A DNA stretch of 64,000 bases, taken from contig CANXME010001453.1 in assembly GCA_948144175.1 (NCBI GenBank), positions 1,984,001-2,048,000 on the forward strand. Direction: 5' to 3'. The notes under the pieces were generated by a model. It saw only the letters and a list, made by a program, of their open reading frames with translations. It had not been told where the DNA came from and did not search any database. Shown here one piece after another: positions 1 through 64,000 of this stretch (its first letter is position 1; the number at the start of each line of letters is the position of its first letter). Position numbers and translations under genes: made by a program. This stretch comes from Closterium sp. NIES-65. Lineage: Eukaryota; Streptophyta; Zygnematophyceae; Desmidiales; Closteriaceae.

Positions 1-1635
1 GGCAGCGAACACTACCCCCAGATGCCCCATGCTGAGCAAACCACTCATGAAGCTCCTGGGGCGTAGGGGTCTCACGTAGACGCTGCTGATGCAGCCTCTG
101 ACCACCACCAGAACCTCCCCTCTAACCGGATCCACCCCGACCGCCACCACCACCGCCGCCACCACTCCCACTGCCGCCACCACTGCCGCCGCCACCACTC
201 CCACTGCCGCCACCACCGCGCCACCAACGCCTCCACTCCCACCACTACTCCCTCCGCCACCACCGCCACCTCCACCGCCTCCACCGCCTCCACCACCGCC
301 TCCACCGCTGCCACCCCCACCACCCTTGCCTCCCTTGCCCCTGCCGCTGCGGCGCCTCCCACTAGGAGCAAACGCAGCCCCGACCTCCTCGGCACCAAGT
401 AAGTCAATAGCAGCAGCAAAAACGTAGGAGGGGGCAAGGGGGGAGGGGGAATACCCCTCAAAGAAGGGAGTGCGAGGAGTGCCACGAGCAGCACCTACAG
501 CGACTATGCTAGCCTCAGCTGCAAGGAGGTGCTTCTCGAGCAGGTCGACAGTGAGGTCCGTGGAGTCCATGGCGAGAAAGAGGTCCCTGACTGCGCTAAG
601 ACGGTCAGGGAGGCGGGTGACGATGAAGTAGAGAGCGATGTACATGGGGGGGGGGGGGGGTTCTTGACTAGAAATTTGGTGGGAAGCGCGGCGTGGAAGT
701 GAGCATCACTAGTGCGAAGGTAGGTGACTAGGTCGTCGACTGTGGCAAAGGCGGACAGCTCGGGAAAAAGGTAGGGCAGTATAAGGCGGCCGAGAGCAGC
801 AGTGGCAGGGGAGGAGAAACAAGCAACTACAGGTCGTACTGGGCTTTAGCAGTCTTGTGCTAGCCAAAGTGAGCGCGCTCGGCTAACGGTAGGTGGTTGC
901 AAATGACTAGGCGAGCAGCAGTGTCACAGGTAAGCCACCGTGAGCGGGTCGCACTGTTAGCTGTGTCGGGAGGGGCAAGAGGGGCTCCAGACGTGTGGTC
1001 AAACAACAAAACGCCATCTCAGGAATCGCTCAGTAGGAACAGCTGTAAGTCATCGAGCCACGTATCGAACTGGATCAGACGGCCCTCAGGATCGAATGTG
1101 AGGACGGTGAGAGTAGCCATGGCGAGCAAAACAGGGTGGCGCAGCACGCAAGCAAGGACTGCGCGACGGGCAAGGCGGCACGTAAGCGCTAGGGAAGCGC
1201 ACAAGGCAGGGCGGGGCGGCGCACGGCTAGGGCAGGGCGGCGCAAATGGCAGGGCAGGGGGGCGGACAGCAGGGCGGCGCGCGGGCAGGGCAGGGCAGGG
1301 CAGGGCGGCGGCCAGCAGGGCTGCATGCGGGCAGGGCAAGGCACGGCGGCGGCCAGCAGGGCGGCACGCGGGCAGGGCAGGGCAGGGCGGCGTGCGGGCA
1401 GGGCAGGCTAGCGCACGGCCAGCAAGGCAGCGCGCGGGCAGAGCAGGGCGTGCGCGGGCGGTGCGACTCAGGGCAGAGCGTGCGCGGGAGGCACGATGCT
1501 TGGCAGGGCATGTATTTTGCGAGGCCAGCACAGCAAAGATAGCGCCGATGCGCTACTCACCCTCTCTTGCCTACAAAAGAGGAACGTGGAGACATACGTC
1601 CCCACCCACGTTTTCATTTTCAGAATTGTAGTGAG
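1..1635 (-). mobile_element. Ty1/copia retrotransposon fragment, Gly-rich gag family (A-like)
   Basis: Minus-strand 5' part of a Copia element that continues past the left window edge. Near 1019-1120 the minus strand encodes a gag start (MATLTVLTFDPEGR...) matching the gag starts of the elements at 10009-17615 and 28064-35254. Further left lies the Gly/Ser-rich stretch of the same family (about 120-340), which appears as a Pro/Thr-rich frame on the plus strand. Upstream of gag, 1140-1520 is a GC-rich leader made of gggcagggcgg-type repeats, as in the other family members. I could not find a clear 5' LTR or primer-binding site; the element meets the family B Copia near 1636. It is broken, with several breaks, and older than the copy at 10009. 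Confidence 0.75.
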
Positions 1636-2284
1636 AAGGTCCATCACCTGAACCTTGCACAGCGCCATCTCATGTGCGTTCACCACTTGGCGGCTTCATG
1701 CCTGGGGGTGCCCATCCCTTAGGCAGGCTGAAACACTTGAACCACGGGTGTCCAGATTTCTTGTAGTACCAACAGGCTCCCTCCATTTGGGTGCTCCCCC
1801 TGCCACCAGAGCTCCTAACCCCTCTTTCTTTTCTGCCTCCTATAGCTCCATACCCCTCAGCAGTCTTGTTGGAAGCACCACCACCCGTGTGGTGTCTGCG
1901 GAACTCCTCCTGCAGAATATTGTTACTGTAGCCACTCAAGCATCCACTGGTCCTGCTGAGTGTTGAGGGTGGGGATAAGGTTGTCCCACAAATTGTCGAG
2001 CACCGAGATGATCTTGGTGCACTGCTGCATCTCCGTCACCTTGCTGCCCACCGTTGCCATTCTCACATAAGTGTCCTTGATCTTATCAAGGAACGGCTTC
2101 ACATCATTGCCCGGTCACATGGAGAGGGCAACCAACTCCTTCTCCAACACAATCACCATCGACAGCGTGTAGGGCTGAATCACATCGCGCAAAAGCGTCC
2201 ACACTTTCGGTCCATAGTCGTCCAGCTCTCACACCAAGTCCTTGATGTGCTGCAACATGTCGTTGTTGACCGATTGAAGAATGA

Positions 2285-2652
2285 TGTGAGGATCTAGGAT
2301 CGAGCTCAGAAAAGAGAATTTAATTGAATGAATCACCTGGGTACAACACGAGGCTATATATAGGCTCGAAACAAGGCCCCGTAACCAGATGTTACGCGAA
2401 GGTTCCGCGGGTCGCGAAGCGTCCCGATCAGATCCTTTCCAAATTCGGTAGAAGACAATTCGGTGGCAACCGAAAAGCCAGAATTTGGTGCACGCAACCT
2501 AGCTCGGTGCTATAACTATAATAAAATATAGGAAAGCACCTAGCCTAGGAAATCAAGCAATTCATGCATGCATATAATTATCCTATGCTAGAAATAGCAT
2601 GATAAAGTAAAGGCAAGCAAGCACATCTGGCATAAGCCGTCGTACTCTCACA
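2285..2652 (-). repeat. 3' LTR of chromovirus
   Basis: A 368-bp LTR with TG...CA ends, paired with 9510-9887. It contains a TATATATA box-like stretch near 2353. The adjacent tract beginning at 2653 is purine-rich on the minus strand, fitting the polypurine tract. Confidence 0.9.
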
Positions 2653-5600
2653 CGTCCCCCCCTCAAAGCTGGGTGGTGTGAGAAACACCCTGCTTGACAA
2701 GATAGTCCTTGAGAGCACGGCGTGCGTTGCCCATATCAGCTTCTGCAACCCAACTGTCCTCAGTGGGGTCGTATCCCTTCCAGCGTATCAGGAACTCGAT
2801 AGTCTTGCCGCCGCGGCGCCGATGAGTGAGAACGCGCTCCACTTCGTACTCTGGTTCATCCTGTACGAGAACCGGTGGTGGTGACGGTAGCTGCCATCCC
2901 TGGAACTGTTGGTTGGGGTCCTTGTAGGTGAACATGGAAAGCGTTGTGAAGTTTCCATGTATCTGGTAAGCGCAAGCGGAATGTAACTGGTGTCACTTGT
3001 GCCTCCACGAGAAACGGACCACAGAAGCGAGGCCGGAGATTGGACGGGAGGTGAGACAGGTTCAAGTTGCGTGTGTCAAGAAGCACCTGATCTCCAACTG
3101 CTACTGAGTGATCACGTCGCTGACGATCGGCATACTGCTTGTGGGAGGTCTGCATCGTGGTGAGTCGTCGCTGAGTCTTCTCCCATAGCTGCTGCATGGT
3201 GGTGACTAAGTCATGTGCGGCTTGGACGTGTGCCGGTCTTGTTGGCTGCTGTGGTGTGAGTGGTTCCCATCCGTAACACAGGAAGAAAGGAGTTTTCCCT
3301 GTGGCCGCATGTGATTCGTTGTTGTAAGCAAACTCTAGGGTCGGTAACTGTGTGTCCCAGTGGCTGACGTCGTCTTTGCATGCTGTTTGCAGTAACTGTA
3401 CAACCACTTGATTGAGTCGCTCTATCTGTCCGTCAATCTGGGGGTGGTATGCTGAAGACATTGCAAGCTTTGTCCCCAACAGTCCCATGAGCTCCTACTG
3501 GTGAATTTGGGGTCTCTGTCTGAGATGAGTGTAGCGGGGATGCTGTGGACGGTGATGATGCGGTCGAAGAAGAGGCGAGAAGTTGCTTCAGTTGTAGCTG
3601 TGGCGTTGGTCGGTATGAAGTGACCCATTTTGGAGAACTTATCGATCACCACGAGGATGGAATCATGTCCCCGTGAGGTCAAAGGAAGTCTTGTGATGAA
3701 GTCGAGGCTTACGACCTGCCATGGCTGCTCCGGTACGGGTAGAGGCTGAAGTAACCCTGCATTTTTCTGCTTGCTACTCTTCATCCGCTGGCACGTGCCG
3801 TAAGAGGTGACGAACTGCTGCACGTCTGCTGCCATCCCGGGCCAGTAGTAATACTTCGCTATCCCTGCTAACGTCTTGTTGCTCCCGAAATGTCCCGCGT
3901 AAGGTACGTCGTGAAACTCCTCCCGTAGGATCTGCCGTAGCGGGGCGTAATTCGGTACCCAAATCTTTCCTGAACCCTTCCTTACAGCTAAGTCTTTCTC
4001 CCACTGTAACAGCTTCTGGTTTTGTGCTGTAGTGATCTCTGCGTCCACGGAGTACCCATGTTTGAATAGACCCTTAAGCAGAGGGCTCATCCCGTCGAGC
4101 TGGATGCCTGCTACATGTTCCGGGCGGCTCAACGCGCCGGCCTTGTTGTGTAGCCCGGGCTTGTAGACGATGTCGTAGTGGAAGTGAGTTTCCAGGAAGT
4201 CCACCCACCGCACCTATCGTCGTGAGAGCGTCGGCTGCGACTTCAAGTATTTGAGACTGCAGTGGTCAGTATAGACTGTAGTCTTGGCTCCCTCTAGGTA
4301 ACACCTCCACACCTTGAAGGCTATGACTATCGATAAGGCTTCCTTGTCATGGATGGGGTAGTTCAGTTCTTCTCCGTCTAGCTTCTTACTGAGGTAGACG
4401 ATGGGCTGCAAACCGCGTCCGTGATCCTGCATCAGTACTGCTCTGACTGCTTGGTCACTAGCGTCTACTTCCACCACGTAGTCCTTGTCTGGATCCGGCA
4501 AGATGAGTACCGGCGCTGTAGTCAGTGCTGTGTGTAGCTGTTCCATGGCTTGCTGATGAGGAGTATCCCATTTGAAGGGCATATCCTTTTTCAGTAGGTC
4601 GGTCAGTGGCGCCGTTATGTTTGCGTTCTGTGGCACGAACCTGTTGTAGTAGTTGGCGAAGCCTAGGAACTGCTGCAACTCCTTCACGTTCTCTGATACT
4701 TTCCACTTCTTGACGGCTTTGATCTTCCGCGGGTCCACGTGTACGCCCTCGGCACTCACCATGTGCCCGAGAAACTGCACCTTCTTCAGGACGAAGTCGC
4801 TCTTCGACAGCTTCACGTAGAACTTGTTTTTCCGAAGGATCTCGAACACCTTCTGCAGATGCTCTACGTGCTCCTTCATGTTCTTGGAGTAGATGAGAAT
4901 GTCGTCCAGGTACATCACCACGCACTCGTCCAGCAGGGGTCGTAAGATGTGATTCATCTCCGCCTAAAACGTTGCTGGTGCGTTGCAGAGTCCGAACGGC
5001 ATCACCAAGGATTCGTAGGAGCCGTATCTAGTACGGAACAACGTCTTGTGGATCGAGTTGTCCGCCATCTTGATCTGCCAGTAACATGACCGTAGGTCCA
5101 ACTTAGAAAAGACTGTTGCACCACGCAGTTGGTCCAGTAGGTCGTCTATGCGCGGTATGGGGTATTTGTTTTTAACTGTCTGTTTGTTCAGTGCACGGTA
5201 GTCGATGCACATCCGTAGACTGCCATCTGGTTTTGGAGTGAAGAGGACTGGTGCACCGTAGGGAGAGGTGGATGGGCAGATCAGTTGTCCGTCCAGTAGA
5301 TATTCTATCTGTTCTTTCATGTCTGTTAGTTCGGTCGGACTCAGTCGGTATGGTGCACGTGAGAGGGGTTTCGCACCTGGTTCCCCCACGATCTCGTGCT
5401 CATAGGTGCGTGCTAGAGGTACTCCTGCAGGTAGGTCGTCGGGCATTATATCCTTGTATTGCTCCAAGACCTCCTTTACTGCTGCAGGGAGTCGGAACTC
5501 GGCTTCTCCTTCTCTGCTGCTGCCATGACCAGTGCTAGGTAACCCGTGTTACTCTCGTTCACCGTATGTTCGAACTGTGCCAGTGTCGTTTCAGGTACGT

Positions 5601-6433
5601 CCCCTGTATCCGTCCAGCTTTGCAGTGCTATCCGCTTCCTGTTGTTATAGATGCACACTTTCCTGTTGATCCAATCGATCTCGGGGTTGAACCGCTTCAG
5701 AAAATCTCGCCCCAAGATAAAATCTAACCCTTTGATGTTGGTGACTGGTAGCTTTGGCTTCCACCTCAACGCACCTATGTGCAGCTGTAGTGATGCTTCC
5801 CGGTGGATAGGAAGCTTCGTGCCGTCCACCATGGTTGCTGAAAACTGGGTCTCTTCCGCCTTCTCTCCAATTTTCTCCAATGCTCCGCGGTCACACACCG
5901 AGTGAGATGCACCGCTGTCCACCAGTGCCTGGAGGCGTCGCCCATTGCATAACACCTCGAGGAGTAGTGGTTTCTGCTGCGCTGTGTAGCCAAAGAGGGT
6001 CTCATTAATAGGATCATAGGGTACATCAAACTTAATACCTTCCCTTTTTCCTATACCTGACTCAGTGCTTTCCAACTTCACCTGAAGGGTATGAGGATTT
6101 TTTCGAGGCTTGTATAATTTCTCTAGAGCCTGGATGTCTCCTCTAAGCCTTGGCAGCTGTGTAGGCTTCACCTGTGGGCAACGGGGAGCCTTAACACTGT
6201 GCTGCGGGGAGAGAATATTAACTCCACGGAACGCACGACCTTTTTCTAGGCTCCGTAGTACTTTGCCCAACTTCTCAGGTACCTGAATAATTTCTAAAGG
6301 CTTTTTCTTGGCCTCTAAACCTCCCCTGAATTTTTTAAAGGCTTGAAAACCACGAGAAGCAATATTCTTTGTTAGTGTATCTTTATAGGATACGTTTAAC
6401 GAATTCTTACTCTCGTGGGTGTTCGGCTGGAGT

Positions 6434-8169
6434 TGAGAAGAAACGAGAATGAATGAAGAGGAGGGGATTTCAGTAGCAGCAATGAGGATACATATAGCAA
6501 ACCCTAGATGGGTTGTACTCGCTATAGAGCACCCCACTAGAGGCTAGAGAATAACATTCTGACACACCCCCATAGCCAAAGTGGGGTGTAATGAGCACAA
6601 TGAGCAAGCAGGCATAGAGCAAGAGTTCACAATAGGTAAGTAAGGCTAGAGCTAATCACAGAGGGCAAGTGAGGAGGAGGAGAGACTGTGGGGGAGAGAA
6701 GATGGGTGGCGACTGCTGACGCTGCAGACACACAGACGAGCTGCTGGCTCAGTGGCTACCGAAGCAAAGGCCCGGACTACATGAGTAACTAGCTCCGCGG
6801 CTAAAAGTAGCGGCAGACGAGCAGCTGACCCCCAGGCGACTGGCGACTACCGGAGATTGTAGCCTCCGGACTGCTGGTGCTGCTGACGGCAAGACTGCTG
6901 CCTCCACTCAACCTCCCCCAGCTGCCCAACGCCCCTCTCACACACCCCTTGCTCAAACCCTAGCCCTACACCCACAGCACCCCCTTAAACCCGAAACCCC
7001 AAATGCTCACACATCCACCTCCCACAAAACCCTAGCTCCACTCCCATAGTACCCCCCTTAAACCCTAAACCCCAGGCTCCCACACAACTACCCCCCTCAG
7101 CGACAGCTGCAGCAGTGGGAGACGAGGGAGGAGGAGGAGCAGGGGAGACCACATACCGACACCCTTAACTCGCCACCCCCAAAACCTGACACAGGGCAGG
7201 GCGGGATGGCGGGTAGGGAGGTTACGGGGCGGGGGGGCGACGCACGGCCTCCCAGGGCGCCAAAGCAGGCGGCAGAAGGGGCGACGCTCGCCCCCCCCCC
7301 CCCCCCCCCCCCAAGGCGACGGGAAAAGGGGGGGGGGGGGGGCGGTGCACGTGCCGCCGGTGCGCCGCGGCTGGCGACGGGGCATGGCCGGGGCGGGGCC
7401 GCTCAAAGGGCGGCGACGGGGCCGCTGAAAGGGCGGGGGGGGGAGGGGGGGGGGGGGGGGGCGACGGGGCCGCTGAAAGGGCGGTGACGGGGCCGCGTAA
7501 CGGCGGCGACTGGGCCGCGAAAGGGGCGGGCGACAGGGCCGCTGCAGGGCGGCGACGGGGCCGCGGAAGGGCGGGCGACGACGGGGCCGCTGAAAGGGTG
7601 GCGAAGGGGCCGCTGAAGGGGCGGGCGACGGGGCCGCTGAAGGGCGGCGACGGGGCCACTGGAGGGCGGCGACGGGGCCGCGGAAGGGCGGTGTCGGGGC
7701 CGCGGAAGGGCGGCGACGGGGCCGCTGTAAGGGCGGGCGGCGAGGCCGTGGAAGGGCGGCGACGGGGCCGCTGAAAGGGCGGCGCCGGGGCCGCTTAAAG
7801 GGCAGCGACGGGGCCGCAGGAAGGGGCGGCGACGAGGCCGCTGAAAGGGCGGCGCGACGGGGCCGCAAAGGCGGCGCGATGGGGCCGCAAGGGCGGCGCG
7901 ACCGGGCCGCAAGGGCAGCGCGACGGGGCCGTTAGGGGCCGTAAAACTGCGACACGAAGGGGCACGTCACGGGGCGTGCAGTACAGAGAGTAGCATCGGA
8001 AGCAGTTAGGTCCTAGGATAGGAACCACTCTAATAACATGAGAAGAAACGAGAATGAAAGAAGAGGAGGGGATTTCACTAGCAGCAATGAGGATACATAT
8101 AGCAAACCCTAGATGGGTTGTACTCGCTATAGAGCACCCCACTACAGGCTAGAGAATAACATTCTGACA
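6434..8169 (-). mobile_element. Non-autonomous Copia derivative (TRIM/LARD-like)
   Basis: 131-bp LTRs at 6434-6564 and 8039-8169 (TGAGAAG...TTCTGACA on the plus strand) are nearly identical and flanked by the duplication GGAGT (6429-6433 and 8170-8174). The 1.47-kb interior has no gag or pol. It keeps a family A-type polypurine tract next to 6565 (tatgggggtg on the minus strand), a degenerate primer-binding site next to 8038, and a GC-rich leader (7180-7960) built on repeats like ggggccgctgaaagggcgg. LTR style, tract and leader tie it to the Copia family at 10009-17615, on which it presumably depends. It sits inside the chromovirus and is younger than it. Its ends look whole; it has no coding capacity. 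Confidence 0.88.
7180..7960. repeat. GC-rich degenerate tandem repeats (element leader)
   Basis: Degenerate repeats around ggggccgctgaaagggcggcgac, with homopolymer C and G runs at about 7289-7312, 7329-7343 and 7437-7460. Long frames across both strands here are by-products of the repeat. It occupies the same place as the leaders of the related Copia elements. Confidence 0.8.
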
Positions 8170-9509
8170 GGAGTTTCCCGGTCGGTGCAGAGTCTTTTTT
8201 CGCGGAGCCTCCATTCGCCTCGACGATTTCCCCTGATGCCGGCCGGTCGTGACGTTTTAGATTTGCGCCATCATTTTCTCCTTTTGACACCCGCTCCGAA
8301 GTCGCCACGTCATCGCCTTTGTCTGCTTTTCGGATCTTTGCGCGATCGCCAGGTCGATCCGCGGCTACTGGCGATTTCCGTTTTTTGAATTCGGGGGTGC
8401 TCCACTGTTTCCGTCCCGGAGTGCCGCACGTGCTTTCTTCATTTTGTAGCATGACAAAAACTGATGCCCTGCTGCGCCGCAAAATTCGCATTTTGATAGC
8501 TGCTGCTTCGCGTCGTATTTGTCGATATCCATCGGTTCGGCGAACGTGGGGGGTGCCGATCGCTCCGTGCCGAATGTACGGTTTGGCGTGAAGTGTCGTG
8601 TTTTGGGTTGACTTCGAGTCACCGCGTCGTATCGCTCGGCAGCACGCTTGATGTCTCTATAGCTGTTGTAATTCGCCGCAATCACCTGCCGCCGAATCTC
8701 CATTTTTAATCCTTCGGTGTACGCCTGGATTTTTTCGCCTTTGGTCAGGTCCGTGATGCGGTTGAATAGTAACTCCATCTGCTGCGTGTACTGTGCTACA
8801 CTACTGTATTGCTTGTGTCGGTGTATCTGCTGCCGCGCCACGTAGGTCGTATTAATCGGTTCGAAACGTTCGATTAAATCTGCCCGAAACTGCTGTCACG
8901 TTTTCTCCCCACGGGCTACGTCGGTGTAGTAAGTCCATTCGAGTGCTTGTCAACGTAACAGTGTCGCTGCAAGCCGAATCCGTGCTGCGTCGTGTTGCGG
9001 GGTCGAACAGCCAATGGCTTCGAAGTAAATTTCGAGGGTGGCCACGAATCGCCGGACATCGGATCCCTTCGCGCTTGGATCGAACGCCTCCGGGAGCCTC
9101 GGTCGTGCTGCTTCGAGGTTCGGCGACAGTGGTGCCATTGGTCCGTGAAATGTCGGTGTCGCCACTACTGCTGGAGTTGTCGATGCTGCAGTCGATGCGG
9201 TCGCTGCTGCTGCGGTGGCGAACCCTGGTTGGCTTGTCAGAAAAGCCTCGAGTCGACGAAGCGTCGCCTGCGTCTGCTCCATGTCGGTGCGGAGGCTCGC
9301 GATGTCGCTCGTAATCGCGTAGTTGTCACCTTGGCCCTCCATGCCTGACATCAACGCGTCCAAAAAACCGAATCGAGGGGGAGCAAAAAATACAGAACCG
9401 ATTTTACGTACCTGAAATCGATGTTTGACTGCGTCGCCTTCGCGGTTTTTTTAAGACTGGTTTTAGCGGTCGAAAAAACTTCGCGTGTAAACGGGCTCTG
9501 ATTACCAAG

Positions 9510-9887
9510 TGTGAGGATATAGGATCGAGCTCAGAAAAGAGAATGAGAATTGAGTTGAATTGAAGGATCACCTGGGTACAACACGAGGCTATATATAGGC
9601 TCGAAAGAAGGCCCCGTAACCAGGTGTTACGCGAAGGTTCCGCGGGTCGCGAAGCGTCCTAAACAGATCCTTTCCGAATTCGGTAGAAGGCAATTCGGTG
9701 GCAACCGAAAAGCCAAAATTCGGTGCACGCAACCTTGTTCGGTGCTATAACTATGATAAAATATAGGAAAGCACCTAGCCTAGGAAATCAAGCAGTTCAT
9801 GCATGCATATAATTATCCTATGCTAGAAATAGCATGATAAAGTAAAGGCAAGAAAGCATAGCTGGCATAAGCCGTCGTACTCTCACA
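9510..9887 (-). repeat. 5' LTR of chromovirus
   Basis: A 378-bp LTR with TG...CA ends, paired with 2285-2652. The Met-tRNA type primer-binding site lies just inside, around 9495-9509 on the minus strand. Confidence 0.9.
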
Positions 9888-10008
9888 AATGACGTCAAAT
9901 AGAGCCGCGCTCTTCTCAATCCACCGATCACGGGCATCTCCTTCCTCCAGCATCTTCTCCTCCCCCATCGCAATCTTCAGCAGCTTGTAGCGTTTGAAAG
10001 CACTTCGC

Positions 10009-10141
10009 TGAGAAAGTACGAACGAGAAGTGAATGACTATGAAAAAGAAGTGGGTACAAATAGGAAACCCTAATTGGGTTGTACCCCCTATGGGATACCC
10101 CACTATAGCCTACAGAAATAAGTAAGCTATATGTTCTGACA
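10009..10141 (-). repeat. 3' LTR of Copia family A
   Basis: 133 bp, identical by eye to 17483-17615. It is short for a Copia LTR, as in the related elements at 6434 and 28064. Confidence 0.93.
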
Positions 10142-10353
10142 CACCCCCAAAGGCAAAGTGGGGGAGAACAAGGGGTCACAAGACCAGTCAAGCAAAGCAA
10201 AGCAAAGCTCAGGGTGGATCACAAAGTCACCACGCATTCCGAGCACAAGTTCAAAGGCCAGAAGGCCAGTTCACATGCAAGATCATATATAGAGATATAC
10301 AAGAGTCAAGCAAGCAAGAGCAAGAGTATATATAGGTGAAGGTACAAGCAAGG

Positions 10354-13300
10354 TCAAGAGCAGAGCAAGTGAGGCAAGACAGGCACAAGACCCAACTGCG
10401 TGCAACAACGCTGATGATCACAAGGCGCAAGTGCCTTGGTGAAGACATCAGCAGTGTTGGCCTCAGAGGCCACGTACGCAAGTCGCAACTGTCCACGCTG
10501 CTGTAGCTCACGAGCAAGAAAGTAGCGGAGAGCAATGTGCTTCGTTCTGTGCTCCAGTCGCTGCTCTCGACACAAGGCCAGCATGGCCTTGTTGTCTACG
10601 TACAGGACTGGAGGAGAACGAGGCGGCTCTCCAAGGTCGGTCAGCAGGTAGGTGAGCCAGCGTAACTCCTGTGCAGCCATAGCCCCAGCGTAGATCTCAG
10701 CCTCACAACTGGAGCCGAGAACAGAAGACGAGCGGGTAGCCCGCCACGAGACAGAGCCGGAACCAAGGCTGAAGGAGTAACCCTGTGACGACCGCTGCGT
10801 AGCCTGGTCGTCAGCCCAAGAAGCGTCTGCGTGCCCAGTGAGGACCACTGGACTGCGCCCTCCAAGCACTAGCCCCATGCCCGACGTACTGCACAAGTAG
10901 CGCAACACCCTCTTTGCTGCAGCCATGTGCTCTGGTCGGTGTCTCCCAGGAGCAACAAAGCGTGCGAGAATGCTAAGAGGGTATGCGAGGTCAGGTCGTG
11001 TGCAGGTCATCAAGTACATGAGGCAGCCAACAAGCTCTGCAAACGGGCCACTCGACTCTACGGACTCATCCGAAGGCAGAGCTGAGAGTGAGTGGCGAGT
11101 AGGCAGAGGAGTGGCCTGAGGCGAGGAGTACGTGAAGCCGAAGCGCTGAAGGACCTGCTGCACCATGTGTGACTGAGTCAGGGTAATGGTGCGGCGTGCT
11201 CTATCCCGGGTGATCTGCAAGCCAAGGTAGCTGCGCAGTTCACCCAGGTCAGTGCACGTGTGTCTCTTCTGCAGCTCAGACTTCACGTAGGCGAGTCCAG
11301 CAGTGTCAGCTGTGGCAAAGACCAAGTCGTCGACGTACACGAGGATGTAGAACGGCGGCAGAGAGGTGTCGGTGCGCAGAAACAGCGACGGGTCGGCAGT
11401 AGAAGGAGCAAACCCAAGTGCCGCGAGCGTAGTCCTCAGTGTGTCGTGCCACTCACGTGGCGCCTGGCGGAGACCGTAGACTGGACGCCGGAGACTCCAC
11501 TGGGTACCAGGAGGGAAAGACCCAGTGAAGCCAGGTGGGCGGCGCAGCCAGATCTCCTCGTGCAGGCTGCCCTGCAAGAAAGCTGTGCTGAAGTCGAGAG
11601 AGTGCAGCTCATAGTCACGGTGAGCAGCAACGTGCAGCAGAACCCGAAGAGTGGTCATCTTCGGGGTGGGGGAGAAGGTCTGGAAGTAGTCAACCCCCTG
11701 CCGCTGACTGAAGCCACGAGCCACGTAGCGCGCCTTGAAGACAGGCGGAGAACCCGGCGGCCGCTTCACCCTGAAAATCCACATGCCACTGACGATGTTC
11801 GCCCCAGGAGGGGGTACAGCGTCAACGTAGGTGCCTGTGGACTTCCAGGAAGCCATCTCTGCATCCATAGCTGCCTGCCACTGAGAGGAGTAGGGACCCT
11901 CTATCGCCTCCGCGTAAGAGCGCGGAGTCGGGATGTCTGGTGCATCCGGGTCTCCCTCAGGGGCTAGCAGTACAGACGCGAGACGAGGTGAAGCGGCAGC
12001 CAGACACTGGAACTCCTCCTGCCTGTCCTCAAGGACGTCCGTGCCAAGGGCACACTCACCCCCGACGGACGGAGGACAGGCGGACTCAGACTCAGTGACA
12101 AGACGAGCAGCGTAGTCGAGACGACAGCGCGCAGCAAAGTCGACAAGCTCAGTGACAAGGGCAGACGCAGCAGACGACTCGAAGGAAGGGTCAGTGACAG
12201 CAGTAGCAAGGAGACGCGTGACAGTAGGACTGGCAGCACGAAGAGAGTCCGACTCCGGGTCGGCAAGAGCAGGAAGAGAGGAAGCAGGAGGAGAAGGCAA
12301 AGGGGCACGCAGAGGAGCAGTGGACGGACGCAGCGACATCCGGTGCGTGCCAGGGACAGGAGGAGGACGCTGACGCGAACCGAGACCACTAGCGCGCGCA
12401 GGACGAACAGGCGACGCAGGACGAGACGCAGGCTCACGACGCTCAGTAAGACCTCCAGTCGGACCAGCGTAGGGAGAAGGAGCAGGCAAAGGGGAGGCAG
12501 GCTGTAGCTGTGGCTGTGACTGGACAGGCTGCGGACCCTCTACGGGAGGAGGAGAAGGTGTAAGACCAAGAACCTGCTGAAGGAGCGGAACGAAGTAAGG
12601 TCGGGGCCGCGCGGCGACGCTAGAAACAGCTGGAACAGCGCCAGCAGCCCCGGCCGGAGCACCCACTCCAGCAGCACCTCCAGCAGCACCACCAGAGGCC
12701 CCAGAAGCAGCACCAGGAGTACCCGCAGGCGGACCGCCAGCGGCAGGCTCAGCGACAACACCCTCAGCAGTACCAGCTCCAGGAGAACTCTCAGACCCAG
12801 CAGCTCCAACACCCAAAGGACGAGCACCGTCGGGACGCGCGACAGCAGTACCCTCTGCAGCCGAAGAACCACCAGCACCAGCAGCACGCCTCCAGCGCCT
12901 GGCAAACCACTCACGCAGCTCCGGTGGGGAGAGTGGCTCCCGGCGAGACGAAGCACCCCCAGGCTCAGCACCCCCAGGCTCAGTACCCCCAGGCTCAGCA
13001 CCCCCAGGCTCAGCACCCCCAGGCACAGCACCCCCAGGCTCAGCACCCCCAGGCTCAGCACCCCCAGGCTCAGCACCCCCAGGCTCAGCACCCCCAGCAG
13101 CACCAGAGTCCCCAGTGACCTCGACAGGCTCGACCGCGTCTACCTGGGACACACCTGAAGGGGCAGGACCTTGAGGGGGGAGGGGGACTACCGGGGGGGG
13201 GCCTGGGACCAAGAAGAGCGGGGGTGGGGGGAGGGACGGAGTGCGGTAGGGGAAGAGGCGGTAGTAGGGTACCGACTCGTTGAACGTGACGTCCTGGGAG

Positions 13301-16194
13301 GACAGAACACGTCGAGAGGTGGGGTGGTAGAACTGCCACCCAGGGGCGTCGGGGGGGAACCCCAGGAAGACGCAGGGAGCAGCGCGAGGGGACAGCTTGT
13401 CCGCAGACAAGTCGCGGACAAACGCCCGAGATCCCCAGACCCGGAACGCCGACGCATCGCCAACCTTCCCCGTCCACATCAAGACTGGGGACATCGCGGG
13501 TCGAGAGACCCGGGGGTGAAGGTTGATCTGATGCGCGGCGTACCTGACCGCAAACGGCCACAGAAAATGGGGGGCAGCCGCATGCATCATGGACGTACGA
13601 GCGACGTCCATGACCATGCCAATGCGGCGCTCAGCAATCCCATTCTGCTGTGGTGAGTCCGGAAGCGTGAAGGTCTGACGAATGCCTCGCGCACGACAGT
13701 AGGCACTCAGGAGGCCAGAGGAGAACTCTCCGCCTCTGTCCGAGTGCAGACGCAAAACAGGAAAGTCAGAGCCAAAGCTCCTCCGAAGCTGGAGACGAGC
13801 TGCGCGGATCCAAACGATCAACACCTCAGTGACCTCACCCTTGCTGCGCAAGGGGAAGACTGTGGTGTAACGCGAGTAGTCGTCAACCACCAGCAGGAAG
13901 TAGCGCTCCTGACCCTGTCCACAGACGCGGGCTGGGCCCCACACGTCCATGTGAAGCGTCTGCAACGGGGCCTCTGTCGGAGGAAACTGGGAGGAGAGAG
14001 GGGCAGCACGCTGGCGCCCCTCGACACAGGGGACACAGGCAGGGCCAGGGCCCGGAGGAAAGGGAGGTAGGGACCGGGGAAGACCAGACACAAGGACTCG
14101 CGAGGCCATGCCTCTGAGCCGAAGCAGAGAGGGGTGGCCAAGGCGGTGGTGCCAGAGGAGGGTCTCGTGAGACAGACGACGACACGAGCAGGGGGCTGAC
14201 TCAGGACCGGACCTGGACGCTGCAGCAAACACCTGACCAGACGAAGGGACCCTACCAGACGTAGTACCTGGAGGAGAAGCAGTGGTCAGTGTGTACAGGC
14301 TCGACCCTGGCCGACGTGTGAACGTAGCCAGGTGGCGACCTGTATCCGCCTCAGTGCAGTGAGTCACCCGCTGACGAGCAGGGGTGAACTGGTGGACACC
14401 CGCATCCTGGAGGTCAGCACCACTCACCGAGTTCGTCGAGAACGAGGGGAGGTAGAGACCAGTCAGGGTGCCAGAGGGGGCCGCCGGACACGGGAGGACA
14501 GTGGAGAAGCGAGACAGGACAGGCCCCCCAGAGGGGTCAGCCAGGGACACCGCAACCGGCCGACTCAGTGGCGTGAGAGTGGTGCGGTCCCGAAAGAAGG
14601 AGCGAGACGCTCCAGAGTCAAGGGTGAAGGTGTGAGAGGCCGAAGCCGACACAGTACCTGAGAGGGCAGACTCACCAGCACCTGAGAGCACAGACGCACT
14701 GGCACCTAGAGCAGCAGCCTCACTAGTACCTGACGCGGCAGTACCAATGCCCGGGTCGGGCGGGAAACACCGGTAACAGTCATCCTCATCACTACCAGTC
14801 ACAGCATACATAGCAGAGAGAATAGCATCAAAGTCAAGATCATAAATGGCTACACCAGCCCTAGACAGTTCCCCCCAGCGGGGGATCTCAGCGGCCTCCG
14901 GAAACTGCTGACGCCAGGCGTCGGTCAGGCGGCCAAAGCAGCGGCGCGCTGTGTGGGTGCCTCCACACCTCTCCCCCGCACGGTCGCCGGAGCGAAGAAC
15001 GTAGGGGCAGGGACCAAACGCACCACCACGCTGACGCTGCAAGTACCACTCACGGAGCTGCTGAGGGGCGGGGACGGTGCGAGACCGCTGCTGCTGCTGC
15101 TGCTGCTGCTGGCGCTGACCACCCCCAGAGCTGCTCCGCTGGGACGAGCCACTCCGACCCCCGCCGCCTCCGCCACTCCCGCCTCCACCGCCACTCCCAC
15201 CTCCACCGCCACCCCCGTCTCCACCGCCACCGCCCCCACCGGTACCCTCGCCCCCGCCTCCTCCGCTGCCGCCTCCGCCGCCACCTCCGCCTCCACCTCC
15301 TCCACCGGTACCCCCACTCCCGCCACCACCTCCACCGCCACCCCCACTCCCCCCGCCACCCCCACCTCCTCCGCCACTGCCTCCTCTAGATCCACCCGCT
15401 CCCTTGCCCCCCTTGCCCTTGCCAGAGCGGCGTCTGCCGCTGGGGGCAGACGCCGCACCGACCGACTCAAAACCAGCGAGGTCGGCCGTAGCAGCAGAGG
15501 CGACAGAGGGCAGCAGGGGGGAAGGAGAACACCCCTCAAAGATGGGGGTGCGAGGGTCACCCCTAGAGGCCCCTACAGCGACTATACTCTTCTCAGCCGC
15601 TAGCAGGGACTCCTCAAGGAGGTCGACAGTGAGGGTGGTGGGACAGACAGCGAGAAACTGGTCCCTAACGACACGAAGGGACTCAGGAAGACGGGTGACG
15701 AGAAAGTAGAGAGTGATATACATGGGAGGAGGGTTTGCGGCGCGGAACTCAGCAGGAAGGGCAGCGCGGTAGCGAGCGTCACTAGTGCGGAGGTGGGTAA
15801 CGAGGTCAGCGACAGTGGGAAAGGAAGCGAGGTCAGGGAAGAGAAACGGTAGCATGAGGCGGCTAAGGGTAGCGGAGGAAGGAGAGGAGTAGCGTGCAAC
15901 TACAGCGTCGTACAAGGCCTGAGCGGTCTTGCACTGACTAAAGTGGGCACGCTCAGAGGAAGGGAGGTGGCGACGCACAGCAAGACGTGCAGCAGCATCG
16001 CGGGTCGCCCACTTGGAGCGAACGGCAGAGTCAGCATCAGCAGGCGGGGCAGGGACAGCTCCAGAGACAAAGTCAAAGAGAGAGACCTCATCTATCGCAT
16101 CACACAGTAAGTACAGCTGCAGGTCTTCAATCCAGACGGCAAAGTCAATGGCCCTCCCCTCAGCGTCAAAAGTAAGAACATTGGGGGTGGCCAT
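10354..16194 (-). CDS. Copia family A gag-pol polyprotein
   Basis: A single frame of about 1945 residues. I prefer the Met of MATPNVLTFDAEG at 16194 over one seven codons upstream because related elements start at the equivalent MAS/MAT. Order: gag (residues 1 to about 230), Gly/Ser-rich segment (about 250-370), Gln run, a C-x13-C-x3-H-x4-C cluster, aspartic protease (LDSGAS), GAG-pre-integrase (WHHRLGH), integrase core (DVWG, HSDRGGE, PQQNGIAER), a Pro/Ala-rich linker with repeated EPGGA units (about 12950-13100), reverse transcriptase (FLQGSL, YVDDLVF) and RNase H (ADASWADD, ...NTADVFTKAL). In Copia elements this precursor is processed by its own protease. Confidence 0.95.
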   Translation of the reverse strand: MATPNVLTFDAEGRAIDFAVWIEDLQLYLLCDAIDEVSLFDFVSGAVPAPPADADSAVRSKWATRDAAARLAVRRHLPSSERAHFSQCKTAQALYDAVVARYSSPSSATLSRLMLPFLFPDLASFPTVADLVTHLRTSDARYRAALPAEFRAANPPPMYITLYFLVTRLPESLRVVRDQFLAVCPTTLTVDLLEESLLAAEKSIVAVGASRGDPRTPIFEGCSPSPLLPSVASAATADLAGFESVGAASAPSGRRRSGKGKGGKGAGGSRGGSGGGGGGGGGSGGGGGGGGGSGGTGGGGGGGGGGGGGSGGGGGEGTGGGGGGGDGGGGGGGSGGGGGSGGGGGGRSGSSQRSSSGGGQRQQQQQQQQRSRTVPAPQQLREWYLQRQRGGAFGPCPYVLRSGDRAGERCGGTHTARRCFGRLTDAWRQQFPEAAEIPRWGELSRAGVAIYDLDFDAILSAMYAVTGSDEDDCYRCFPPDPGIGTAASGTSEAAALGASASVLSGAGESALSGTVSASASHTFTLDSGASRSFFRDRTTLTPLSRPVAVSLADPSGGPVLSRFSTVLPCPAAPSGTLTGLYLPSFSTNSVSGADLQDAGVHQFTPARQRVTHCTEADTGRHLATFTRRPGSSLYTLTTASPPGTTSGRVPSSGQVFAAASRSGPESAPCSCRRLSHETLLWHHRLGHPSLLRLRGMASRVLVSGLPRSLPPFPPGPGPACVPCVEGRQRAAPLSSQFPPTEAPLQTLHMDVWGPARVCGQGQERYFLLVVDDYSRYTTVFPLRSKGEVTEVLIVWIRAARLQLRRSFGSDFPVLRLHSDRGGEFSSGLLSAYCRARGIRQTFTLPDSPQQNGIAERRIGMVMDVARTSMMHAAAPHFLWPFAVRYAAHQINLHPRVSRPAMSPVLMWTGKVGDASAFRVWGSRAFVRDLSADKLSPRAAPCVFLGFPPDAPGWQFYHPTSRRVLSSQDVTFNESVPYYRLFPYRTPSLPPPPLFLVPGPPPVVPLPPQGPAPSGVSQVDAVEPVEVTGDSGAAGGAEPGGAEPGGAEPGGAEPGGAVPGGAEPGGAEPGGTEPGGAEPGGASSRREPLSPPELREWFARRWRRAAGAGGSSAAEGTAVARPDGARPLGVGAAGSESSPGAGTAEGVVAEPAAGGPPAGTPGAASGASGGAAGGAAGVGAPAGAAGAVPAVSSVAARPRPYFVPLLQQVLGLTPSPPPVEGPQPVQSQPQLQPASPLPAPSPYAGPTGGLTERREPASRPASPVRPARASGLGSRQRPPPVPGTHRMSLRPSTAPLRAPLPSPPASSLPALADPESDSLRAASPTVTRLLATAVTDPSFESSAASALVTELVDFAARCRLDYAARLVTESESACPPSVGGECALGTDVLEDRQEEFQCLAAASPRLASVLLAPEGDPDAPDIPTPRSYAEAIEGPYSSQWQAAMDAEMASWKSTGTYVDAVPPPGANIVSGMWIFRVKRPPGSPPVFKARYVARGFSQRQGVDYFQTFSPTPKMTTLRVLLHVAAHRDYELHSLDFSTAFLQGSLHEEIWLRRPPGFTGSFPPGTQWSLRRPVYGLRQAPREWHDTLRTTLAALGFAPSTADPSLFLRTDTSLPPFYILVYVDDLVFATADTAGLAYVKSELQKRHTCTDLGELRSYLGLQITRDRARRTITLTQSHMVQQVLQRFGFTYSSPQATPLPTRHSLSALPSDESVESSGPFAELVGCLMYLMTCTRPDLAYPLSILARFVAPGRHRPEHMAAAKRVLRYLCSTSGMGLVLGGRSPVVLTGHADASWADDQATQRSSQGYSFSLGSGSVSWRATRSSSVLGSSCEAEIYAGAMAAQELRWLTYLLTDLGEPPRSPPVLYVDNKAMLALCREQRLEHRTKHIALRYFLARELQQRGQLRLAYVASEANTADVFTKALAPCDHQRCCTQLGLVPVLPHLLCS

Positions 16195-16389
16195 GGCAGC
16201 AGCTGAAAGTCTCACCGGGCTGGAAGAGTCGGGTAGGTCAGCAGCAGAGGAACACAGCTCAGGGACAGCAGCACGGCTCCTCAGGTGGCTCGCGTGGCTC
16301 AGGCGGCTCGGGCGGCTCGGGCGGCTCGGGCGGCTCGCGCGGCTCGGGTGGCGTAGGGGCTGACGGGCGGCGCGGGCTGCTGGGGCTGC

Positions 16390-17380
16390 TCACGTGCAGT
16401 ACGGCGGGCTGCAGCAGGGCCGGTGGTGGGCTGTAGCAGGGCCGGTGGCGGGCTGTAGCAGGGCCGGTGGCGGGCTGCAGCAGGGCCGGCGGCGGCTGTA
16501 GCAGGGCCGGTGGCGGGCTGTAGCAGGGCCGGTGGCGGGCTGTAGCAGGGGCCGGTGGCGGCTGTAGCAGGGCCGGTGGCGGGCTGTAGCAGGGCCGGCG
16601 GCGGGCTGTAGTAGGGGCCGGTGGCGGCTGTAGCAGGGCCGGTGGCGGGCTATAGCAGGGGCCGGTGCGGGCTGTAGTGGGGCCGACGAGGGGCCGAAGT
16701 GGGGCCTAGGCGGGCCGGCGGGCTGTAGGCGGGGCCGACGCGGCGGGCTGTAGCAGGGGCCGGTGGCGGGCCTAAGCGGGGCCAGCGCGGGGCCGACAGG
16801 GCGTAGGTGGGGCCGACGCGGGGCCGAAGAGGGGCCTAAGCGGGGCCGACGGAGCCTACGCGGGGCCGACACGGGGCCGAGACGGGGCCTGGGCGGGGCC
16901 TACGCGGGGCCGACGAGGTGTACGCGGGGCCGACGAGGTGTACGCGGGGCCGACGAGGTGTACGCGGGGCCGACGAGGTGTACGCGGGGCCGACGAGGTG
17001 TACGCGGGGTCGACGAGGTGTACGCGGGGTCGACGAGGGGTACGCGGGGCCGACGAGGTGTACGCGGGGCCGACGAGGTGTACGCGGGGCCGACGAGGTG
17101 TACGCGGGGTCGACGAGGGGTACGCGGGGCCGACGAGGGGTACGCGGGGCCTACGCGGGGCCGACGAGGGGTACGCGGGGCCTACGCGGGGCCTACGTGG
17201 GGCCGACGAGGGGTACGCGGGGCCTACGCGGGGCCGACGAGGGGTACGCGGGGCCGACGAGGGGTACGCGGGGCCTACGCGGGGCCGACGAGGGGTACGC
17301 GGGGCCGACGAGGGGCCTAAGCAGGGGCCGACGAGGGGCCTAAGCGGGGGGCCGACGAGGGGCCTAAGCGGGAGCACGAC
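16390..17380. repeat. GC-rich tandem-repeat leader of Copia family A
   Basis: Two repeat types fill the untranslated leader. From 16400 to about 16690 the unit is a roughly 20-bp ggctgtagcagggccggtgg. From about 16900 to 17340 it is a 20-bp gaggtgtacgcggggccgac unit with a shorter variant (ggggcctacgc). Neither strand encodes anything recognisable. The long GRRGVRGADE-like frames are produced by the repeat period. Copy-number change here is likely. Confidence 0.88.
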
Positions 17381-17482
17381 GGGAGGGGCGACTCGGAGGG
17401 TCGCTAAAAAAAATGCGCGCCTCGGGGCGCGCTTCGGTGGGCCCTAGGAACAGGCCCTAGGAAGGGACCTGCTCTGATTCCA

Positions 17483-17615
17483 TGAGAAAGTACGAACGAG
17501 AAGTGAATGACTATGAAAAAGAAGTGGGTACAAATAGGAAACCCTAATTGGGTTGTACCCCCTATGGGATACCCCACTATAGCCTACAGAAATAAGTAAG
17601 CTATATGTTCTGACA
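17483..17615 (-). repeat. 5' LTR of Copia family A
   Basis: 133 bp, identical by eye to 10009-10141, with TG...CA ends and the duplication TTCGC outside. Confidence 0.93.
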
Positions 17616-17961
17616 TTCGCATCCGCCCACTTCATTCCTCATAGTTGGAGTCATCCAAAGCCTCGATCTTGGACGGTAGCGGTTCACTCTTCTTGTCAGC
17701 TGCATCTCCACTCCCTTGGCTCAACTTTTTCGCTCCCAATCACAGGGTTCAGCTCCTCCCTTTTGCTGGTCACAATATAGATCCACAAAATCTTCACAAG
17801 TATCGGCGCCAACGAAATTTCGGCAGAGTTTCTCCTTAGTAGAAGTTACATCCAACCTTCAAAACACCACTTAAACACGCCCACAGGCCATGGTGGGTCT
17901 AGAAGGGTCTTAATACCTCAGTATACTCCTCACAAAGTCCTCAATCAGCTCTGATACCACT

Positions 17962-18787
17962 TGTTAGGGATTAAGGACGAAGTCTAGAATGTTCAGGGGC
18001 CGAAATATATCAAAATCGTTGGTCCATGATTCTGGACAGAAACGTCGTCGTCACAAGAAACGCCGTCGACAAAAAACGCACTGTTAAAATATGTAGCCCT
18101 TGACTAAGGCTACCTTTCCCAATTTGAATCGTATCATATAGTGGAGTGTAACTCGAGTTATGATTTCGGCGCACTAGGGGGTATGCTGCCACAGTAACTT
18201 AACCCAATCACAATAATCTCGAGGATTAACACACAAGGAAGTTGGAACCAGGTAGGAGGGAAGAGTAGGACAAGAGGGAAGGTCCCATGGGAATCCCCAA
18301 CCAAGGAAACCCCATACCACCCAATTCCCCTCTCTATAGGCACCCCAACTTTGACATTTGTCATTTTCCCAACCCATTTTATCCACCTCACCCAACTTGG
18401 CCACACTTGCCAACTTGGTTTGGCTTCTCCCAACCACTTGGCATCATCTACAGTAATGGGGACGAATTTCTCAACCCCCAACAGTCTATACCCCTTATAG
18501 AGGCAACCCCACAACTTCCCATAGTCGTCGCATCACAAACAAAACTCCGAACGATCATAACTTTCTCGTTCTTGCTCCGATCGCGACGATTCTTGGTTTG
18601 TCGGAAAGCTATTGAGCAGAGAAGTCAATTAAGGCTTTAGTTCGAGCAAGATGAAATTCACACACACTCAAAAAGTCCAAACCATGCCGAACAAAAATTC
18701 TTGCACACGCTCACACCACGCATGCAATGCACGAACATATGATGGGAGGCAGATAGACGTCAATGCGAATGATAGTCTCACATAACA
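17962..18787 (-). repeat. 5' LTR of Copia family B copy 1
   Basis: An 826-bp LTR starting TGTTAG and ending TAACA. It resembles the two 876-bp LTRs of copy 2 but is clearly more diverged, so this copy is older. The sequence beyond it (18788-18846) resembles the RNase H region of family C, so copy 1 probably landed in a family C element. Confidence 0.85.
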
Positions 18788-20061
18788 GCAGACTGTCCTT
18801 CAGGTGGACAACAATCGCCGAGGGTCTAGGGCTAAAGGGAAACCTCTGTCAACGGGAGTTGTGGTTAACCCCGTCCTCGCTTAGGCCGAGCCGGCTTCTG
18901 GTCGGGTGTGCGGGAGTTGCAGCCGACCTGGAGTAGTAGGCGAGCTGGTCGGCGGGACTGGTCGACCTGCATGGGGGCCACTGCAAGGGCGCCGACTTCG
19001 GGAGGGCGCCAACTTCGGGTAATCAACTTGGGAAGTCGACCGGTGGAGGCCGTTGACTTCGTGACACCGACTTGGGGCAGCCGACTTGGGTGGTTGGCTG
19101 ACAGGTGTGCTGGTCGACCTGGAGTTGGTCGACTAAGAGTGTTGTCGACCTGCGGCTGGTCGACCAAGAGTGTGATCAACTTGGTGAGGTCGAATGGAAG
19201 TGGTCGTCGACTCGGGTGGTCAACGAGCACGCGCAGGAGCAGCTGGTCGACGTGGTTGCCCAGTCGACCAGGTTACCTGGGTGACGAGGTTCTGCGGAGG
19301 AATGTGACGGTCGCCCGTGTGGTTTTGGTGAGACCGACCTCGGTGGTGGCATCCCGAGGTCGACGTATCTGATCAAAAGTAGTCGTTAGCACAAGGAAGA
19401 TTTGGTGCGTGCGCTGTGTAGGTCACGAGGCACAGCACGCCAATCATCAGCGAGCACCTGCGACGCCGTTGGAGGACTACCCCGACCTGTGTGCAGAGTT
19501 CCGCGTTGTACAGCTGCTGACCTTCACGGTCATCTCGCGGTGCTGCTTGCCGGGTGTGCAAATTGCCCTAAAGCCGTGCAGAGACTACCTTGACGCCGGC
19601 CACCAGGCGTGGCACTTCACTGAGTCAACGTACAAGGTCACCAACGATCTGTACATCGGCCGGCTCGAGGAGCAGATGACGCACCTGCGGATGGGCGACG
19701 AGGAGACGGCGTCTGACTACTGCAACCACGCACGACGAATTCTCGCCACCATGAGGATGTCCCGCGTGAAGTACTCGATGGCGTCGTACATCACCCTCGT
19801 CCTGAAGGGGCTAGCAAGCAGCTACTACTTGATGAAGCGGATGTCGGTGGTGCCGAGCACGAGGATTCCCTGACCTCGTATATTCTCCGGGACGAGGCGA
19901 TGCAGGAGGCCGAGCGGTCCTTGGAGCTCCTGCCGCAGGTGAACTACGGGGCCCCGGCGAAGCAAGGTGGTCAACCAGGATAGCGCGGGCAACCTGGGGG
20001 TAGTAGAAGCAGTGGCGGTAGACAGAACAAGGACGCCGACAAGCAGAAGTCGGCCAAGGAG

Positions 20062-20937
20062 TGTTAGAGATTAAGGATCGAGTCTGTGAAGATTAGGAGC
20101 CTAAATTTCTCAAAATCGTTGGCTTGAAATTCTGGACAGAATCGTCGAGTTCACAAGAAACGTCGTCGGCTTAACTTGCACCGTTAGAATTGTCTCAAAC
20201 TCAAGTATGTTGTAGCCTGTAACCAGGGCTATCTTTCCCAATTTGAATCGTATCAAATGGTGGAGTAAATCTCGAGTTATGATTTTCGGCGCACTAGGGG
20301 GTATGCTGCCACATGCTTAACTCAATCACAATGGTTCTCACAAGTTCCACAAAGTTACACACAAGAGAGTTAGGGTAGCACTAAACCAGGTAGGAGGGAA
20401 GAGGAGGACGAGAGGGAAGGTCCCAAGAGATTCCCCAACCAAGGAAACCCCATGCCACACAATTCCCTTCCCCATAGGCAACCCCACTTTCACATTTGTC
20501 ACTTTCCCAACTCATGCCATCCACCTCAACCCACTTGGCCACACTTGCCAACCTGGTTTGGCTTCACCCAACCACATGGCAGCATTCTACAGTGATGGGT
20601 TCGAATTCCCAACCCCCAAAAGTCTGTACCCCATATTGAGTCAACCCCACAACTTCCCATAGTCGCCACAACCGAAGTACAGAAAGCATACGAACTCCAA
20701 CGTTCGTAACTTTCTTGTTATTGCTCCGATCGCGACGATTCTTGGCTCGTCGGAAAGATCTTGAGCAGTGGAGTCACTTCAGATATCTGCTCAAGCCAAA
20801 TAACATTCACACACAGTCAGAAAATCCAAACCACAGAAAAACACAAATTCTTGCGCACGATCATTTCACACATGCAACGCACGAACACATGATGGGAGGC
20901 AGACAGACGTGAATGCAAATGATAGCATCACATAACA
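20062..20937 (-). repeat. 3' LTR of Copia family B copy 2
   Basis: 876 bp with TGTTA/TAACA inverted ends, paired with 25664-26539. Confidence 0.92.
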
Positions 20938-22747
20938 AACTCCCCCTCTGGCTGCCAACCATCATCCCACATGCCATAGCTCAAGCATGCACCCTCAATG
21001 CACACTCATCCCAGCAAGCTTCATGCCCTTCCAATGCTCAGATTCAGCCAGGCGCTTGGTGAGAATGTCAGCCGCCTGCTGATGGGTCTTCACAATCTCC
21101 AGCCGCACCTCCTTGTCCACGAGCCTCCTTGTCCAATGCCACTTTGGCCTGATGTGCTTTGTGAAGCCATGAAGACAGGCATTCTTTGCAAGCTTCACCG
21201 CCGACTCATTGTCACAGAAAATCACAGTCGGCTCCCTTTGACCAACCCAAATCTCCTCTAGCAAACGCCTCAGCCACACCACCTCCTTTGCCCCATGATG
21301 AAGGGCCATGTACTCTGTCTCACACGAGGACAGCCCCACCTCGTTCTGCTTCTTGCTGCGCCAGCTCACTGCACCACCTCCAAAGAGGCACACATAGCCT
21401 CCAATGCTGGTGCCATCCGTCTTCACTGAGTTGAAGCTAGCGTCGGTGTAGCAAGTCAAGCGCATCTCCCCCTTGCTCAAATCAGCTGCACCCCTCTGTA
21501 GCCTCTGTCGCACAGCACTGTACTCCAAACCCACTGATGCCGTTGCACTCACATAGTGGACCAACCTCTTGGCCGCTTCCAGCTGCTCATGACTGGGGCG
21601 TGAAACCACACTGGCAAGCCTGGATGTTGCAAAGGCAATGTCAGGCCGTGTGTGGTTAGCCGCATAGTTGAGTGCCCCCACCATGGAGTGAAACAGCTTC
21701 CTGTCACTCTCTCCCACCACCTCCTCATCAGCACAGGGCTCTACGGTGAACCCTGAAGGCAGTGGGGTGGTTGGCTTCCCTCCATCTCGCAGCCATACTT
21801 CTCGGCCAGCCCCTCACAATACTTCCTCTGGTGCAACCTCAACACTCCCTTGTCAAGGTCCCTCTCCACATGCATCCCCAGGTAGTACTTCACGTCTCCC
21901 ATCTTGGAGCACTTGAACTGCATTTCCAGCATCTCCTCCACACGCTCAATCATTGCAGACGACTCAGAGAAGAGCAGTATGTCGTCCACATACACCAGGA
22001 GCATGAGAAACTGCTCCTTCTCTTGCAGCAGGAACAAGCTGTGATCGCACTCACTCTTCTTGAACCCCCCAGCCAGCAGTGTCTCCTCCAGTTTGTGGTA
22101 CCATGCACGAGGAGCCTGTTTCAGGCCATAGATGGCCTTCTTCAGCCTGCACACCCTGCCGCTCCCATCATCCAACCCCTCAGGCTGCAGCATGTACAGC
22201 TCCTCCAGAATGACTCCATTGAGGAAGGCGGTGGTAATGTCCAGCTGCTTTACCCGCCATCCACGGTATGCGGCCATCGCCAAAGACACTCTCAGTGTTG
22301 TGCCTTTTCCCACAGGAGCATAGAGCTCATCAAAATCCTTCCCCTTCGTCTGCTGGAACCCCTTAGCGACAAGCCTTGACTTGTAGCGCGTCAGCTCCCC
22401 ATCAGGTCCATACTTGTGCCTGAAGATCAGCTTCGAAGAGATTGCCTTCTTCCCAGGAGGCAGCTCACACAGCTCCCACGTCTCATTCTCCAGCCGTGAG
22501 TCGTACTCCTCCTTCACACTCTGCTTCCACTTCTCAGCATCGGGCCCACTCAAGGCCTCGGTAAGCGACTTGGGCTCAGGGACGGCTGCCCAGTAGCAGT
22601 GCGCTATCTCCTCCTCATCACACTGCTCAGCCACACTCCCAGCCCGTACCACCTTCGGCTTCCCAAAGCTCGGATAGGTCAGCCGGTTAGGAGGGCGCAC
22701 ATCCCTCTTAGGACGGTCAGCCGTACGTGCGGCACCTCGTGGAGCAT

Positions 22748-22748
22748 C

Positions 22749-22787
<39 letters not shown>
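22748..22787. repeat. CTG/CAG trinucleotide run in Copia family B
   Basis: About 13 repeats of ctg (cag on the coding strand) giving a Gln run in the linker between integrase and reverse transcriptase. Confidence 0.92.
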
Positions 22788-22790
<3 letters not shown>

Positions 22791-25663
22791 CACCTCAGGT
22801 TCTCCCCCATCCTCAGTCACCCCAGAGATCTCCTCCTCTGAGATGGCAACCTCCACTTGCCTCGAAGGCCGCTGCATCTCATCGGCCTCAACGATCAGCG
22901 GTGTCGTAGGAAGCTTCTGCTGCTGCTGCTTCCACTCCTTGTAGTACAAGGACTCCAGGAACTTCACGTCCCTTGACACAGTCAGCTGCTGGCTGGTCAA
23001 GTCCCATATGAGCCAGCCCTTGTGGTCCTTCGCAAGTCCCAAGTGCACACCCCATCTTCCAGAAGCTTCCAACTTTCCCCTCTTCTCCTTCGGCACATGA
23101 AACACCACCATGCAGCCGTAGGCTCTCAGCATGTTGACTGCTGGTGCACTCCCATACCACTTGGTGTAAGGCACCCACTTCTTGTCCCCCACAGTTGCGA
23201 GCACCCTGTTCTTCACCACAACGACCTGCCGTAGTGCAGTCACCCAAAACGGATCCGGCAGCCCTGCACGCCCAAGGAGAGTGCGAGCACCTTCCTGCAG
23301 GGTCCGGTTGAACCGCTCAGCCACGCCGTTCTGCTGAGGGTTGTAGGGCACCGTGAGCTGATGCTGGATCCCCTTCTTCTTCAGCACCGCCTCAAAAACA
23401 GCGCCAATGAACTCTCCCCCATTGTCGGTGCGGATCACCTTCACTTTGTGTCCGCTCTCCCTTTGTGCTCTCGGCATCCACTCCTTGAGAACAGCCGCTG
23501 CCACCTCCCCCTTAGTCTTGAGAGGGTAGACCCACACCGCACGTGTGTGGTCATCCACAATGGTCAGGAAAAAGCGGCTGCCCGAGAGAGAAGGGGCCCT
23601 CGTGGGGCCCACCACGTCCATGTGCACAAGTGCAAGTGGAGCCTTCGCTGGTCCCGTGCTGCTGCTGAAGGGAAACTTCGTGAACTTGGTCTCAAGGCAT
23701 GTAGGGCAGCTCCCAATCTCCCTTGCTGCCCCCTTCACCTCCAATCCCTTCAGGTTCCCATCCTTCACCAATTTCTGCAGCATCGGAATGTTGATATGGC
23801 ACAACCTCTCGTGCCACGTGTCCCAATCGGCCTCACCACTCCCAGAAGAAGCCTTTGCCCATGCAGCCGTTGCATCCACACCAGCAAGCACCTCACCATG
23901 TGATTGCTGTGGCTGCTGCACCTTCTTGACTGCATCCAGGGCCCCAGCAGTTGGTGCAGTCTCCTCTCCTCCCGCAGTTGCTTTAGCCGCTGCCGCTGCC
24001 TTTGCCGTTGCTGGAGGTTTCCCATTCCAAGGGATGATGGGCAGCTGCCACAGGTCCTTGATGCAGCTGCTCTTCTCCTCCAAATCCCACAGCAGCAACT
24101 TCCCAAGCTTTGCACGGCAGCTGGTTGGGCCGAACGTAACTTTGGCCTTGCTTTTCTGTAGTCGGCGCACAGAGAGGAGGTTAGCGGATAAACCTTCAAC
24201 CAACAGCACATTTCCCAGCCCCACAAGCCCCCCATTGGCTCCCATAACCTTGGCATTCCCAACACCAATCACAGGGAGCAAGGCACCTGAAGCGGCAGCC
24301 ACAAACTTTATCTTCCCAGGGGGCTTCACCTCATCAAGCAAATCTGCCCGTGGAGTCATGTGACTCGTGCAACCTGAATCGATCACCCAGTGAGTGAGGG
24401 GGTGCATCACAACCTTCCCAACTAAACCCACATCACCCCCACTCCCTTGCACGTCCTCAACCATGAGGAACTTACCAGGGTCGGCTTTACCTTGTGCACC
24501 ATCACCTTGTGCACCTGAACCTTGCATAGCACCACCTCGTGCACGTTCACCACTTGGCGGCTTCATGCCTGGAGGCGCCCATCCTTCAGGCCGGCTGAAA
24601 CACTTGAACCATGGGTGTCCAGCCTTCTTGTAGTACCAGCACGCACCCTCCATTCGGGTACTCCCCTTGCCACCAGAGCTCCCATGCCCCTCGTTGTAGT
24701 CACCTCGGCCTCTTCCTCTGCCAAAGCCTCTCCCACGGCCTCGGCCTCTCCCTCCCCCTCTTCCTCTGCTGCCTCCTGCAGCTCCATACCCCTCAGCAGT
24801 TTTGTTGGCAGCACCACCTCCCATGTGGCGCCTGCGGAAGTCCTCCTGCAGGATCTGCTGCCGTAGCCACTCAGGCGTCCACTTGTCCTGCTAAACGTTG
24901 AGGGTGGGGATGAGGTTGTCCCACGAGTTGTCGAGCACCGAGATGATCTTGGTGCACTGCTGCATCTCCGACACCTTGCTGCCCGCCGCTGCCATCCTCG
25001 CATAGGTGTCCTTGATCTTGTCAAGGACCGGTTTCACATCGTCTCCCGCCTTCATGGAGAGAGCAGCCAGCTCCTTCTCCATTACGATCACCATCGGCAG
25101 CGTGTTGGGTTGTACCACATTGCGTAGCAGCTTCCACGCCTTAGGCCCGGAGTCGTCCAGCTCCACTAGGTCCTTGATATGCTGGAACATATCGTTGTTG
25201 ACCGATTGAAGGATTAGGTCGTACAGCACCGCGCTCTTCTTAATCCATTTGTCGCGGGCATCACATTCCTCCGGCATTTTCTCTTCTCCCATCGCAAGTT
25301 TCAGCAGCTTGTAGCGCTTGAAAGCGCTCCGCATCCGCCCGCTCCATTCCTCGTAGTTGGAGCCGTCCAAAGCCTCGATCTTGGACGGTGGCGGTTCACT
25401 CTTCTTCTCAGCTGCTTCTCCACTCATCTCCTCTGCTCCCAATCAGAGGTTTCAGCTCCCCCTTTTGCTGGTCACAATGTAGATCCACAATATTTTCACA
25501 AGTGACGGCGCCAACGAAATTTCGGCAGAGTTTCCCCTTAACGGAAGTCACATCCAACCTCCAGAACTCCACTTAGGCACGCCCACAGGCCATGGTGGGT
25601 CTAGGAGGGTCTTCACACTTCAGTAGACTCCCCACAAGGTCCTTAATCAGCTCTGATACCACT

Positions 25664-26539
25664 TGTTAGAGATTAAGGATCGAGTCTGTGAAGATTAGGA
25701 GCCTAAATTTCTCAAAATCGTTGGCTTGAAATTCTGGACAGAATCGTTGAGTTCACAAGAAACGTCGTCGGCCAAACTTGCACCGTTGGATTTGTTTCAA
25801 ACTCGAGTATGTTGTAGCGTGTAACCAGGGCTATCTTTCCCAATTTGAATCGTATCAAATGGTGGAGTAAATCTTGAGTTATGATTTTCGGCGCACTAGG
25901 GGGTATGCTGCCACATGCTTAACTCAATCACAATGGTTCTCACAAGTTCCACAAAGTTACACACAAGAGAGTTAGGGTAGCACTAAACCAGGTAGGAGGG
26001 AAGAGGAGGACGAGAGGGAAGGTCCCAAGAGATTCCCCAACCAAGGAAACTCCATGCCACACAATTCCCTTCCCCATAGGCAACCCCACTTTCACATTTG
26101 TCACTTTCCCAACTCATGCCATCCACCTCAACCCACTTGGCCACACTTGCCAACCTGGTTTGGCTTCACCCAACCACATGGCAGCATTCTACAGTGATGG
26201 GTTCGAATTCCCAACCCCCAAAAGTCTGTATCCCATATTGAGTCAACCCCACAACTTCCCATAGTCGCCACAACCGAAGTACAGAAAGCATACGAACTCC
26301 AACGTTCGTAACTTTCTTGATATTGCTCCGATCGCGACGATTCTTGGCTCGTCGGAAAAATCTTGAGCAGTGGAGTCACTTCAGATATCTGCTCAAGCCA
26401 AATAACATTCACACACAGTCAGAAAATCCAAACCACAGAAAAACACAAATTCTTGCGCACGATCATTTCACACATGCAACGCACGAACACATGATGGGAG
26501 GCAGACAGACGTGAATGCAAATGATAGCATCACATAACA
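25664..26539 (-). repeat. 5' LTR of Copia family B copy 2
   Basis: 876 bp, paired with 20062-20937. The Met-tRNA type primer-binding site is directly inside. Confidence 0.92.
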
Positions 26540-28063
26540 AGGACAGCGGTCGAGGAGGAGGAAGTCGACGCCGGAAGTACTGGATCTACCAAAGCCCCGA
26601 CCACCTCACCTTCGAGTGCGTCAACCGCAGTAACTCCGACGACGATGACGCCAAGAGCAGCCGCGGAAGATCGGCCAGCCGTCGTCCACGTCGAGGTAAC
26701 AAGCCGCGCAAGGAGAAGCAGTCGAGTAAGTTGACATCGGCGAAGGACGCCGACTCCTTTGCTGGCGGCAAGGGGCGAGACGAGAAGGAGGCATCGTGCT
26801 CGCTGGTCAGCGTCGTGGAGCCGACTGTCTTGCTGGCGCCGGAGGCTGTCGAGGACTTCCAGGCGATGGCGGTGGCTGTACAGGCAAACCCGGCAGTGGT
26901 CCTGCTCGCCAGCGGCTGCTCACATCACCTGATGGGGACGAAGGAGGCCTTCGTCGACCTGCAGTCGAGCGGCAACGTCAAGCATGTGCGCGGCTTCAAC
27001 GAGGCGCTGTAGGTCGTCCATGGCCGGGGCATGGTCGCCTTGCAAGGGGAGGCCAGGAAGCAGGTGCTGATTCTCAATGTGCTCTACGTCCCGAGCGTGC
27101 ACGCGAATCTGCTGTCGGCCGGCCAGCTGAAGGAGAACAGCGTGAAGCTGAAGGACGATGGCGACGGGATGTTGCTCGTCATGGCGGCAGGGGACGTCCT
27201 CGGTCGGGCGTTCTACACCCGCCGGGTCCTCTGCACCGACTTGCGTCCCTGCTCAACAAAGTCAATGACGTGCTCGACGGAGGTGGTGGCCCTGCGGGCC
27301 ATCGTCTCAGCGACGAAGTTGACAACGGACAAACTACATGCGAGACTCGTGCACGTCGCCATGGACACCATCCGGAGCTCGGCGAAGCACAGGGTCGCCA
27401 TTGGGCTGAACTTCAAGTCACCGTCTGGCGCTGACTCACAGCGTGTCTCGTGCGTCAGTGGGAAGCTGGCGCGGCACAGCTTCCCCGACCAGGGCTCCGA
27501 CGCTGACGACTTGCTGGCCGTCGTGCACATCGACTTGTGCGGGCCGTTCCGCATAGCGGCCAAGGACGGTAGCCTCTACTTCTTGCTGCTGAAGGACAGG
27601 AGGACCCGCTATATGTGGGTGACGCCGGTCGCCAAGAAGTCGGACGTGCTGCAGGAATTCCAGAAGTGGCTGGAATGCAAGTTGCAGGAGTTTTTTTTAA
27701 TTATTATTATTTGCAATGCAAATTACACTATAAAAGCGCATACAAGCGTTAACAGTCGTAACTGTAGCTGATGGGCCCAGACAGTAGCTTGCCATCGTAC
27801 CCATCCTGACAACTTATGGGGGACGGAAGATCGTGTGCGTATTGGCCCAGATGGAGGTAAAACCACCGGTCCACGCAAGCGATTTAGCCGAGCTGTCACA
27901 TACCCTGCTCATGAGACGAAATTCGTCCGGATCCAACCGCTCCAGGATGGAACATTGCCCCGGCCCCAGCATGATTCCCGCCCATTTGCTTCTCTTCTTT
28001 GCCCAAAGGTAAACCCTCGTACGAGTGTAGAAGGCCGCCGCAATCTTATGAAACTCCACCCAT

Positions 28064-28170
28064 TGTCAAACACTATATGTGTTATTGTTGTGTAGGCTAT
28101 AGTGGGTTAGTCTTTAGGGGGTACACAAACTAGGGTTTCCTACTTGTACTCCAATCACTTCTTCGTAACA
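28064..28170 (+). repeat. 5' LTR of Copia family D
   Basis: 107 bp, TGTCAAACAC...CGTAACA, with the primer-binding site directly after it. Confidence 0.88.
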
Positions 28171-28199
28171 TGGTATCAGAGCAGGTCCTCCGTTAGGAC

Positions 28200-28900
28200 C
28201 GATTCTTAGGGCCCACCACTACTGCTGCCTACTAGCGCCCTCGTGCGCCCTACTGTCGGAGCGCCCTCAAGCGCCTCCCCCCCTAGCGCCCTCGTGCGCC
28301 TCGTTTTCACGGACCCCTAAGGCCCCGCGACCCGCGACCCGCCCCCCCCTTAGCGACTCGCGCGCCACCCCTTAGAGGCCCCGTCGACCCCGCGCGCCGC
28401 CCCTTAGAGGCCCCGCTGGCCCCGCTTAGAGGCCCCGTCGGCCCCCTATACCCCGCGTGCGCCCACCCCTTAGCGGCCCCGTCGGCCCCGTCGACCCCAC
28501 GCGCCGCCCCTTAGCGGCCCCGCTGGCCCCGTCGACCCCGCGCGCCGCCCCCTTAGAGACCCCAGCAGGCCCCATCGACCCCACGCGCCGCCCCTTAGCG
28601 GCCCCACTGGCCCCGTCGACCCCGCGCGCGACCCCCTTAGAGGCCCCATCAGCCCCGTTTGCCCCGCGCGCGCCCACTCTTTAGCGGCCCCGTCGGCCCC
28701 CCCTCGACCCACGCGCCGCCCCTTAGCACCCCGCCGCGACACCCACGGCCCCGCCACAACGAGCCGCCCGAACCGAGCAGCCCGAACCGAGCCCCCCAGC
28801 CGGAACCGAGCCACCCGAACCGAGCCGCCCAGCCCGAACCGAGCCGCGCCGCCCGAACCGAGCCGCGCCGCCCATACTGGACCGAGCCGCCCTACCTAAG
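28200..28900. repeat. GC-rich leader repeats of Copia family D
   Basis: Degenerate units around ccccgtcgaccccgcgcgcc and gccccttagaggccccg, then gaaccgagccgcccg units (28770-28880). Same position as the leader arrays of families A and the TRIM-like copy. Confidence 0.75.
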
Positions 28901-30047
28901 TCGCACTGCCTACTGTTTTGAGGATGCACCTACTGCTGCTACTGCTACTCTACTACTACTCCTACTACTGCTATGGCTAGCCCTCCTGTGCTAGCTTTTG
29001 ATGCTGAGGGCCGCCCAGTGAAGTTCGAAACCTGGCTAGATGACCTACACCTCTTCCTACAGCTCACTGCCAAGGAGGACATCTCACTGTACGATCACGC
29101 CCTAGGCCATGCTACTGCTCCTGCTGCTACTGCTGACAGCACTGCCCGCTCACAGTGGCAGAATCGTGACGCCCACGCTTCCTTTGCTATTCGCAACTCC
29201 CTGCCGATAGACGAGCGCGAGCACTTAGGCCAGCACAAGACTGCACAGGCACTGTACACCGCTGTCGTTGCCCGCTACTCCTCACCTTCCTCTGCCGCGC
29301 TAGGCCGTCTCTCACTCCCCTACCTGTTTCCCGACCTGGCCTCGTTCCACACAGTCGCTGACCTCATCACGCACCTCCGTACTAGTGAGGCCCGCTTCCG
29401 TGCCGCCATGCTCGATGAGTTTCTTGCCAAGAACCCTCCCCCGCTCTCGCTCATTCTTTACCACCTAGTCACCTGCCTCCTTGACACTCTGCGTGCTATC
29501 AGGGATCACTTCCTAGCTCGCTGCCCCACTGAGCTCACCATTGCCTTTCTTGAGAAGGAATTGCTTGCAGGTGAGGCTAGCATAGTCGCTGTAGGTGCGT
29601 CTCGTGGCGACCCCCGCACCCCTTTCTTTGAGGGGTGTTCCCCTTCCCCCCTTCTTCCCTCTGTAGCCTCTGCTTCTGCTGTCGACCTCCTTGGTTCTGG
29701 GAATGTCGGGGCTGCGTCTGCTCTGAGCGGGCGCCGCAGCGATAAGGGAAAAGGGGGCAAGGGAGGCGAAGGTGACGGCGAGGGAGGCGGTGGTGGGGGT
29801 GGTGGCGGCGGTGGGGGTGGTGGTGGGAATGGTGGGGCTAGTGGCAGCGGTGTGGGTGGTGTCGGCAGCGGCGGGGGAGGTGGCAGGGGCGGGGGCGGTG
29901 GTGGGGGCGGCGGTGGACGCGGCGGCGGCAAGGGAGGAGGTGGTCAAGGAGGTGGCGGCGGCGGTGGTGGTCGTGGAGGCACTGGCGGTGGCCAGAGCCT
30001 GCAGCACTCTCCGTCGCCCCAGGAGCTCCGTGAGTGGTACGCTCAGC

Positions 30048-30092
30048 ACGGGGGGGGGGGGGGGGGGTGGGGGGGGGGGGGGGGGGGGGGGG
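30048..30092. repeat. Poly-G tracts in Copia family D gag
   Basis: Two runs of G separated by a single t. Tract length is likely unreliable in the assembly, so frames read across it should not be trusted. Confidence 0.85.
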
Positions 30093-33000
30093 ATGGCCTT
30101 AGCTGCACGTACGTCATCCGCACTTGTGACCGCACTGGTCAGACGTGTGGGAGGGCGCACCCCACGCAGCGCGGCTTCTCACGCCTCGACGACGCTTGGC
30201 GTACTTAGTTCCCTGACGCCACTGAGCTGCCCCGCTATGCTGATCTGATGAAGCAAAACATTGATATCTTTGCTCTAGACTTTGATGCTATTCTCTCTGC
30301 CATGTATGTGATGTCTATTAGTGGAGAGGGTGCCCAGTACCTGCGTGTTCCGCCCGACCCGGGCATTCGACCCGGTCAGGCTGCCGCTCTAGGTGCTAGA
30401 GTGTCTGCTACCCCAGGTGCTGGTGAGGCTGCTGCTCTAGGTGCTGGTGCGTCTGCGCCCCCTGGTACTTAGTCGACTGAGGCACTGCACACCTTTACAC
30501 TAGACTCAGGTGCCTCCCGCTGTTTCTTTCGTGACCACACGGCTCTCGAGCAGCTTGCTCGGCCCGTTGCAGTCTCTCTCGCTGACTCCCCTGGGGGTCC
30601 AGTCCTTGCGACCTCCTCCACTGTCCTCCCCTGTCCGGCCGTCCCGTCGGGCATACTGTCCGGTCTCTACCTCCCCTCGTTCTCTACAAACTTGGTGGCG
30701 GGTAGTGCGCTCCAGGACATGGGTGTCCACCAGTTCACACCTGCCTACGAGCGCGTGACACACTGCACGTGTGCTCGGACGGGCCGTCACCTGGCGACCT
30801 TCACACGGCAGCCGGGGTCGGACCTGTACACACTGACTACTGAGTCCCCTCAGGTAGCTTCGTCTGCGTCTGCGTCAGGTCAGCTCTCGGCCCCCTGCTC
30901 GTGCCGCTCTCTGGCGCACGAGACCGTCCTCTGGCACCACCAACTTGGTCACCCGTCCGTGCAGCGCCTTCGGGCAATGCACAAACGGTACCTTGTCTCT
31001 GGTCTTCCCAGGGTTCTCCCTCCCCTCCCACCCTCACCTGCTCCTCCCTGTCTTCCCTGCGTCGAGGGGCGGCAGCGCGCTGCTCCTCACTCCTCGTTTC
31101 CCCCGACGACTGCTCCCTTGCAGACGCTCCACATGGACGTGTGGGGCCCCGCCCGCGTCCATGGTCAGGGTCAGGAGAGGTACTTCCTGATAGTTGTTAG
31201 ACGACTACTCGCGCTACACCACGGTCTTCCCCTTGCGCACCAAGGGTGAGGTCCGTGATGTTTTGATCCCTTGGATCCACGCTTCTCGTCTTCAGCTCAG
31301 CGAGCGTTTCCACTCGGACTTTCCTCTCCTGCGCTTGCACTCTGACAGAGGTGGTGAGTTCTCTTCCGACCTCTTGGCAGCCTACTATGCGGAGCACGGA
31401 ATCTGCCTGTCGTTCACGCTTCCGGCCTCTCCACACCAGAATGGGGTTGCTGAGCGCTGCATTGGCTTGGTCATGGAGGCCGCCCGTACCTCCTTGATCC
31501 ATGCGGCAGCTCCCCACTTTCTGTGGCCGTTTGCGGTCCGATACGCTGCGCATTAGCTTAACCTCTGGCCCCGTGTCTCCTTGCCAGAGACCTCCCCGAC
31601 ACTGCGTTGGACGGGAGAGGTTGGCGATGTGTCGCGTTTTCAGGTCTGGGGATCCCGAGCTTTAGTTCGCAATACGCCAGCGGACAAGCTCTCCTCCCAC
31701 GCTGTTCCGTGTGTCTTCCTAGGCTTTGTTCTGGACGCGTCTGGTTGGTAGTTTTACCTCCCCACCTCCCGCCGTGTCCGCGCCTCTCAGGACGTCACCT
31801 TTGACGAGTCGGTACCCTTCTACCGCCTCTTCCCCTACCGCACTGCCTTGCTCCCTCCCCCGCCTCTCTTCCTCGCCCCAGGTGCTGTTGTGGTAGACCC
31901 CCTCCCCCCTCAGGGTGCCGCTCCCTCAGGTGTGTCCTAGGTAGACCCAGTTGAGCGTGTCAAGGTAGCTGTCGACTCTCGTCCTGCTCGGGGTGCTGAG
32001 CCTGAGCATGCGGAGCCTGGGGTTGCGGAGACTGAGGGTGCGGAGTCTGGGGGTGCTGAGCCTGGGAGTACGGAGCCTGCTTGTGCTGAGTCTGGGGGTG
32101 CTGAGCCTGGGAGTGCTACGGCTGGAAGAGCTCTCTCCTCACAGCAGCTGCGTGAGTGGTACTTACAGTACTGCAGCCTCAGGAGAGGTGCTTCTGGAGC
32201 TAGGAGTGCTGCTGGAGCTGGTGCTCGTGCTTCCTCTCCTAGGCGGAAGCTGCCCTCTCCCCAGCGACTTCGTGAGTGGTACGCACGGCGCTGCAGTCTC
32301 AAGAGTGGCGCTCCTAGTGTCGAGGACCCTGCTACTGGTGCAGCGGATCCTGGAGTTGGAGTTGCTGCTGCTGCTGCGAACCCGGGCGTTGGAGCTGCTG
32401 CTGGTGCTGCGGACCCTGGAGTTGGGGTTGCTACTAGTGCTGCGGACCCGGGAGTTGGAGCTGCTGCTGGTGTTGTGGACCCTGGAGTTGGGGCTGCTGC
32501 TGGTGCTGCGGACCTGGGCGTTGGAGCTGCAGAAGCGGCTGAACCTGGCGGTGCTGGGGGTGTTGCTGGAGCTGCTGGAGGTTTTGGTGCTGTCTCTGCT
32601 GCTGCAGGGGGCACCTCGCGGCCGCGGCCGTACTTCATTCCACTCCTTCAGCAGGTTCTTGGTCAGTCACCTCAGCCTGGTCCCCCTCCCTCTGTAGAGT
32701 GTCCACCGCCGGTCCAGTCGCAGTCACAGCTACCACCTGCCTCGCCACTTCCTCATCCTTCTCCCTACACTGGTCCTACAGGCGGTCTTACGGAGCGTCG
32801 TGATCCTGAGTCTCGCCCTGTGTCGCCTGTGTCCCGTCCTGAGTCACCTCTTTGAACTACTTCCACTAGTCGCCGTACTCCGCGTGAGTGTCCGCCACCA
32901 GTCCCTAGCACACACCGGATGTCACTGCGTCCCTCCACTGCTCCACAGCGTATCCCTCTGCCGTCTCCTCTTGAGTCCTCTTTTCCTGCTCTTGCTGACC

Positions 33001-35128
33001 CTGAATCTGACTCTCTTCGTGCTGCCAGTCCTACTGTCACGCGCCTCCTGGCCACTGCTAACACTGACCCTTCGTTTGAGTCTGCTGCTGCGTCTGCCCT
33101 AGTTGCTGAGCTTCTCGACTTTGCTGCTCGCTGTCGTCTAGACTACGCTGCCATTCTTGTTGCTCATTCTAAGTGTGTCTGTCCTCCGTCTGTCGGGGGT
33201 GAGTGTGCTCTTAGCACGGACGTCGTTGAGGACCGACAGGAGGATCTTGAGTGTCTTGCAGCAGCTGCGCCCCATCTCGTGTCCATGCTAGTTGCCCCTG
33301 AGGGAGACCCGGATGCACCAGACATCCCGACTCCTCGATCGTACGCTGAGGTGATCGAGGGTCCCTACTCCTCACACTGGCAGTCAGCCATGGACGCAGA
33401 GATGGCCTCCTGGATGTCCACAGGCACCTACGTCGACGAGGTTCCCCCACCTGGGGCGAACATCGTTAGTGGCATGTGGATTTTCAGGGTGAAGCAACCG
33501 CCGGGTTCTCCGCCTGTCTTCAAGGCTCGTTACGTTGCTCGAGGCTTCAGTCAGCGAGAGGGAGTTGACTTCTTTCAGACCTTCTCCCCCACCCCGAAGA
33601 TGACCACTCTTCGGGTACTACTGCACGTTGCTACTCAGCGCGACTACGAGCTTCACTCTCTTGACTTCAGCACAGCTTTCTTGCAGGGCAGTCTGCACGA
33701 GGAGATCTGGCTGCGCCGCCCTCCTGGCTTCACTGGGTCGTTTCCTCCTGGTACCCAGTGGAGCCTCCGGCGGCTGGTCTACGGTCTCCGCCAGGCCCCA
33801 CGTGAGTGGCATGATACACTGAGGACTACTCTTGCGGCACTTGGGTACTCGCCTTCTACTGCTGACCCCTCGCTGTTTCTACGCACCGACACTTTGCTGC
33901 CGCCGTTCTACATCCTCGTGTACGTCGACGACTTGGTCTTTGCCACAGCTGACACTGAGTCCCTTGCCCACGTGTAGTCGGAGCTGCAGAAGAGACACAC
34001 GTGCAACGACCTGGGTGAACTGCGCAGCTACCTTGGCTTGCAGATCACCCGGGACAGAGCACGCTGCACCATTACCCTGACTCAGTCACACATGGTGCAG
34101 CAGGTCCTTCAGCGCTTCGGCTTCACCTGGTCCTCAGCACAGGCCACTCCTCTGGCTATAGGTCACTCGCTCTCAGCTCTGCCTTCGGATGAGTGCGTAG
34201 AGTCGAGTGGTCCTTACCCAGAGCTAGTTGGTTGCCTCATGTACCTGATGACTTGTACTCGTCCTGACCTAGCATACCCTCTTGGCCTTCTGGCTCGCTA
34301 CGTGGCTCCTGGTCGTCACCGAAAGGTGCACTGGGATGCTGCAAAGAGGGTATTGCGCTACTTGTGCAGTTCATCAGGCATGGGGCTCGTGCTTGGAGGA
34401 GGGAGCTCAATTGTTCTCACTGGGCACTTAGACGTTTCTTGGGTTGACGACCAGGCTACTCAGCGGTCGTCACAGGGTTACACCTTCAGCCTTGGCTGTG
34501 GTTCAGTTTCGTGGTGCTCTACGCGTTCGTCTTCAGTTCTCAGCTCCAGTTGTGAGGCTGAGATCTACGCCACAACCATGGCTGCACAGGAGTTACGATG
34601 GCTCACCTACTTGCTGACCGACCTTGGAGAGCGGCCTAGTTCTCCTCGAGTGCTGTACGTCGACAACAAGGCTGCCATTGCCTTGTGTGAGGAGCACATA
34701 CTGGAGCACAGAACGAAGCACATCGCTCTCCGTTACTTCCTTGCTCGTGAGGTGCAGCAGCGTGGTCAGCTTCGTCTACGCTACGTGGCCTCTCAGGCCA
34801 ACACCGCTAATATATTCACCAAGGCACTTCACTCTGGTGATCATCAGCGCTTCTGTACTTTGTTGGGGCTGGTACCCACTTTGCCTCACTTGTTGTAGGC
34901 TTTGCCTGTACTGTGATCTCTATATATACTCCTGCCTGTTTGCTCTGCTAGGCTGAGATCACCTTTGCTGTCTGTACTACTTATATCTAATTTTGCATGT
35001 GAACTGGCCATGTGGCCTTTTGCTTGTGCTCGGAGTGTGTGGTAACATTGTGATCCACCCTGAGCTTGCTTGCCTTTCTTGACTGTTCTTGTGACCCCTT
35101 GCTCTCCCCCACTTTGCCTATGGGGGTG

Positions 35129-35254
35129 TGTCAAACACTATATGTGTTATTGTTGTGTAGGCTATAGTGGGTTAGTCTTTAGGGGGTACACAAAGCTAGG
35201 GTTTCCTACTTGTACTCCAAACTTTCATAGTGCAATCACTTCTTCTTCGAAACA
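35129..35254 (+). repeat. 3' LTR of Copia family D
   Basis: 126 bp, the same start as 28064-28170 plus an inserted stretch near the end. Preceded by a G-rich polypurine tract. Confidence 0.88.
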
Positions 35255-38200
35255 CCCATATCTTATGTAAGGCAATAGCAGTGATCGTTGTCTCAGGAAA
35301 CTCCGAACCCGAGCCTTCCTTCTAGTACAGCAGATCAACTAGCAAAGTAATCTTCCTGCCTGGATTGATGATACGGAGGGCCTTCAGCAGTCCCTGTACC
35401 ACAGACTGAATGCGGGTCTGGCCGAACAAGTGCTCTGCTGCCTCTTCCCTACCACACTGCGAGTATGCAACCCTGACCTTAAGGTTGCGACTGCGCTGGC
35501 AAGGCAAGACGTCCCGAGCCCAATTTGGAATCACCGCAGAGTCCCGCACCCTGATGACTCTTTCCAGCCAAACTATTTCCCCCACTCCTCCGACCATTTC
35601 TCTTGATGTCGCATCAACCTCTGTTGTGCGCCAAACAACATCCTCATGTGCTAAAAAGGGGGGATCCGATCCTTTGCACAAATCTCCGAGCAGCGCAGCC
35701 ATACCTCAGGCAGCCCGATTGCTCCAATCACCCTTCCACCTCTCAATATCAACGGCTCCACCTTGTCCAGATCAAGAACTGCAGTTACTTCCGCAGACCC
35801 CACCCGAGACTCTTCGAAACAGTCGCATTCTTGGCAGGCAAGCCCATCTTGCCCCACCATCTCCACCTTCCAAACTCCCACCTCTCCTGTCTTCTTCACG
35901 TATGCAAATTCTGCCAAGAGTTCCGCCCCCGTGATTGGCGCCAATAGTTTCTCCTTCCACGAGGCCGGGACGCTACCAAAGAACTTCAGCGCCTTCCGCG
36001 CCTTCTTGAGCATACCCAGCTCTTTTTCCAACGCCTTCTCATCCTTGATAAAACGCGTACCGTCATCCGCACGACCAACACAGTCACCAAGCTTCATCAC
36101 CTCCAGCCCTTTTGCCGTTGCATGACATCCTAGCGGCTTCTTACTGTTGGGCAAGACATGCCGATTGAACACCAGCCGCTCCTGCGCCACATCCCAGCGC
36201 AAAACTGGGCCCTTCTTTGCTATGCTTGATTTCATGAACAATTCGCAGGTCTGCTTCCACCTGACGCTTCGACCTTTCCACTCTTACAGGAAATCCGGGT
36301 ACGCCCAGAAGGAGCGGAAGCGAGCAGGGAGGTCAGCCACCTTCGTCGCCAACCTTCTGCGTACACCACTCCTATTCAACACCAGCTTCCCCGCCCTCCT
36401 AGCAGCCAGGCCACTGAGTTCAATGAAAGGATCCCGAACCCCCAGCCCGCCATCCTTCCATGGTCTGAAAATCAGCTCTCTGCTCCAAAGCGTGAACTGG
36501 CTCACTTCGGACGCCTAGCTGCTAGAGATAAAATTCACGAGCAACTTCATGATCCGCTTCCACGCCTTATCTGACGGAGGGTATGCTTGCCCTTGGAATG
36601 CCAAGAACGGGCAAACGTAAGCATTGATAACCGCCACCTCCGCTGTTGTGGTCAAGTTCTTTGACTGCCATTTCACGAGCTCCTCCGCCGCTCTAGCCAG
36701 CATCTTATCCCATGTAACTTTTACACTTCCTGACGGGGAGACCCAGACTCCCTCATCGGCATGGGAACCTCGGAGTTGGTCGAACGCCCACCCGGGGTGA
36801 ACATCATTAAGAACCAGTGGGTGTTGATGACAAAGTACCACATCGCCGACACCGTCGAGCGTGAGAAGGCGAGGCTGGTCGTGAAGGGCTTCACGCAGGT
36901 GTATGGCGCCGACTACGGCGAGACGTACGCACCGGTGAGCAGCTACGTCACGCTGAGGATCTTCCGGAGCATTGTCGCCGTCCTCGACCTCAACCTGATG
37001 CAGCTCAACATGAAGAACGCCTTCCTGCAGAGCAAGCTTGACCATGTGTTGTACATGAACCAGCCGGACTACTTCAACGACGGAACCGGCCGGGTGTGCA
37101 AGCTGCTGAAGTGCCTCTACGGGCTGAAGCACTCGCCGCTGCTATGGTACAGAGCCCTTGACGCCGTGCTGCTGGGCGCGGGCTGGAAGAAGAGCCAGAT
37201 CGACACGGCGCAAGACTTCAAGGTCGGCGGGGATGGCGTGGCCTGCCGGGTGCTGGTCTACATCGACGACTTGCTCGCCGCCAGCAGCAGTGCAGCGATG
37301 CTGAAGGAGCTGAAGGAGCTATTGGAAACCGCCTTTGAGCTGCGCGATGTTTTGCTAGTGCAGAAGTACCTCGGCACGGAGATCATGCGTGACAGGCCGG
37401 TGAGGAAGCTGCGCCTGCACCAGTGGGGCTATGCCGACAAGCTGCGTAGGCGTTTCATTGACGAGGAGCAGGGCGGTCGGACCCTAAAGACGCCAGTCTC
37501 GGTCAACGCCTACATCGAGCTCACCTTCGTTGACGAGGAGGCACAGGAGCGCCAGGAGGAGTACCGGCAGAAGTTCGGCTCGCAGTTCGCGGCGACGATG
37601 ACAAGGCCGGACATCGCCTTTGCCTGCACCAAGCTGGAGAGCGGCCCCACGGTGAGGTGTGACCAGCACTGGCGTAAGGTCGACCGCTGCCTCGCCTACC
37701 TCGCCAACACCCGTGACACCGCCGTGAAGTTCGTCGGTGGACCAGCGTCACTGGAGCTAGTCGACTACGTGGGTGCCGACGACGCTGGCAACAACCAGAA
37801 CCGGACGAGCACGTGCGGCTACGTGTTCGTCTACGGAGGGGACTCAGTCTCCTGATCGAGCCAGCGCATCAACTGCGTGACGCTGTCGTTGACCGAGTCG
37901 GAGTACGTCGCGGCCACCGACGCCAGGAAGGAGGGACGCTGAATTCTCTTCTTCATGGCTGAATTCCGGCAGCTGGATGCTGGCAAGCCGACCGTCCTCC
38001 GGGTGGACAACAAGTCAGCCATCACGGTCTCTGAGGCCATGGAGTTGACGGGAAACCTCAAGCACATGGAGCGGCGAAAGGCCTGGCTGCAGCACATGGT
38101 GACGCGCGGGAAGTTTCGCTGAAGTACATCACGACCACCGAGCAGCCGGCCGACTTTCTGACGAAGGCGCTGCTCTACCGGCCTTCAACCAATGCTCCGT

Positions 38201-38390
38201 CCCAATCGGCCAGGTGCGCTTGGCCAACGTGGGCGACGGCTACGACGACGTGCAGCAGTAGGTGCCATGCCCTCTTGCATGGCTAGTGTGGTGACTGGCG
38301 TGCTGTGTATTGGGTGCACGCCAACGAGCTATTCTCCAAGAAGTGTTGCCGTATGGGCTGGGCGACCCAAGCGTGAACGCGGCGGGGGAG

Positions 38391-39330
38391 TGTCAATGGG
38401 AGTTGTGGTTGGCCCCATCCTGGCTTGGGCGGAGCTGATTTTGTGGTCGGGTGTGTGGGAGTTGCAGCCGACCTGGAGCAGTGGGCGACCTGGTCGATGG
38501 GAGTGGTCGACCTGCACGGGGGCCACTGCAAGGGCGCCGACTTCGGAAAGGCGCCAACTTCGGGTGGTCGACTTGGGAAGTCGACCGGTGGAGGGCATCG
38601 ACTTCGTGACGCGGACTTGGGGCAGCCGACTTGGGTGGCTGGCTGACATGTGTGCTGGTCGACCAGAAGTGTCGTAGACATGGAGGTGGTCGAGCAAGGG
38701 TGTGGTCGACCTGGTGAGGTTGTCTGGAAGTGGTCGTCGATTCGGGTGGTCGACGGGCACGCGTAGGAGCAGCTGGTCGACGTGGTTGTCCGGTCGACCA
38801 GGTTACCTGGGTGACGAGGTTCTGCAGAGGAGTGCGACGGTCGCCCAGGTCGTTTTGGCGAGACCGACCTCAGTGGTGGTATCCCGAGGTCGACGTGGCT
38901 GCTCAGAAGCAATCGTCAGCACAAGGACGATTTGGTGCGTGCGCTGTGCAGGTGCCGAGGCACAGCATGCCAATCATCTGCGGGTGCACTGCTGCGGGAG
39001 CAACGCTGGCACGCCGATGACTTGCGCTGTTGGCACGCCGTCGACCTGCAGCGTTGGCGAGCCGTGACTCTACACTGCTGGAGCGCGGTCGACCAAGTCG
39101 AGCTGCCACCCGGTCGACCGTATTGCGCTGGCAGTCGTCCTCTGATGTAGTCTTGCCTTGGGAACTTCATTGTACCGTTGTTGTGAACTTTTTGCTAGTG
39201 AAACTCTTACCAAATTCCCCTGTGAACCATTGTGCAAGCACAAGCAAATTAATAAAGAACGAACGCTACGATCAATCTAGTCCTGTGCCTAGCCTGTAGT
39301 CTAGCTCCCGTTGATTAAGTTATCTCCGCA
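38391..39330 (+). repeat. 3' LTR of Copia family C
   Basis: About 940 bp, starting TGTCAATGGG right after a purine tract (gcgggggag) and ending ...CTCCGCA. The first 560 bp match 18847-19455, and the start also matches 39668 onward. It is rich in gtcgac/ggtcgacc motifs. Confidence 0.75.
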
Positions 39331-40202
39331 ACCTCAAGCACATGGAGAAGTGATATACTTGGCTGCAGCACATGGTGAAGCGCGGGAAGTTCACGCTAAA
39401 GTACATCCCGACAACCAAGCAGCCAGCCGACTTCCTGGCAAAGGCGCTGCACTTTTGGGCCTTTAAACGGTGCTCCGTTGCAATCGGCCAAATGCGCCTG
39501 ACCGACGTCGGCGACGGTGACGACGGCATGCAGTAGTAGGTGGCGTGCCCTTCTACACGCCTGATGCATTAACCGGCGTGCTGTGTGTTGTGTGCACGCG
39601 GACGAGCTATTCTCCGAGTGGTGCTGTCGTGTGGGTTGGAGGCCCAAGCGTGAACGCGGCAGGGGAGTGTCAACGGGTGTTGTGCATTGGTTCCGTCCTT
39701 GCTTGGGCGGAGCCGACTTCATGGTTGTGTGTGCGGAAGGTGCAGCCGACCTGCAGTAATGGGCGACGCCAACTTGGGCGAGCTCGTCGACGAGTTGGTC
39801 GAACTGCACGTGGCCAATACAATGCTGCCGACTATGGGACTCCGGCGGTCGTCTTCAACCCGGTGGTCGACGAGGGAAGACGTCGACCTGGGAAGGGCGC
39901 CAACTCTGGGAGGTGCCGACTTCGGGAGGTCGACCTGGGAGGACGTCGACTTGGCGACGTTGGCCTGGGGAAGCCGACTCGGTGTGGTCGGCTGACAGCT
40001 GTGCTGGTCGACTTGTAGGTGGTTGACTTGGTGTGTGGTTGACTTAATGTTGGTCGATCTGGGGTGTGGTCGACCCGAAGTGGTTGACCAGTGGTGGTCG
40101 TCGACCTGGGTGGTCGACGGGCATGAGGAGAAGCAGCTGGTCGACGTGGTTGCCCGGCCGACTATGTTACCTGGGTTCCGCAGGCCTTTTGCCTGTGAAA
40201 CC
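39331..40202 (+). mobile_element. Second 3'-end fragment of Copia family C
   Basis: 39331-39667 repeats the RNase H end and 3' untranslated part found at 38050-38390 (acctcaagcacatgg...). 39668-40202 repeats the beginning of the family C LTR (tgtcaacggg...). A second partial family C copy therefore follows the first head-to-tail, sharing the LTR at 38391-39330, as unequal exchange between copies would leave. It is diverged and broken. Confidence 0.7.
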
Positions 40203-40728
40203 TGTTGGAATAACCGAACAGTTATTGTAGCATTCCCGAAGGTTCTCTCATTGCGCACCACTTCATACCGAAGCCGTGCTACTGACTAGTATCGCTTCAT
40301 GCTCATATATAGCACTCGGTAGCTCGAGAGTCAACCGAAGGTCAACAGTCACTGAAAGTCAACGGTCAAGATTGGCAATAGTCACAGTTACTGTAGTTTT
40401 GCGATACACTGGCAATAAGGAAATGTACTCCTTGTTGGAATTAAGGTTAATTCGGGTTGCTCCAATAAACATATGTAGTGATACATCTACACTATGGTAG
40501 TGTAGAATACATTGGTTGGGTTGGGAGAACTTGTGATGTACACTCTATAGAGTGGACCACCTCCCAAACCCTCTAGGTTAGGGTTCTCTCTTGTTGGAAC
40601 TTCACTTCTTGGAAATCACTTTGGTTCTAGCATGGTTCATGCCCAAGTGGGCTCCTAAGATTCCTAGGCTTTAGGAGTAAGTTCTAAGACTACTAAAGCT
40701 TCCGCTAGTAGCTTAGTCCATTCTAACA
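40203..40728 (-). repeat. Candidate LTR of another Copia-type element
   Basis: 526 bp starting TGTTGGAA and ending CTAACA on the plus strand, with inverted TGTT/AACA ends and a TATATA stretch near 40303. The sequence after it (ctcctcag) reads gaggag into the LTR on the minus strand, which would fit a polypurine tract of a minus-strand element. No flanking duplication is visible, so it may be the remaining 3' LTR of a truncated copy rather than a solo LTR. Confidence 0.5.
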
Positions 40729-41466
40729 CTCCTCAGAATACATAGCTACCGTAGCTATATTTCTATTTAATCCTCTTGGAATTATACGGTATCTTAAAGC
40801 CTGGGTACAGCATGGTAATTTTCAAGATTCATGAACTTAAAATTGGCAAAAACAGGGTTACCCTACATATTTTGAAAATACTCTTGCGACCCAGTCCTGC
40901 GACAACGGAACCTGAGTGCCCAAAAACAGAACTCACGCGATGATCACCAACTATATGCACTGTTCCACTCACATAACTTGGACACCAAGGAGTACTCAAT
41001 GCTTTTCTTGTTCCCTTTCAACTATTATTAGCAAGTCACTCAAAGACTTCATTGTCTTCAACTTTGCAACCTTTATCCTATCCACTTCGACCCTTAAGTT
41101 GCCGTGGAACAGCAAAACCAATGTCCAAGAATGTTCCGAGCGCACAGTCAGTTCTGCGCTTTTGCGCACGCATAGGTAATGTGCGCACAACTTCCGCACC
41201 AGCGGTTCGGGTCACAATAACGATTTGGTCTGGTTCCTTCTCAAGTGCGTTTGTAGAGGATTTCTTGCTAGGGTAAAGCACAACCTATGCGCCAACAGAA
41301 CGCAGCCCTGAATCCAGTCCAACAAAGAAGCCAGTTCGGCAACGTTGTGAAGTGGTTGACGAGAAACGGTTACCATTCCGAGATGGCTTTCACCAATAAT
41401 GGAGAATGTATGTACAAAACATAAAATTTTCATGTGGTTCGTGAGCCTGCCATACCAAACCTCCAA
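40729..41466. other. AT-richer stretch downstream of ORC1, no recognised gene
   Basis: It follows the ORC1 stop codon on the minus strand, so its right part probably holds the ORC1 3' untranslated region; I see no clear polyadenylation signal. Short minus-strand frames at 40996-41466 (up to about 85 codons) match nothing I recognise. The left part may be the inside of the element whose LTR is at 40203-40728. Confidence 0.4.
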
Positions 41467-41533
41467 TCATCCAAGGTGCCTTGACAACCAAGGCAACTCC
41501 TGGTCGGCACTCAACGCATGGAGCACATCCTCC
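41467..41533 (-). CDS. ORC1: ORC1 terminal exon
   Basis: 67 bp encoding [21 protein letters not shown] and a TGA stop at 41467-41469. Plant ORC1 ends DDVAFALKDNKDLPWLANYL, so both the spacing and the end agree. Acceptor gtctag, behind a C-rich tract (41541-41563). Confidence 0.9.
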
Positions 41534-44500
41534 CTAGACGGGGGGGGCGGGGGGGGGGGGGGGAGGAGGTATGAATGCAAGCAAAGGAAATGAATGCGGG
41601 CATGTTAAGAAAAGGAAATGGCAAAAAGTGGTGGAAATTGGGGACATACCTTGGTAAGTTGAGCTGAATGCGCTGAACGCAGTGCAGGGCACTGCCCTCT
41701 GCTAGCAAAAGGTGCGACTCTGCCAGGCGTGCACTGGAGGAGAGGAAGGAGAGAGGGGAGAGAGAGCGGGGATCGAGACGGCCCTTGAGGTGCCTCAAAA
41801 CCTGATGTGAAATCAATGAGGTGCTCTCTGCTATCAACACGTTTTTTCTCTGCCCGGCATGAATTGGAGCGGAAGGAGAGGAGGCGGCGAGGGAGTTGGA
41901 GAGGAATATGGAGAGGGAGAGGATTAGGGAGAGGGAGAGGAATAGGGAGTGGGAGAGAGGGAGATGGAAAGGGAGAGGGAGAGGGAGAGGGAGAGAGAGA
42001 GGGAGAGGGAGAGGGAGAGGGGGAGGGAAAGGGAGAGGGAGAGGGAGAGGGAGAGGGAGAGGGAGAGGGAGAGGGAGAGGGAGAGTGGGAGGGCATTCAG
42101 CTCAAGCGTGACGCCTGACTTTAACTCACCACGCAGCCAGCAGGGCATCGTGAGACACATTCAACCGCACTGGGAGCTCCCAGGAAGCTTCCTCATTCCC
42201 CCTAGGCTGCTGCACCAGACGCTTTTCCCCTCTGCCACCGGTGGCGTCTGATTGGTCGGGAGGAGCTGCTGACACGGCAGCAGCGAATGAGGAGAGTGCA
42301 GCGGGTGAGGGTGTGGCAGGGACGGTGGAGTTGTGGTGTTGCAACCAGGCGTGGCACAGGTGGTGCACCTGGTTGGGGTGAGGCACGCAGAGTGAGAGAC
42401 AGGCAGAGGGAGAGGCAAGCAGAGGGAAGTGGGTGGGAAGCAAGGTTTAAAAATACGGCCATTGTATGATACGGTCCGTTTTTTTCGGTCGTATAATACG
42501 GCGTATTTGGCCATATTTCAGCTGTTTTTTTGTTGGCCGTTTTTGGCTCGAAAAAAAATCCAGAAACTACTGAAATGTCTACAACAACGACTAGGAAGGC
42601 GATAATAACCTACTCTAAGGAGAAACAGGCCTGCAAAGGTCCACTATTACTGCCTCTACCCTTACTAACTATACATGCATGCATATCTAAGCAAGTACCC
42701 CCCACACTCTACTCATCCTTCCTTGTATTCTTCCTACTCCACCTCGTCGTCCTCCTCTTCCTCCTCCCCACTCGACCGTCGCTGCAATCCTGGCATATTG
42801 TGGTCCATCCTCACTCTACTCATCCTCCTCTTCTTTGTCGTCCTCCTCCTCGTCCTCTTCCTCCTCCCCACTTGAACCGTCGCTGCAATCCCAGGCATCT
42901 CGTCCCTTGGGATTCTTTCTGGCAGGTTCTTCGTCCTCCCCACTGCTGTCTGCCGCCTCCTCTTCCTCCTCCTCATCCCGTGCTCTTCCTTTCCCCTTTC
43001 CCTTGGATGAACCGATGCCCTTCCCCTTCTTCCCTTTTGATGACTCACCCGCCTTCCCTTTCCTCTTCCTGCCGATGCTCCCAAACTCCGACCAATCAAT
43101 GGTGTATTCTTCCTCCTCGGGTTCTTCCTCCTCTTCTAGAGTTGAGCAGGTGCCCCGCTCGGGTCGGGCCGACCCGACCCGACCCGTGGTTTTGCCCGGG
43201 TCGGGTCAAGGTTTCTGAATCTCTGCCCCGCACGGGCCGACCCGACCCGACCCGGGGTAAGACCCGACCCGAGGGCTTATTTCGGGCCGGGCCGAGCCGG
43301 GTTTCGGGTCGGGCCTGCCCCGACCCGATATCGGGTCTAAAATGTCGAAATCGGGTCGGACCAGGTGTGCGACTCGATTTCGACAGGGCTAGGGCCGAAA
43401 CCCTAGCCCAAATGTAAATCGATCGAGGGGATATTTTCCCCGTTGATTTACATTCGCCACCCCAGCAGCTAGTGGCCTTAGAGTATTAAGTACCTTTCTT
43501 TAAACTACTTCCTATCTTAGGCTTTCCCCCACGAATGCACATACTTTCAGTTACATTCGTAGATATACGATTCTGGCAGCACTTCGCGCAGGTCAATTTC
43601 GTAGTTTTTAGGGTACTTAGATTCAAGAACAGCCTCTACTTTCCTTCGACCCCACTACATCCGTGGCGTATAACAAGTATAACAGAGAAATGTACACATT
43701 GTGATGAATACCCCCAGCCTCCCCTAAGGGGGCGGGTCTGCCTGGCCCGACCCGACCCCGGGTCCCCTTTGACCCGAGTCAGTAGGCCCGGGTCGGGCCA
43801 ACTGTTTCAAGATTCTGGCACGAGGTCGGCCCGACCCGACCTGACCCGAGGGCCCGTGTGGCCCGGCCAAATCGGGTCGGGTCGGGCCACATGCTCAACT
43901 CCTCTTCAGCCTCCCCTTCCTCGTCCTCCGATTCGGCCGAGATGATGGCACACCCTTCCTTGAGCGTGCCGTTTCCCAGGTCAGCATAGAGCCGGGCCCG
44001 CACAGCTGCCTTTTGATCAAAAGCATCACGGGCCCTCTTGATGAAGGCCACAATGGTCACGTCAGGCATTTTCTTTGCCGTGAGGCGGTTCCGGTCCCGC
44101 CTCTGCACACGCTGAAGGGCTGACCAGTACCGCTCCACCTCAGAGGAGGTGACTGGCTGTGACAGCACCATCACAGCCTGCTCTTGGAGCGCCTGCACTT
44201 CCCCACCAAACAGGGTCCACCACTCCGCATCCGTCATGCGCCCCCCCTCCACCAAGGTCCTTGCTGTCCAACGGGCATCATCAGAGCCCAGCCGGCCCTC
44301 CCCTCTGTGATACTGAGCCAGCTGTGATACTGAGCCAGCTGTGATACTGAGCCAGCTGTGATACTGAGCCAGCTGTGATACTGAGCCAGCTGTGCAGCAA
44401 GCGTTATGCGCTGTGAGACATCCCCTCCCCGGGCTTGAATTACCTCGTCCGCCCCTTTCCTAATCTCTGGGTCGTTTTTGACCTCCTCCATGTACTAGTT

Positions 44501-47500
44501 ACGGGGGTTGAGGAGCCAACCCATGGCGTGCAGGCAGTTGTGTAGCTGTGCATCCCACCTCTTGGCAATGATTGCCTTGATGGTGGTAAAAAAGGTGCTT
44601 CTATCCTTCGTGGCTAGCAGTTCCGTCCGTCTGATGAAGTGGGAGGTTGCTCACGGTGGAAATTGAGCAGATAATGTACAGTACACAACAGAATAAAAAA
44701 CAGAATGCACAAAACCAGAATGTCCAAAACAGAAAACAAACTGAACAAAACAGAAAATACAGGGTTGACAGCAAATCAGAAAACATCCAGCCCACCCACT
44801 TACCAGCCGCCTCAGCCGCTTCGGTTGTCTTGACCGTGGCCTCAAGCATGAGGCCATAGATTTGGCCCATGACTTGAGCCCGTGTGTCAACGGCTCGAAG
44901 AAAACGTAGATCGGAGTCATGAGGCGGAGCACCGCCGTCCCACAGTCCCAAAAAACATCGTCCAAGAGGAGCTTCCTAACCTCCATCCCCTCCTCCGTCT
45001 GTGCCACCGCCACCTCCTCCCATTCTTGACTGATTACCACCGCCCTCAACGCCCTCTTCACCTCCAGGAACTTGCCCAGCATGATGACCTGGGTGCCGAA
45101 TCTCGTTGCACCCGGCCGCACCAAGGAGGGCTTGCTAAAAAGCTCATGGAACAAGATGACGGCAGAGGCGCTGCCTTTGACCATCATCACCACGCGGTGC
45201 ACTTGGCCAAGCACGCGTTTAACAGCAGGGATGTTGCCAAGGTCGTGCAACATGACATCTAGGCAGTGGGCGGCGCAGTTGGTGAAGACGACATGGGGAT
45301 ACGCCGAGCGAAGGTTGTTGGTGGCGATTTTGTTGTTAGAGGCGTTGTCCATCACGACTTGGATGACATGCGTAGGCCCCACCTCCTTCATCGCGCCCTC
45401 AACAAGACCCGCCAAGTAGACCCCGGTTTTTTTGGCGGTCTTCGAGTCAACGATGTCGACGATGACGGGAGCAGTGTCATTTTGGGCGATGACACGACAC
45501 ACACCATCCCGCGGGATTTGATGCATGTCCACCCATCCACGGAGAGCATGCACCCGGTTGTCTTCCACCTCTCCTTGAGCTTGTCGAGCAGCGGGCCGGA
45601 TACCTTGTAGGGGGTAGGGAGGGTGTACGCCTTCCCGTACACGACCGCCGCGTCAGCGAAGGCTTGGATTGACTTTGACTTGCTGGCGTTGAAGGCGAGG
45701 TTGTTCTCAGCAACTGCAGCAGCCCGCAGGTAATGTCACCGAATATGCACGGTTGTGCATATAAGGTGCCAGAATCATGGTGGTGTAGTGGAGGTGTAGC
45801 TATGTTGTGTTTGCAAATTCGAGGATAGGTAGGTGGGAGCTGGGAAATTGACGCGAAGTTGGTAGGAGAGCACCTTGGGTGAAAACCTTGCAACCAATGA
45901 AAACGAACCAGCCCAGGCTCGAGCCGCACATTGAGAAATGCACGGTTCGAGCCAGGGTCAGGTAAGTTCACTCTCACACACACCTCTGATGCTTTCTGGT
46001 TGTTTTCCTTTCGTATAGTGGACTATTGTCACCTTACCAGAGCAGGCAGGTGGCACACCACTCAGGGAGGACCTTAGAGGTGAGAGTTCTGTCACTTTCA
46101 TAACAACCAGAAAGGTGCGCGTACAAGCATGGATGTGTACGAGATGCGTTACGGCAGGAATTATGGTCGCCATGAGGCGGATCGCTCGCGGCGCGCACGC
46201 TCACGTGAGCGCGGGCGCTCGCTGGAGAGGTCGCCGCAGCGGCCTGAGCGATCGCCGCGGAGGCCGGCCTTTTGCGCGGATCAGGTTTCTCTCGCGCCAG
46301 ATCGCCAGGAGGGAGGTTCCGCCCGAGAAGGAAGAGGCGGATCTGGATCCGTCACGACGGGGAGTGACCCGTGGCGGACGGACGGGCGTCACGGAGCGGA
46401 TGGCGGTCGTGGGTACCGCCAGGACACGGGAGCATACCGCTCGCCGGAGGAAGGCTATCGCCGTCGCGAAGAGAGAAGTCGCGGGCGAGGTCTGGAGGGG
46501 CTCTTCTCGGGTCGCCAAGGCGATCTTGATGTGGATGGAGAAGACGAGGCCGACTCGGCGAATCGAGTGCGGGAGACGAATCGTGAAGGCGAGACCAAGG
46601 GCGATGACGAACCCCAGGAGGAAGGCGCAGGCGAGCAGCGCGAGATGCCCGCTGGAGTTGATGACGACGATCCTGCGCAGGCGGGCGTGGCGGCGGAGCC
46701 GAGCACGGCGGAGGCGGAAGAAAAGGGCGGTACTACCCGAGACCTGCCGCGCGACGGAGAGAAAGGTGACGGCGGGGGGCGTGGCAGTGGCGCGCGCTCT
46801 CCAGATCCCCGTCAGCAGCGTGACGAGGGACGTGGCGACGGCGCGCGTTCGCCTGATCCGCGCCTGAATCGGGACGGAGGACGCGGCGGCTGTGCGCGCT
46901 TGCCAGAGGCTCGGCTGAATTGTGATGGGGGACGCGACGGAGGCACGCGCTCGCCACATCCACGGATGTATCGGGAAGGGGGGCGTGGCGGTGGCGCGCG
47001 CTCTCCAGATCCGCGTCAGCAGGGTGACGAGGGACGTGGCGACGGCGCGCGTTCGCCTGATCCGCGCCTGAATCGGGACGGAGGACGCGGCGGCGGTGCG
47101 CGCTTGCCAGAGCCTCGGCTGAATCGTGATGGGGGACGCGACGGAGGCACGCGCTCGCCAGATCCACGGATGTATCGGGAAGGGGGGCGTGGCGGCGGCG
47201 CGCGCTCTCCATATCCGCGTCAGCAGCGTGACGAGGGACGTGGCGACGGCGCGCGTTCGCCTGCTACGCGCCTGAATCGGGATGGAGGACGCGGCGGCTG
47301 TGCGCGCTCGCCAGAGCCTCGGCTGAATCGTGATGGGGGACGCGACGGAGGCACGCGCTTGCCAGATCCACGGATGTATTGGGAAGGGGGGCGTGGCGGC
47401 GGTACGCGCTCGCCTGATCGGCGGCAGAATCGTGACGGGGAGCGCAGTGGCGGCGCGCGCTCGCCAGACCTGCGTCTCCCGCACGAGGATGGGAGGCACG

Positions 47501-50500
47501 GAAGCGGCTACCGCTCGCCAGGACGGCAGCAGCTACAGGAAGAAAGGCGCAGAGGCGGCTACCGCTCGCCAGAGCTACGGCGACACCAGGACAGTGGACG
47601 CGGGGGAAGCGTGCGCTCACCAGATCCGCGGAGGTATCACAACTGGAGAAGCGGGGGGGAGCTGCGCTCTCCAGGTCCTCGTTACCCTCGTGATGAGAGA
47701 CGCGGAGGCGACTACCGCTCGCCTGATCTGCAACGGTATCATGGAGAGAGGTGGGGAAGCGAGACGCGCTCGCCCGACTGGCACAGGCAACATGAAGAAA
47801 GCCGGGGAGGCGGATACAGCTCGCAGCTTCGGCAACAGAGCAGGGATGAGGGGCGCGGCGGAGGGTATCACTCACCCGATCGGTACTGGCAGCATGACGG
47901 AAGACGTACCAGTGAGGGAGGACGGGATCAACGCAACAGCAGAGAGGAAGGCAGCGGGCTGATGCACAGCCTAGAACGGGCTAGAGAGGCGAGGGAAGGG
48001 ATACTGCGGGCGAGAGAGAGAGGAGCGTCAGGGAGATCAGCAGGAGGGCCGAGCGAGGCGTGGGGAGAAGGCAAGGGAAGCACGGTGATGGCCACGAGAG
48101 TGGAAGTGCCAGCACGCTTCTCAGGAGATCAGCGCACGGGCCCCACGCTGAAGAACTACCTGATGCAGGTGGGCAACGTGCGGTACAGATGCAAAAGGAG
48201 CGGCATGGACTCGGTGGACTTTTTCCTTAGTCTGCCAAACACATTGGAAGGGGAGGCGGAGACATTGTACAGGATGAAGATGGATGAGCTACTGGAAAGG
48301 GCAGGAAGGTACGGGGAAGACCCTACTGAAGCATTCCTGAGGCGGCTGAAACGGCAGTTTCCAGGTCACACCGCAGAGAAGGTCAGGGAATTCCAAGATT
48401 TCAGGAAGGGGCGGGGCGAGTCACTACTCACCTACTATAACCGGCTGGTCAACCTGGCAGAGGATGTGACTTGCGCAGACATGGCCCTGCTCGTGAGTAA
48501 ATTCCTGGATGGGCTGGAGGGCACTTTGGGAAGCGGACTGCGGATGAAGGTGTATGAGATGGGGGCCGACACAATGCTTGAAGAGGTGTTTGAACTGGCA
48601 GAGAAGATGGAGCTGGCGCAGAGGAAATATGAAGCATACAGGCCCAGACAGGCGGAGCGCGGCAGGGGGCCTACATGGGCTGCGGCCATGATACCAGAGG
48701 AGAAGGACAGGGCAGCGGGAAGAGGGGAGACCAGGCCTGACACACGAACATGCCACAGATGCGGGCAGCCAGGACACTTGCGCCGAGACTGCAAGAACTG
48801 TGACTCCTGTGGCAAGCGAGGGCATCGGCGGCGGGAATGTCCAACGGCACCGAAGTGTGAAGTCTGTGGGAAAGGAGGGCATGCAGCAAAGGAGTGTTAT
48901 CAGCGAGAGGGGGCAGCGAAGAAGTCACCAGAAGATCTGGAGAAGCAAATCAGCAGGCTGCAGGCCCAGCTGCAGGCAATGGGACCACGACGGGAAGCTG
49001 AGGCGGGGATGTACGCCAAGGAAGAGGAGGAAGAAGATGTGGAGCAGGATGAGGAAGCCGCGTTCATGGTCTGAGCGGGAAGAGGAGAGAATGAGATGGA
49101 GCATGAGGAGCAACCAGCATACATGGCATGGCGAGGAAGAGAGGAAATGGGGTTGCGCAGCGGAGGAAAGGATGCACGGAAGGAGCAGCGGAGAAAGGAG
49201 CGGGAGAGAGGACAGAAGTCGGAGGAGAAGGAGGAGAGATGCACAGCAGCACGGCACCCCCAGAAGAGATTGGCTTGTCAGACTTCCGTGCTGCTGATCC
49301 AAGGTGGTGCGCTGTCAGTGGAAGGGGAGAGGGCTAAGACGGCTATTATAGACACTGGAGCGCAGAGCGTGATACTCGGAAAGGGGATGGCCGAGAAGCT
49401 GGGACTGTGGGCACCTGACAGGCATGTGGTGAAGGGGATGCTAGTGATGACAGCAGAGGGGGGAGAGTCGAAGTGGATGCCTTGTACGAGGACTCCAATA
49501 GAACTGACGGTGCTGAAGGGGGAGAAGCATGAGACGCCGGTTAGAATCAGGTGCGGGATCTCAGAGTCAGAAGATTTTGACGTCCTGGTGGGCACAGAGA
49601 CGATCTTTGCATTGGGCATGACCATTTGCTTCTGGAAGGAGACAGTGGAGTTTAGAACCAGGTGGTGGAGGAAGGGTGAGCCACTGGGGCAGCTGCCGGT
49701 GCAGTTTGTCAGGACCGAGCCAAAAAGGGCCTACAGGGCAGATCTGAAGGAGGTGACAGCGAAGCAGGGGGCACAGAAGGCCGCAACAGGCAAGGGACAA
49801 GGTGGGGAGCCCAGGATGCGTTTCATGGACGAACCTAGCCAGCAGACCGATTGGCAGCAACCCATTCGGCATGTGGAGCTGTTCGGAGGAATCGGGGCGG
49901 GACTGGCAGCAGTGGTGCGAAATGGAATTGCAGTGAAGCAGTGGATTTACGTGGAGAAAGCACCAGAAGTGAGGAAAATAGTGGAGCATCAGGCGTGGGA
50001 GTTGCACAGAGAGTTCCCGGAGCTGCTGCAGGGAGAGGTGATCAAGGCAGCAATGAGCAGAGGAATGAACGATGTAAGGGCCATTACGGAAGCTGAGGTA
50101 GCAAGCTGGGGGCACGTGGACCTGTTGGTGGCAGGGTGGGAATGCCAAGGGGTATCATGGGCAGGGAAGGGCAAGGGTGAGCAAGACCTACGAACACAGC
50201 TGATGGAGGATCTGTTCAGAGTCATGGAGTGGATGCAGGCGAGGCAAGGCAGAGTGGCTTACCTGCTGGAGCACTTGGATATGGAGGGAGACGTGAGAGA
50301 ACCGATAAGACTAGTGAGGGAGAGAGTGACCAGACAGGTGGGGAAAGGAGTGAGCAGTGATGCGGCGCGGATGGGAGCATATGCGCACAGGCTCAGGATG
50401 TACTGGCAGAATGTGGTACCAGTAGAAGACCTGCAGAAGGAAATAGAAGGGGTGCAGAGAGCTGGGGGATGGAAGCTGAGCGACATATTGGAGCCAGGAA

Positions 50501-53500
50501 GAACGCCAGCACCAGTGACCAAGAAGGGCTACATCAGGCATTATCCCTGCAACCAAGTGGGACAGGAAAGGCAGGCACTGCCTACCCTGGTGTCATATGA
50601 GGGGGCAGCAGGCTATCAGATGGATGGGAAGCAGCCAGGCCCAGGATTGGTGCATGACCACAGGAAGGGACAGTGGGAAGAGCCCACGGCCTTGGAGAGG
50701 GAGCTGGCCATGGGGTACAAGGAGAACGCGACAGCAGCCTCAGGCGTGAGCGAGAAGGAACGGAGACGGGCATTGGGGAATGCCATGGATGGGTACATGA
50801 TGAGGTGGTTGGTGCAGCGGATGTGGAAGGAGACAGTGCTGCACTGGGGACTGAAGGAGGGAGAAAACACAGTGGCAACGGTGAGGCACGGGGTGTGGGC
50901 CTGCCTGCAGAAACAGGAGCCAGAGTGGAAGATAGGTGAGAGCATGAGCGAAGAAGGGAAGGCAGCGATGCGGGCACTGCTGGCAAGGCATCGGAAGGGC
51001 TTCGCCTTCACACTGCTGGAGTTGGGGAAGTGCAAGATCAAAGAGATGGCGCTGAAATTGAGTAGTGACGAGCCGGTGTTCCACCGCAGGAGGAAGATGC
51101 CACCAGGGGATGAAGTGATCTGCAGGGAGAAGATAAAGGAGTTACTGGAAGCCGGACTGATGAGGAGGTCAGAGTCAGAATACGCTACCCCAACCGTGGT
51201 GGCAGCCAGGAAGGACTTGACAGGCGAGGTGTTGAGTAGGAGGATGTGCGGGGACTACAGGGATCTCAACAAAATTACAGTGCCAGATAGATACCCAATG
51301 CCGATAGCGGAAGAGCTCTTTGACAAGCTGGCTGACGGGGTGTTCTTCACGACGCTGGACCTGCGACAGGGGTTCAATCAAATCAAGATCAGAGAGGAGG
51401 ATGTGAAGAAAACGGCTTTCCACGGACCGGATGGGCTGTACGAGTGGCTTTACATGCCCTTTCGGTCTGAGGAACGCCTCCGCGGTGTTTCAGAGAGTCA
51501 TGGACGCGGTGCTGCGGGGAATAGAACACACGGCGTGCTATATTGATGATGTCGTGATTTTCAGCTTGACCGAACAGCAGCACCTGGAGGACGTGGAGAG
51601 GACCTTGACCGCCATAGAAGGGGCAGGGCTCATCTGCCATCCCAACAAGTGCAGGTGGGGGGAGCGGACAGTGCAGTATCTTGGGTATGAGGTCACAGGG
51701 GGGCAGATTGGTATCCAGCAAGCGAAGGTGCAAGTGCTGGACAGGCTGAGGGAACCAAGAGACAAGTCAGGGCTGCGTGCGGTCTTGAGCTTCCTCAGCT
51801 ACTACAGGCGCTTCGTGCCGAACTTCAGCAAACGAGCGACAGTACTAAATGGGATGCTGCGGGAGGACAAGGCATGGGAGTGGGGAGAGGAGCAGAGACA
51901 GGCACTGCAAGACCTAATGACAGCCGTGAAGACAGCGACAGTGCTGCGGCTGCCAGCAGCGGACCAGGCCTTCATCCTCTACACAGACTGGAGCAGCCAA
52001 GGGATGGGGGCAATATTATGCCAGGAGGTGGAGGGAGTGGAGAAGGTGGTGGCCTACGCCAGCAGGAGCTGCAACCCGGCGGAAGCACAATATAGCTCAT
52101 ACATTGGGGAAGGGCTGGCGGCAGTGTGGGCGGTCGGGCATTTCCGGATATACCTGCAGGGCCGAGAATTCACCTTAGTCACCGACCATCAGCCACTCAC
52201 CTGGCTGATGACTACACCAGGGCTAACAGGCAGGAACGCGCGGTGGGCGGTGAAGCTGCAGGAGTATGATTTCAAGATCAGGCACAGGCCGGGGAAGACG
52301 CTGCAGCACGTTGACGGCCTCTCTCGCAATCCACCGCCGTTGGAAATGAAACAGGCCACCCTGGGGACGGAAGAGACAGAGCAAGAGCCGGCACGGACCT
52401 TGATCTTACTGGCAAGAGAGGTGGAGCAGCCGGGGGCGAAGGGGAGTAAGGGGCCAACCGACATCTGGTTCGATGCAAAGGCAATGCAATGGGTGAAGGG
52501 AGAAACCGAGGAGGATGAAATGGTGCCTGAGAGAGTAAGGGCACGAGGGCACCACTACAGGTGGTATCAGCAGCAGCTGCAGATTAAGACGGAGGATGGG
52601 TGGAAGCTGGTGCCAGTGCCCGAGGACCGTGAAGCAGTGATCAAGGAAGTGCACACCAAGCTGGGGCACTTCGGGCATGAGAGGACCGTGCACCTGCTGA
52701 AGACGGGCTGGTGGTGGGAAGGGATGCGCAGGCAAGTAAAAGAGTGGGTGGAGGGGTGCGAGGCGTGTCAGAGGAGCAAAGCAAACCTGACGCAGGCCAA
52801 AGCAGAGCTGCACTCACTGCCAATCTGCGGACTAGGGTTCCGTTGGTCCCTGGACCTCGCGGGAGAGCTGCCACTGAGTCGAAGCGGGAATCAGTACATC
52901 GTGTTCATGGTGGAGCATGTGAGCAAGTGGCTGGAGGTGCGAGCGATCCCTAGCAAGAGCGCGAGGCACATTGCAGCAGCCTTCAAAGCGCAAGTAGTGT
53001 GCCGATTTGGAGCATGCGGGGAGGTACTCACAGACCAGGGAACAGAGTTCCAGGGGGAGTTCAAGAAGCTGCTGGCGGAGACTGGCATCATGCACCGAAA
53101 GACCTCCCGCTATCACCCGCAGAGCGATGGGCCGACTGAGAGAGCCGTGCAAACCTTCAAGCGGGGGCTGTGGGCCTACGGGGAGCAGAGGAAGAGGGAT
53201 TGGGATGAGGAGTTGGACTGGATCGCGGCTGGGTACAGGTTCGGGAAGCAGGCAGCGTTGAAGGATCACTCCCCGTATAGCCTGCTGTTCGGACGAGAGC
53301 CGATTCTGCCAGTGGGAGCACCACGAGTATTGACAGATACAGTGACAGCGGGCACGATCAGGAACTGGGTAGCCCTGTCCGAGGTGAGGGCGCGCTACAT
53401 GCGCTACATGATGCCAGCCGCGTTGGAGAATCTGCACACCGCGCAGCTCAGGGACGCAAGAAGATACGAACAGAGGCAACACAAAGGGGAGGGAAGAATG

Positions 53501-56500
53501 GCAAAGGATGTCTGCGAAGGACAGGAAGTCTATCTGAAGAGGGCTAAGTAGGACACCCTTCACGTGGGGTTGGGGACCATCCGCTCGAAAGTCAAGGAGG
53601 TACGCCCCTCAGGGGTGCTGGTCTTGGAAAACGACACCGGAGCGCAGCTGAGAGAACATCAGACGAACACTACAGTGATCAGAGGGACCGGGCCTCAGCG
53701 TACTGGTCCTGTGACCCGCGCTCAAGCCGCTCGAGCACGGGCACAGGAGGGGGCAGAGAGTGGCTGAGGCAACCGGAGGAGCTAAGGGACGAAGAGCATG
53801 AGGACTAAGGCAGATGATGAGGGTAGAGCTGTATCTCCGACAGCTGTCACCGAATATGCACGGTTGTGCATATAAGGTGCCAGAATCATGGTGGTGTAGT
53901 GGAGGTGTAGCTATGTTGTGTTTGCAAATTCGAGGATAGGTAGGTGGGAGCTGGGAAATTGACGCGAAGTTGGTAGGAGAGCACCTTGGGTGAAAACCTT
54001 GCAACCAATGAGAACGAACCAACCCAGGCTCGAGCCGCACATTGAGAAATGCACGGTTCGAGCCAGGGTCAGGTAAGTTCACTCTCACACACACCTCTGA
54101 TGCTTTCTGGTTGTTTTCCTTTCGTATAGTGGACTATTGTCACCTTACCAGAGCAGGCAGGTGGCACACCACTCAGGGAGGACCTTAGAGGTGAGAGTTC
54201 TGTCACTTTCATATGAGAGTGGCTGAGGCAACCGAAGGAGCTAAGGGACGAAGAGCATGAGGACTAAGGCAGATGATGAGGGTAGAGCTGTATCTCCGAC
54301 AGTAATCTAGCCGATTCTGCGCATTTGTATCCGTCATGTCACGGATATCTCTCTGCCGAGAGCGACGTGCGGGCGGAGGAGGGTCAACCATGGACGTGGG
54401 GGCATCGTTTGATCCTCCCGAACCGTTTCCCATGGATGAGAGCTCCTGATCGGCTGTCGCCCACAGCTGCTCAGCGTACTCCGATTTGCACATCGCGACG
54501 TTCCGATCCTTCTTGTTAGCAGTGGCGACAATGTGCTCTTTTATCCTAGTCGCATTAGCCGCGGGAAGCTTGCAATTAATGCATGTAGCACCAACGACCT
54601 TATCCTCTGCATTCTTAATCTTAATCACATGCTCCCAATATTCTGAGGCCGATCACACCATGGCGTCGATCAAGTCTGAGCTAAGCTGAAGTGGGGCAGA
54701 TCGGTGTTCTGAGGTGTTGAGTGGTGTTGAATGTGAGAAGATGAATGTGTTGAGTGACGTTTTTCACTACCAATAAGTACCTCTTAGAGCTTGTTGGTGC
54801 TGCTTTGTCGAGTGGTGTTGAGGGTATGGTTGAGATGAGAGGGAAGTTGATTGGGTGCTTGCTATTGGCTGGAAATGCATCGCATGCAATTGTTTCCAGC
54901 CAAACGACTGCATGCGAAAACACATTGCAAAGCGCGAATCGTGTTGACGAATACGCGAAACGGGTAAGAAAGTTGGCCAGTTCGCCAAATGTGTAAATCG
55001 CCGCGCCTCGTCGAATTGGTGTCGACGCGATTCGGCGAACGACATCAACGACTCTGCGAGACGGGAACGCATTTCTTTCCCGTTCGTCAAATGTCAAAAT
55101 GTCGCGCCTCGACATTTTCCTGACATACGCGACTCGACCCAAATTCGGTCGGGACTGACAAGACTTCGCACGAGATCCCCCATATTGAACTCGACGGGTC
55201 TGAATGTTGAAAATCAATATACACTGTCCCAGTTTTTAAATTTCGGCCGATAGAACGGCCGTATTTATATTTGAAACTTAAATTTAACTAATGACCGTAC
55301 TAAACCGTTTTAAACGAACGTGTAATACGATACCGTGTAATTCGGTGGAAAAAACAAAATTTCGGTCGTATTTTTTATCCTTGGTGGGATGGGAAGTATG
55401 GGAGCAAGGAAGGAGGTGTGCCACACTAGACGAGTGAGTCTCATTTGTAGATGAAATTCAAAAGGTATTAAAACTATCGTTCCCGGTTTGAGTAAGCTTT
55501 TCAAGTGAGGTGCGTCCATGAGGACAAGTGAGTTTCACTATCCAAACTGGAAAAAGGAGAAAGAGGGTGATTGCAGCTAGAAGTGACTCAGATGGTGCAT
55601 ATGGAGGGATGATAACGAGGGAGATCTAGAGAGGAGATAAAAATGAAAGGCAGGTTGGGTTACCTTGGCGAACAGGTGGGTTACCTTGGCGAACAGGTGG
55701 GTTACCTTGGCGAACAGGTGGGTTTCCTTGGCGAACAGGTGGGTTACCGTGGCACCTTAACAAGCATTGATAGCGCCCACCTACCCGTGCAAAGGTGGAT
55801 TCAGAAGCACCGGATCGATGGAGGTCAAAGGAGAGCGCAGCAAGAAATATTTTTTCAACGGCTGACAGGCGACGAACGATCTGACAGGGGCGAGGAGGAC
55901 GAGAAAAGGAAGCATGCATTCGGGCGTTGAAAACAGCAGGGAATGAGGAGTTGATGAGTTGTTAATTCGTTGCAGTAAGGCACCGGAGCTCATAAAACAC
56001 TTAAACGGGGAGCTTCCTTCCTTTTGCTGCTTCCGAAGTTCTTTCTATATACATGTTCTACTTTAACGTGAAAAGCTGAGTACAGGAGAGATGTAGTGTG
56101 ACAGCATGGAGGAAAAGTAAAGGTTGTAAGATTAGAATGGACATGGACACGCATGCATGCACGCACACGGATGCAAGTGCACGTGCCCGCACGCACGCAC
56201 ACACAAAAACGCACAGTGAACACACGCACCCATGCACACAGCACACACTCACATGCACACACAAACACGCGCACACGCACGCGCGCGCACGCACACACGC
56301 ACGCACGCACACAGACACACAGACACACACACACACACGCACGCACGCACACACACAGACGCACGCACGCACACACACAGACGCACGCACACACACACAC
56401 ACATCACACACACACACACACATCACACACACACACACGCACGCACGCACACGTGCACACGCACGCACCATGATGTGGGGCGATGAGAAGATCTCTCGAA

Positions 56501-59500
56501 TGGCCGCCTCCACGTGCTCTATCTGTACCACCAACGGGTTTTGCCGCACTTTCCTAGCTTGCACCTCAACTGCCGATGGCTCCACCTCCTCCTTTCTCCC
56601 CTCCGCCCCTTCAGCCCGTCCCCTCAGTCCCTCTTCTATTTCCCTCGTCACCTCACCCTTCACTCCTCTCGCACTCTCTTCTGCCCCTCGCACCCCTTTT
56701 CTGAGGGGCCTCAAATGGCGTGAGGGGGTGGCTGTACGTGTGTGACCACCGTTCACACCCCCAACACCACTAGCACCTCCAATGACCTCCTTCCCTCCCT
56801 CCCCACCTGCTTCATGTGTCTTACCTCTCCTTTCATTCCTGCTCGAACCCCCTCTTCCAACCTTCCTATTCCCCACCCCATTCTCCTCTTTCCCTTTGAC
56901 TCCGCCTGCTGCATCCCTCTCCCCTCCCGCCACATCCCCGCTCCCCGCCCTCTGAAACAGAACAGACAAACCGCTCTCCACTCTTCCTCCTTCACAGCCC
57001 ACCGCACTCTCCCTAACCAGGCTTGCCGCGGGCGCCAGACTCAGACCTGCTCTCGTCCTCGCCCCCAACTCTGTTCCCGAACCAGCTCCCGCCGCTGCCC
57101 CCACCTGTGACCCTTTTCCGCTTGCTATCATACCATCTGTGCCCATCCCTGCAGCAGCAGGCACTGCTTCAGCACTCCCACCAGCGCCACCTATCACTCC
57201 CCTCCGCCCTGCTGTCGCCCTTTTACCAGTCATGGCCTCACCGGCTTGACCACCTGGACCCCTCTGACCTGCCACGTCCGATTGACCTGCAGCGTCAGGT
57301 TGACCTGCCACGTCAGGTTGACCTGCCACGTCAGGCTGACCTGCCACGACAGCACAACCCGTCTCAGCTGCATGGCCAGTCCCTGCCAGCCTGGCTTCTG
57401 CCTCGGCGATCTCCACGGCCCTGCGGCAGATCTCCAGCGCCCGCCGCACGTCCCCTGATACCGACGCCACCTGCAGACAGGGCAGGAGGGAGGGAGGGGT
57501 GAGGTAAAGGTAAAGGTAAAGTAGGGGGATGAACCCCTTTGGTGTTACCCAGGCTGTCAGACGTAACCCGCCTACCCATTTGTTTACACACCTCGCTGGG
57601 TAACGAGGTTGTTCTATCCACTCCCAGATGAGCACCTGTGTAACCCCTTTTAGCGGGGGCTGGCAGAATACGCTGCAGAGGGAATTTTGATCCCAGGACC
57701 TCATCTTTCATCGCAGAGGGGACCTCATCTTTCATCGCAGAGGGGACCTCATCTTTCATCGCAGAGGGGACCTCATCTTTCATCGCAGAGGGGACCTCAT
57801 CTTTCATCGCAGAGGGGACCTCATCTTTCATCGCAGAGGGGACCTCATCTTTCATCGCAGAGGGGACCTCATCTTTCATCGCAGAGGGGACCTCATCTTT
57901 CATCGCCGAGGGGACCTCATCTTTCATCGCAGAGGGGACCTCATCTTTCATCGCAGAGGGGACCTCATCTTTCATCGCAGAGGGGACCTCATCTTTCATC
58001 GCAGAGGGGACCTCATCTTTCATCGCAGAGGGGACCTCATCTTTCATCGCAGAGGGGACCTCATCTTTCACAAGTGAACCAGCTAACTAGCTGGGCCACT
58101 TCAGGATGGGAAGGGGTGAGGAGAGCCGGTTGAAGGGGAGTAAAGAGAGGCAGGTTCGCGCAGAAGAGGTTCGTGCAGGTTGAGGTGAGGACTGGTGCAG
58201 TGAGAATAAGAGAGACGTTGAGGCGTGTGGACGCCTTGAGTCCCACGGGCCCATCGAACCTCGCCAGATCCAACTGCCCTGCATGCAGACAGCACATGGC
58301 AGGTGGCAGGTGGCAGGTCGGGTGAAAGGGAGATTGGAGCGCAAGTGAGGTAAGACACAGCGAGACACCAACTCCTCGCAACCGGTTGCTTGCAAGAGGA
58401 GGCTCTCACTCTTCACAACATCCTTGCACCACTCAAAGGGGACGCTCACCCTTGCAAGCTCGCATGCTGGCGAGGGGGCAAGCTCGCACCATAGAAATCC
58501 ACGAGCCTCACCTTCCGTGCAGCCAGCTCGATGGCTCTCGGTGCAAAGAGCTCGCATGCGTGCAGGCGGGCGGCGACGATCATCTCGATCTGGTGGCGCG
58601 TGTATGGCGCAAAGGGCACGCGGTGCAGCCCCATGCGGCTGGCGATGCGCGGCAGTAGGCGCTCCGGGAGGTCCACCGTGTTGGCGATGCCTGGGGGGAA
58701 GGGGCAGGGGTGAGGGTGACGCAGTGTAAGGGATGGGGTATGTAGAAAGGAAAGGGCACACGGAGAGAGTCAGTGGCAATAGGCGCTCAGGCGGGTCCAC
58801 TGGGTTGGCGAATATGCGTGGGAGGAAAAGGGAGGAATATGTAGAGTGGAATGGGCACAAGGAGGAGAGGGAGGGGGAGCAGGCGCTGTGGTAGATCCAC
58901 CGTGTTGGCGATGCCTGAGAGGCGAGGGAGAGGGGAGAGAGAAGGGGGAGAGGGAGGGGTGGAGGTGCAGAGTGCAAGCGGTGCAGCCCCTTCCTGCTGG
59001 CTAAACAGTCGTTTAGGAAGCCCTACTGCGTTGGGTATGCCTGGGTGGTGAGAGTGGGCTCAAGAAACGGGGAGGAAGATGTGTGGGGGGAGGTGTAGAG
59101 GGTGGAGAGGGCACGAGGCGAAAGGAAGGGGAGCAGGCGTTGGGGATCCCTGGGGGAACAGAGGTGAGCGGGTGGAGACAAGGCGAGAGAGAATGGGGAG
59201 AGGCAGGATGCAAAGGGCCCATGGTGAAACTTCATGCTCGAGTGCAAGTTTGCTGAGCTGCACGCGATGCGTGAGAAGCTACACAGAGACAAGTGGGGCG
59301 GGCGCAGGTGGTCGACTTACTACAGCAAGACGTGCAATTTATGGATAGCCTTTAAAAGGAGAATATGAATCACGCTTGCCAATAACAGCAAGATTGAGCA
59401 AAAGTGGAAGCCCTTACCAATAACGGCAAGGCGTGCAGAGCTCCAGGTGGTCCACTCGAAGATGTTGTACAGCACCTGGGGAGGGGTGCGCAGGGGCGTG

Positions 59501-62500
59501 CAGGGTGTCAAGGTTTAAGCTTAGACCCGATCCACTAGTAGTGAGCTCTAGGCTTGAGCAAGGTGGCAAACACCACGTTCGAGGCGAACCGAACAGGTTT
59601 TGTTTTTCAGCTTAAATCGTTCGCCCGAACGTGCTCGATGTTCGCCCGAACACGTTCGTGTTCGTGGCGCTGCTGCAAAACGCCCCGTGTCGAACACGAA
59701 CGTGTTCGAGGTTCGCCCGAACACGCCTCCACAGGCGAACAGCGAACACCTGTTTTTGGCTAAACTGTTCGCCGAACCGAACACTGTTCGGTTCGGCAAA
59801 AGGACGTGTTCGAGAAGGGGCGAACACGAACATGTCCGTGTTCGCCCTTTGCTCATCCCTAGTGAGCTCAAAGCTCTTTAAGTACATCAGAAATTATCAA
59901 GGTATGGATGGGGAGGGAATTGGGGGCAATCCTAGGGAATTGAGGGTAATCCCAAGGCAATCTCCAATTGGTGGGTTGGAGATTACATTTGTGTTTGGTT
60001 GGGATGTGGGTGTACACCCAACCAAACACAAAGTGCGAACTACACTAAACTAGGATATAAAAAGTACAAGTACAAATGTGAGATTCAGGGCGAACATTAA
60101 CACAGGGCTGCACGGGGGTGCACAGGATTACACAGGAGTGCACACGGATGCATAGAGGTGCATAGGAATGGAAAGAATGGAAGGAAGAGAGAAGAGAATA
60201 AATGCACAAGGCCAGGGCCAGTCAGTCCCCAGTGGGACTCTCCACCCAGCAGCTCCTGGCACCTCAACAGGCACGCTGTACAACCTAATAAAACCCTTCT
60301 CTACCGCTCCACAATTCCTTTTGACTCAAAGTTTCCTCCTAATCAGCTGATCCATCTCCCCCACCAGCAGCACACACACTCCCCTGCTCCTCTCCCCTGC
60401 TCCTCTCCCCTGCTCCTCTCCCCTGCTCCTCTCCCCTGCTCCTCTCCCCTGCTCCTCTCCCCTGCTCCTCTCCCCTGCTCCTCTCCCCTGCTCCTCTCCC
60501 CTGCTCCTCTCCCCTGCTCCTCTCCCCTGCTCCTCTCCCCTGCTCCTCTCCCCTGCTCCTCCCCTGCTCCTCTCCCCTGCTCCTCTCCCCTGCTCCTCTC
60601 CCCTGCTCCTCTCCCCTGCTCCTCTCCCCTGCTCCTCTCCCCTGCTCCTCTCCCCTGCTCCTCTCCCCTGCTCCTCTCCCCTGCTCCTCTCCCCTGCTCC
60701 TCTCCCCTGCTCCTCTCCCCTGCTCCTCTCCCCTGCTCCTCTCCCCTGCTCCTCTCCCCTGCTCCTCTCCCCTGCTCCTCTCCCCTGCTCCTCTCCCCTG
60801 CTCCTCTCCCCTGCTCCTCTCCCCTGCTCCTCTCCCCTGCTCCTCTCCCCTGCTCCTCTCCCCTGCTCCTCTCCCCTGCTCCTCTCCCCTGCTCCTCTCC
60901 CCTGCTCCTCTCCCCTGCTCCTCTCCCCTGCTCCTCTCCCCTGCTCCTCTCCCCTGCTCCTCTCCCCTGCTCCTCCTCACAGAAACGCCTCCCTCGACAC
61001 TTGAGTCCCATGGTCGACCCCTCCACTCCAAAATCTCATCCCATGGTCTGGTCCTTGTCGATGCTCATTCATCTCACCCACCACCACCACCACGCATATG
61101 ACGTACCCTCCACACACACCTCACGTGGTGAGACGCCTCACGTGGTGAGACGCCTTCCCAGCTTGTGCTCCTTGCGGACCAACCAGCTCATCCACCACCA
61201 CCACCACCACACACCCACGCACGCCTCACTCATAACATCATGTCCTCACAAGCACAACCCTTTTCAACAACTCCCAGCCCCCCCGAACCATTTCCACCCT
61301 TCCCAATTCTTGCCAACCGCTCCAAAAACATCCCTACCTTTTGGTCCTTGCTGATGAGCTGATCCATCTCATCCACCAGCAGCACACACACTCCTCCCCC
61401 CCCCTCCCCCTCCTCCCCCTCCCCCTCCCCCTCCTCCTCCTCCTCCACCTCCTCCCCCTCCCCCCCCCTCCTCTGCCTCCTCTCCCCTGTCCCCCCTCCC
61501 TCCGCCCACCCCCCCTTCCTCTCCCACCTCCTCTACCCCTGCCACTCCCTCTGTTTACCCCGCCAGGAGCAGAGGCGGGGTGAGGGGAGGCAAATCGGAG
61601 GTTGAGGGAGTGAAGAGCTTTCTTCCACGCCACCCTCTGGCCAGTCAGTGCCTCCCACAGAACCTGCAGTGATGCCGGGCAATGGCAGGAAGGCCATGAG
61701 GACGTTGGTGGCAGAGGGAGGAGGCCGAGAAGGAGGGTGTTGGTGGGGAGGGGATTGTAAGAAACCAACAGAGAAGAAGGAAGGCAGTGGGTGAGGAGAC
61801 ACGCGCAGGGAAAGGGGGGGGGGGGAGAGAAGGGGGTGGGGGAGAGAAGGGGGTGGGGGAGAGAAGGGGGTGGGGGAGAGAAGGGGGTGGGGGAGAGAAG
61901 GGGGTGGGGGAGAGAAGGGGGGGGGGAGAGAAGGGGGTGGGGGAGAGAAGGGGGGGGGGGAGAGAAGGGGGTGGGGGGGAAGGGGACTTGGGGCGCGTGT
62001 GATGTGAATTCAGGTTCGAACAACAGTTTGACCTCTTTATGCTTCGTGAATTCAGATTCGTGAATTTTGCTAGTCAACAACTCTGCACTTGTGTGATTCT
62101 GAATTCTGGACGGGACTCGAATTTGAGCATGAACGTGTGCACGTCCAAGCGAACAGGTGCACGTCCAAGCGAACAGGTGCACGTCCAAGCGAACAGGTGC
62201 GCGTCCAAGCGAACAGGTGCACGTCCAAGCGAACAGGTGCACGTCCAAGCGAACAGGTGCACGTCCAAGCGAACAGGTGCACGTCCAAGCGAACAGGTGC
62301 GCGTCCAAGCGAACAGGTGCACGTCCAAGCGAACAGGTGCACGTCCAAGCGAACAGGTGCACGTCCAAGCGAACAGGTGTACGTTCAAGCGAACAGGTGC
62401 ACGTCCAAGCGAACAGGTGCGCGTCCAAGCGAACAGGTGCACGTCCAAGCGAACAGGTGCACGTCCAAGCGAACAGGTGTACGTTCAAGCGAACAGGTGC

Positions 62501-63966
62501 ACGTCCAAGCGACAGGTCCAAGCGAACAGGTGCACGTCCAAGCGAACAGGTGCACGTCCAAGCGAACAGGTGCACGTCCAAGCGAACAGGTGCACGTCCA
62601 AGCGAACAGGTGCACGTCCAAGCGAACAGGTGCACGTCCAAGCGAACAGGTGCACGTCCAAGCGAACAGGTGCACGTCCAAGCGAACAGGTGCACGTCCA
62701 AGCGAACAGGTGCACGTCCAAGCGAACAGGTGCACGTCCAAGCAAACAGGTGCACGTCCAAGCGAACAGGTGCACGTCCAAGCGAACAGGTGCACGTCCA
62801 AGCAAACAGGTGCACGTCCAAGCGAACAGGTGCACGTCCAAGCGAACAGGTGTACGTCCAAGCGAACAGGTGTACTTAACAAGTACAGCCCTTACACGGG
62901 ATAACCTACCAGGCCTAGTCGCGGCTCGTCAAACATCGAATCTCGATAGTCGACCCTCTATGTAGTGTTGTGATGTGCTGGAAATTGGCACCCGCGACTC
63001 GAACCTCTATGTAGTACTGTGAATGAGTTAGTCAAGTGCACGTTTGAACCAAAAAGGGGTGAAAACCGACTAAAAAGACAAACTTTGGGATGTGCGCCGA
63101 ATCACACACGCCCTTACAGAGAAGAAGGCAGTGGGGGCGGGCAGGCGCAGGGCGTTGATGTGGACGAACTGGAAAGGCGGCAGCCGCCCGACCCTGCTGC
63201 TCCTCCTCGCCTGCCTCATCACCTCCACCACCACTGCTGTCTTGCCCGTGCCCGGTACTCCACTGATGTACAAACACCGTGAGTTCACCTGCTGCTTTCC
63301 TGCCCCCTCCTCCTGCTGTTCCCCGTCCTCGCGACCCTCCTGCAGCCCCTTCTGCTGCCCTTCCTGCGGCTTCTCTCCCTCTGCCTCTTGCTCATCCCTC
63401 ACCTCCTCCTGTTTTCTCCGCCTTCCACTCGCTCTCCCTCTCCCTCTCCCCCTCCCCCTCTCCTTCCCTCGCCCGCCTCCCTTCCCTCCCACACCCATGC
63501 CCTCCTTGTTCCCCTTCTCTTGCTCTGTGCCCGCTACTCCGCCTCCTGCCCTTTTCCCGCCATCTTCCCCGAAAGCGCCTCCCCCAAGATTAATTTCCCC
63601 AGATCCACCTCCCCCAGATCCACCTCCCCCAGATCCGCCCCCAACCACTCTCGCCACAAACCCCTCCACCTCCTGCTGCTCCTTCTCGCGGCACGGCAGG
63701 CACGGCGGCACACGGGACAGCTGCAGCGCCCTCTTCGCCCTCCGCACCGCCGCCAACCCGCCTACCGTCCTCCCCCTCTGCTCACCATCCTTCCTCACAT
63801 AGCTCTCTGACTCATCCCTCTCCCCATCCTCCTCCTCGCCCTCCTCATCCCCCTCCCCGTCGCTTTCCCCATCCCCCTCATCCCACGTATCATCTCTCTC
63901 ATCCTCTCTCTCTCCCACCAGCATCGCAGAATGCCCTCCGGCGCTCCTCCGATCACTATGGAACAC
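41467..63966 (-). CDS. ORC1: Origin recognition complex subunit 1 (3' part of gene, ten exons)
   Basis: ORC1 is the AAA+ ATPase of the origin recognition complex, which binds nuclear replication origins and helps load MCM helicases. Exons in minus-strand order: 63966 or beyond to 63118, 61663-61537, 61390-61338, 59475-59418, 58690-58512, 57470-56469, 55880-55756, 42201-42130, 41733-41650, 41533-41467. All introns are GT-AG and all phases agree. Seen: Walker A GVPGTGKT, Walker B LLVDEMD, sensor-1 [17 protein letters not shown], sensor-2 region [12 protein letters not shown], then a winged-helix domain ending in LPWLSRHLG, matching the plant ORC1 ending DLPWLANYL. BAH and PHD domains expected in plants lie off the right edge. 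The protein carries unusual low-complexity insertions before Walker A and after the sensor-2 helix. One intron is 13.5 kb through transposon insertion. No stop breaks the exons. Confidence 0.93.
41650..41733 (-). CDS. ORC1: ORC1 exon: [13 protein letters not shown] block
   Basis: 84 bp encoding [18 protein letters not shown], then VQRIQLNLP, matching plant CDLGECRIVLCEPGEKHRLQ and KLQLNFP. Acceptor ctccag; donor AAG|gtatgt. Confidence 0.9.
41885..42092. repeat. (GGGAGA)n simple repeat in ORC1 intron
   Basis: Nearly pure gagagg/gggaga hexamer array with a few gggagtggg variants. It lies in the intron between ORC1 exons 42130 and 41733; on the transcribed strand it is a long pyrimidine tract (ctctccc). 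Confidence 0.92.
42130..42201 (-). CDS. ORC1: ORC1 exon: winged helix, second part
   Basis: 72 bp encoding [20 protein letters not shown] then LAA, corresponding to plant NGEAFPGWDILLKIG. Acceptor cctag; donor TG|gtgagt. Phases join correctly to 55756 and 41733 although 13.5 kb of transposons lie upstream. Confidence 0.8.
42600..43128 (-). pseudogene. hAT transposase tail and 3' end
   Basis: The acidic/basic tail continues left of the [24 protein letters not shown], then Lys/Gly-rich [18 protein letters not shown] and long Glu/Asp runs. It contains an imperfect duplication (about 42770-42900). Transcription of hAT would end between here and 42441. Confidence 0.6.
43137..43899. mobile_element. 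Non-autonomous hAT-type MITE with GGGTC arrays
   Basis: 763 bp flanked by the 8-bp duplication TCCTCTTC (43129-43136 and 43900-43907). Ends are TAGAGTTGAGCAGGTGCCCC and, on the other strand, GTTGAGCATGTGGCCCG. About 120-190 bp at each end are dense alternations of gggtcgg and ccgaccc. The middle (43400-43800) is ordinary sequence with a hairpin (aatgtaaatc...gatttacatt, about 43410-43453). No coding sequence seen. It interrupts the hAT transposase tail. Confidence 0.82.
43900..44630 (-). pseudogene. hAT transposase, C-terminal dimerisation part
   Basis: Encodes [20 protein letters not shown]...[20 protein letters not shown], then [20 protein letters not shown] and [20 protein letters not shown], the hATC dimerisation domain. 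A stop near 44498, after LLNPRN, and a five-copy 17-bp minisatellite (44306-44395) interrupt it. It ends in an acidic tail ([14 protein letters not shown]), where the MITE inserted. Confidence 0.8.
44306..44396. repeat. 17-bp minisatellite in hAT transposase
   Basis: Five copies of a ctgtgatactgagccag unit within the transposase C-terminal region. It adds repeated [12 protein letters not shown]-like residues when read on the minus strand. Confidence 0.9.
44804..45733 (-). pseudogene. hAT transposase, catalytic (DUF659-like) part
   Basis: Encodes ...[38 protein letters not shown], then [59 protein letters not shown]. The [12 protein letters not shown] and CAAHCLDLML-type motifs are typical of DUF659 hAT transposases. 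A frame change near 45480 separates the first two blocks from the rest. A likely GT-AG intron (44631-44803, A-rich on the plus strand) follows at the donor GCTG|gtaagt. Confidence 0.85.
45734..46100 (+). repeat. 5' LTR of methyltransferase-bearing Ty3
   Basis: About 367 bp, TGTCACC...TTTCA. Homology with the 3' LTR runs two bases further (TA). No Met-tRNA type primer-binding site follows; the sequence after it is taacaaccagaaagg, so another primer is likely. Confidence 0.88.
46129..49074 (+). CDS. Gag of the methyltransferase-bearing Ty3 element
   Basis: 981 residues, several times longer than usual Ty3 gag. Residues 1 to about 630 are an Arg/Gly/Asp-rich region with repeats like [15 protein letters not shown] (about 30-33 residues per unit, 46790-47950). 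A retrotransposon gag core follows ([40 protein letters not shown]), then three knuckles: [42 protein letters not shown], and an acidic C-terminus. The repeats resemble RS/RGG-rich RNA-binding disorder; that role is inference. Confidence 0.9.
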   Translation: MDVYEMRYGRNYGRHEADRSRRARSRERGRSLERSPQRPERSPRRPAFCADQVSLAPDRQEGGSAREGRGGSGSVTTGSDPWRTDGRHGADGGRGYRQDTGAYRSPEEGYRRREERSRGRGLEGLFSGRQGDLDVDGEDEADSANRVRETNREGETKGDDEPQEEGAGEQREMPAGVDDDDPAQAGVAAEPSTAEAEEKGGTTRDLPRDGEKGDGGGRGSGARSPDPRQQRDEGRGDGARSPDPRLNRDGGRGGCARLPEARLNCDGGRDGGTRSPHPRMYREGGRGGGARSPDPRQQGDEGRGDGARSPDPRLNRDGGRGGGARLPEPRLNRDGGRDGGTRSPDPRMYREGGRGGGARSPYPRQQRDEGRGDGARSPATRLNRDGGRGGCARSPEPRLNRDGGRDGGTRLPDPRMYWEGGRGGGTRSPDRRQNRDGERSGGARSPDLRLPHEDGRHGSGYRSPGRQQLQEERRRGGYRSPELRRHQDSGRGGSVRSPDPRRYHNWRSGGELRSPGPRYPRDERRGGDYRSPDLQRYHGERWGSETRSPDWHRQHEESRGGGYSSQLRQQSRDEGRGGGYHSPDRYWQHDGRRTSEGGRDQRNSREEGSGLMHSLERAREAREGILRARERGASGRSAGGPSEAWGEGKGSTVMATRVEVPARFSGDQRTGPTLKNYLMQVGNVRYRCKRSGMDSVDFFLSLPNTLEGEAETLYRMKMDELLERAGRYGEDPTEAFLRRLKRQFPGHTAEKVREFQDFRKGRGESLLTYYNRLVNLAEDVTCADMALLVSKFLDGLEGTLGSGLRMKVYEMGADTMLEEVFELAEKMELAQRKYEAYRPRQAERGRGPTWAAAMIPEEKDRAAGRGETRPDTRTCHRCGQPGHLRRDCKNCDSCGKRGHRRRECPTAPKCEVCGKGGHAAKECYQREGAAKKSPEDLEKQISRLQAQLQAMGPRREAEAGMYAKEEEEEDVEQDEEAAFMV
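49096..53551 (+). CDS. Pol region of the methyltransferase-bearing Ty3 element
   Basis: Pol follows gag after about 20 bp in a different frame, so it may depend on frameshifting or re-initiation as known in Ty3 relatives. Domains: aspartic protease, methyltransferase-like domain, reverse transcriptase ([36 protein letters not shown]), RNase H ([19 protein letters not shown]), integrase ([40 protein letters not shown]). No chromodomain is seen after the integrase, unlike the Ty3 at 2285. About one break in the region. Confidence 0.88.
49860..50840 (+). other. C5-cytosine DNA methyltransferase-like domain within Ty3 pol
   Basis: About 325 residues between protease and reverse transcriptase, in frame with both. 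Segments fit the ordered motifs of C5-methyltransferases: motif [21 protein letters not shown] (from 49870), motif II-like IYVEKAP, motif IV-like [17 protein letters not shown] (about 50116-50166, with the Cys-Gln pair where the catalytic cysteine sits), motif VI-like YLLEHLD, motif VIII-like [18 protein letters not shown] (about 50358-50412), and a C-terminal [13 protein letters not shown]...[15 protein letters not shown] resembling motifs IX-X and the target-recognition end. Order and spacing are those of the Dnmt family; I cannot place it in a subfamily by eye. Whether it methylates DNA is unknown. Confidence 0.82.
53845..54211 (+). repeat. 3' LTR of methyltransferase-bearing Ty3
   Basis: About 367 bp, nearly identical to 45734-46100. 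Unusually it is not the end of the inserted DNA. Confidence 0.88.
54212..54301 (+). repeat. 90-bp tail beyond the 3' LTR, copy of 53757-53843
   Basis: Begins after the LTR with gagagtggctgaggcaacc and ends ...tctccgaca. It repeats the stretch directly upstream of the LTR with about one change. The target duplication GTAA follows it, so it was part of the inserted molecule. Confidence 0.88.
54306..54690 (-). pseudogene. hAT transposase, N-terminal BED-finger part
   Basis: Encodes [20 protein letters not shown] then CINCK...RIKEHI, a BED-type zinc finger that binds DNA, followed by ...[11 protein letters not shown] and [17 protein letters not shown]. The frame runs to the Ty3 insertion point and continues at 45733 as [13 protein letters not shown], with no loss apart from the 4-bp duplication. 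A TGA lies just upstream of the EYWEHV block unless a splice acceptor (gcctcag) there is used. Confidence 0.8.
55652..55755. repeat. 21-bp minisatellite at an ORC1 splice donor
   Basis: Four to five copies of aggtgggttaccttggcgaac. On the transcribed strand each unit contains CCAAGGTAACCC, resembling a splice donor (AAG|GTAA). The array starts at the donor of the winged-helix exon. Confidence 0.88.
55756..55880 (-). CDS. ORC1: ORC1 exon: winged helix, first part
   Basis: Encodes [18 protein letters not shown], then [17 protein letters not shown], matching plant VSKLSKIFLTAMVHELYKTGMAETTFDRVA. Acceptor ctgtcag; donor AAG|gtgcca at 55756 gives phase 2, which fits the exon at 42201. This exon precedes the 13.5-kb intron. 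Confidence 0.87.
56150..56465. repeat. (CA)n/(CGCA)n microsatellite in ORC1 intron
   Basis: Long runs of cacaca mixed with cgcacgcacaca fill the intron between ORC1 exons ending at 56469 and starting at 55880. It begins within 10 bp of the donor. Confidence 0.93.
56469..57470 (-). CDS. ORC1: ORC1 exon: sensor 2, lid and low-complexity insert
   Basis: 1002 bp (334 codons), phase 0 at both ends. It starts [23 protein letters not shown] and ends [19 protein letters not shown]; in plants these blocks are separated by only a few dozen residues. Here about 280 residues of Ala/Gly-rich, then charged sequence intervene, including DVAGQP repeats from an 18-bp array (about 57275-57350). The frame is open, so the insert is probably translated. 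Confidence 0.87.
57275..57350. repeat. 18-bp coding minisatellite in ORC1
   Basis: About four copies of caggttgacctgccacgt within the exon 56469-57470, encoding DVAGQP repeats on the minus strand. Confidence 0.85.
57500..57700 (-). repeat. Possible SINE-like fragment in ORC1 intron
   Basis: On the minus strand a GGGATCAAAATTCCC segment (near 57690) resembles a tRNA B box, and the stretch ends in a tandem ctttac tail (57503-57522 as ggtaaa repeats). There is no A box; the upstream side merges into the 24-bp minisatellite. The SINE reading is tentative. Confidence 0.35.
57700..58072. repeat. 24-bp minisatellite in ORC1 intron
   Basis: About 15 copies of a aggggacctcatctttcatcgc-type unit, almost identical to each other, which suggests recent expansion. 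Open frames across it (MKDEVPSA repeats) reflect the 24-bp period and are not taken as genes. Confidence 0.93.
58512..58690 (-). CDS. ORC1: ORC1 exon: [21 protein letters not shown]
   Basis: 179 bp encoding the sensor-1 strand end and the helix with the Arg-finger region ([21 protein letters not shown]...IELAARK). Acceptor ccccag; donor AAG|gtgagg. The start of this exon and its acceptor are repeated in decayed form four times in the upstream intron (58775-59155). Confidence 0.92.
58775..59155 (-). repeat. Four decayed tandem copies of an ORC1 acceptor and exon start
   Basis: Minus-strand copies near 58775-58823 ([13 protein letters not shown]), 58878-58917 ([14 protein letters not shown]), 59000-59045 ([12 protein letters not shown]) and 59128-59155 (GIPNA) resemble the start of the exon at 58690 ([14 protein letters not shown]). 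Most keep an AG in front. They are spaced about 95-130 bp apart. Confidence 0.8.
59418..59475 (-). CDS. ORC1: ORC1 exon: VLYNIFEW / sensor 1
   Basis: 58 bp encoding [20 protein letters not shown], matching plant VLYNILDWPTKPNSKLVVLG. Acceptor ccccag; donor ATTG|gtaagg. The sensor-1 asparagine is in the next exon (GIANT). Confidence 0.9.
59549..59861. mobile_element. hAT-type MITE with GTTCG/CGAAC arrays
   Basis: 313 bp flanked by a perfect 8-bp duplication GTGAGCTC (59541-59548 and 59862-59869). Ends TAGGCTTGAGCAAGG and, on the other strand, TAGGGATGAGCAAAG form inverted repeats. The interior is packed with gttcg and cgaac in alternating orientation (cgttcgtgttcg, gttcgcccgaacacg). No coding sequence. 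It lies in an ORC1 intron. Confidence 0.88.
59988..60032. repeat. Perfect 16-bp inverted repeat (hairpin)
   Basis: tttgtgtttggttggg at 59988-60003 is perfectly complementary to 60017-60032, with a 13-bp loop. It lies in an ORC1 intron. It may be the tip of a foldback element whose ends I cannot define. Confidence 0.8.
60340..60383 (-). repeat. Decayed copy of the ORC1 Walker B exon
   Basis: On the minus strand gtgtgtgtgctgctggtgg...gagatggatcagct repeats the exon at 61338-61390 almost exactly, then diverges before the donor. Two weaker copies lie at about 61063-61100 and 61180-61215. Confidence 0.82.
60384..60977. repeat. 13-bp minisatellite in ORC1 intron
   Basis: About 45 copies of cctctcccctgct with one short copy near 60557. 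On the transcribed strand it is purine-rich (aggggagaggagc) and sits exactly where the upstream flank of the duplicated Walker B exon would be. Confidence 0.95.
61338..61390 (-). CDS. ORC1: ORC1 exon: Walker B
   Basis: A 53-bp exon encoding [18 protein letters not shown], matching plant PCILLIDELDLLVTRNQS. DE of the Walker B motif is present. Acceptor gaggag with a very long pyrimidine tract (61391-61530); donor AAG|gtaggg. Three decayed copies of this exon lie in the following intron. Confidence 0.88.
61391..61530. repeat. C/T-rich tract upstream of ORC1 Walker B exon
   Basis: Nearly pure ctccccctcc on the plus strand, so purine-rich (ggaggggg) on the transcribed strand just before the acceptor. 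A normal acceptor has pyrimidines here, so recognition may rely on exon signals. Confidence 0.7.
61537..61663 (-). CDS. ORC1: ORC1 exon: VLWEALTG helix
   Basis: Encodes [20 protein letters not shown], matching plant VIYEALSGHRVGWKKAL. Acceptor ctgcag before 61663; donor GGG|gtagag after 61537 leaves phase 1, which fits the next exon. An earlier gtaaac donor would give the wrong phase. Confidence 0.85.
61808..61985. repeat. 17-bp G-rich minisatellite in ORC1 intron
   Basis: About ten copies of gggagagaagggggtgg. G-run spacing could allow G-quadruplexes on the plus strand. Confidence 0.92.
62136..62876. repeat. 20-bp minisatellite in ORC1 intron
   Basis: About 37 copies of acgtccaagcgaacaggtgc with few variants (gcgtcc, gtacgttc, aagcaaac) and one short unit near 62510. 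Near-identity of units implies recent expansion or homogenisation. Continuous frames over it are repeat by-products. Confidence 0.95.
63118..63966 (-). CDS. ORC1: ORC1 exon: AAA+ entry and Walker A
   Basis: At least 283 codons; the true start of this exon is not determined and may lie beyond the window. It begins with an acidic Glu/Asp/Gly stretch, then the lead-in helix ([24 protein letters not shown]), which matches plant ARAALLLATLPKSLPCRNKE. An inserted segment of roughly 120 residues (Gly/Ser runs, RGRGRG, Gln/Glu-rich) precedes [13 protein letters not shown] (Walker A codons 63238-63261) and [14 protein letters not shown]. The donor is TCT|gtaagg at 63118. An intron hidden in the low-complexity insert cannot be excluded. 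Confidence 0.88.
63588..63650. repeat. 15-bp coding repeat in ORC1 (GGGGS)
   Basis: Copies of agatccacctccccc encode [12 protein letters not shown] on the minus strand in the insert before Walker A. Linker-like and probably disordered. Confidence 0.85.
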
Positions 63967-64000
63967 GGAAAAGAGCCCATGGTCCCCGTCCCCTTGTGAA

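Follow-up and report, generated by a model that had tools for sequence, protein, structure and literature searches.

A Ty3-type retrotransposon of Closterium with a predicted DNMT3-like methyltransferase domain and DIRS-like split repeats

In Closterium sp. NIES-65, a Ty3-type retrotransposon combines a predicted DNMT3-like C5-cytosine methyltransferase (MTase) domain in Pol with terminal repeats that are split in the manner of DIRS elements. The copy described here lies in a window of 64,000 nucleotides (contig CANXME010001453.1, positions 1,984,001 to 2,048,000), which is the whole stretch of DNA that was analysed. Genomic sequence establishes the anatomy of the element with its split repeats, the number of MTase motif sites and the selection acting on the MTase, and also the complementarity of the primer site, the target-site duplications and a variable joint between two of the repeats. 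We propose, with about even confidence, that the DDE integrase of this Ty3 element uses the internal palindrome of end-joined cDNA and that the MTase acts on that DNA.

Coding region and methyltransferase domain

The element occupies positions 45734-54301 of the window in the order A1-ORFs-B1-A2-B2, with all coding features on the forward strand. A gag frame of 996 aa from stop to stop, with CCHC zinc knuckles (46084..49074), is followed by an open frame of 823 aa (49075-51546) that holds an aspartyl protease (PR) domain (49315..49470; PF13975/PF13650, both below cut-off), the MTase domain (49867..50850) and the first part of the reverse transcriptase (RT; 51241..51462; PF00078, 29.1 bits against a cut-off of 29.6). 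The second part of RT lies in another frame (51449..51694; PF00078), followed by RNase H (51962..52267; PF17917), an integrase zinc-binding domain (52622..52783; PF17921) and the DDE integrase core (52841..53119; PF00665). The window copy is defective: a stop separates Gag from the PR-MTase-RT frame, and within RT the reading frame changes near 51.4-51.5 kb. The initial annotation had placed the MTase in one frame with PR and RT, which holds for PR, the MTase and the start of RT but not for the rest of RT in this copy. In copy L045 gag-pol is a single open frame of 2459 aa, and Pfam matches the full CCHC-PR-MTase-RT-RNaseH-integrase set in L045 and L048; CCHC was not matched in the frame of L047, nor CCHC or PR in that of L046. 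The order PR-RT-RNaseH-DDE integrase is that of Ty3/gypsy elements, and the best relative of pol among solved structures is Ty3 itself (7e-81).

PF00145 is borderline on the window copy, at 21.0 bits over the entire frame (E 2.6e-4, against a cut-off of 22) and 22.9 bits for the MTase domain alone, and is matched at E <= 1 by all nine aligned members of the family (best 6.2e-11). A profile of the nine members, searched against PDB chains, places DNMT3C, 3A and 3B first with E about 1e-11 (DNMT3C 6e-12), followed by HhaI (about 1e-6) and a DRM (1.3e-6), and by this ranking the domain is nearest to DNMT3. Phage MTase families also score well in a different library (phrog_116 best, 5e-19). The presence of a C5-MTase-like domain in a Ty3 pol, first suggested by the initial annotation, is thus borne out by Pfam, by the profile ranking and by the Ty3-like pol. 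Searches for an origin in viruses or prokaryotes relied on short conserved stretches, VAGWECQ among them, and would miss relatives that lack these; they gave 58 pattern stretches on viral contigs and 19 on prokaryotic genome contigs with no confirmed relative in either. Phages (258 records) and plasmids (71 records) yielded distant C5-MTases only, 23-31% identical among the matches listed (10 each), and within the reach of these searches we reject such an origin.

What we take to be motifs I, IV, VI, VIII and X occur in the proper order, as the initial annotation had read them, except that motif IV lacks its usual Pro. All nine aligned members carry the motif IV Cys, the motif VI Glu and the motif VIII Arg pair, which align with DNMT3. 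Motif IV reads WECQG in 38/38 loci examined, so that Glu stands where DNMT3-type enzymes have the Pro of their catalytic Pro-Cys; in the 30 loci closest to the window copy EHL also stands for ENV. The codon pattern of this motif (AGWECQG) occurs 645 times in the 874 Mb genome (reversed control, 0), and the canonical G[ST]PC[QK]G-type pattern 6 times. Phage MTases keep Pro-Cys in 6/6 examined, with motif IV as SPCQ. Given the Glu and, in those 30 loci, the EHL, catalysis by the domain must be regarded as doubtful.

The MTase is under purifying selection comparable to that on the RT side, with dN/dS between intact subfamilies of 0.05-0.08 for the MTase and 0.04-0.07 for RT in the same 13 of 21 pairs. 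The six pairs with L009, the window copy, were omitted because its RT frame is broken (RT-side dN/dS 0.22-0.60), and L015-L018 and L036-L035 because they are too close. Nine extra MTase comparisons, involving L002, L006 and L005, gave 0.06-0.33 with dS mostly saturated. With 645 motif sites and this selection, the domain is no one-off of a single copy. Identities of the MTase and of RT agree on the closest pair only, and L047-L048 is the second closest pair by MTase and the farthest by RT.

The altered motif raises the question of whether the MTase works at all. In a less likely reading the domain, with this Glu, no longer methylates; it would bind DNA within Gag-Pol, for instance as a chaperone of cDNA or in presenting the palindrome or ends to the integrase. 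That WECQG is shared by all 38 loci, including subfamilies just 40-47% identical to the window copy, fits this reading, as do the scarcity of the canonical pattern and the lack of CpG loss over whole elements. The invariant Cys, Glu and Arg pair speak against it, since a pure DNA binder would have little reason to retain them.

CpG depletion, as a trace of self-methylation, was sought over whole elements and was not found (0.69-0.80, against 0.75 in the rest of the window). The MTase segment alone has a value of 0.42 and a Copia frame 0.45; CpG transitions make up 3 of the 37 differences between repeats. These values bear also on a less probable reading, in which the MTase targets chromatin at or near the insertion site, or host genes, and so affects the choice of landing site or the silencing of copies. 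DNMT3 biology in general favours such a role, and effects on the host epigenome are among the matters that PMC5890265 discusses. Whole elements are not CpG-poor, however, and a domain that sits in Gag-Pol would travel alongside RT, so we consider this improbable.

Terminal repeats, palindrome and joints

Repeat A1 (45734..46102, forward, starting TGTC) differs from A2 (53845..54213, forward) at 2 of 369 nt, and B1 (53756..53843, forward) from B2 (54215..54301, forward) at 1 of 88 nt; B2 ends in GACA, the right end of the element. The copy is flanked by an identical 4 bp, GTAA, at 45730..45733 and 54302..54305. At the B1|A2 joint lies the palindrome GACAGCTGTC (53839..53848), whose halves are the two termini of the element. 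Just 5' of B1 is a polypurine tract, AGGAGGGGG (53745..53753, forward), which is identical in L045 and L046, occurs as the variant GGGAGGGGG in L047, and is found at 18 B1 matches as well, several of them from the same copies. Just after A1 is a proposed self-priming primer-binding site of 13 nt (46102..46114, forward), the exact reverse complement of which lies inside A1 (45992..46004, forward). An exact complement of 13-15 nt within A1, with letters that differ between elements, is present in 4/5 elements, whose primer sites are thus complementary to the element's own RNA. None of 1274 control 22-mers from the four elements reached the primer-site match, and none of 343 from the window copy reached 13 nt; in L047 the match is only 8 nt and falls within its controls (27/284).

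The A-ORF-B-A-B layout is found in the window copy, L045, L046 and L047, which represent three subfamilies (window/L045, L046 and L047); B2 is missing from L048 and L098. These are the split direct repeats of DIRS elements, not the identical complete LTRs at both ends of Ty3/gypsy elements. An ordinary LTR element is ruled out by A at the left and A-B at the right. DIRS elements are not known to make target duplications, and an identity as DIRS is ruled out by the duplications and by an rve integrase where a tyrosine recombinase would be expected. Exact 4-bp duplications, within the 4-5 bp of Ty3/gypsy elements, flank 7/8 insertions with both ends assessable, a count that leaves out C2292 and L048 as their right ends are cut.

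The palindrome occurs at 465 sites in the genome (18 for the reversed sequence) and is exact in L045-L048 and in 16/16 right ends that keep A2, among 20 right ends examined. On contigs up to C429, AGWECQG precedes 38/64 palindromes by no more than 15 kb on the same strand, the distance being 2.5-4.6 kb in 35 of them; AGWECQG was wrongly placed or oriented in 1. Conversely, only 34 of 100 AGWECQG sites, among the matches listed, are followed by an exact palindrome at a distance of 2.5-5.5 kb, so many copies must be decayed, truncated or different. Eleven pol copies have the palindrome without an exact AGWECQG and may lack the MTase or carry a decayed motif.

The A2|B2 joint (54210..54216 in the window copy) varies between insertions, with 22 different letter strings among 27 insertions, a few of which are distinguished by a substitution in A alone, and even near-identical copies carry different joints. 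It looks as if the ends of the cDNA were joined anew in every cycle. Four of the 20 right ends stop at B1. One of these copies is an A-ORF-B flanked by a target duplication, which may stem from a one-LTR circle or from a later B1xB2 deletion, and solo A-B copies are present as well. Recombination can yield both forms, and one could suppose that an ordinary LTR element was rearranged secondarily, its split repeats then being uninformative about its life cycle. With one layout in three subfamilies, 4-bp duplications around TGTC...GACA and joints that differ between near-identical copies, this is very improbable. Intact [B-A]-ORFs-[B-A] insertions with target duplications, if numerous, would favour it, and none was seen among the copies examined.

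A possible replication route

The RNA would prime itself at the site 3' of A1, and the plus strand would be initiated at the purine tract 5' of B1. Together these two starts would give a cDNA of the form [B-A]-ORFs-[B-A]. The cDNA ends would be joined without homology, before integration in a two-LTR circle or afterwards through gap repair. In the left repeat, the DDE integrase would cut the palindrome that lies between B and A and join the cut ends to a target with a 4-bp stagger, leaving A1-ORFs-B1-A2-joint-B2. The MTase, made within Gag-Pol, most likely would methylate the new cDNA before or at integration, so that this cDNA would pass as host DNA. A symmetric circle cut at random is disfavoured, for it predicts A-B-A-ORF-B half of the time and this permutation was not seen among the palindrome and AGWECQG placements.

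That this is a new route of Ty3 replication, in which a self-primed cDNA with [B-A] LTRs is re-joined in each cycle and integrated by a DDE enzyme at a palindrome inside the LTR, always that of the left one, to give permuted, DIRS-like insertions, with an MTase of altered motif IV tied to the joined free DNA, we hold more tentatively, at somewhat less than an even chance. If true, the tie to joined DNA would explain why MTases recur in split-repeat retrotransposons, and MTase capture would be linked to retrotransposons whose free DNA goes through a joined or circular stage. The Pfam score of a single copy is weak, but that the MTase is a chance resemblance or a captured relic is refuted almost beyond doubt by the DNMT3C profile match, the hundreds of motif sites and the low dN/dS.

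Comparison with known elements

No chromodomain was among the Pfam matches of the window and L045-L048 frames. Tf1 has conventional LTRs, integrates from LTR ends and is not known to carry an MTase, whereas the present element has permuted repeats, ends at a palindrome and an MTase. The Tf1/sushi group of Ty3 elements resembles it in a primer site that complements its own RNA and not a tRNA, as described in PMC6317226. PAT/Ngaro/VIPER-type DIRS elements (PMC6681497) share the order A1 ... B1-A2-B2, and some DIRS elements carry an MTase, but the former have a tyrosine recombinase where the present element has a DDE integrase.

Retrotransposons bearing DNMTs are known from dinoflagellates and a charophyte, their purpose being unclear (PMC5890265). 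The initial annotation had mentioned LTR elements of this kind from both groups. Its algal precedent stands, in that the element resembles KnitGypsy-Dnmt3 of a streptophyte alga, whereas the dinoflagellate examples described in PMC5890265, SymbioLINE-Dnmt and SymbioDIRS-Dnmt3, which carry cytosine DNMTs, are a LINE and a DIRS. SymbioDIRS-Dnmt3 has A-coding-B-A-B repeats and a DNMT in Pol, as here, but a tyrosine recombinase; the present element differs from both in being of the DDE-integrase Ty3 type with LTR-like termini.

The closest known counterpart is KnitGypsy-Dnmt3 of Klebsormidium nitens (de Mendoza et al. 2018; PMC5890265), described with Gypsy-type domains, a DNMT3-like domain in Pol and, in the legend of Fig. 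4c, repeats ordered as in DIRS, a description which the present element matches. In both, the DNMT is under purifying selection (Ka/Ks < 0.2 in K. nitens). By this published description the Closterium element seems to extend the streptophyte-alga kind. Copies in K. nitens are stated to be fewer than in Symbiodinium, whereas the motif sites here run to 645. The K. nitens DNMT is said to keep the key functional residues; ours keeps the Cys, Glu and Arg pair but not the Pro of motif IV. With its hundreds of sites and several subfamilies under selection, this large family is a further, closely dissected example of the rare connection between mobile elements and DNA methylation.

The DIRS-like layout is noted for K. 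nitens in PMC5890265, where the available text gives no mechanism and mentions neither a primer site or purine tract nor a palindrome, 4-bp duplications or a joint made afresh. Relative to that description, three features would be new: a purine tract and self-complementary primer site that imply a cDNA LTR of [B-A], genomic ends at the B/A palindrome with 4-bp target duplications, and an A2|B2 joint that varies between insertions. The ends of the Closterium element thereby offer a testable account of a DIRS-like layout in an element with a DDE integrase.

The embedded methyltransferase domain

The Ty3-type element at 45734-54301 has an open frame (49075-51546) carrying protease, the methyltransferase (MTase) segment and the start of reverse transcriptase (RT), as the initial annotation had proposed, and the C5-methyltransferase motifs do occur in the correct order it had described. 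PF00145 gave 21.0 bits on the whole frame, against a cut-off of 22, and 22.9 bits on the MTase domain alone. In the profile search suggested at that stage, a profile built from an alignment of nine family members matched DNMT3C, 3A and 3B at E values of about 1e-11, with HhaI and a DRM following at about 1e-6. In motif IV, Glu rather than Pro precedes the catalytic Cys, and GWECQG is present in all 38 MTase loci read (30 via protein search and 8 via family search).

The segment recurs in other copies, as a survey likewise foreseen in the annotation found: the genome contains 645 matches to the codon pattern encoding AGWECQG, 0 to its reversed control and 6 to the canonical G[ST]PC[QK]G-type pattern. 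A protein search of the 874 Mb genome with the window MTase scored 122 of 1430 candidates, at 71-100% identity across 280-328 of 328 residues, some of these matches being duplicated or allelic contigs that share flanks. The PF00145 search scored 123 among 901 candidates, all above the cut-off, and the 8 loci fetched share 40-47% identity with the window copy. In the same assembly, 9 of 40 5.8S rRNA repeats scored 162-172 bits, only on C1262 and C1143, while the other 31 scored 143 bits; a contaminant or mixture in the assembly is possible for those two contigs.

Of the 21 pairs that seven copies form, we used 13 for dN/dS, setting aside 6 that involve the broken window copy and another 2 whose members are very similar, and obtained 0.05-0.08 for the MTase and 0.04-0.07 for the RT side; none of the six copies used is interrupted by a stop over the 900 nt compared on the RT side. 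Against the distant MTase copies L002, L006 and L005 the ratio was 0.06-0.33, with dS mostly saturated. Among four other copies (L045-L048), pairwise identity is 43-75% in the MTase and 58-83% in RT-RNaseH-integrase. L045 and L046 are the closest pair by either measure, but L047 and L048 are second closest in the MTase and most distant in RT, so that co-descent is shown only in part. The MTase domain is an old, retained part of the element.

In L045, gag-pol is a single frame of 2459 aa. The window copy is broken by a stop between Gag and the PR-MTase-RT frame and by a shift in the RT frame near 51.4-51.5 kb. Its Gag contains about 15 tandem 51-nt units of 17 aa each (46723-47528, plus strand), overlapping 296-nt stretches of which are 64-96% identical to one reference stretch.

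Split repeats and proposed priming sites

By self-alignment, A1 (45734-46102) and A2 (53845-54213) differ at 2 of 369 nt, and B1 (53756-53843) is repeated as B2 (54215-54302). The A-ORF-B-A-B order of the window element recurs in L045, L046 and L047; L048 is without B2. The window element has the termini TGTC and GACA. Exact 4-bp target duplications flank the window element (GTAA), L045 (AAGA), L046 (GAGG), L047 (TGAA), copies on C1793 (CTGA) and at C1637:621164 (TAAC), and a solo copy on C2227 (CCGA). The C2400 flanks have no matching 4-bp duplication, and C2292 and L048, whose right ends are cut, were excluded from this count. A hAT-like transposase frame (44651-45652, minus strand), named by eye, ends directly beside the left end. 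Also recognized by eye were Copia-like pol frames at 10354-16389 (minus), 21741-24890 (minus), 28922-34898 (plus) and 36734-37855 (plus), one of them open for 2011 aa, and a second Ty3-like element at about 3422-6543 (minus).

L045, L046 and the window copy all carry the purine tract AGGAGGGGG directly before B1, and a tract also stands at 18 B1 matches read; in L047 it is GGGAGGGGG. The sequence just 3' of A1 is perfectly reverse-complementary to part of A1 itself. The match spans 13 nt in the window copy, 15 in L045, 13 in L046 and 13 in L048, with different letters in each. None of the 343, 329, 313 and 289 control 22-mers in these four elements reached the observed length. In L047 the complementarity is only 8 nt, no better than controls (27 of 284 reach it). 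The post-A1 complement matches the self-priming pattern of Tf1/sushi elements (PMC6317226). Across the self-complementary segment of the window's A1 runs an intron-like stretch (45962-46018; CAG|GTAAGT ... TATAG|), splicing of which would delete the primer strand.

The A2|B2 joint and integration

B1 and A2 meet in a palindrome, TCCGACAGCTGTC, whose two halves are the element termini and which occurs 465 times in the genome versus 18 for the reversed control. On contigs up to C429, 38 of 64 palindromes are preceded by AGWECQG on their own strand at no more than 15 kb, the distance being 2.5-4.6 kb in 35 of the 38, and at 1 of the 64 it is misplaced or misoriented; among the matches listed, 34 of 100 AGWECQG sites have the exact palindrome 2.5-5.5 kb downstream. 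On contigs with complete lists, AGWECQG is upstream of 54 of 81 lineage-specific RNase H sites and absent at 27, and 11 of the 27 have the palindrome downstream. Those 11 pol copies (contigs up to C430), with the palindrome and no exact AGWECQG, are either MTase-less relatives or decayed copies.

The joint between A2 and B2 is present in 27 of 31 distinct right flanks, as 22 letter strings, a few distinguished solely by a substitution in A; the window's own subfamily has 9 different joints in 10 insertions, C2292 included. Joints vary by trimming of A or B, added letters, short shared homology or a short tandem array, and the joined ends coincide with the purine tract and primer site or lie close to them. 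The two priming sites would set the cDNA repeat as [B-A], and a linear [B-A]...[B-A] cDNA whose ends were joined would give the joint pattern observed. Tandem arrays with a unit of about 21 nt occupy the joint in C1792 and C2400/C2073 (loci L065, L063 and L064) and look as if they arose by slippage during joining or reverse transcription.

Under this model, the site of integrase cleavage would be the palindrome in the left repeat, and the cDNA ends would be joined either before integration, as a two-LTR circle, or afterwards, by gap repair. Free choice of either palindrome would produce the A-B-A-ORF-B form equally often, and none was seen among the copies examined. Of 20 right ends read, 15 have B1-A2-B2, 4 end at B1 and a single one has A2 but lacks B2. 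Two that end at B1 are C1637:621164, where A-ORF-B is flanked by TAAC on both sides, and C1093, where the stretch read contains nothing but a satellite.

Role of the domain and comparison with known systems

What is established for the MTase is that it is conserved and under selection. Because Gag-Pol carries it together with RT, its likeliest role would be to act on new cDNA. The P-to-E change in motif IV leaves room for a role in binding only. CpG observed/expected is 0.69-0.80 in five elements, similar to the 0.75 of the rest of the window, while the MTase segment alone has 0.42 and one Copia frame 0.45; methylation-driven loss thus leaves no clear sign.

The mechanism proposed here was not found in searches of open-licence papers for split-repeat Gypsy elements, self-priming with circle junctions and permuted two-LTR integration, including the available portions of PMC6681497 and PMC6317226. 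Among the open-licence papers searched, the name KnitGypsy-Dnmt3 was found in no use beyond PMC5890265, and a 2025 paper (PMC12344493) cites PMC5890265 for DNMT3s in retrotransposons. In PMC5890265, de Mendoza et al. describe KnitGypsy-Dnmt3 as a Gypsy element with DNMT3 in Pol and repeats in DIRS order. By its anatomy, with descent unproven, the Closterium family is a variant of the KnitGypsy-Dnmt3 kind.
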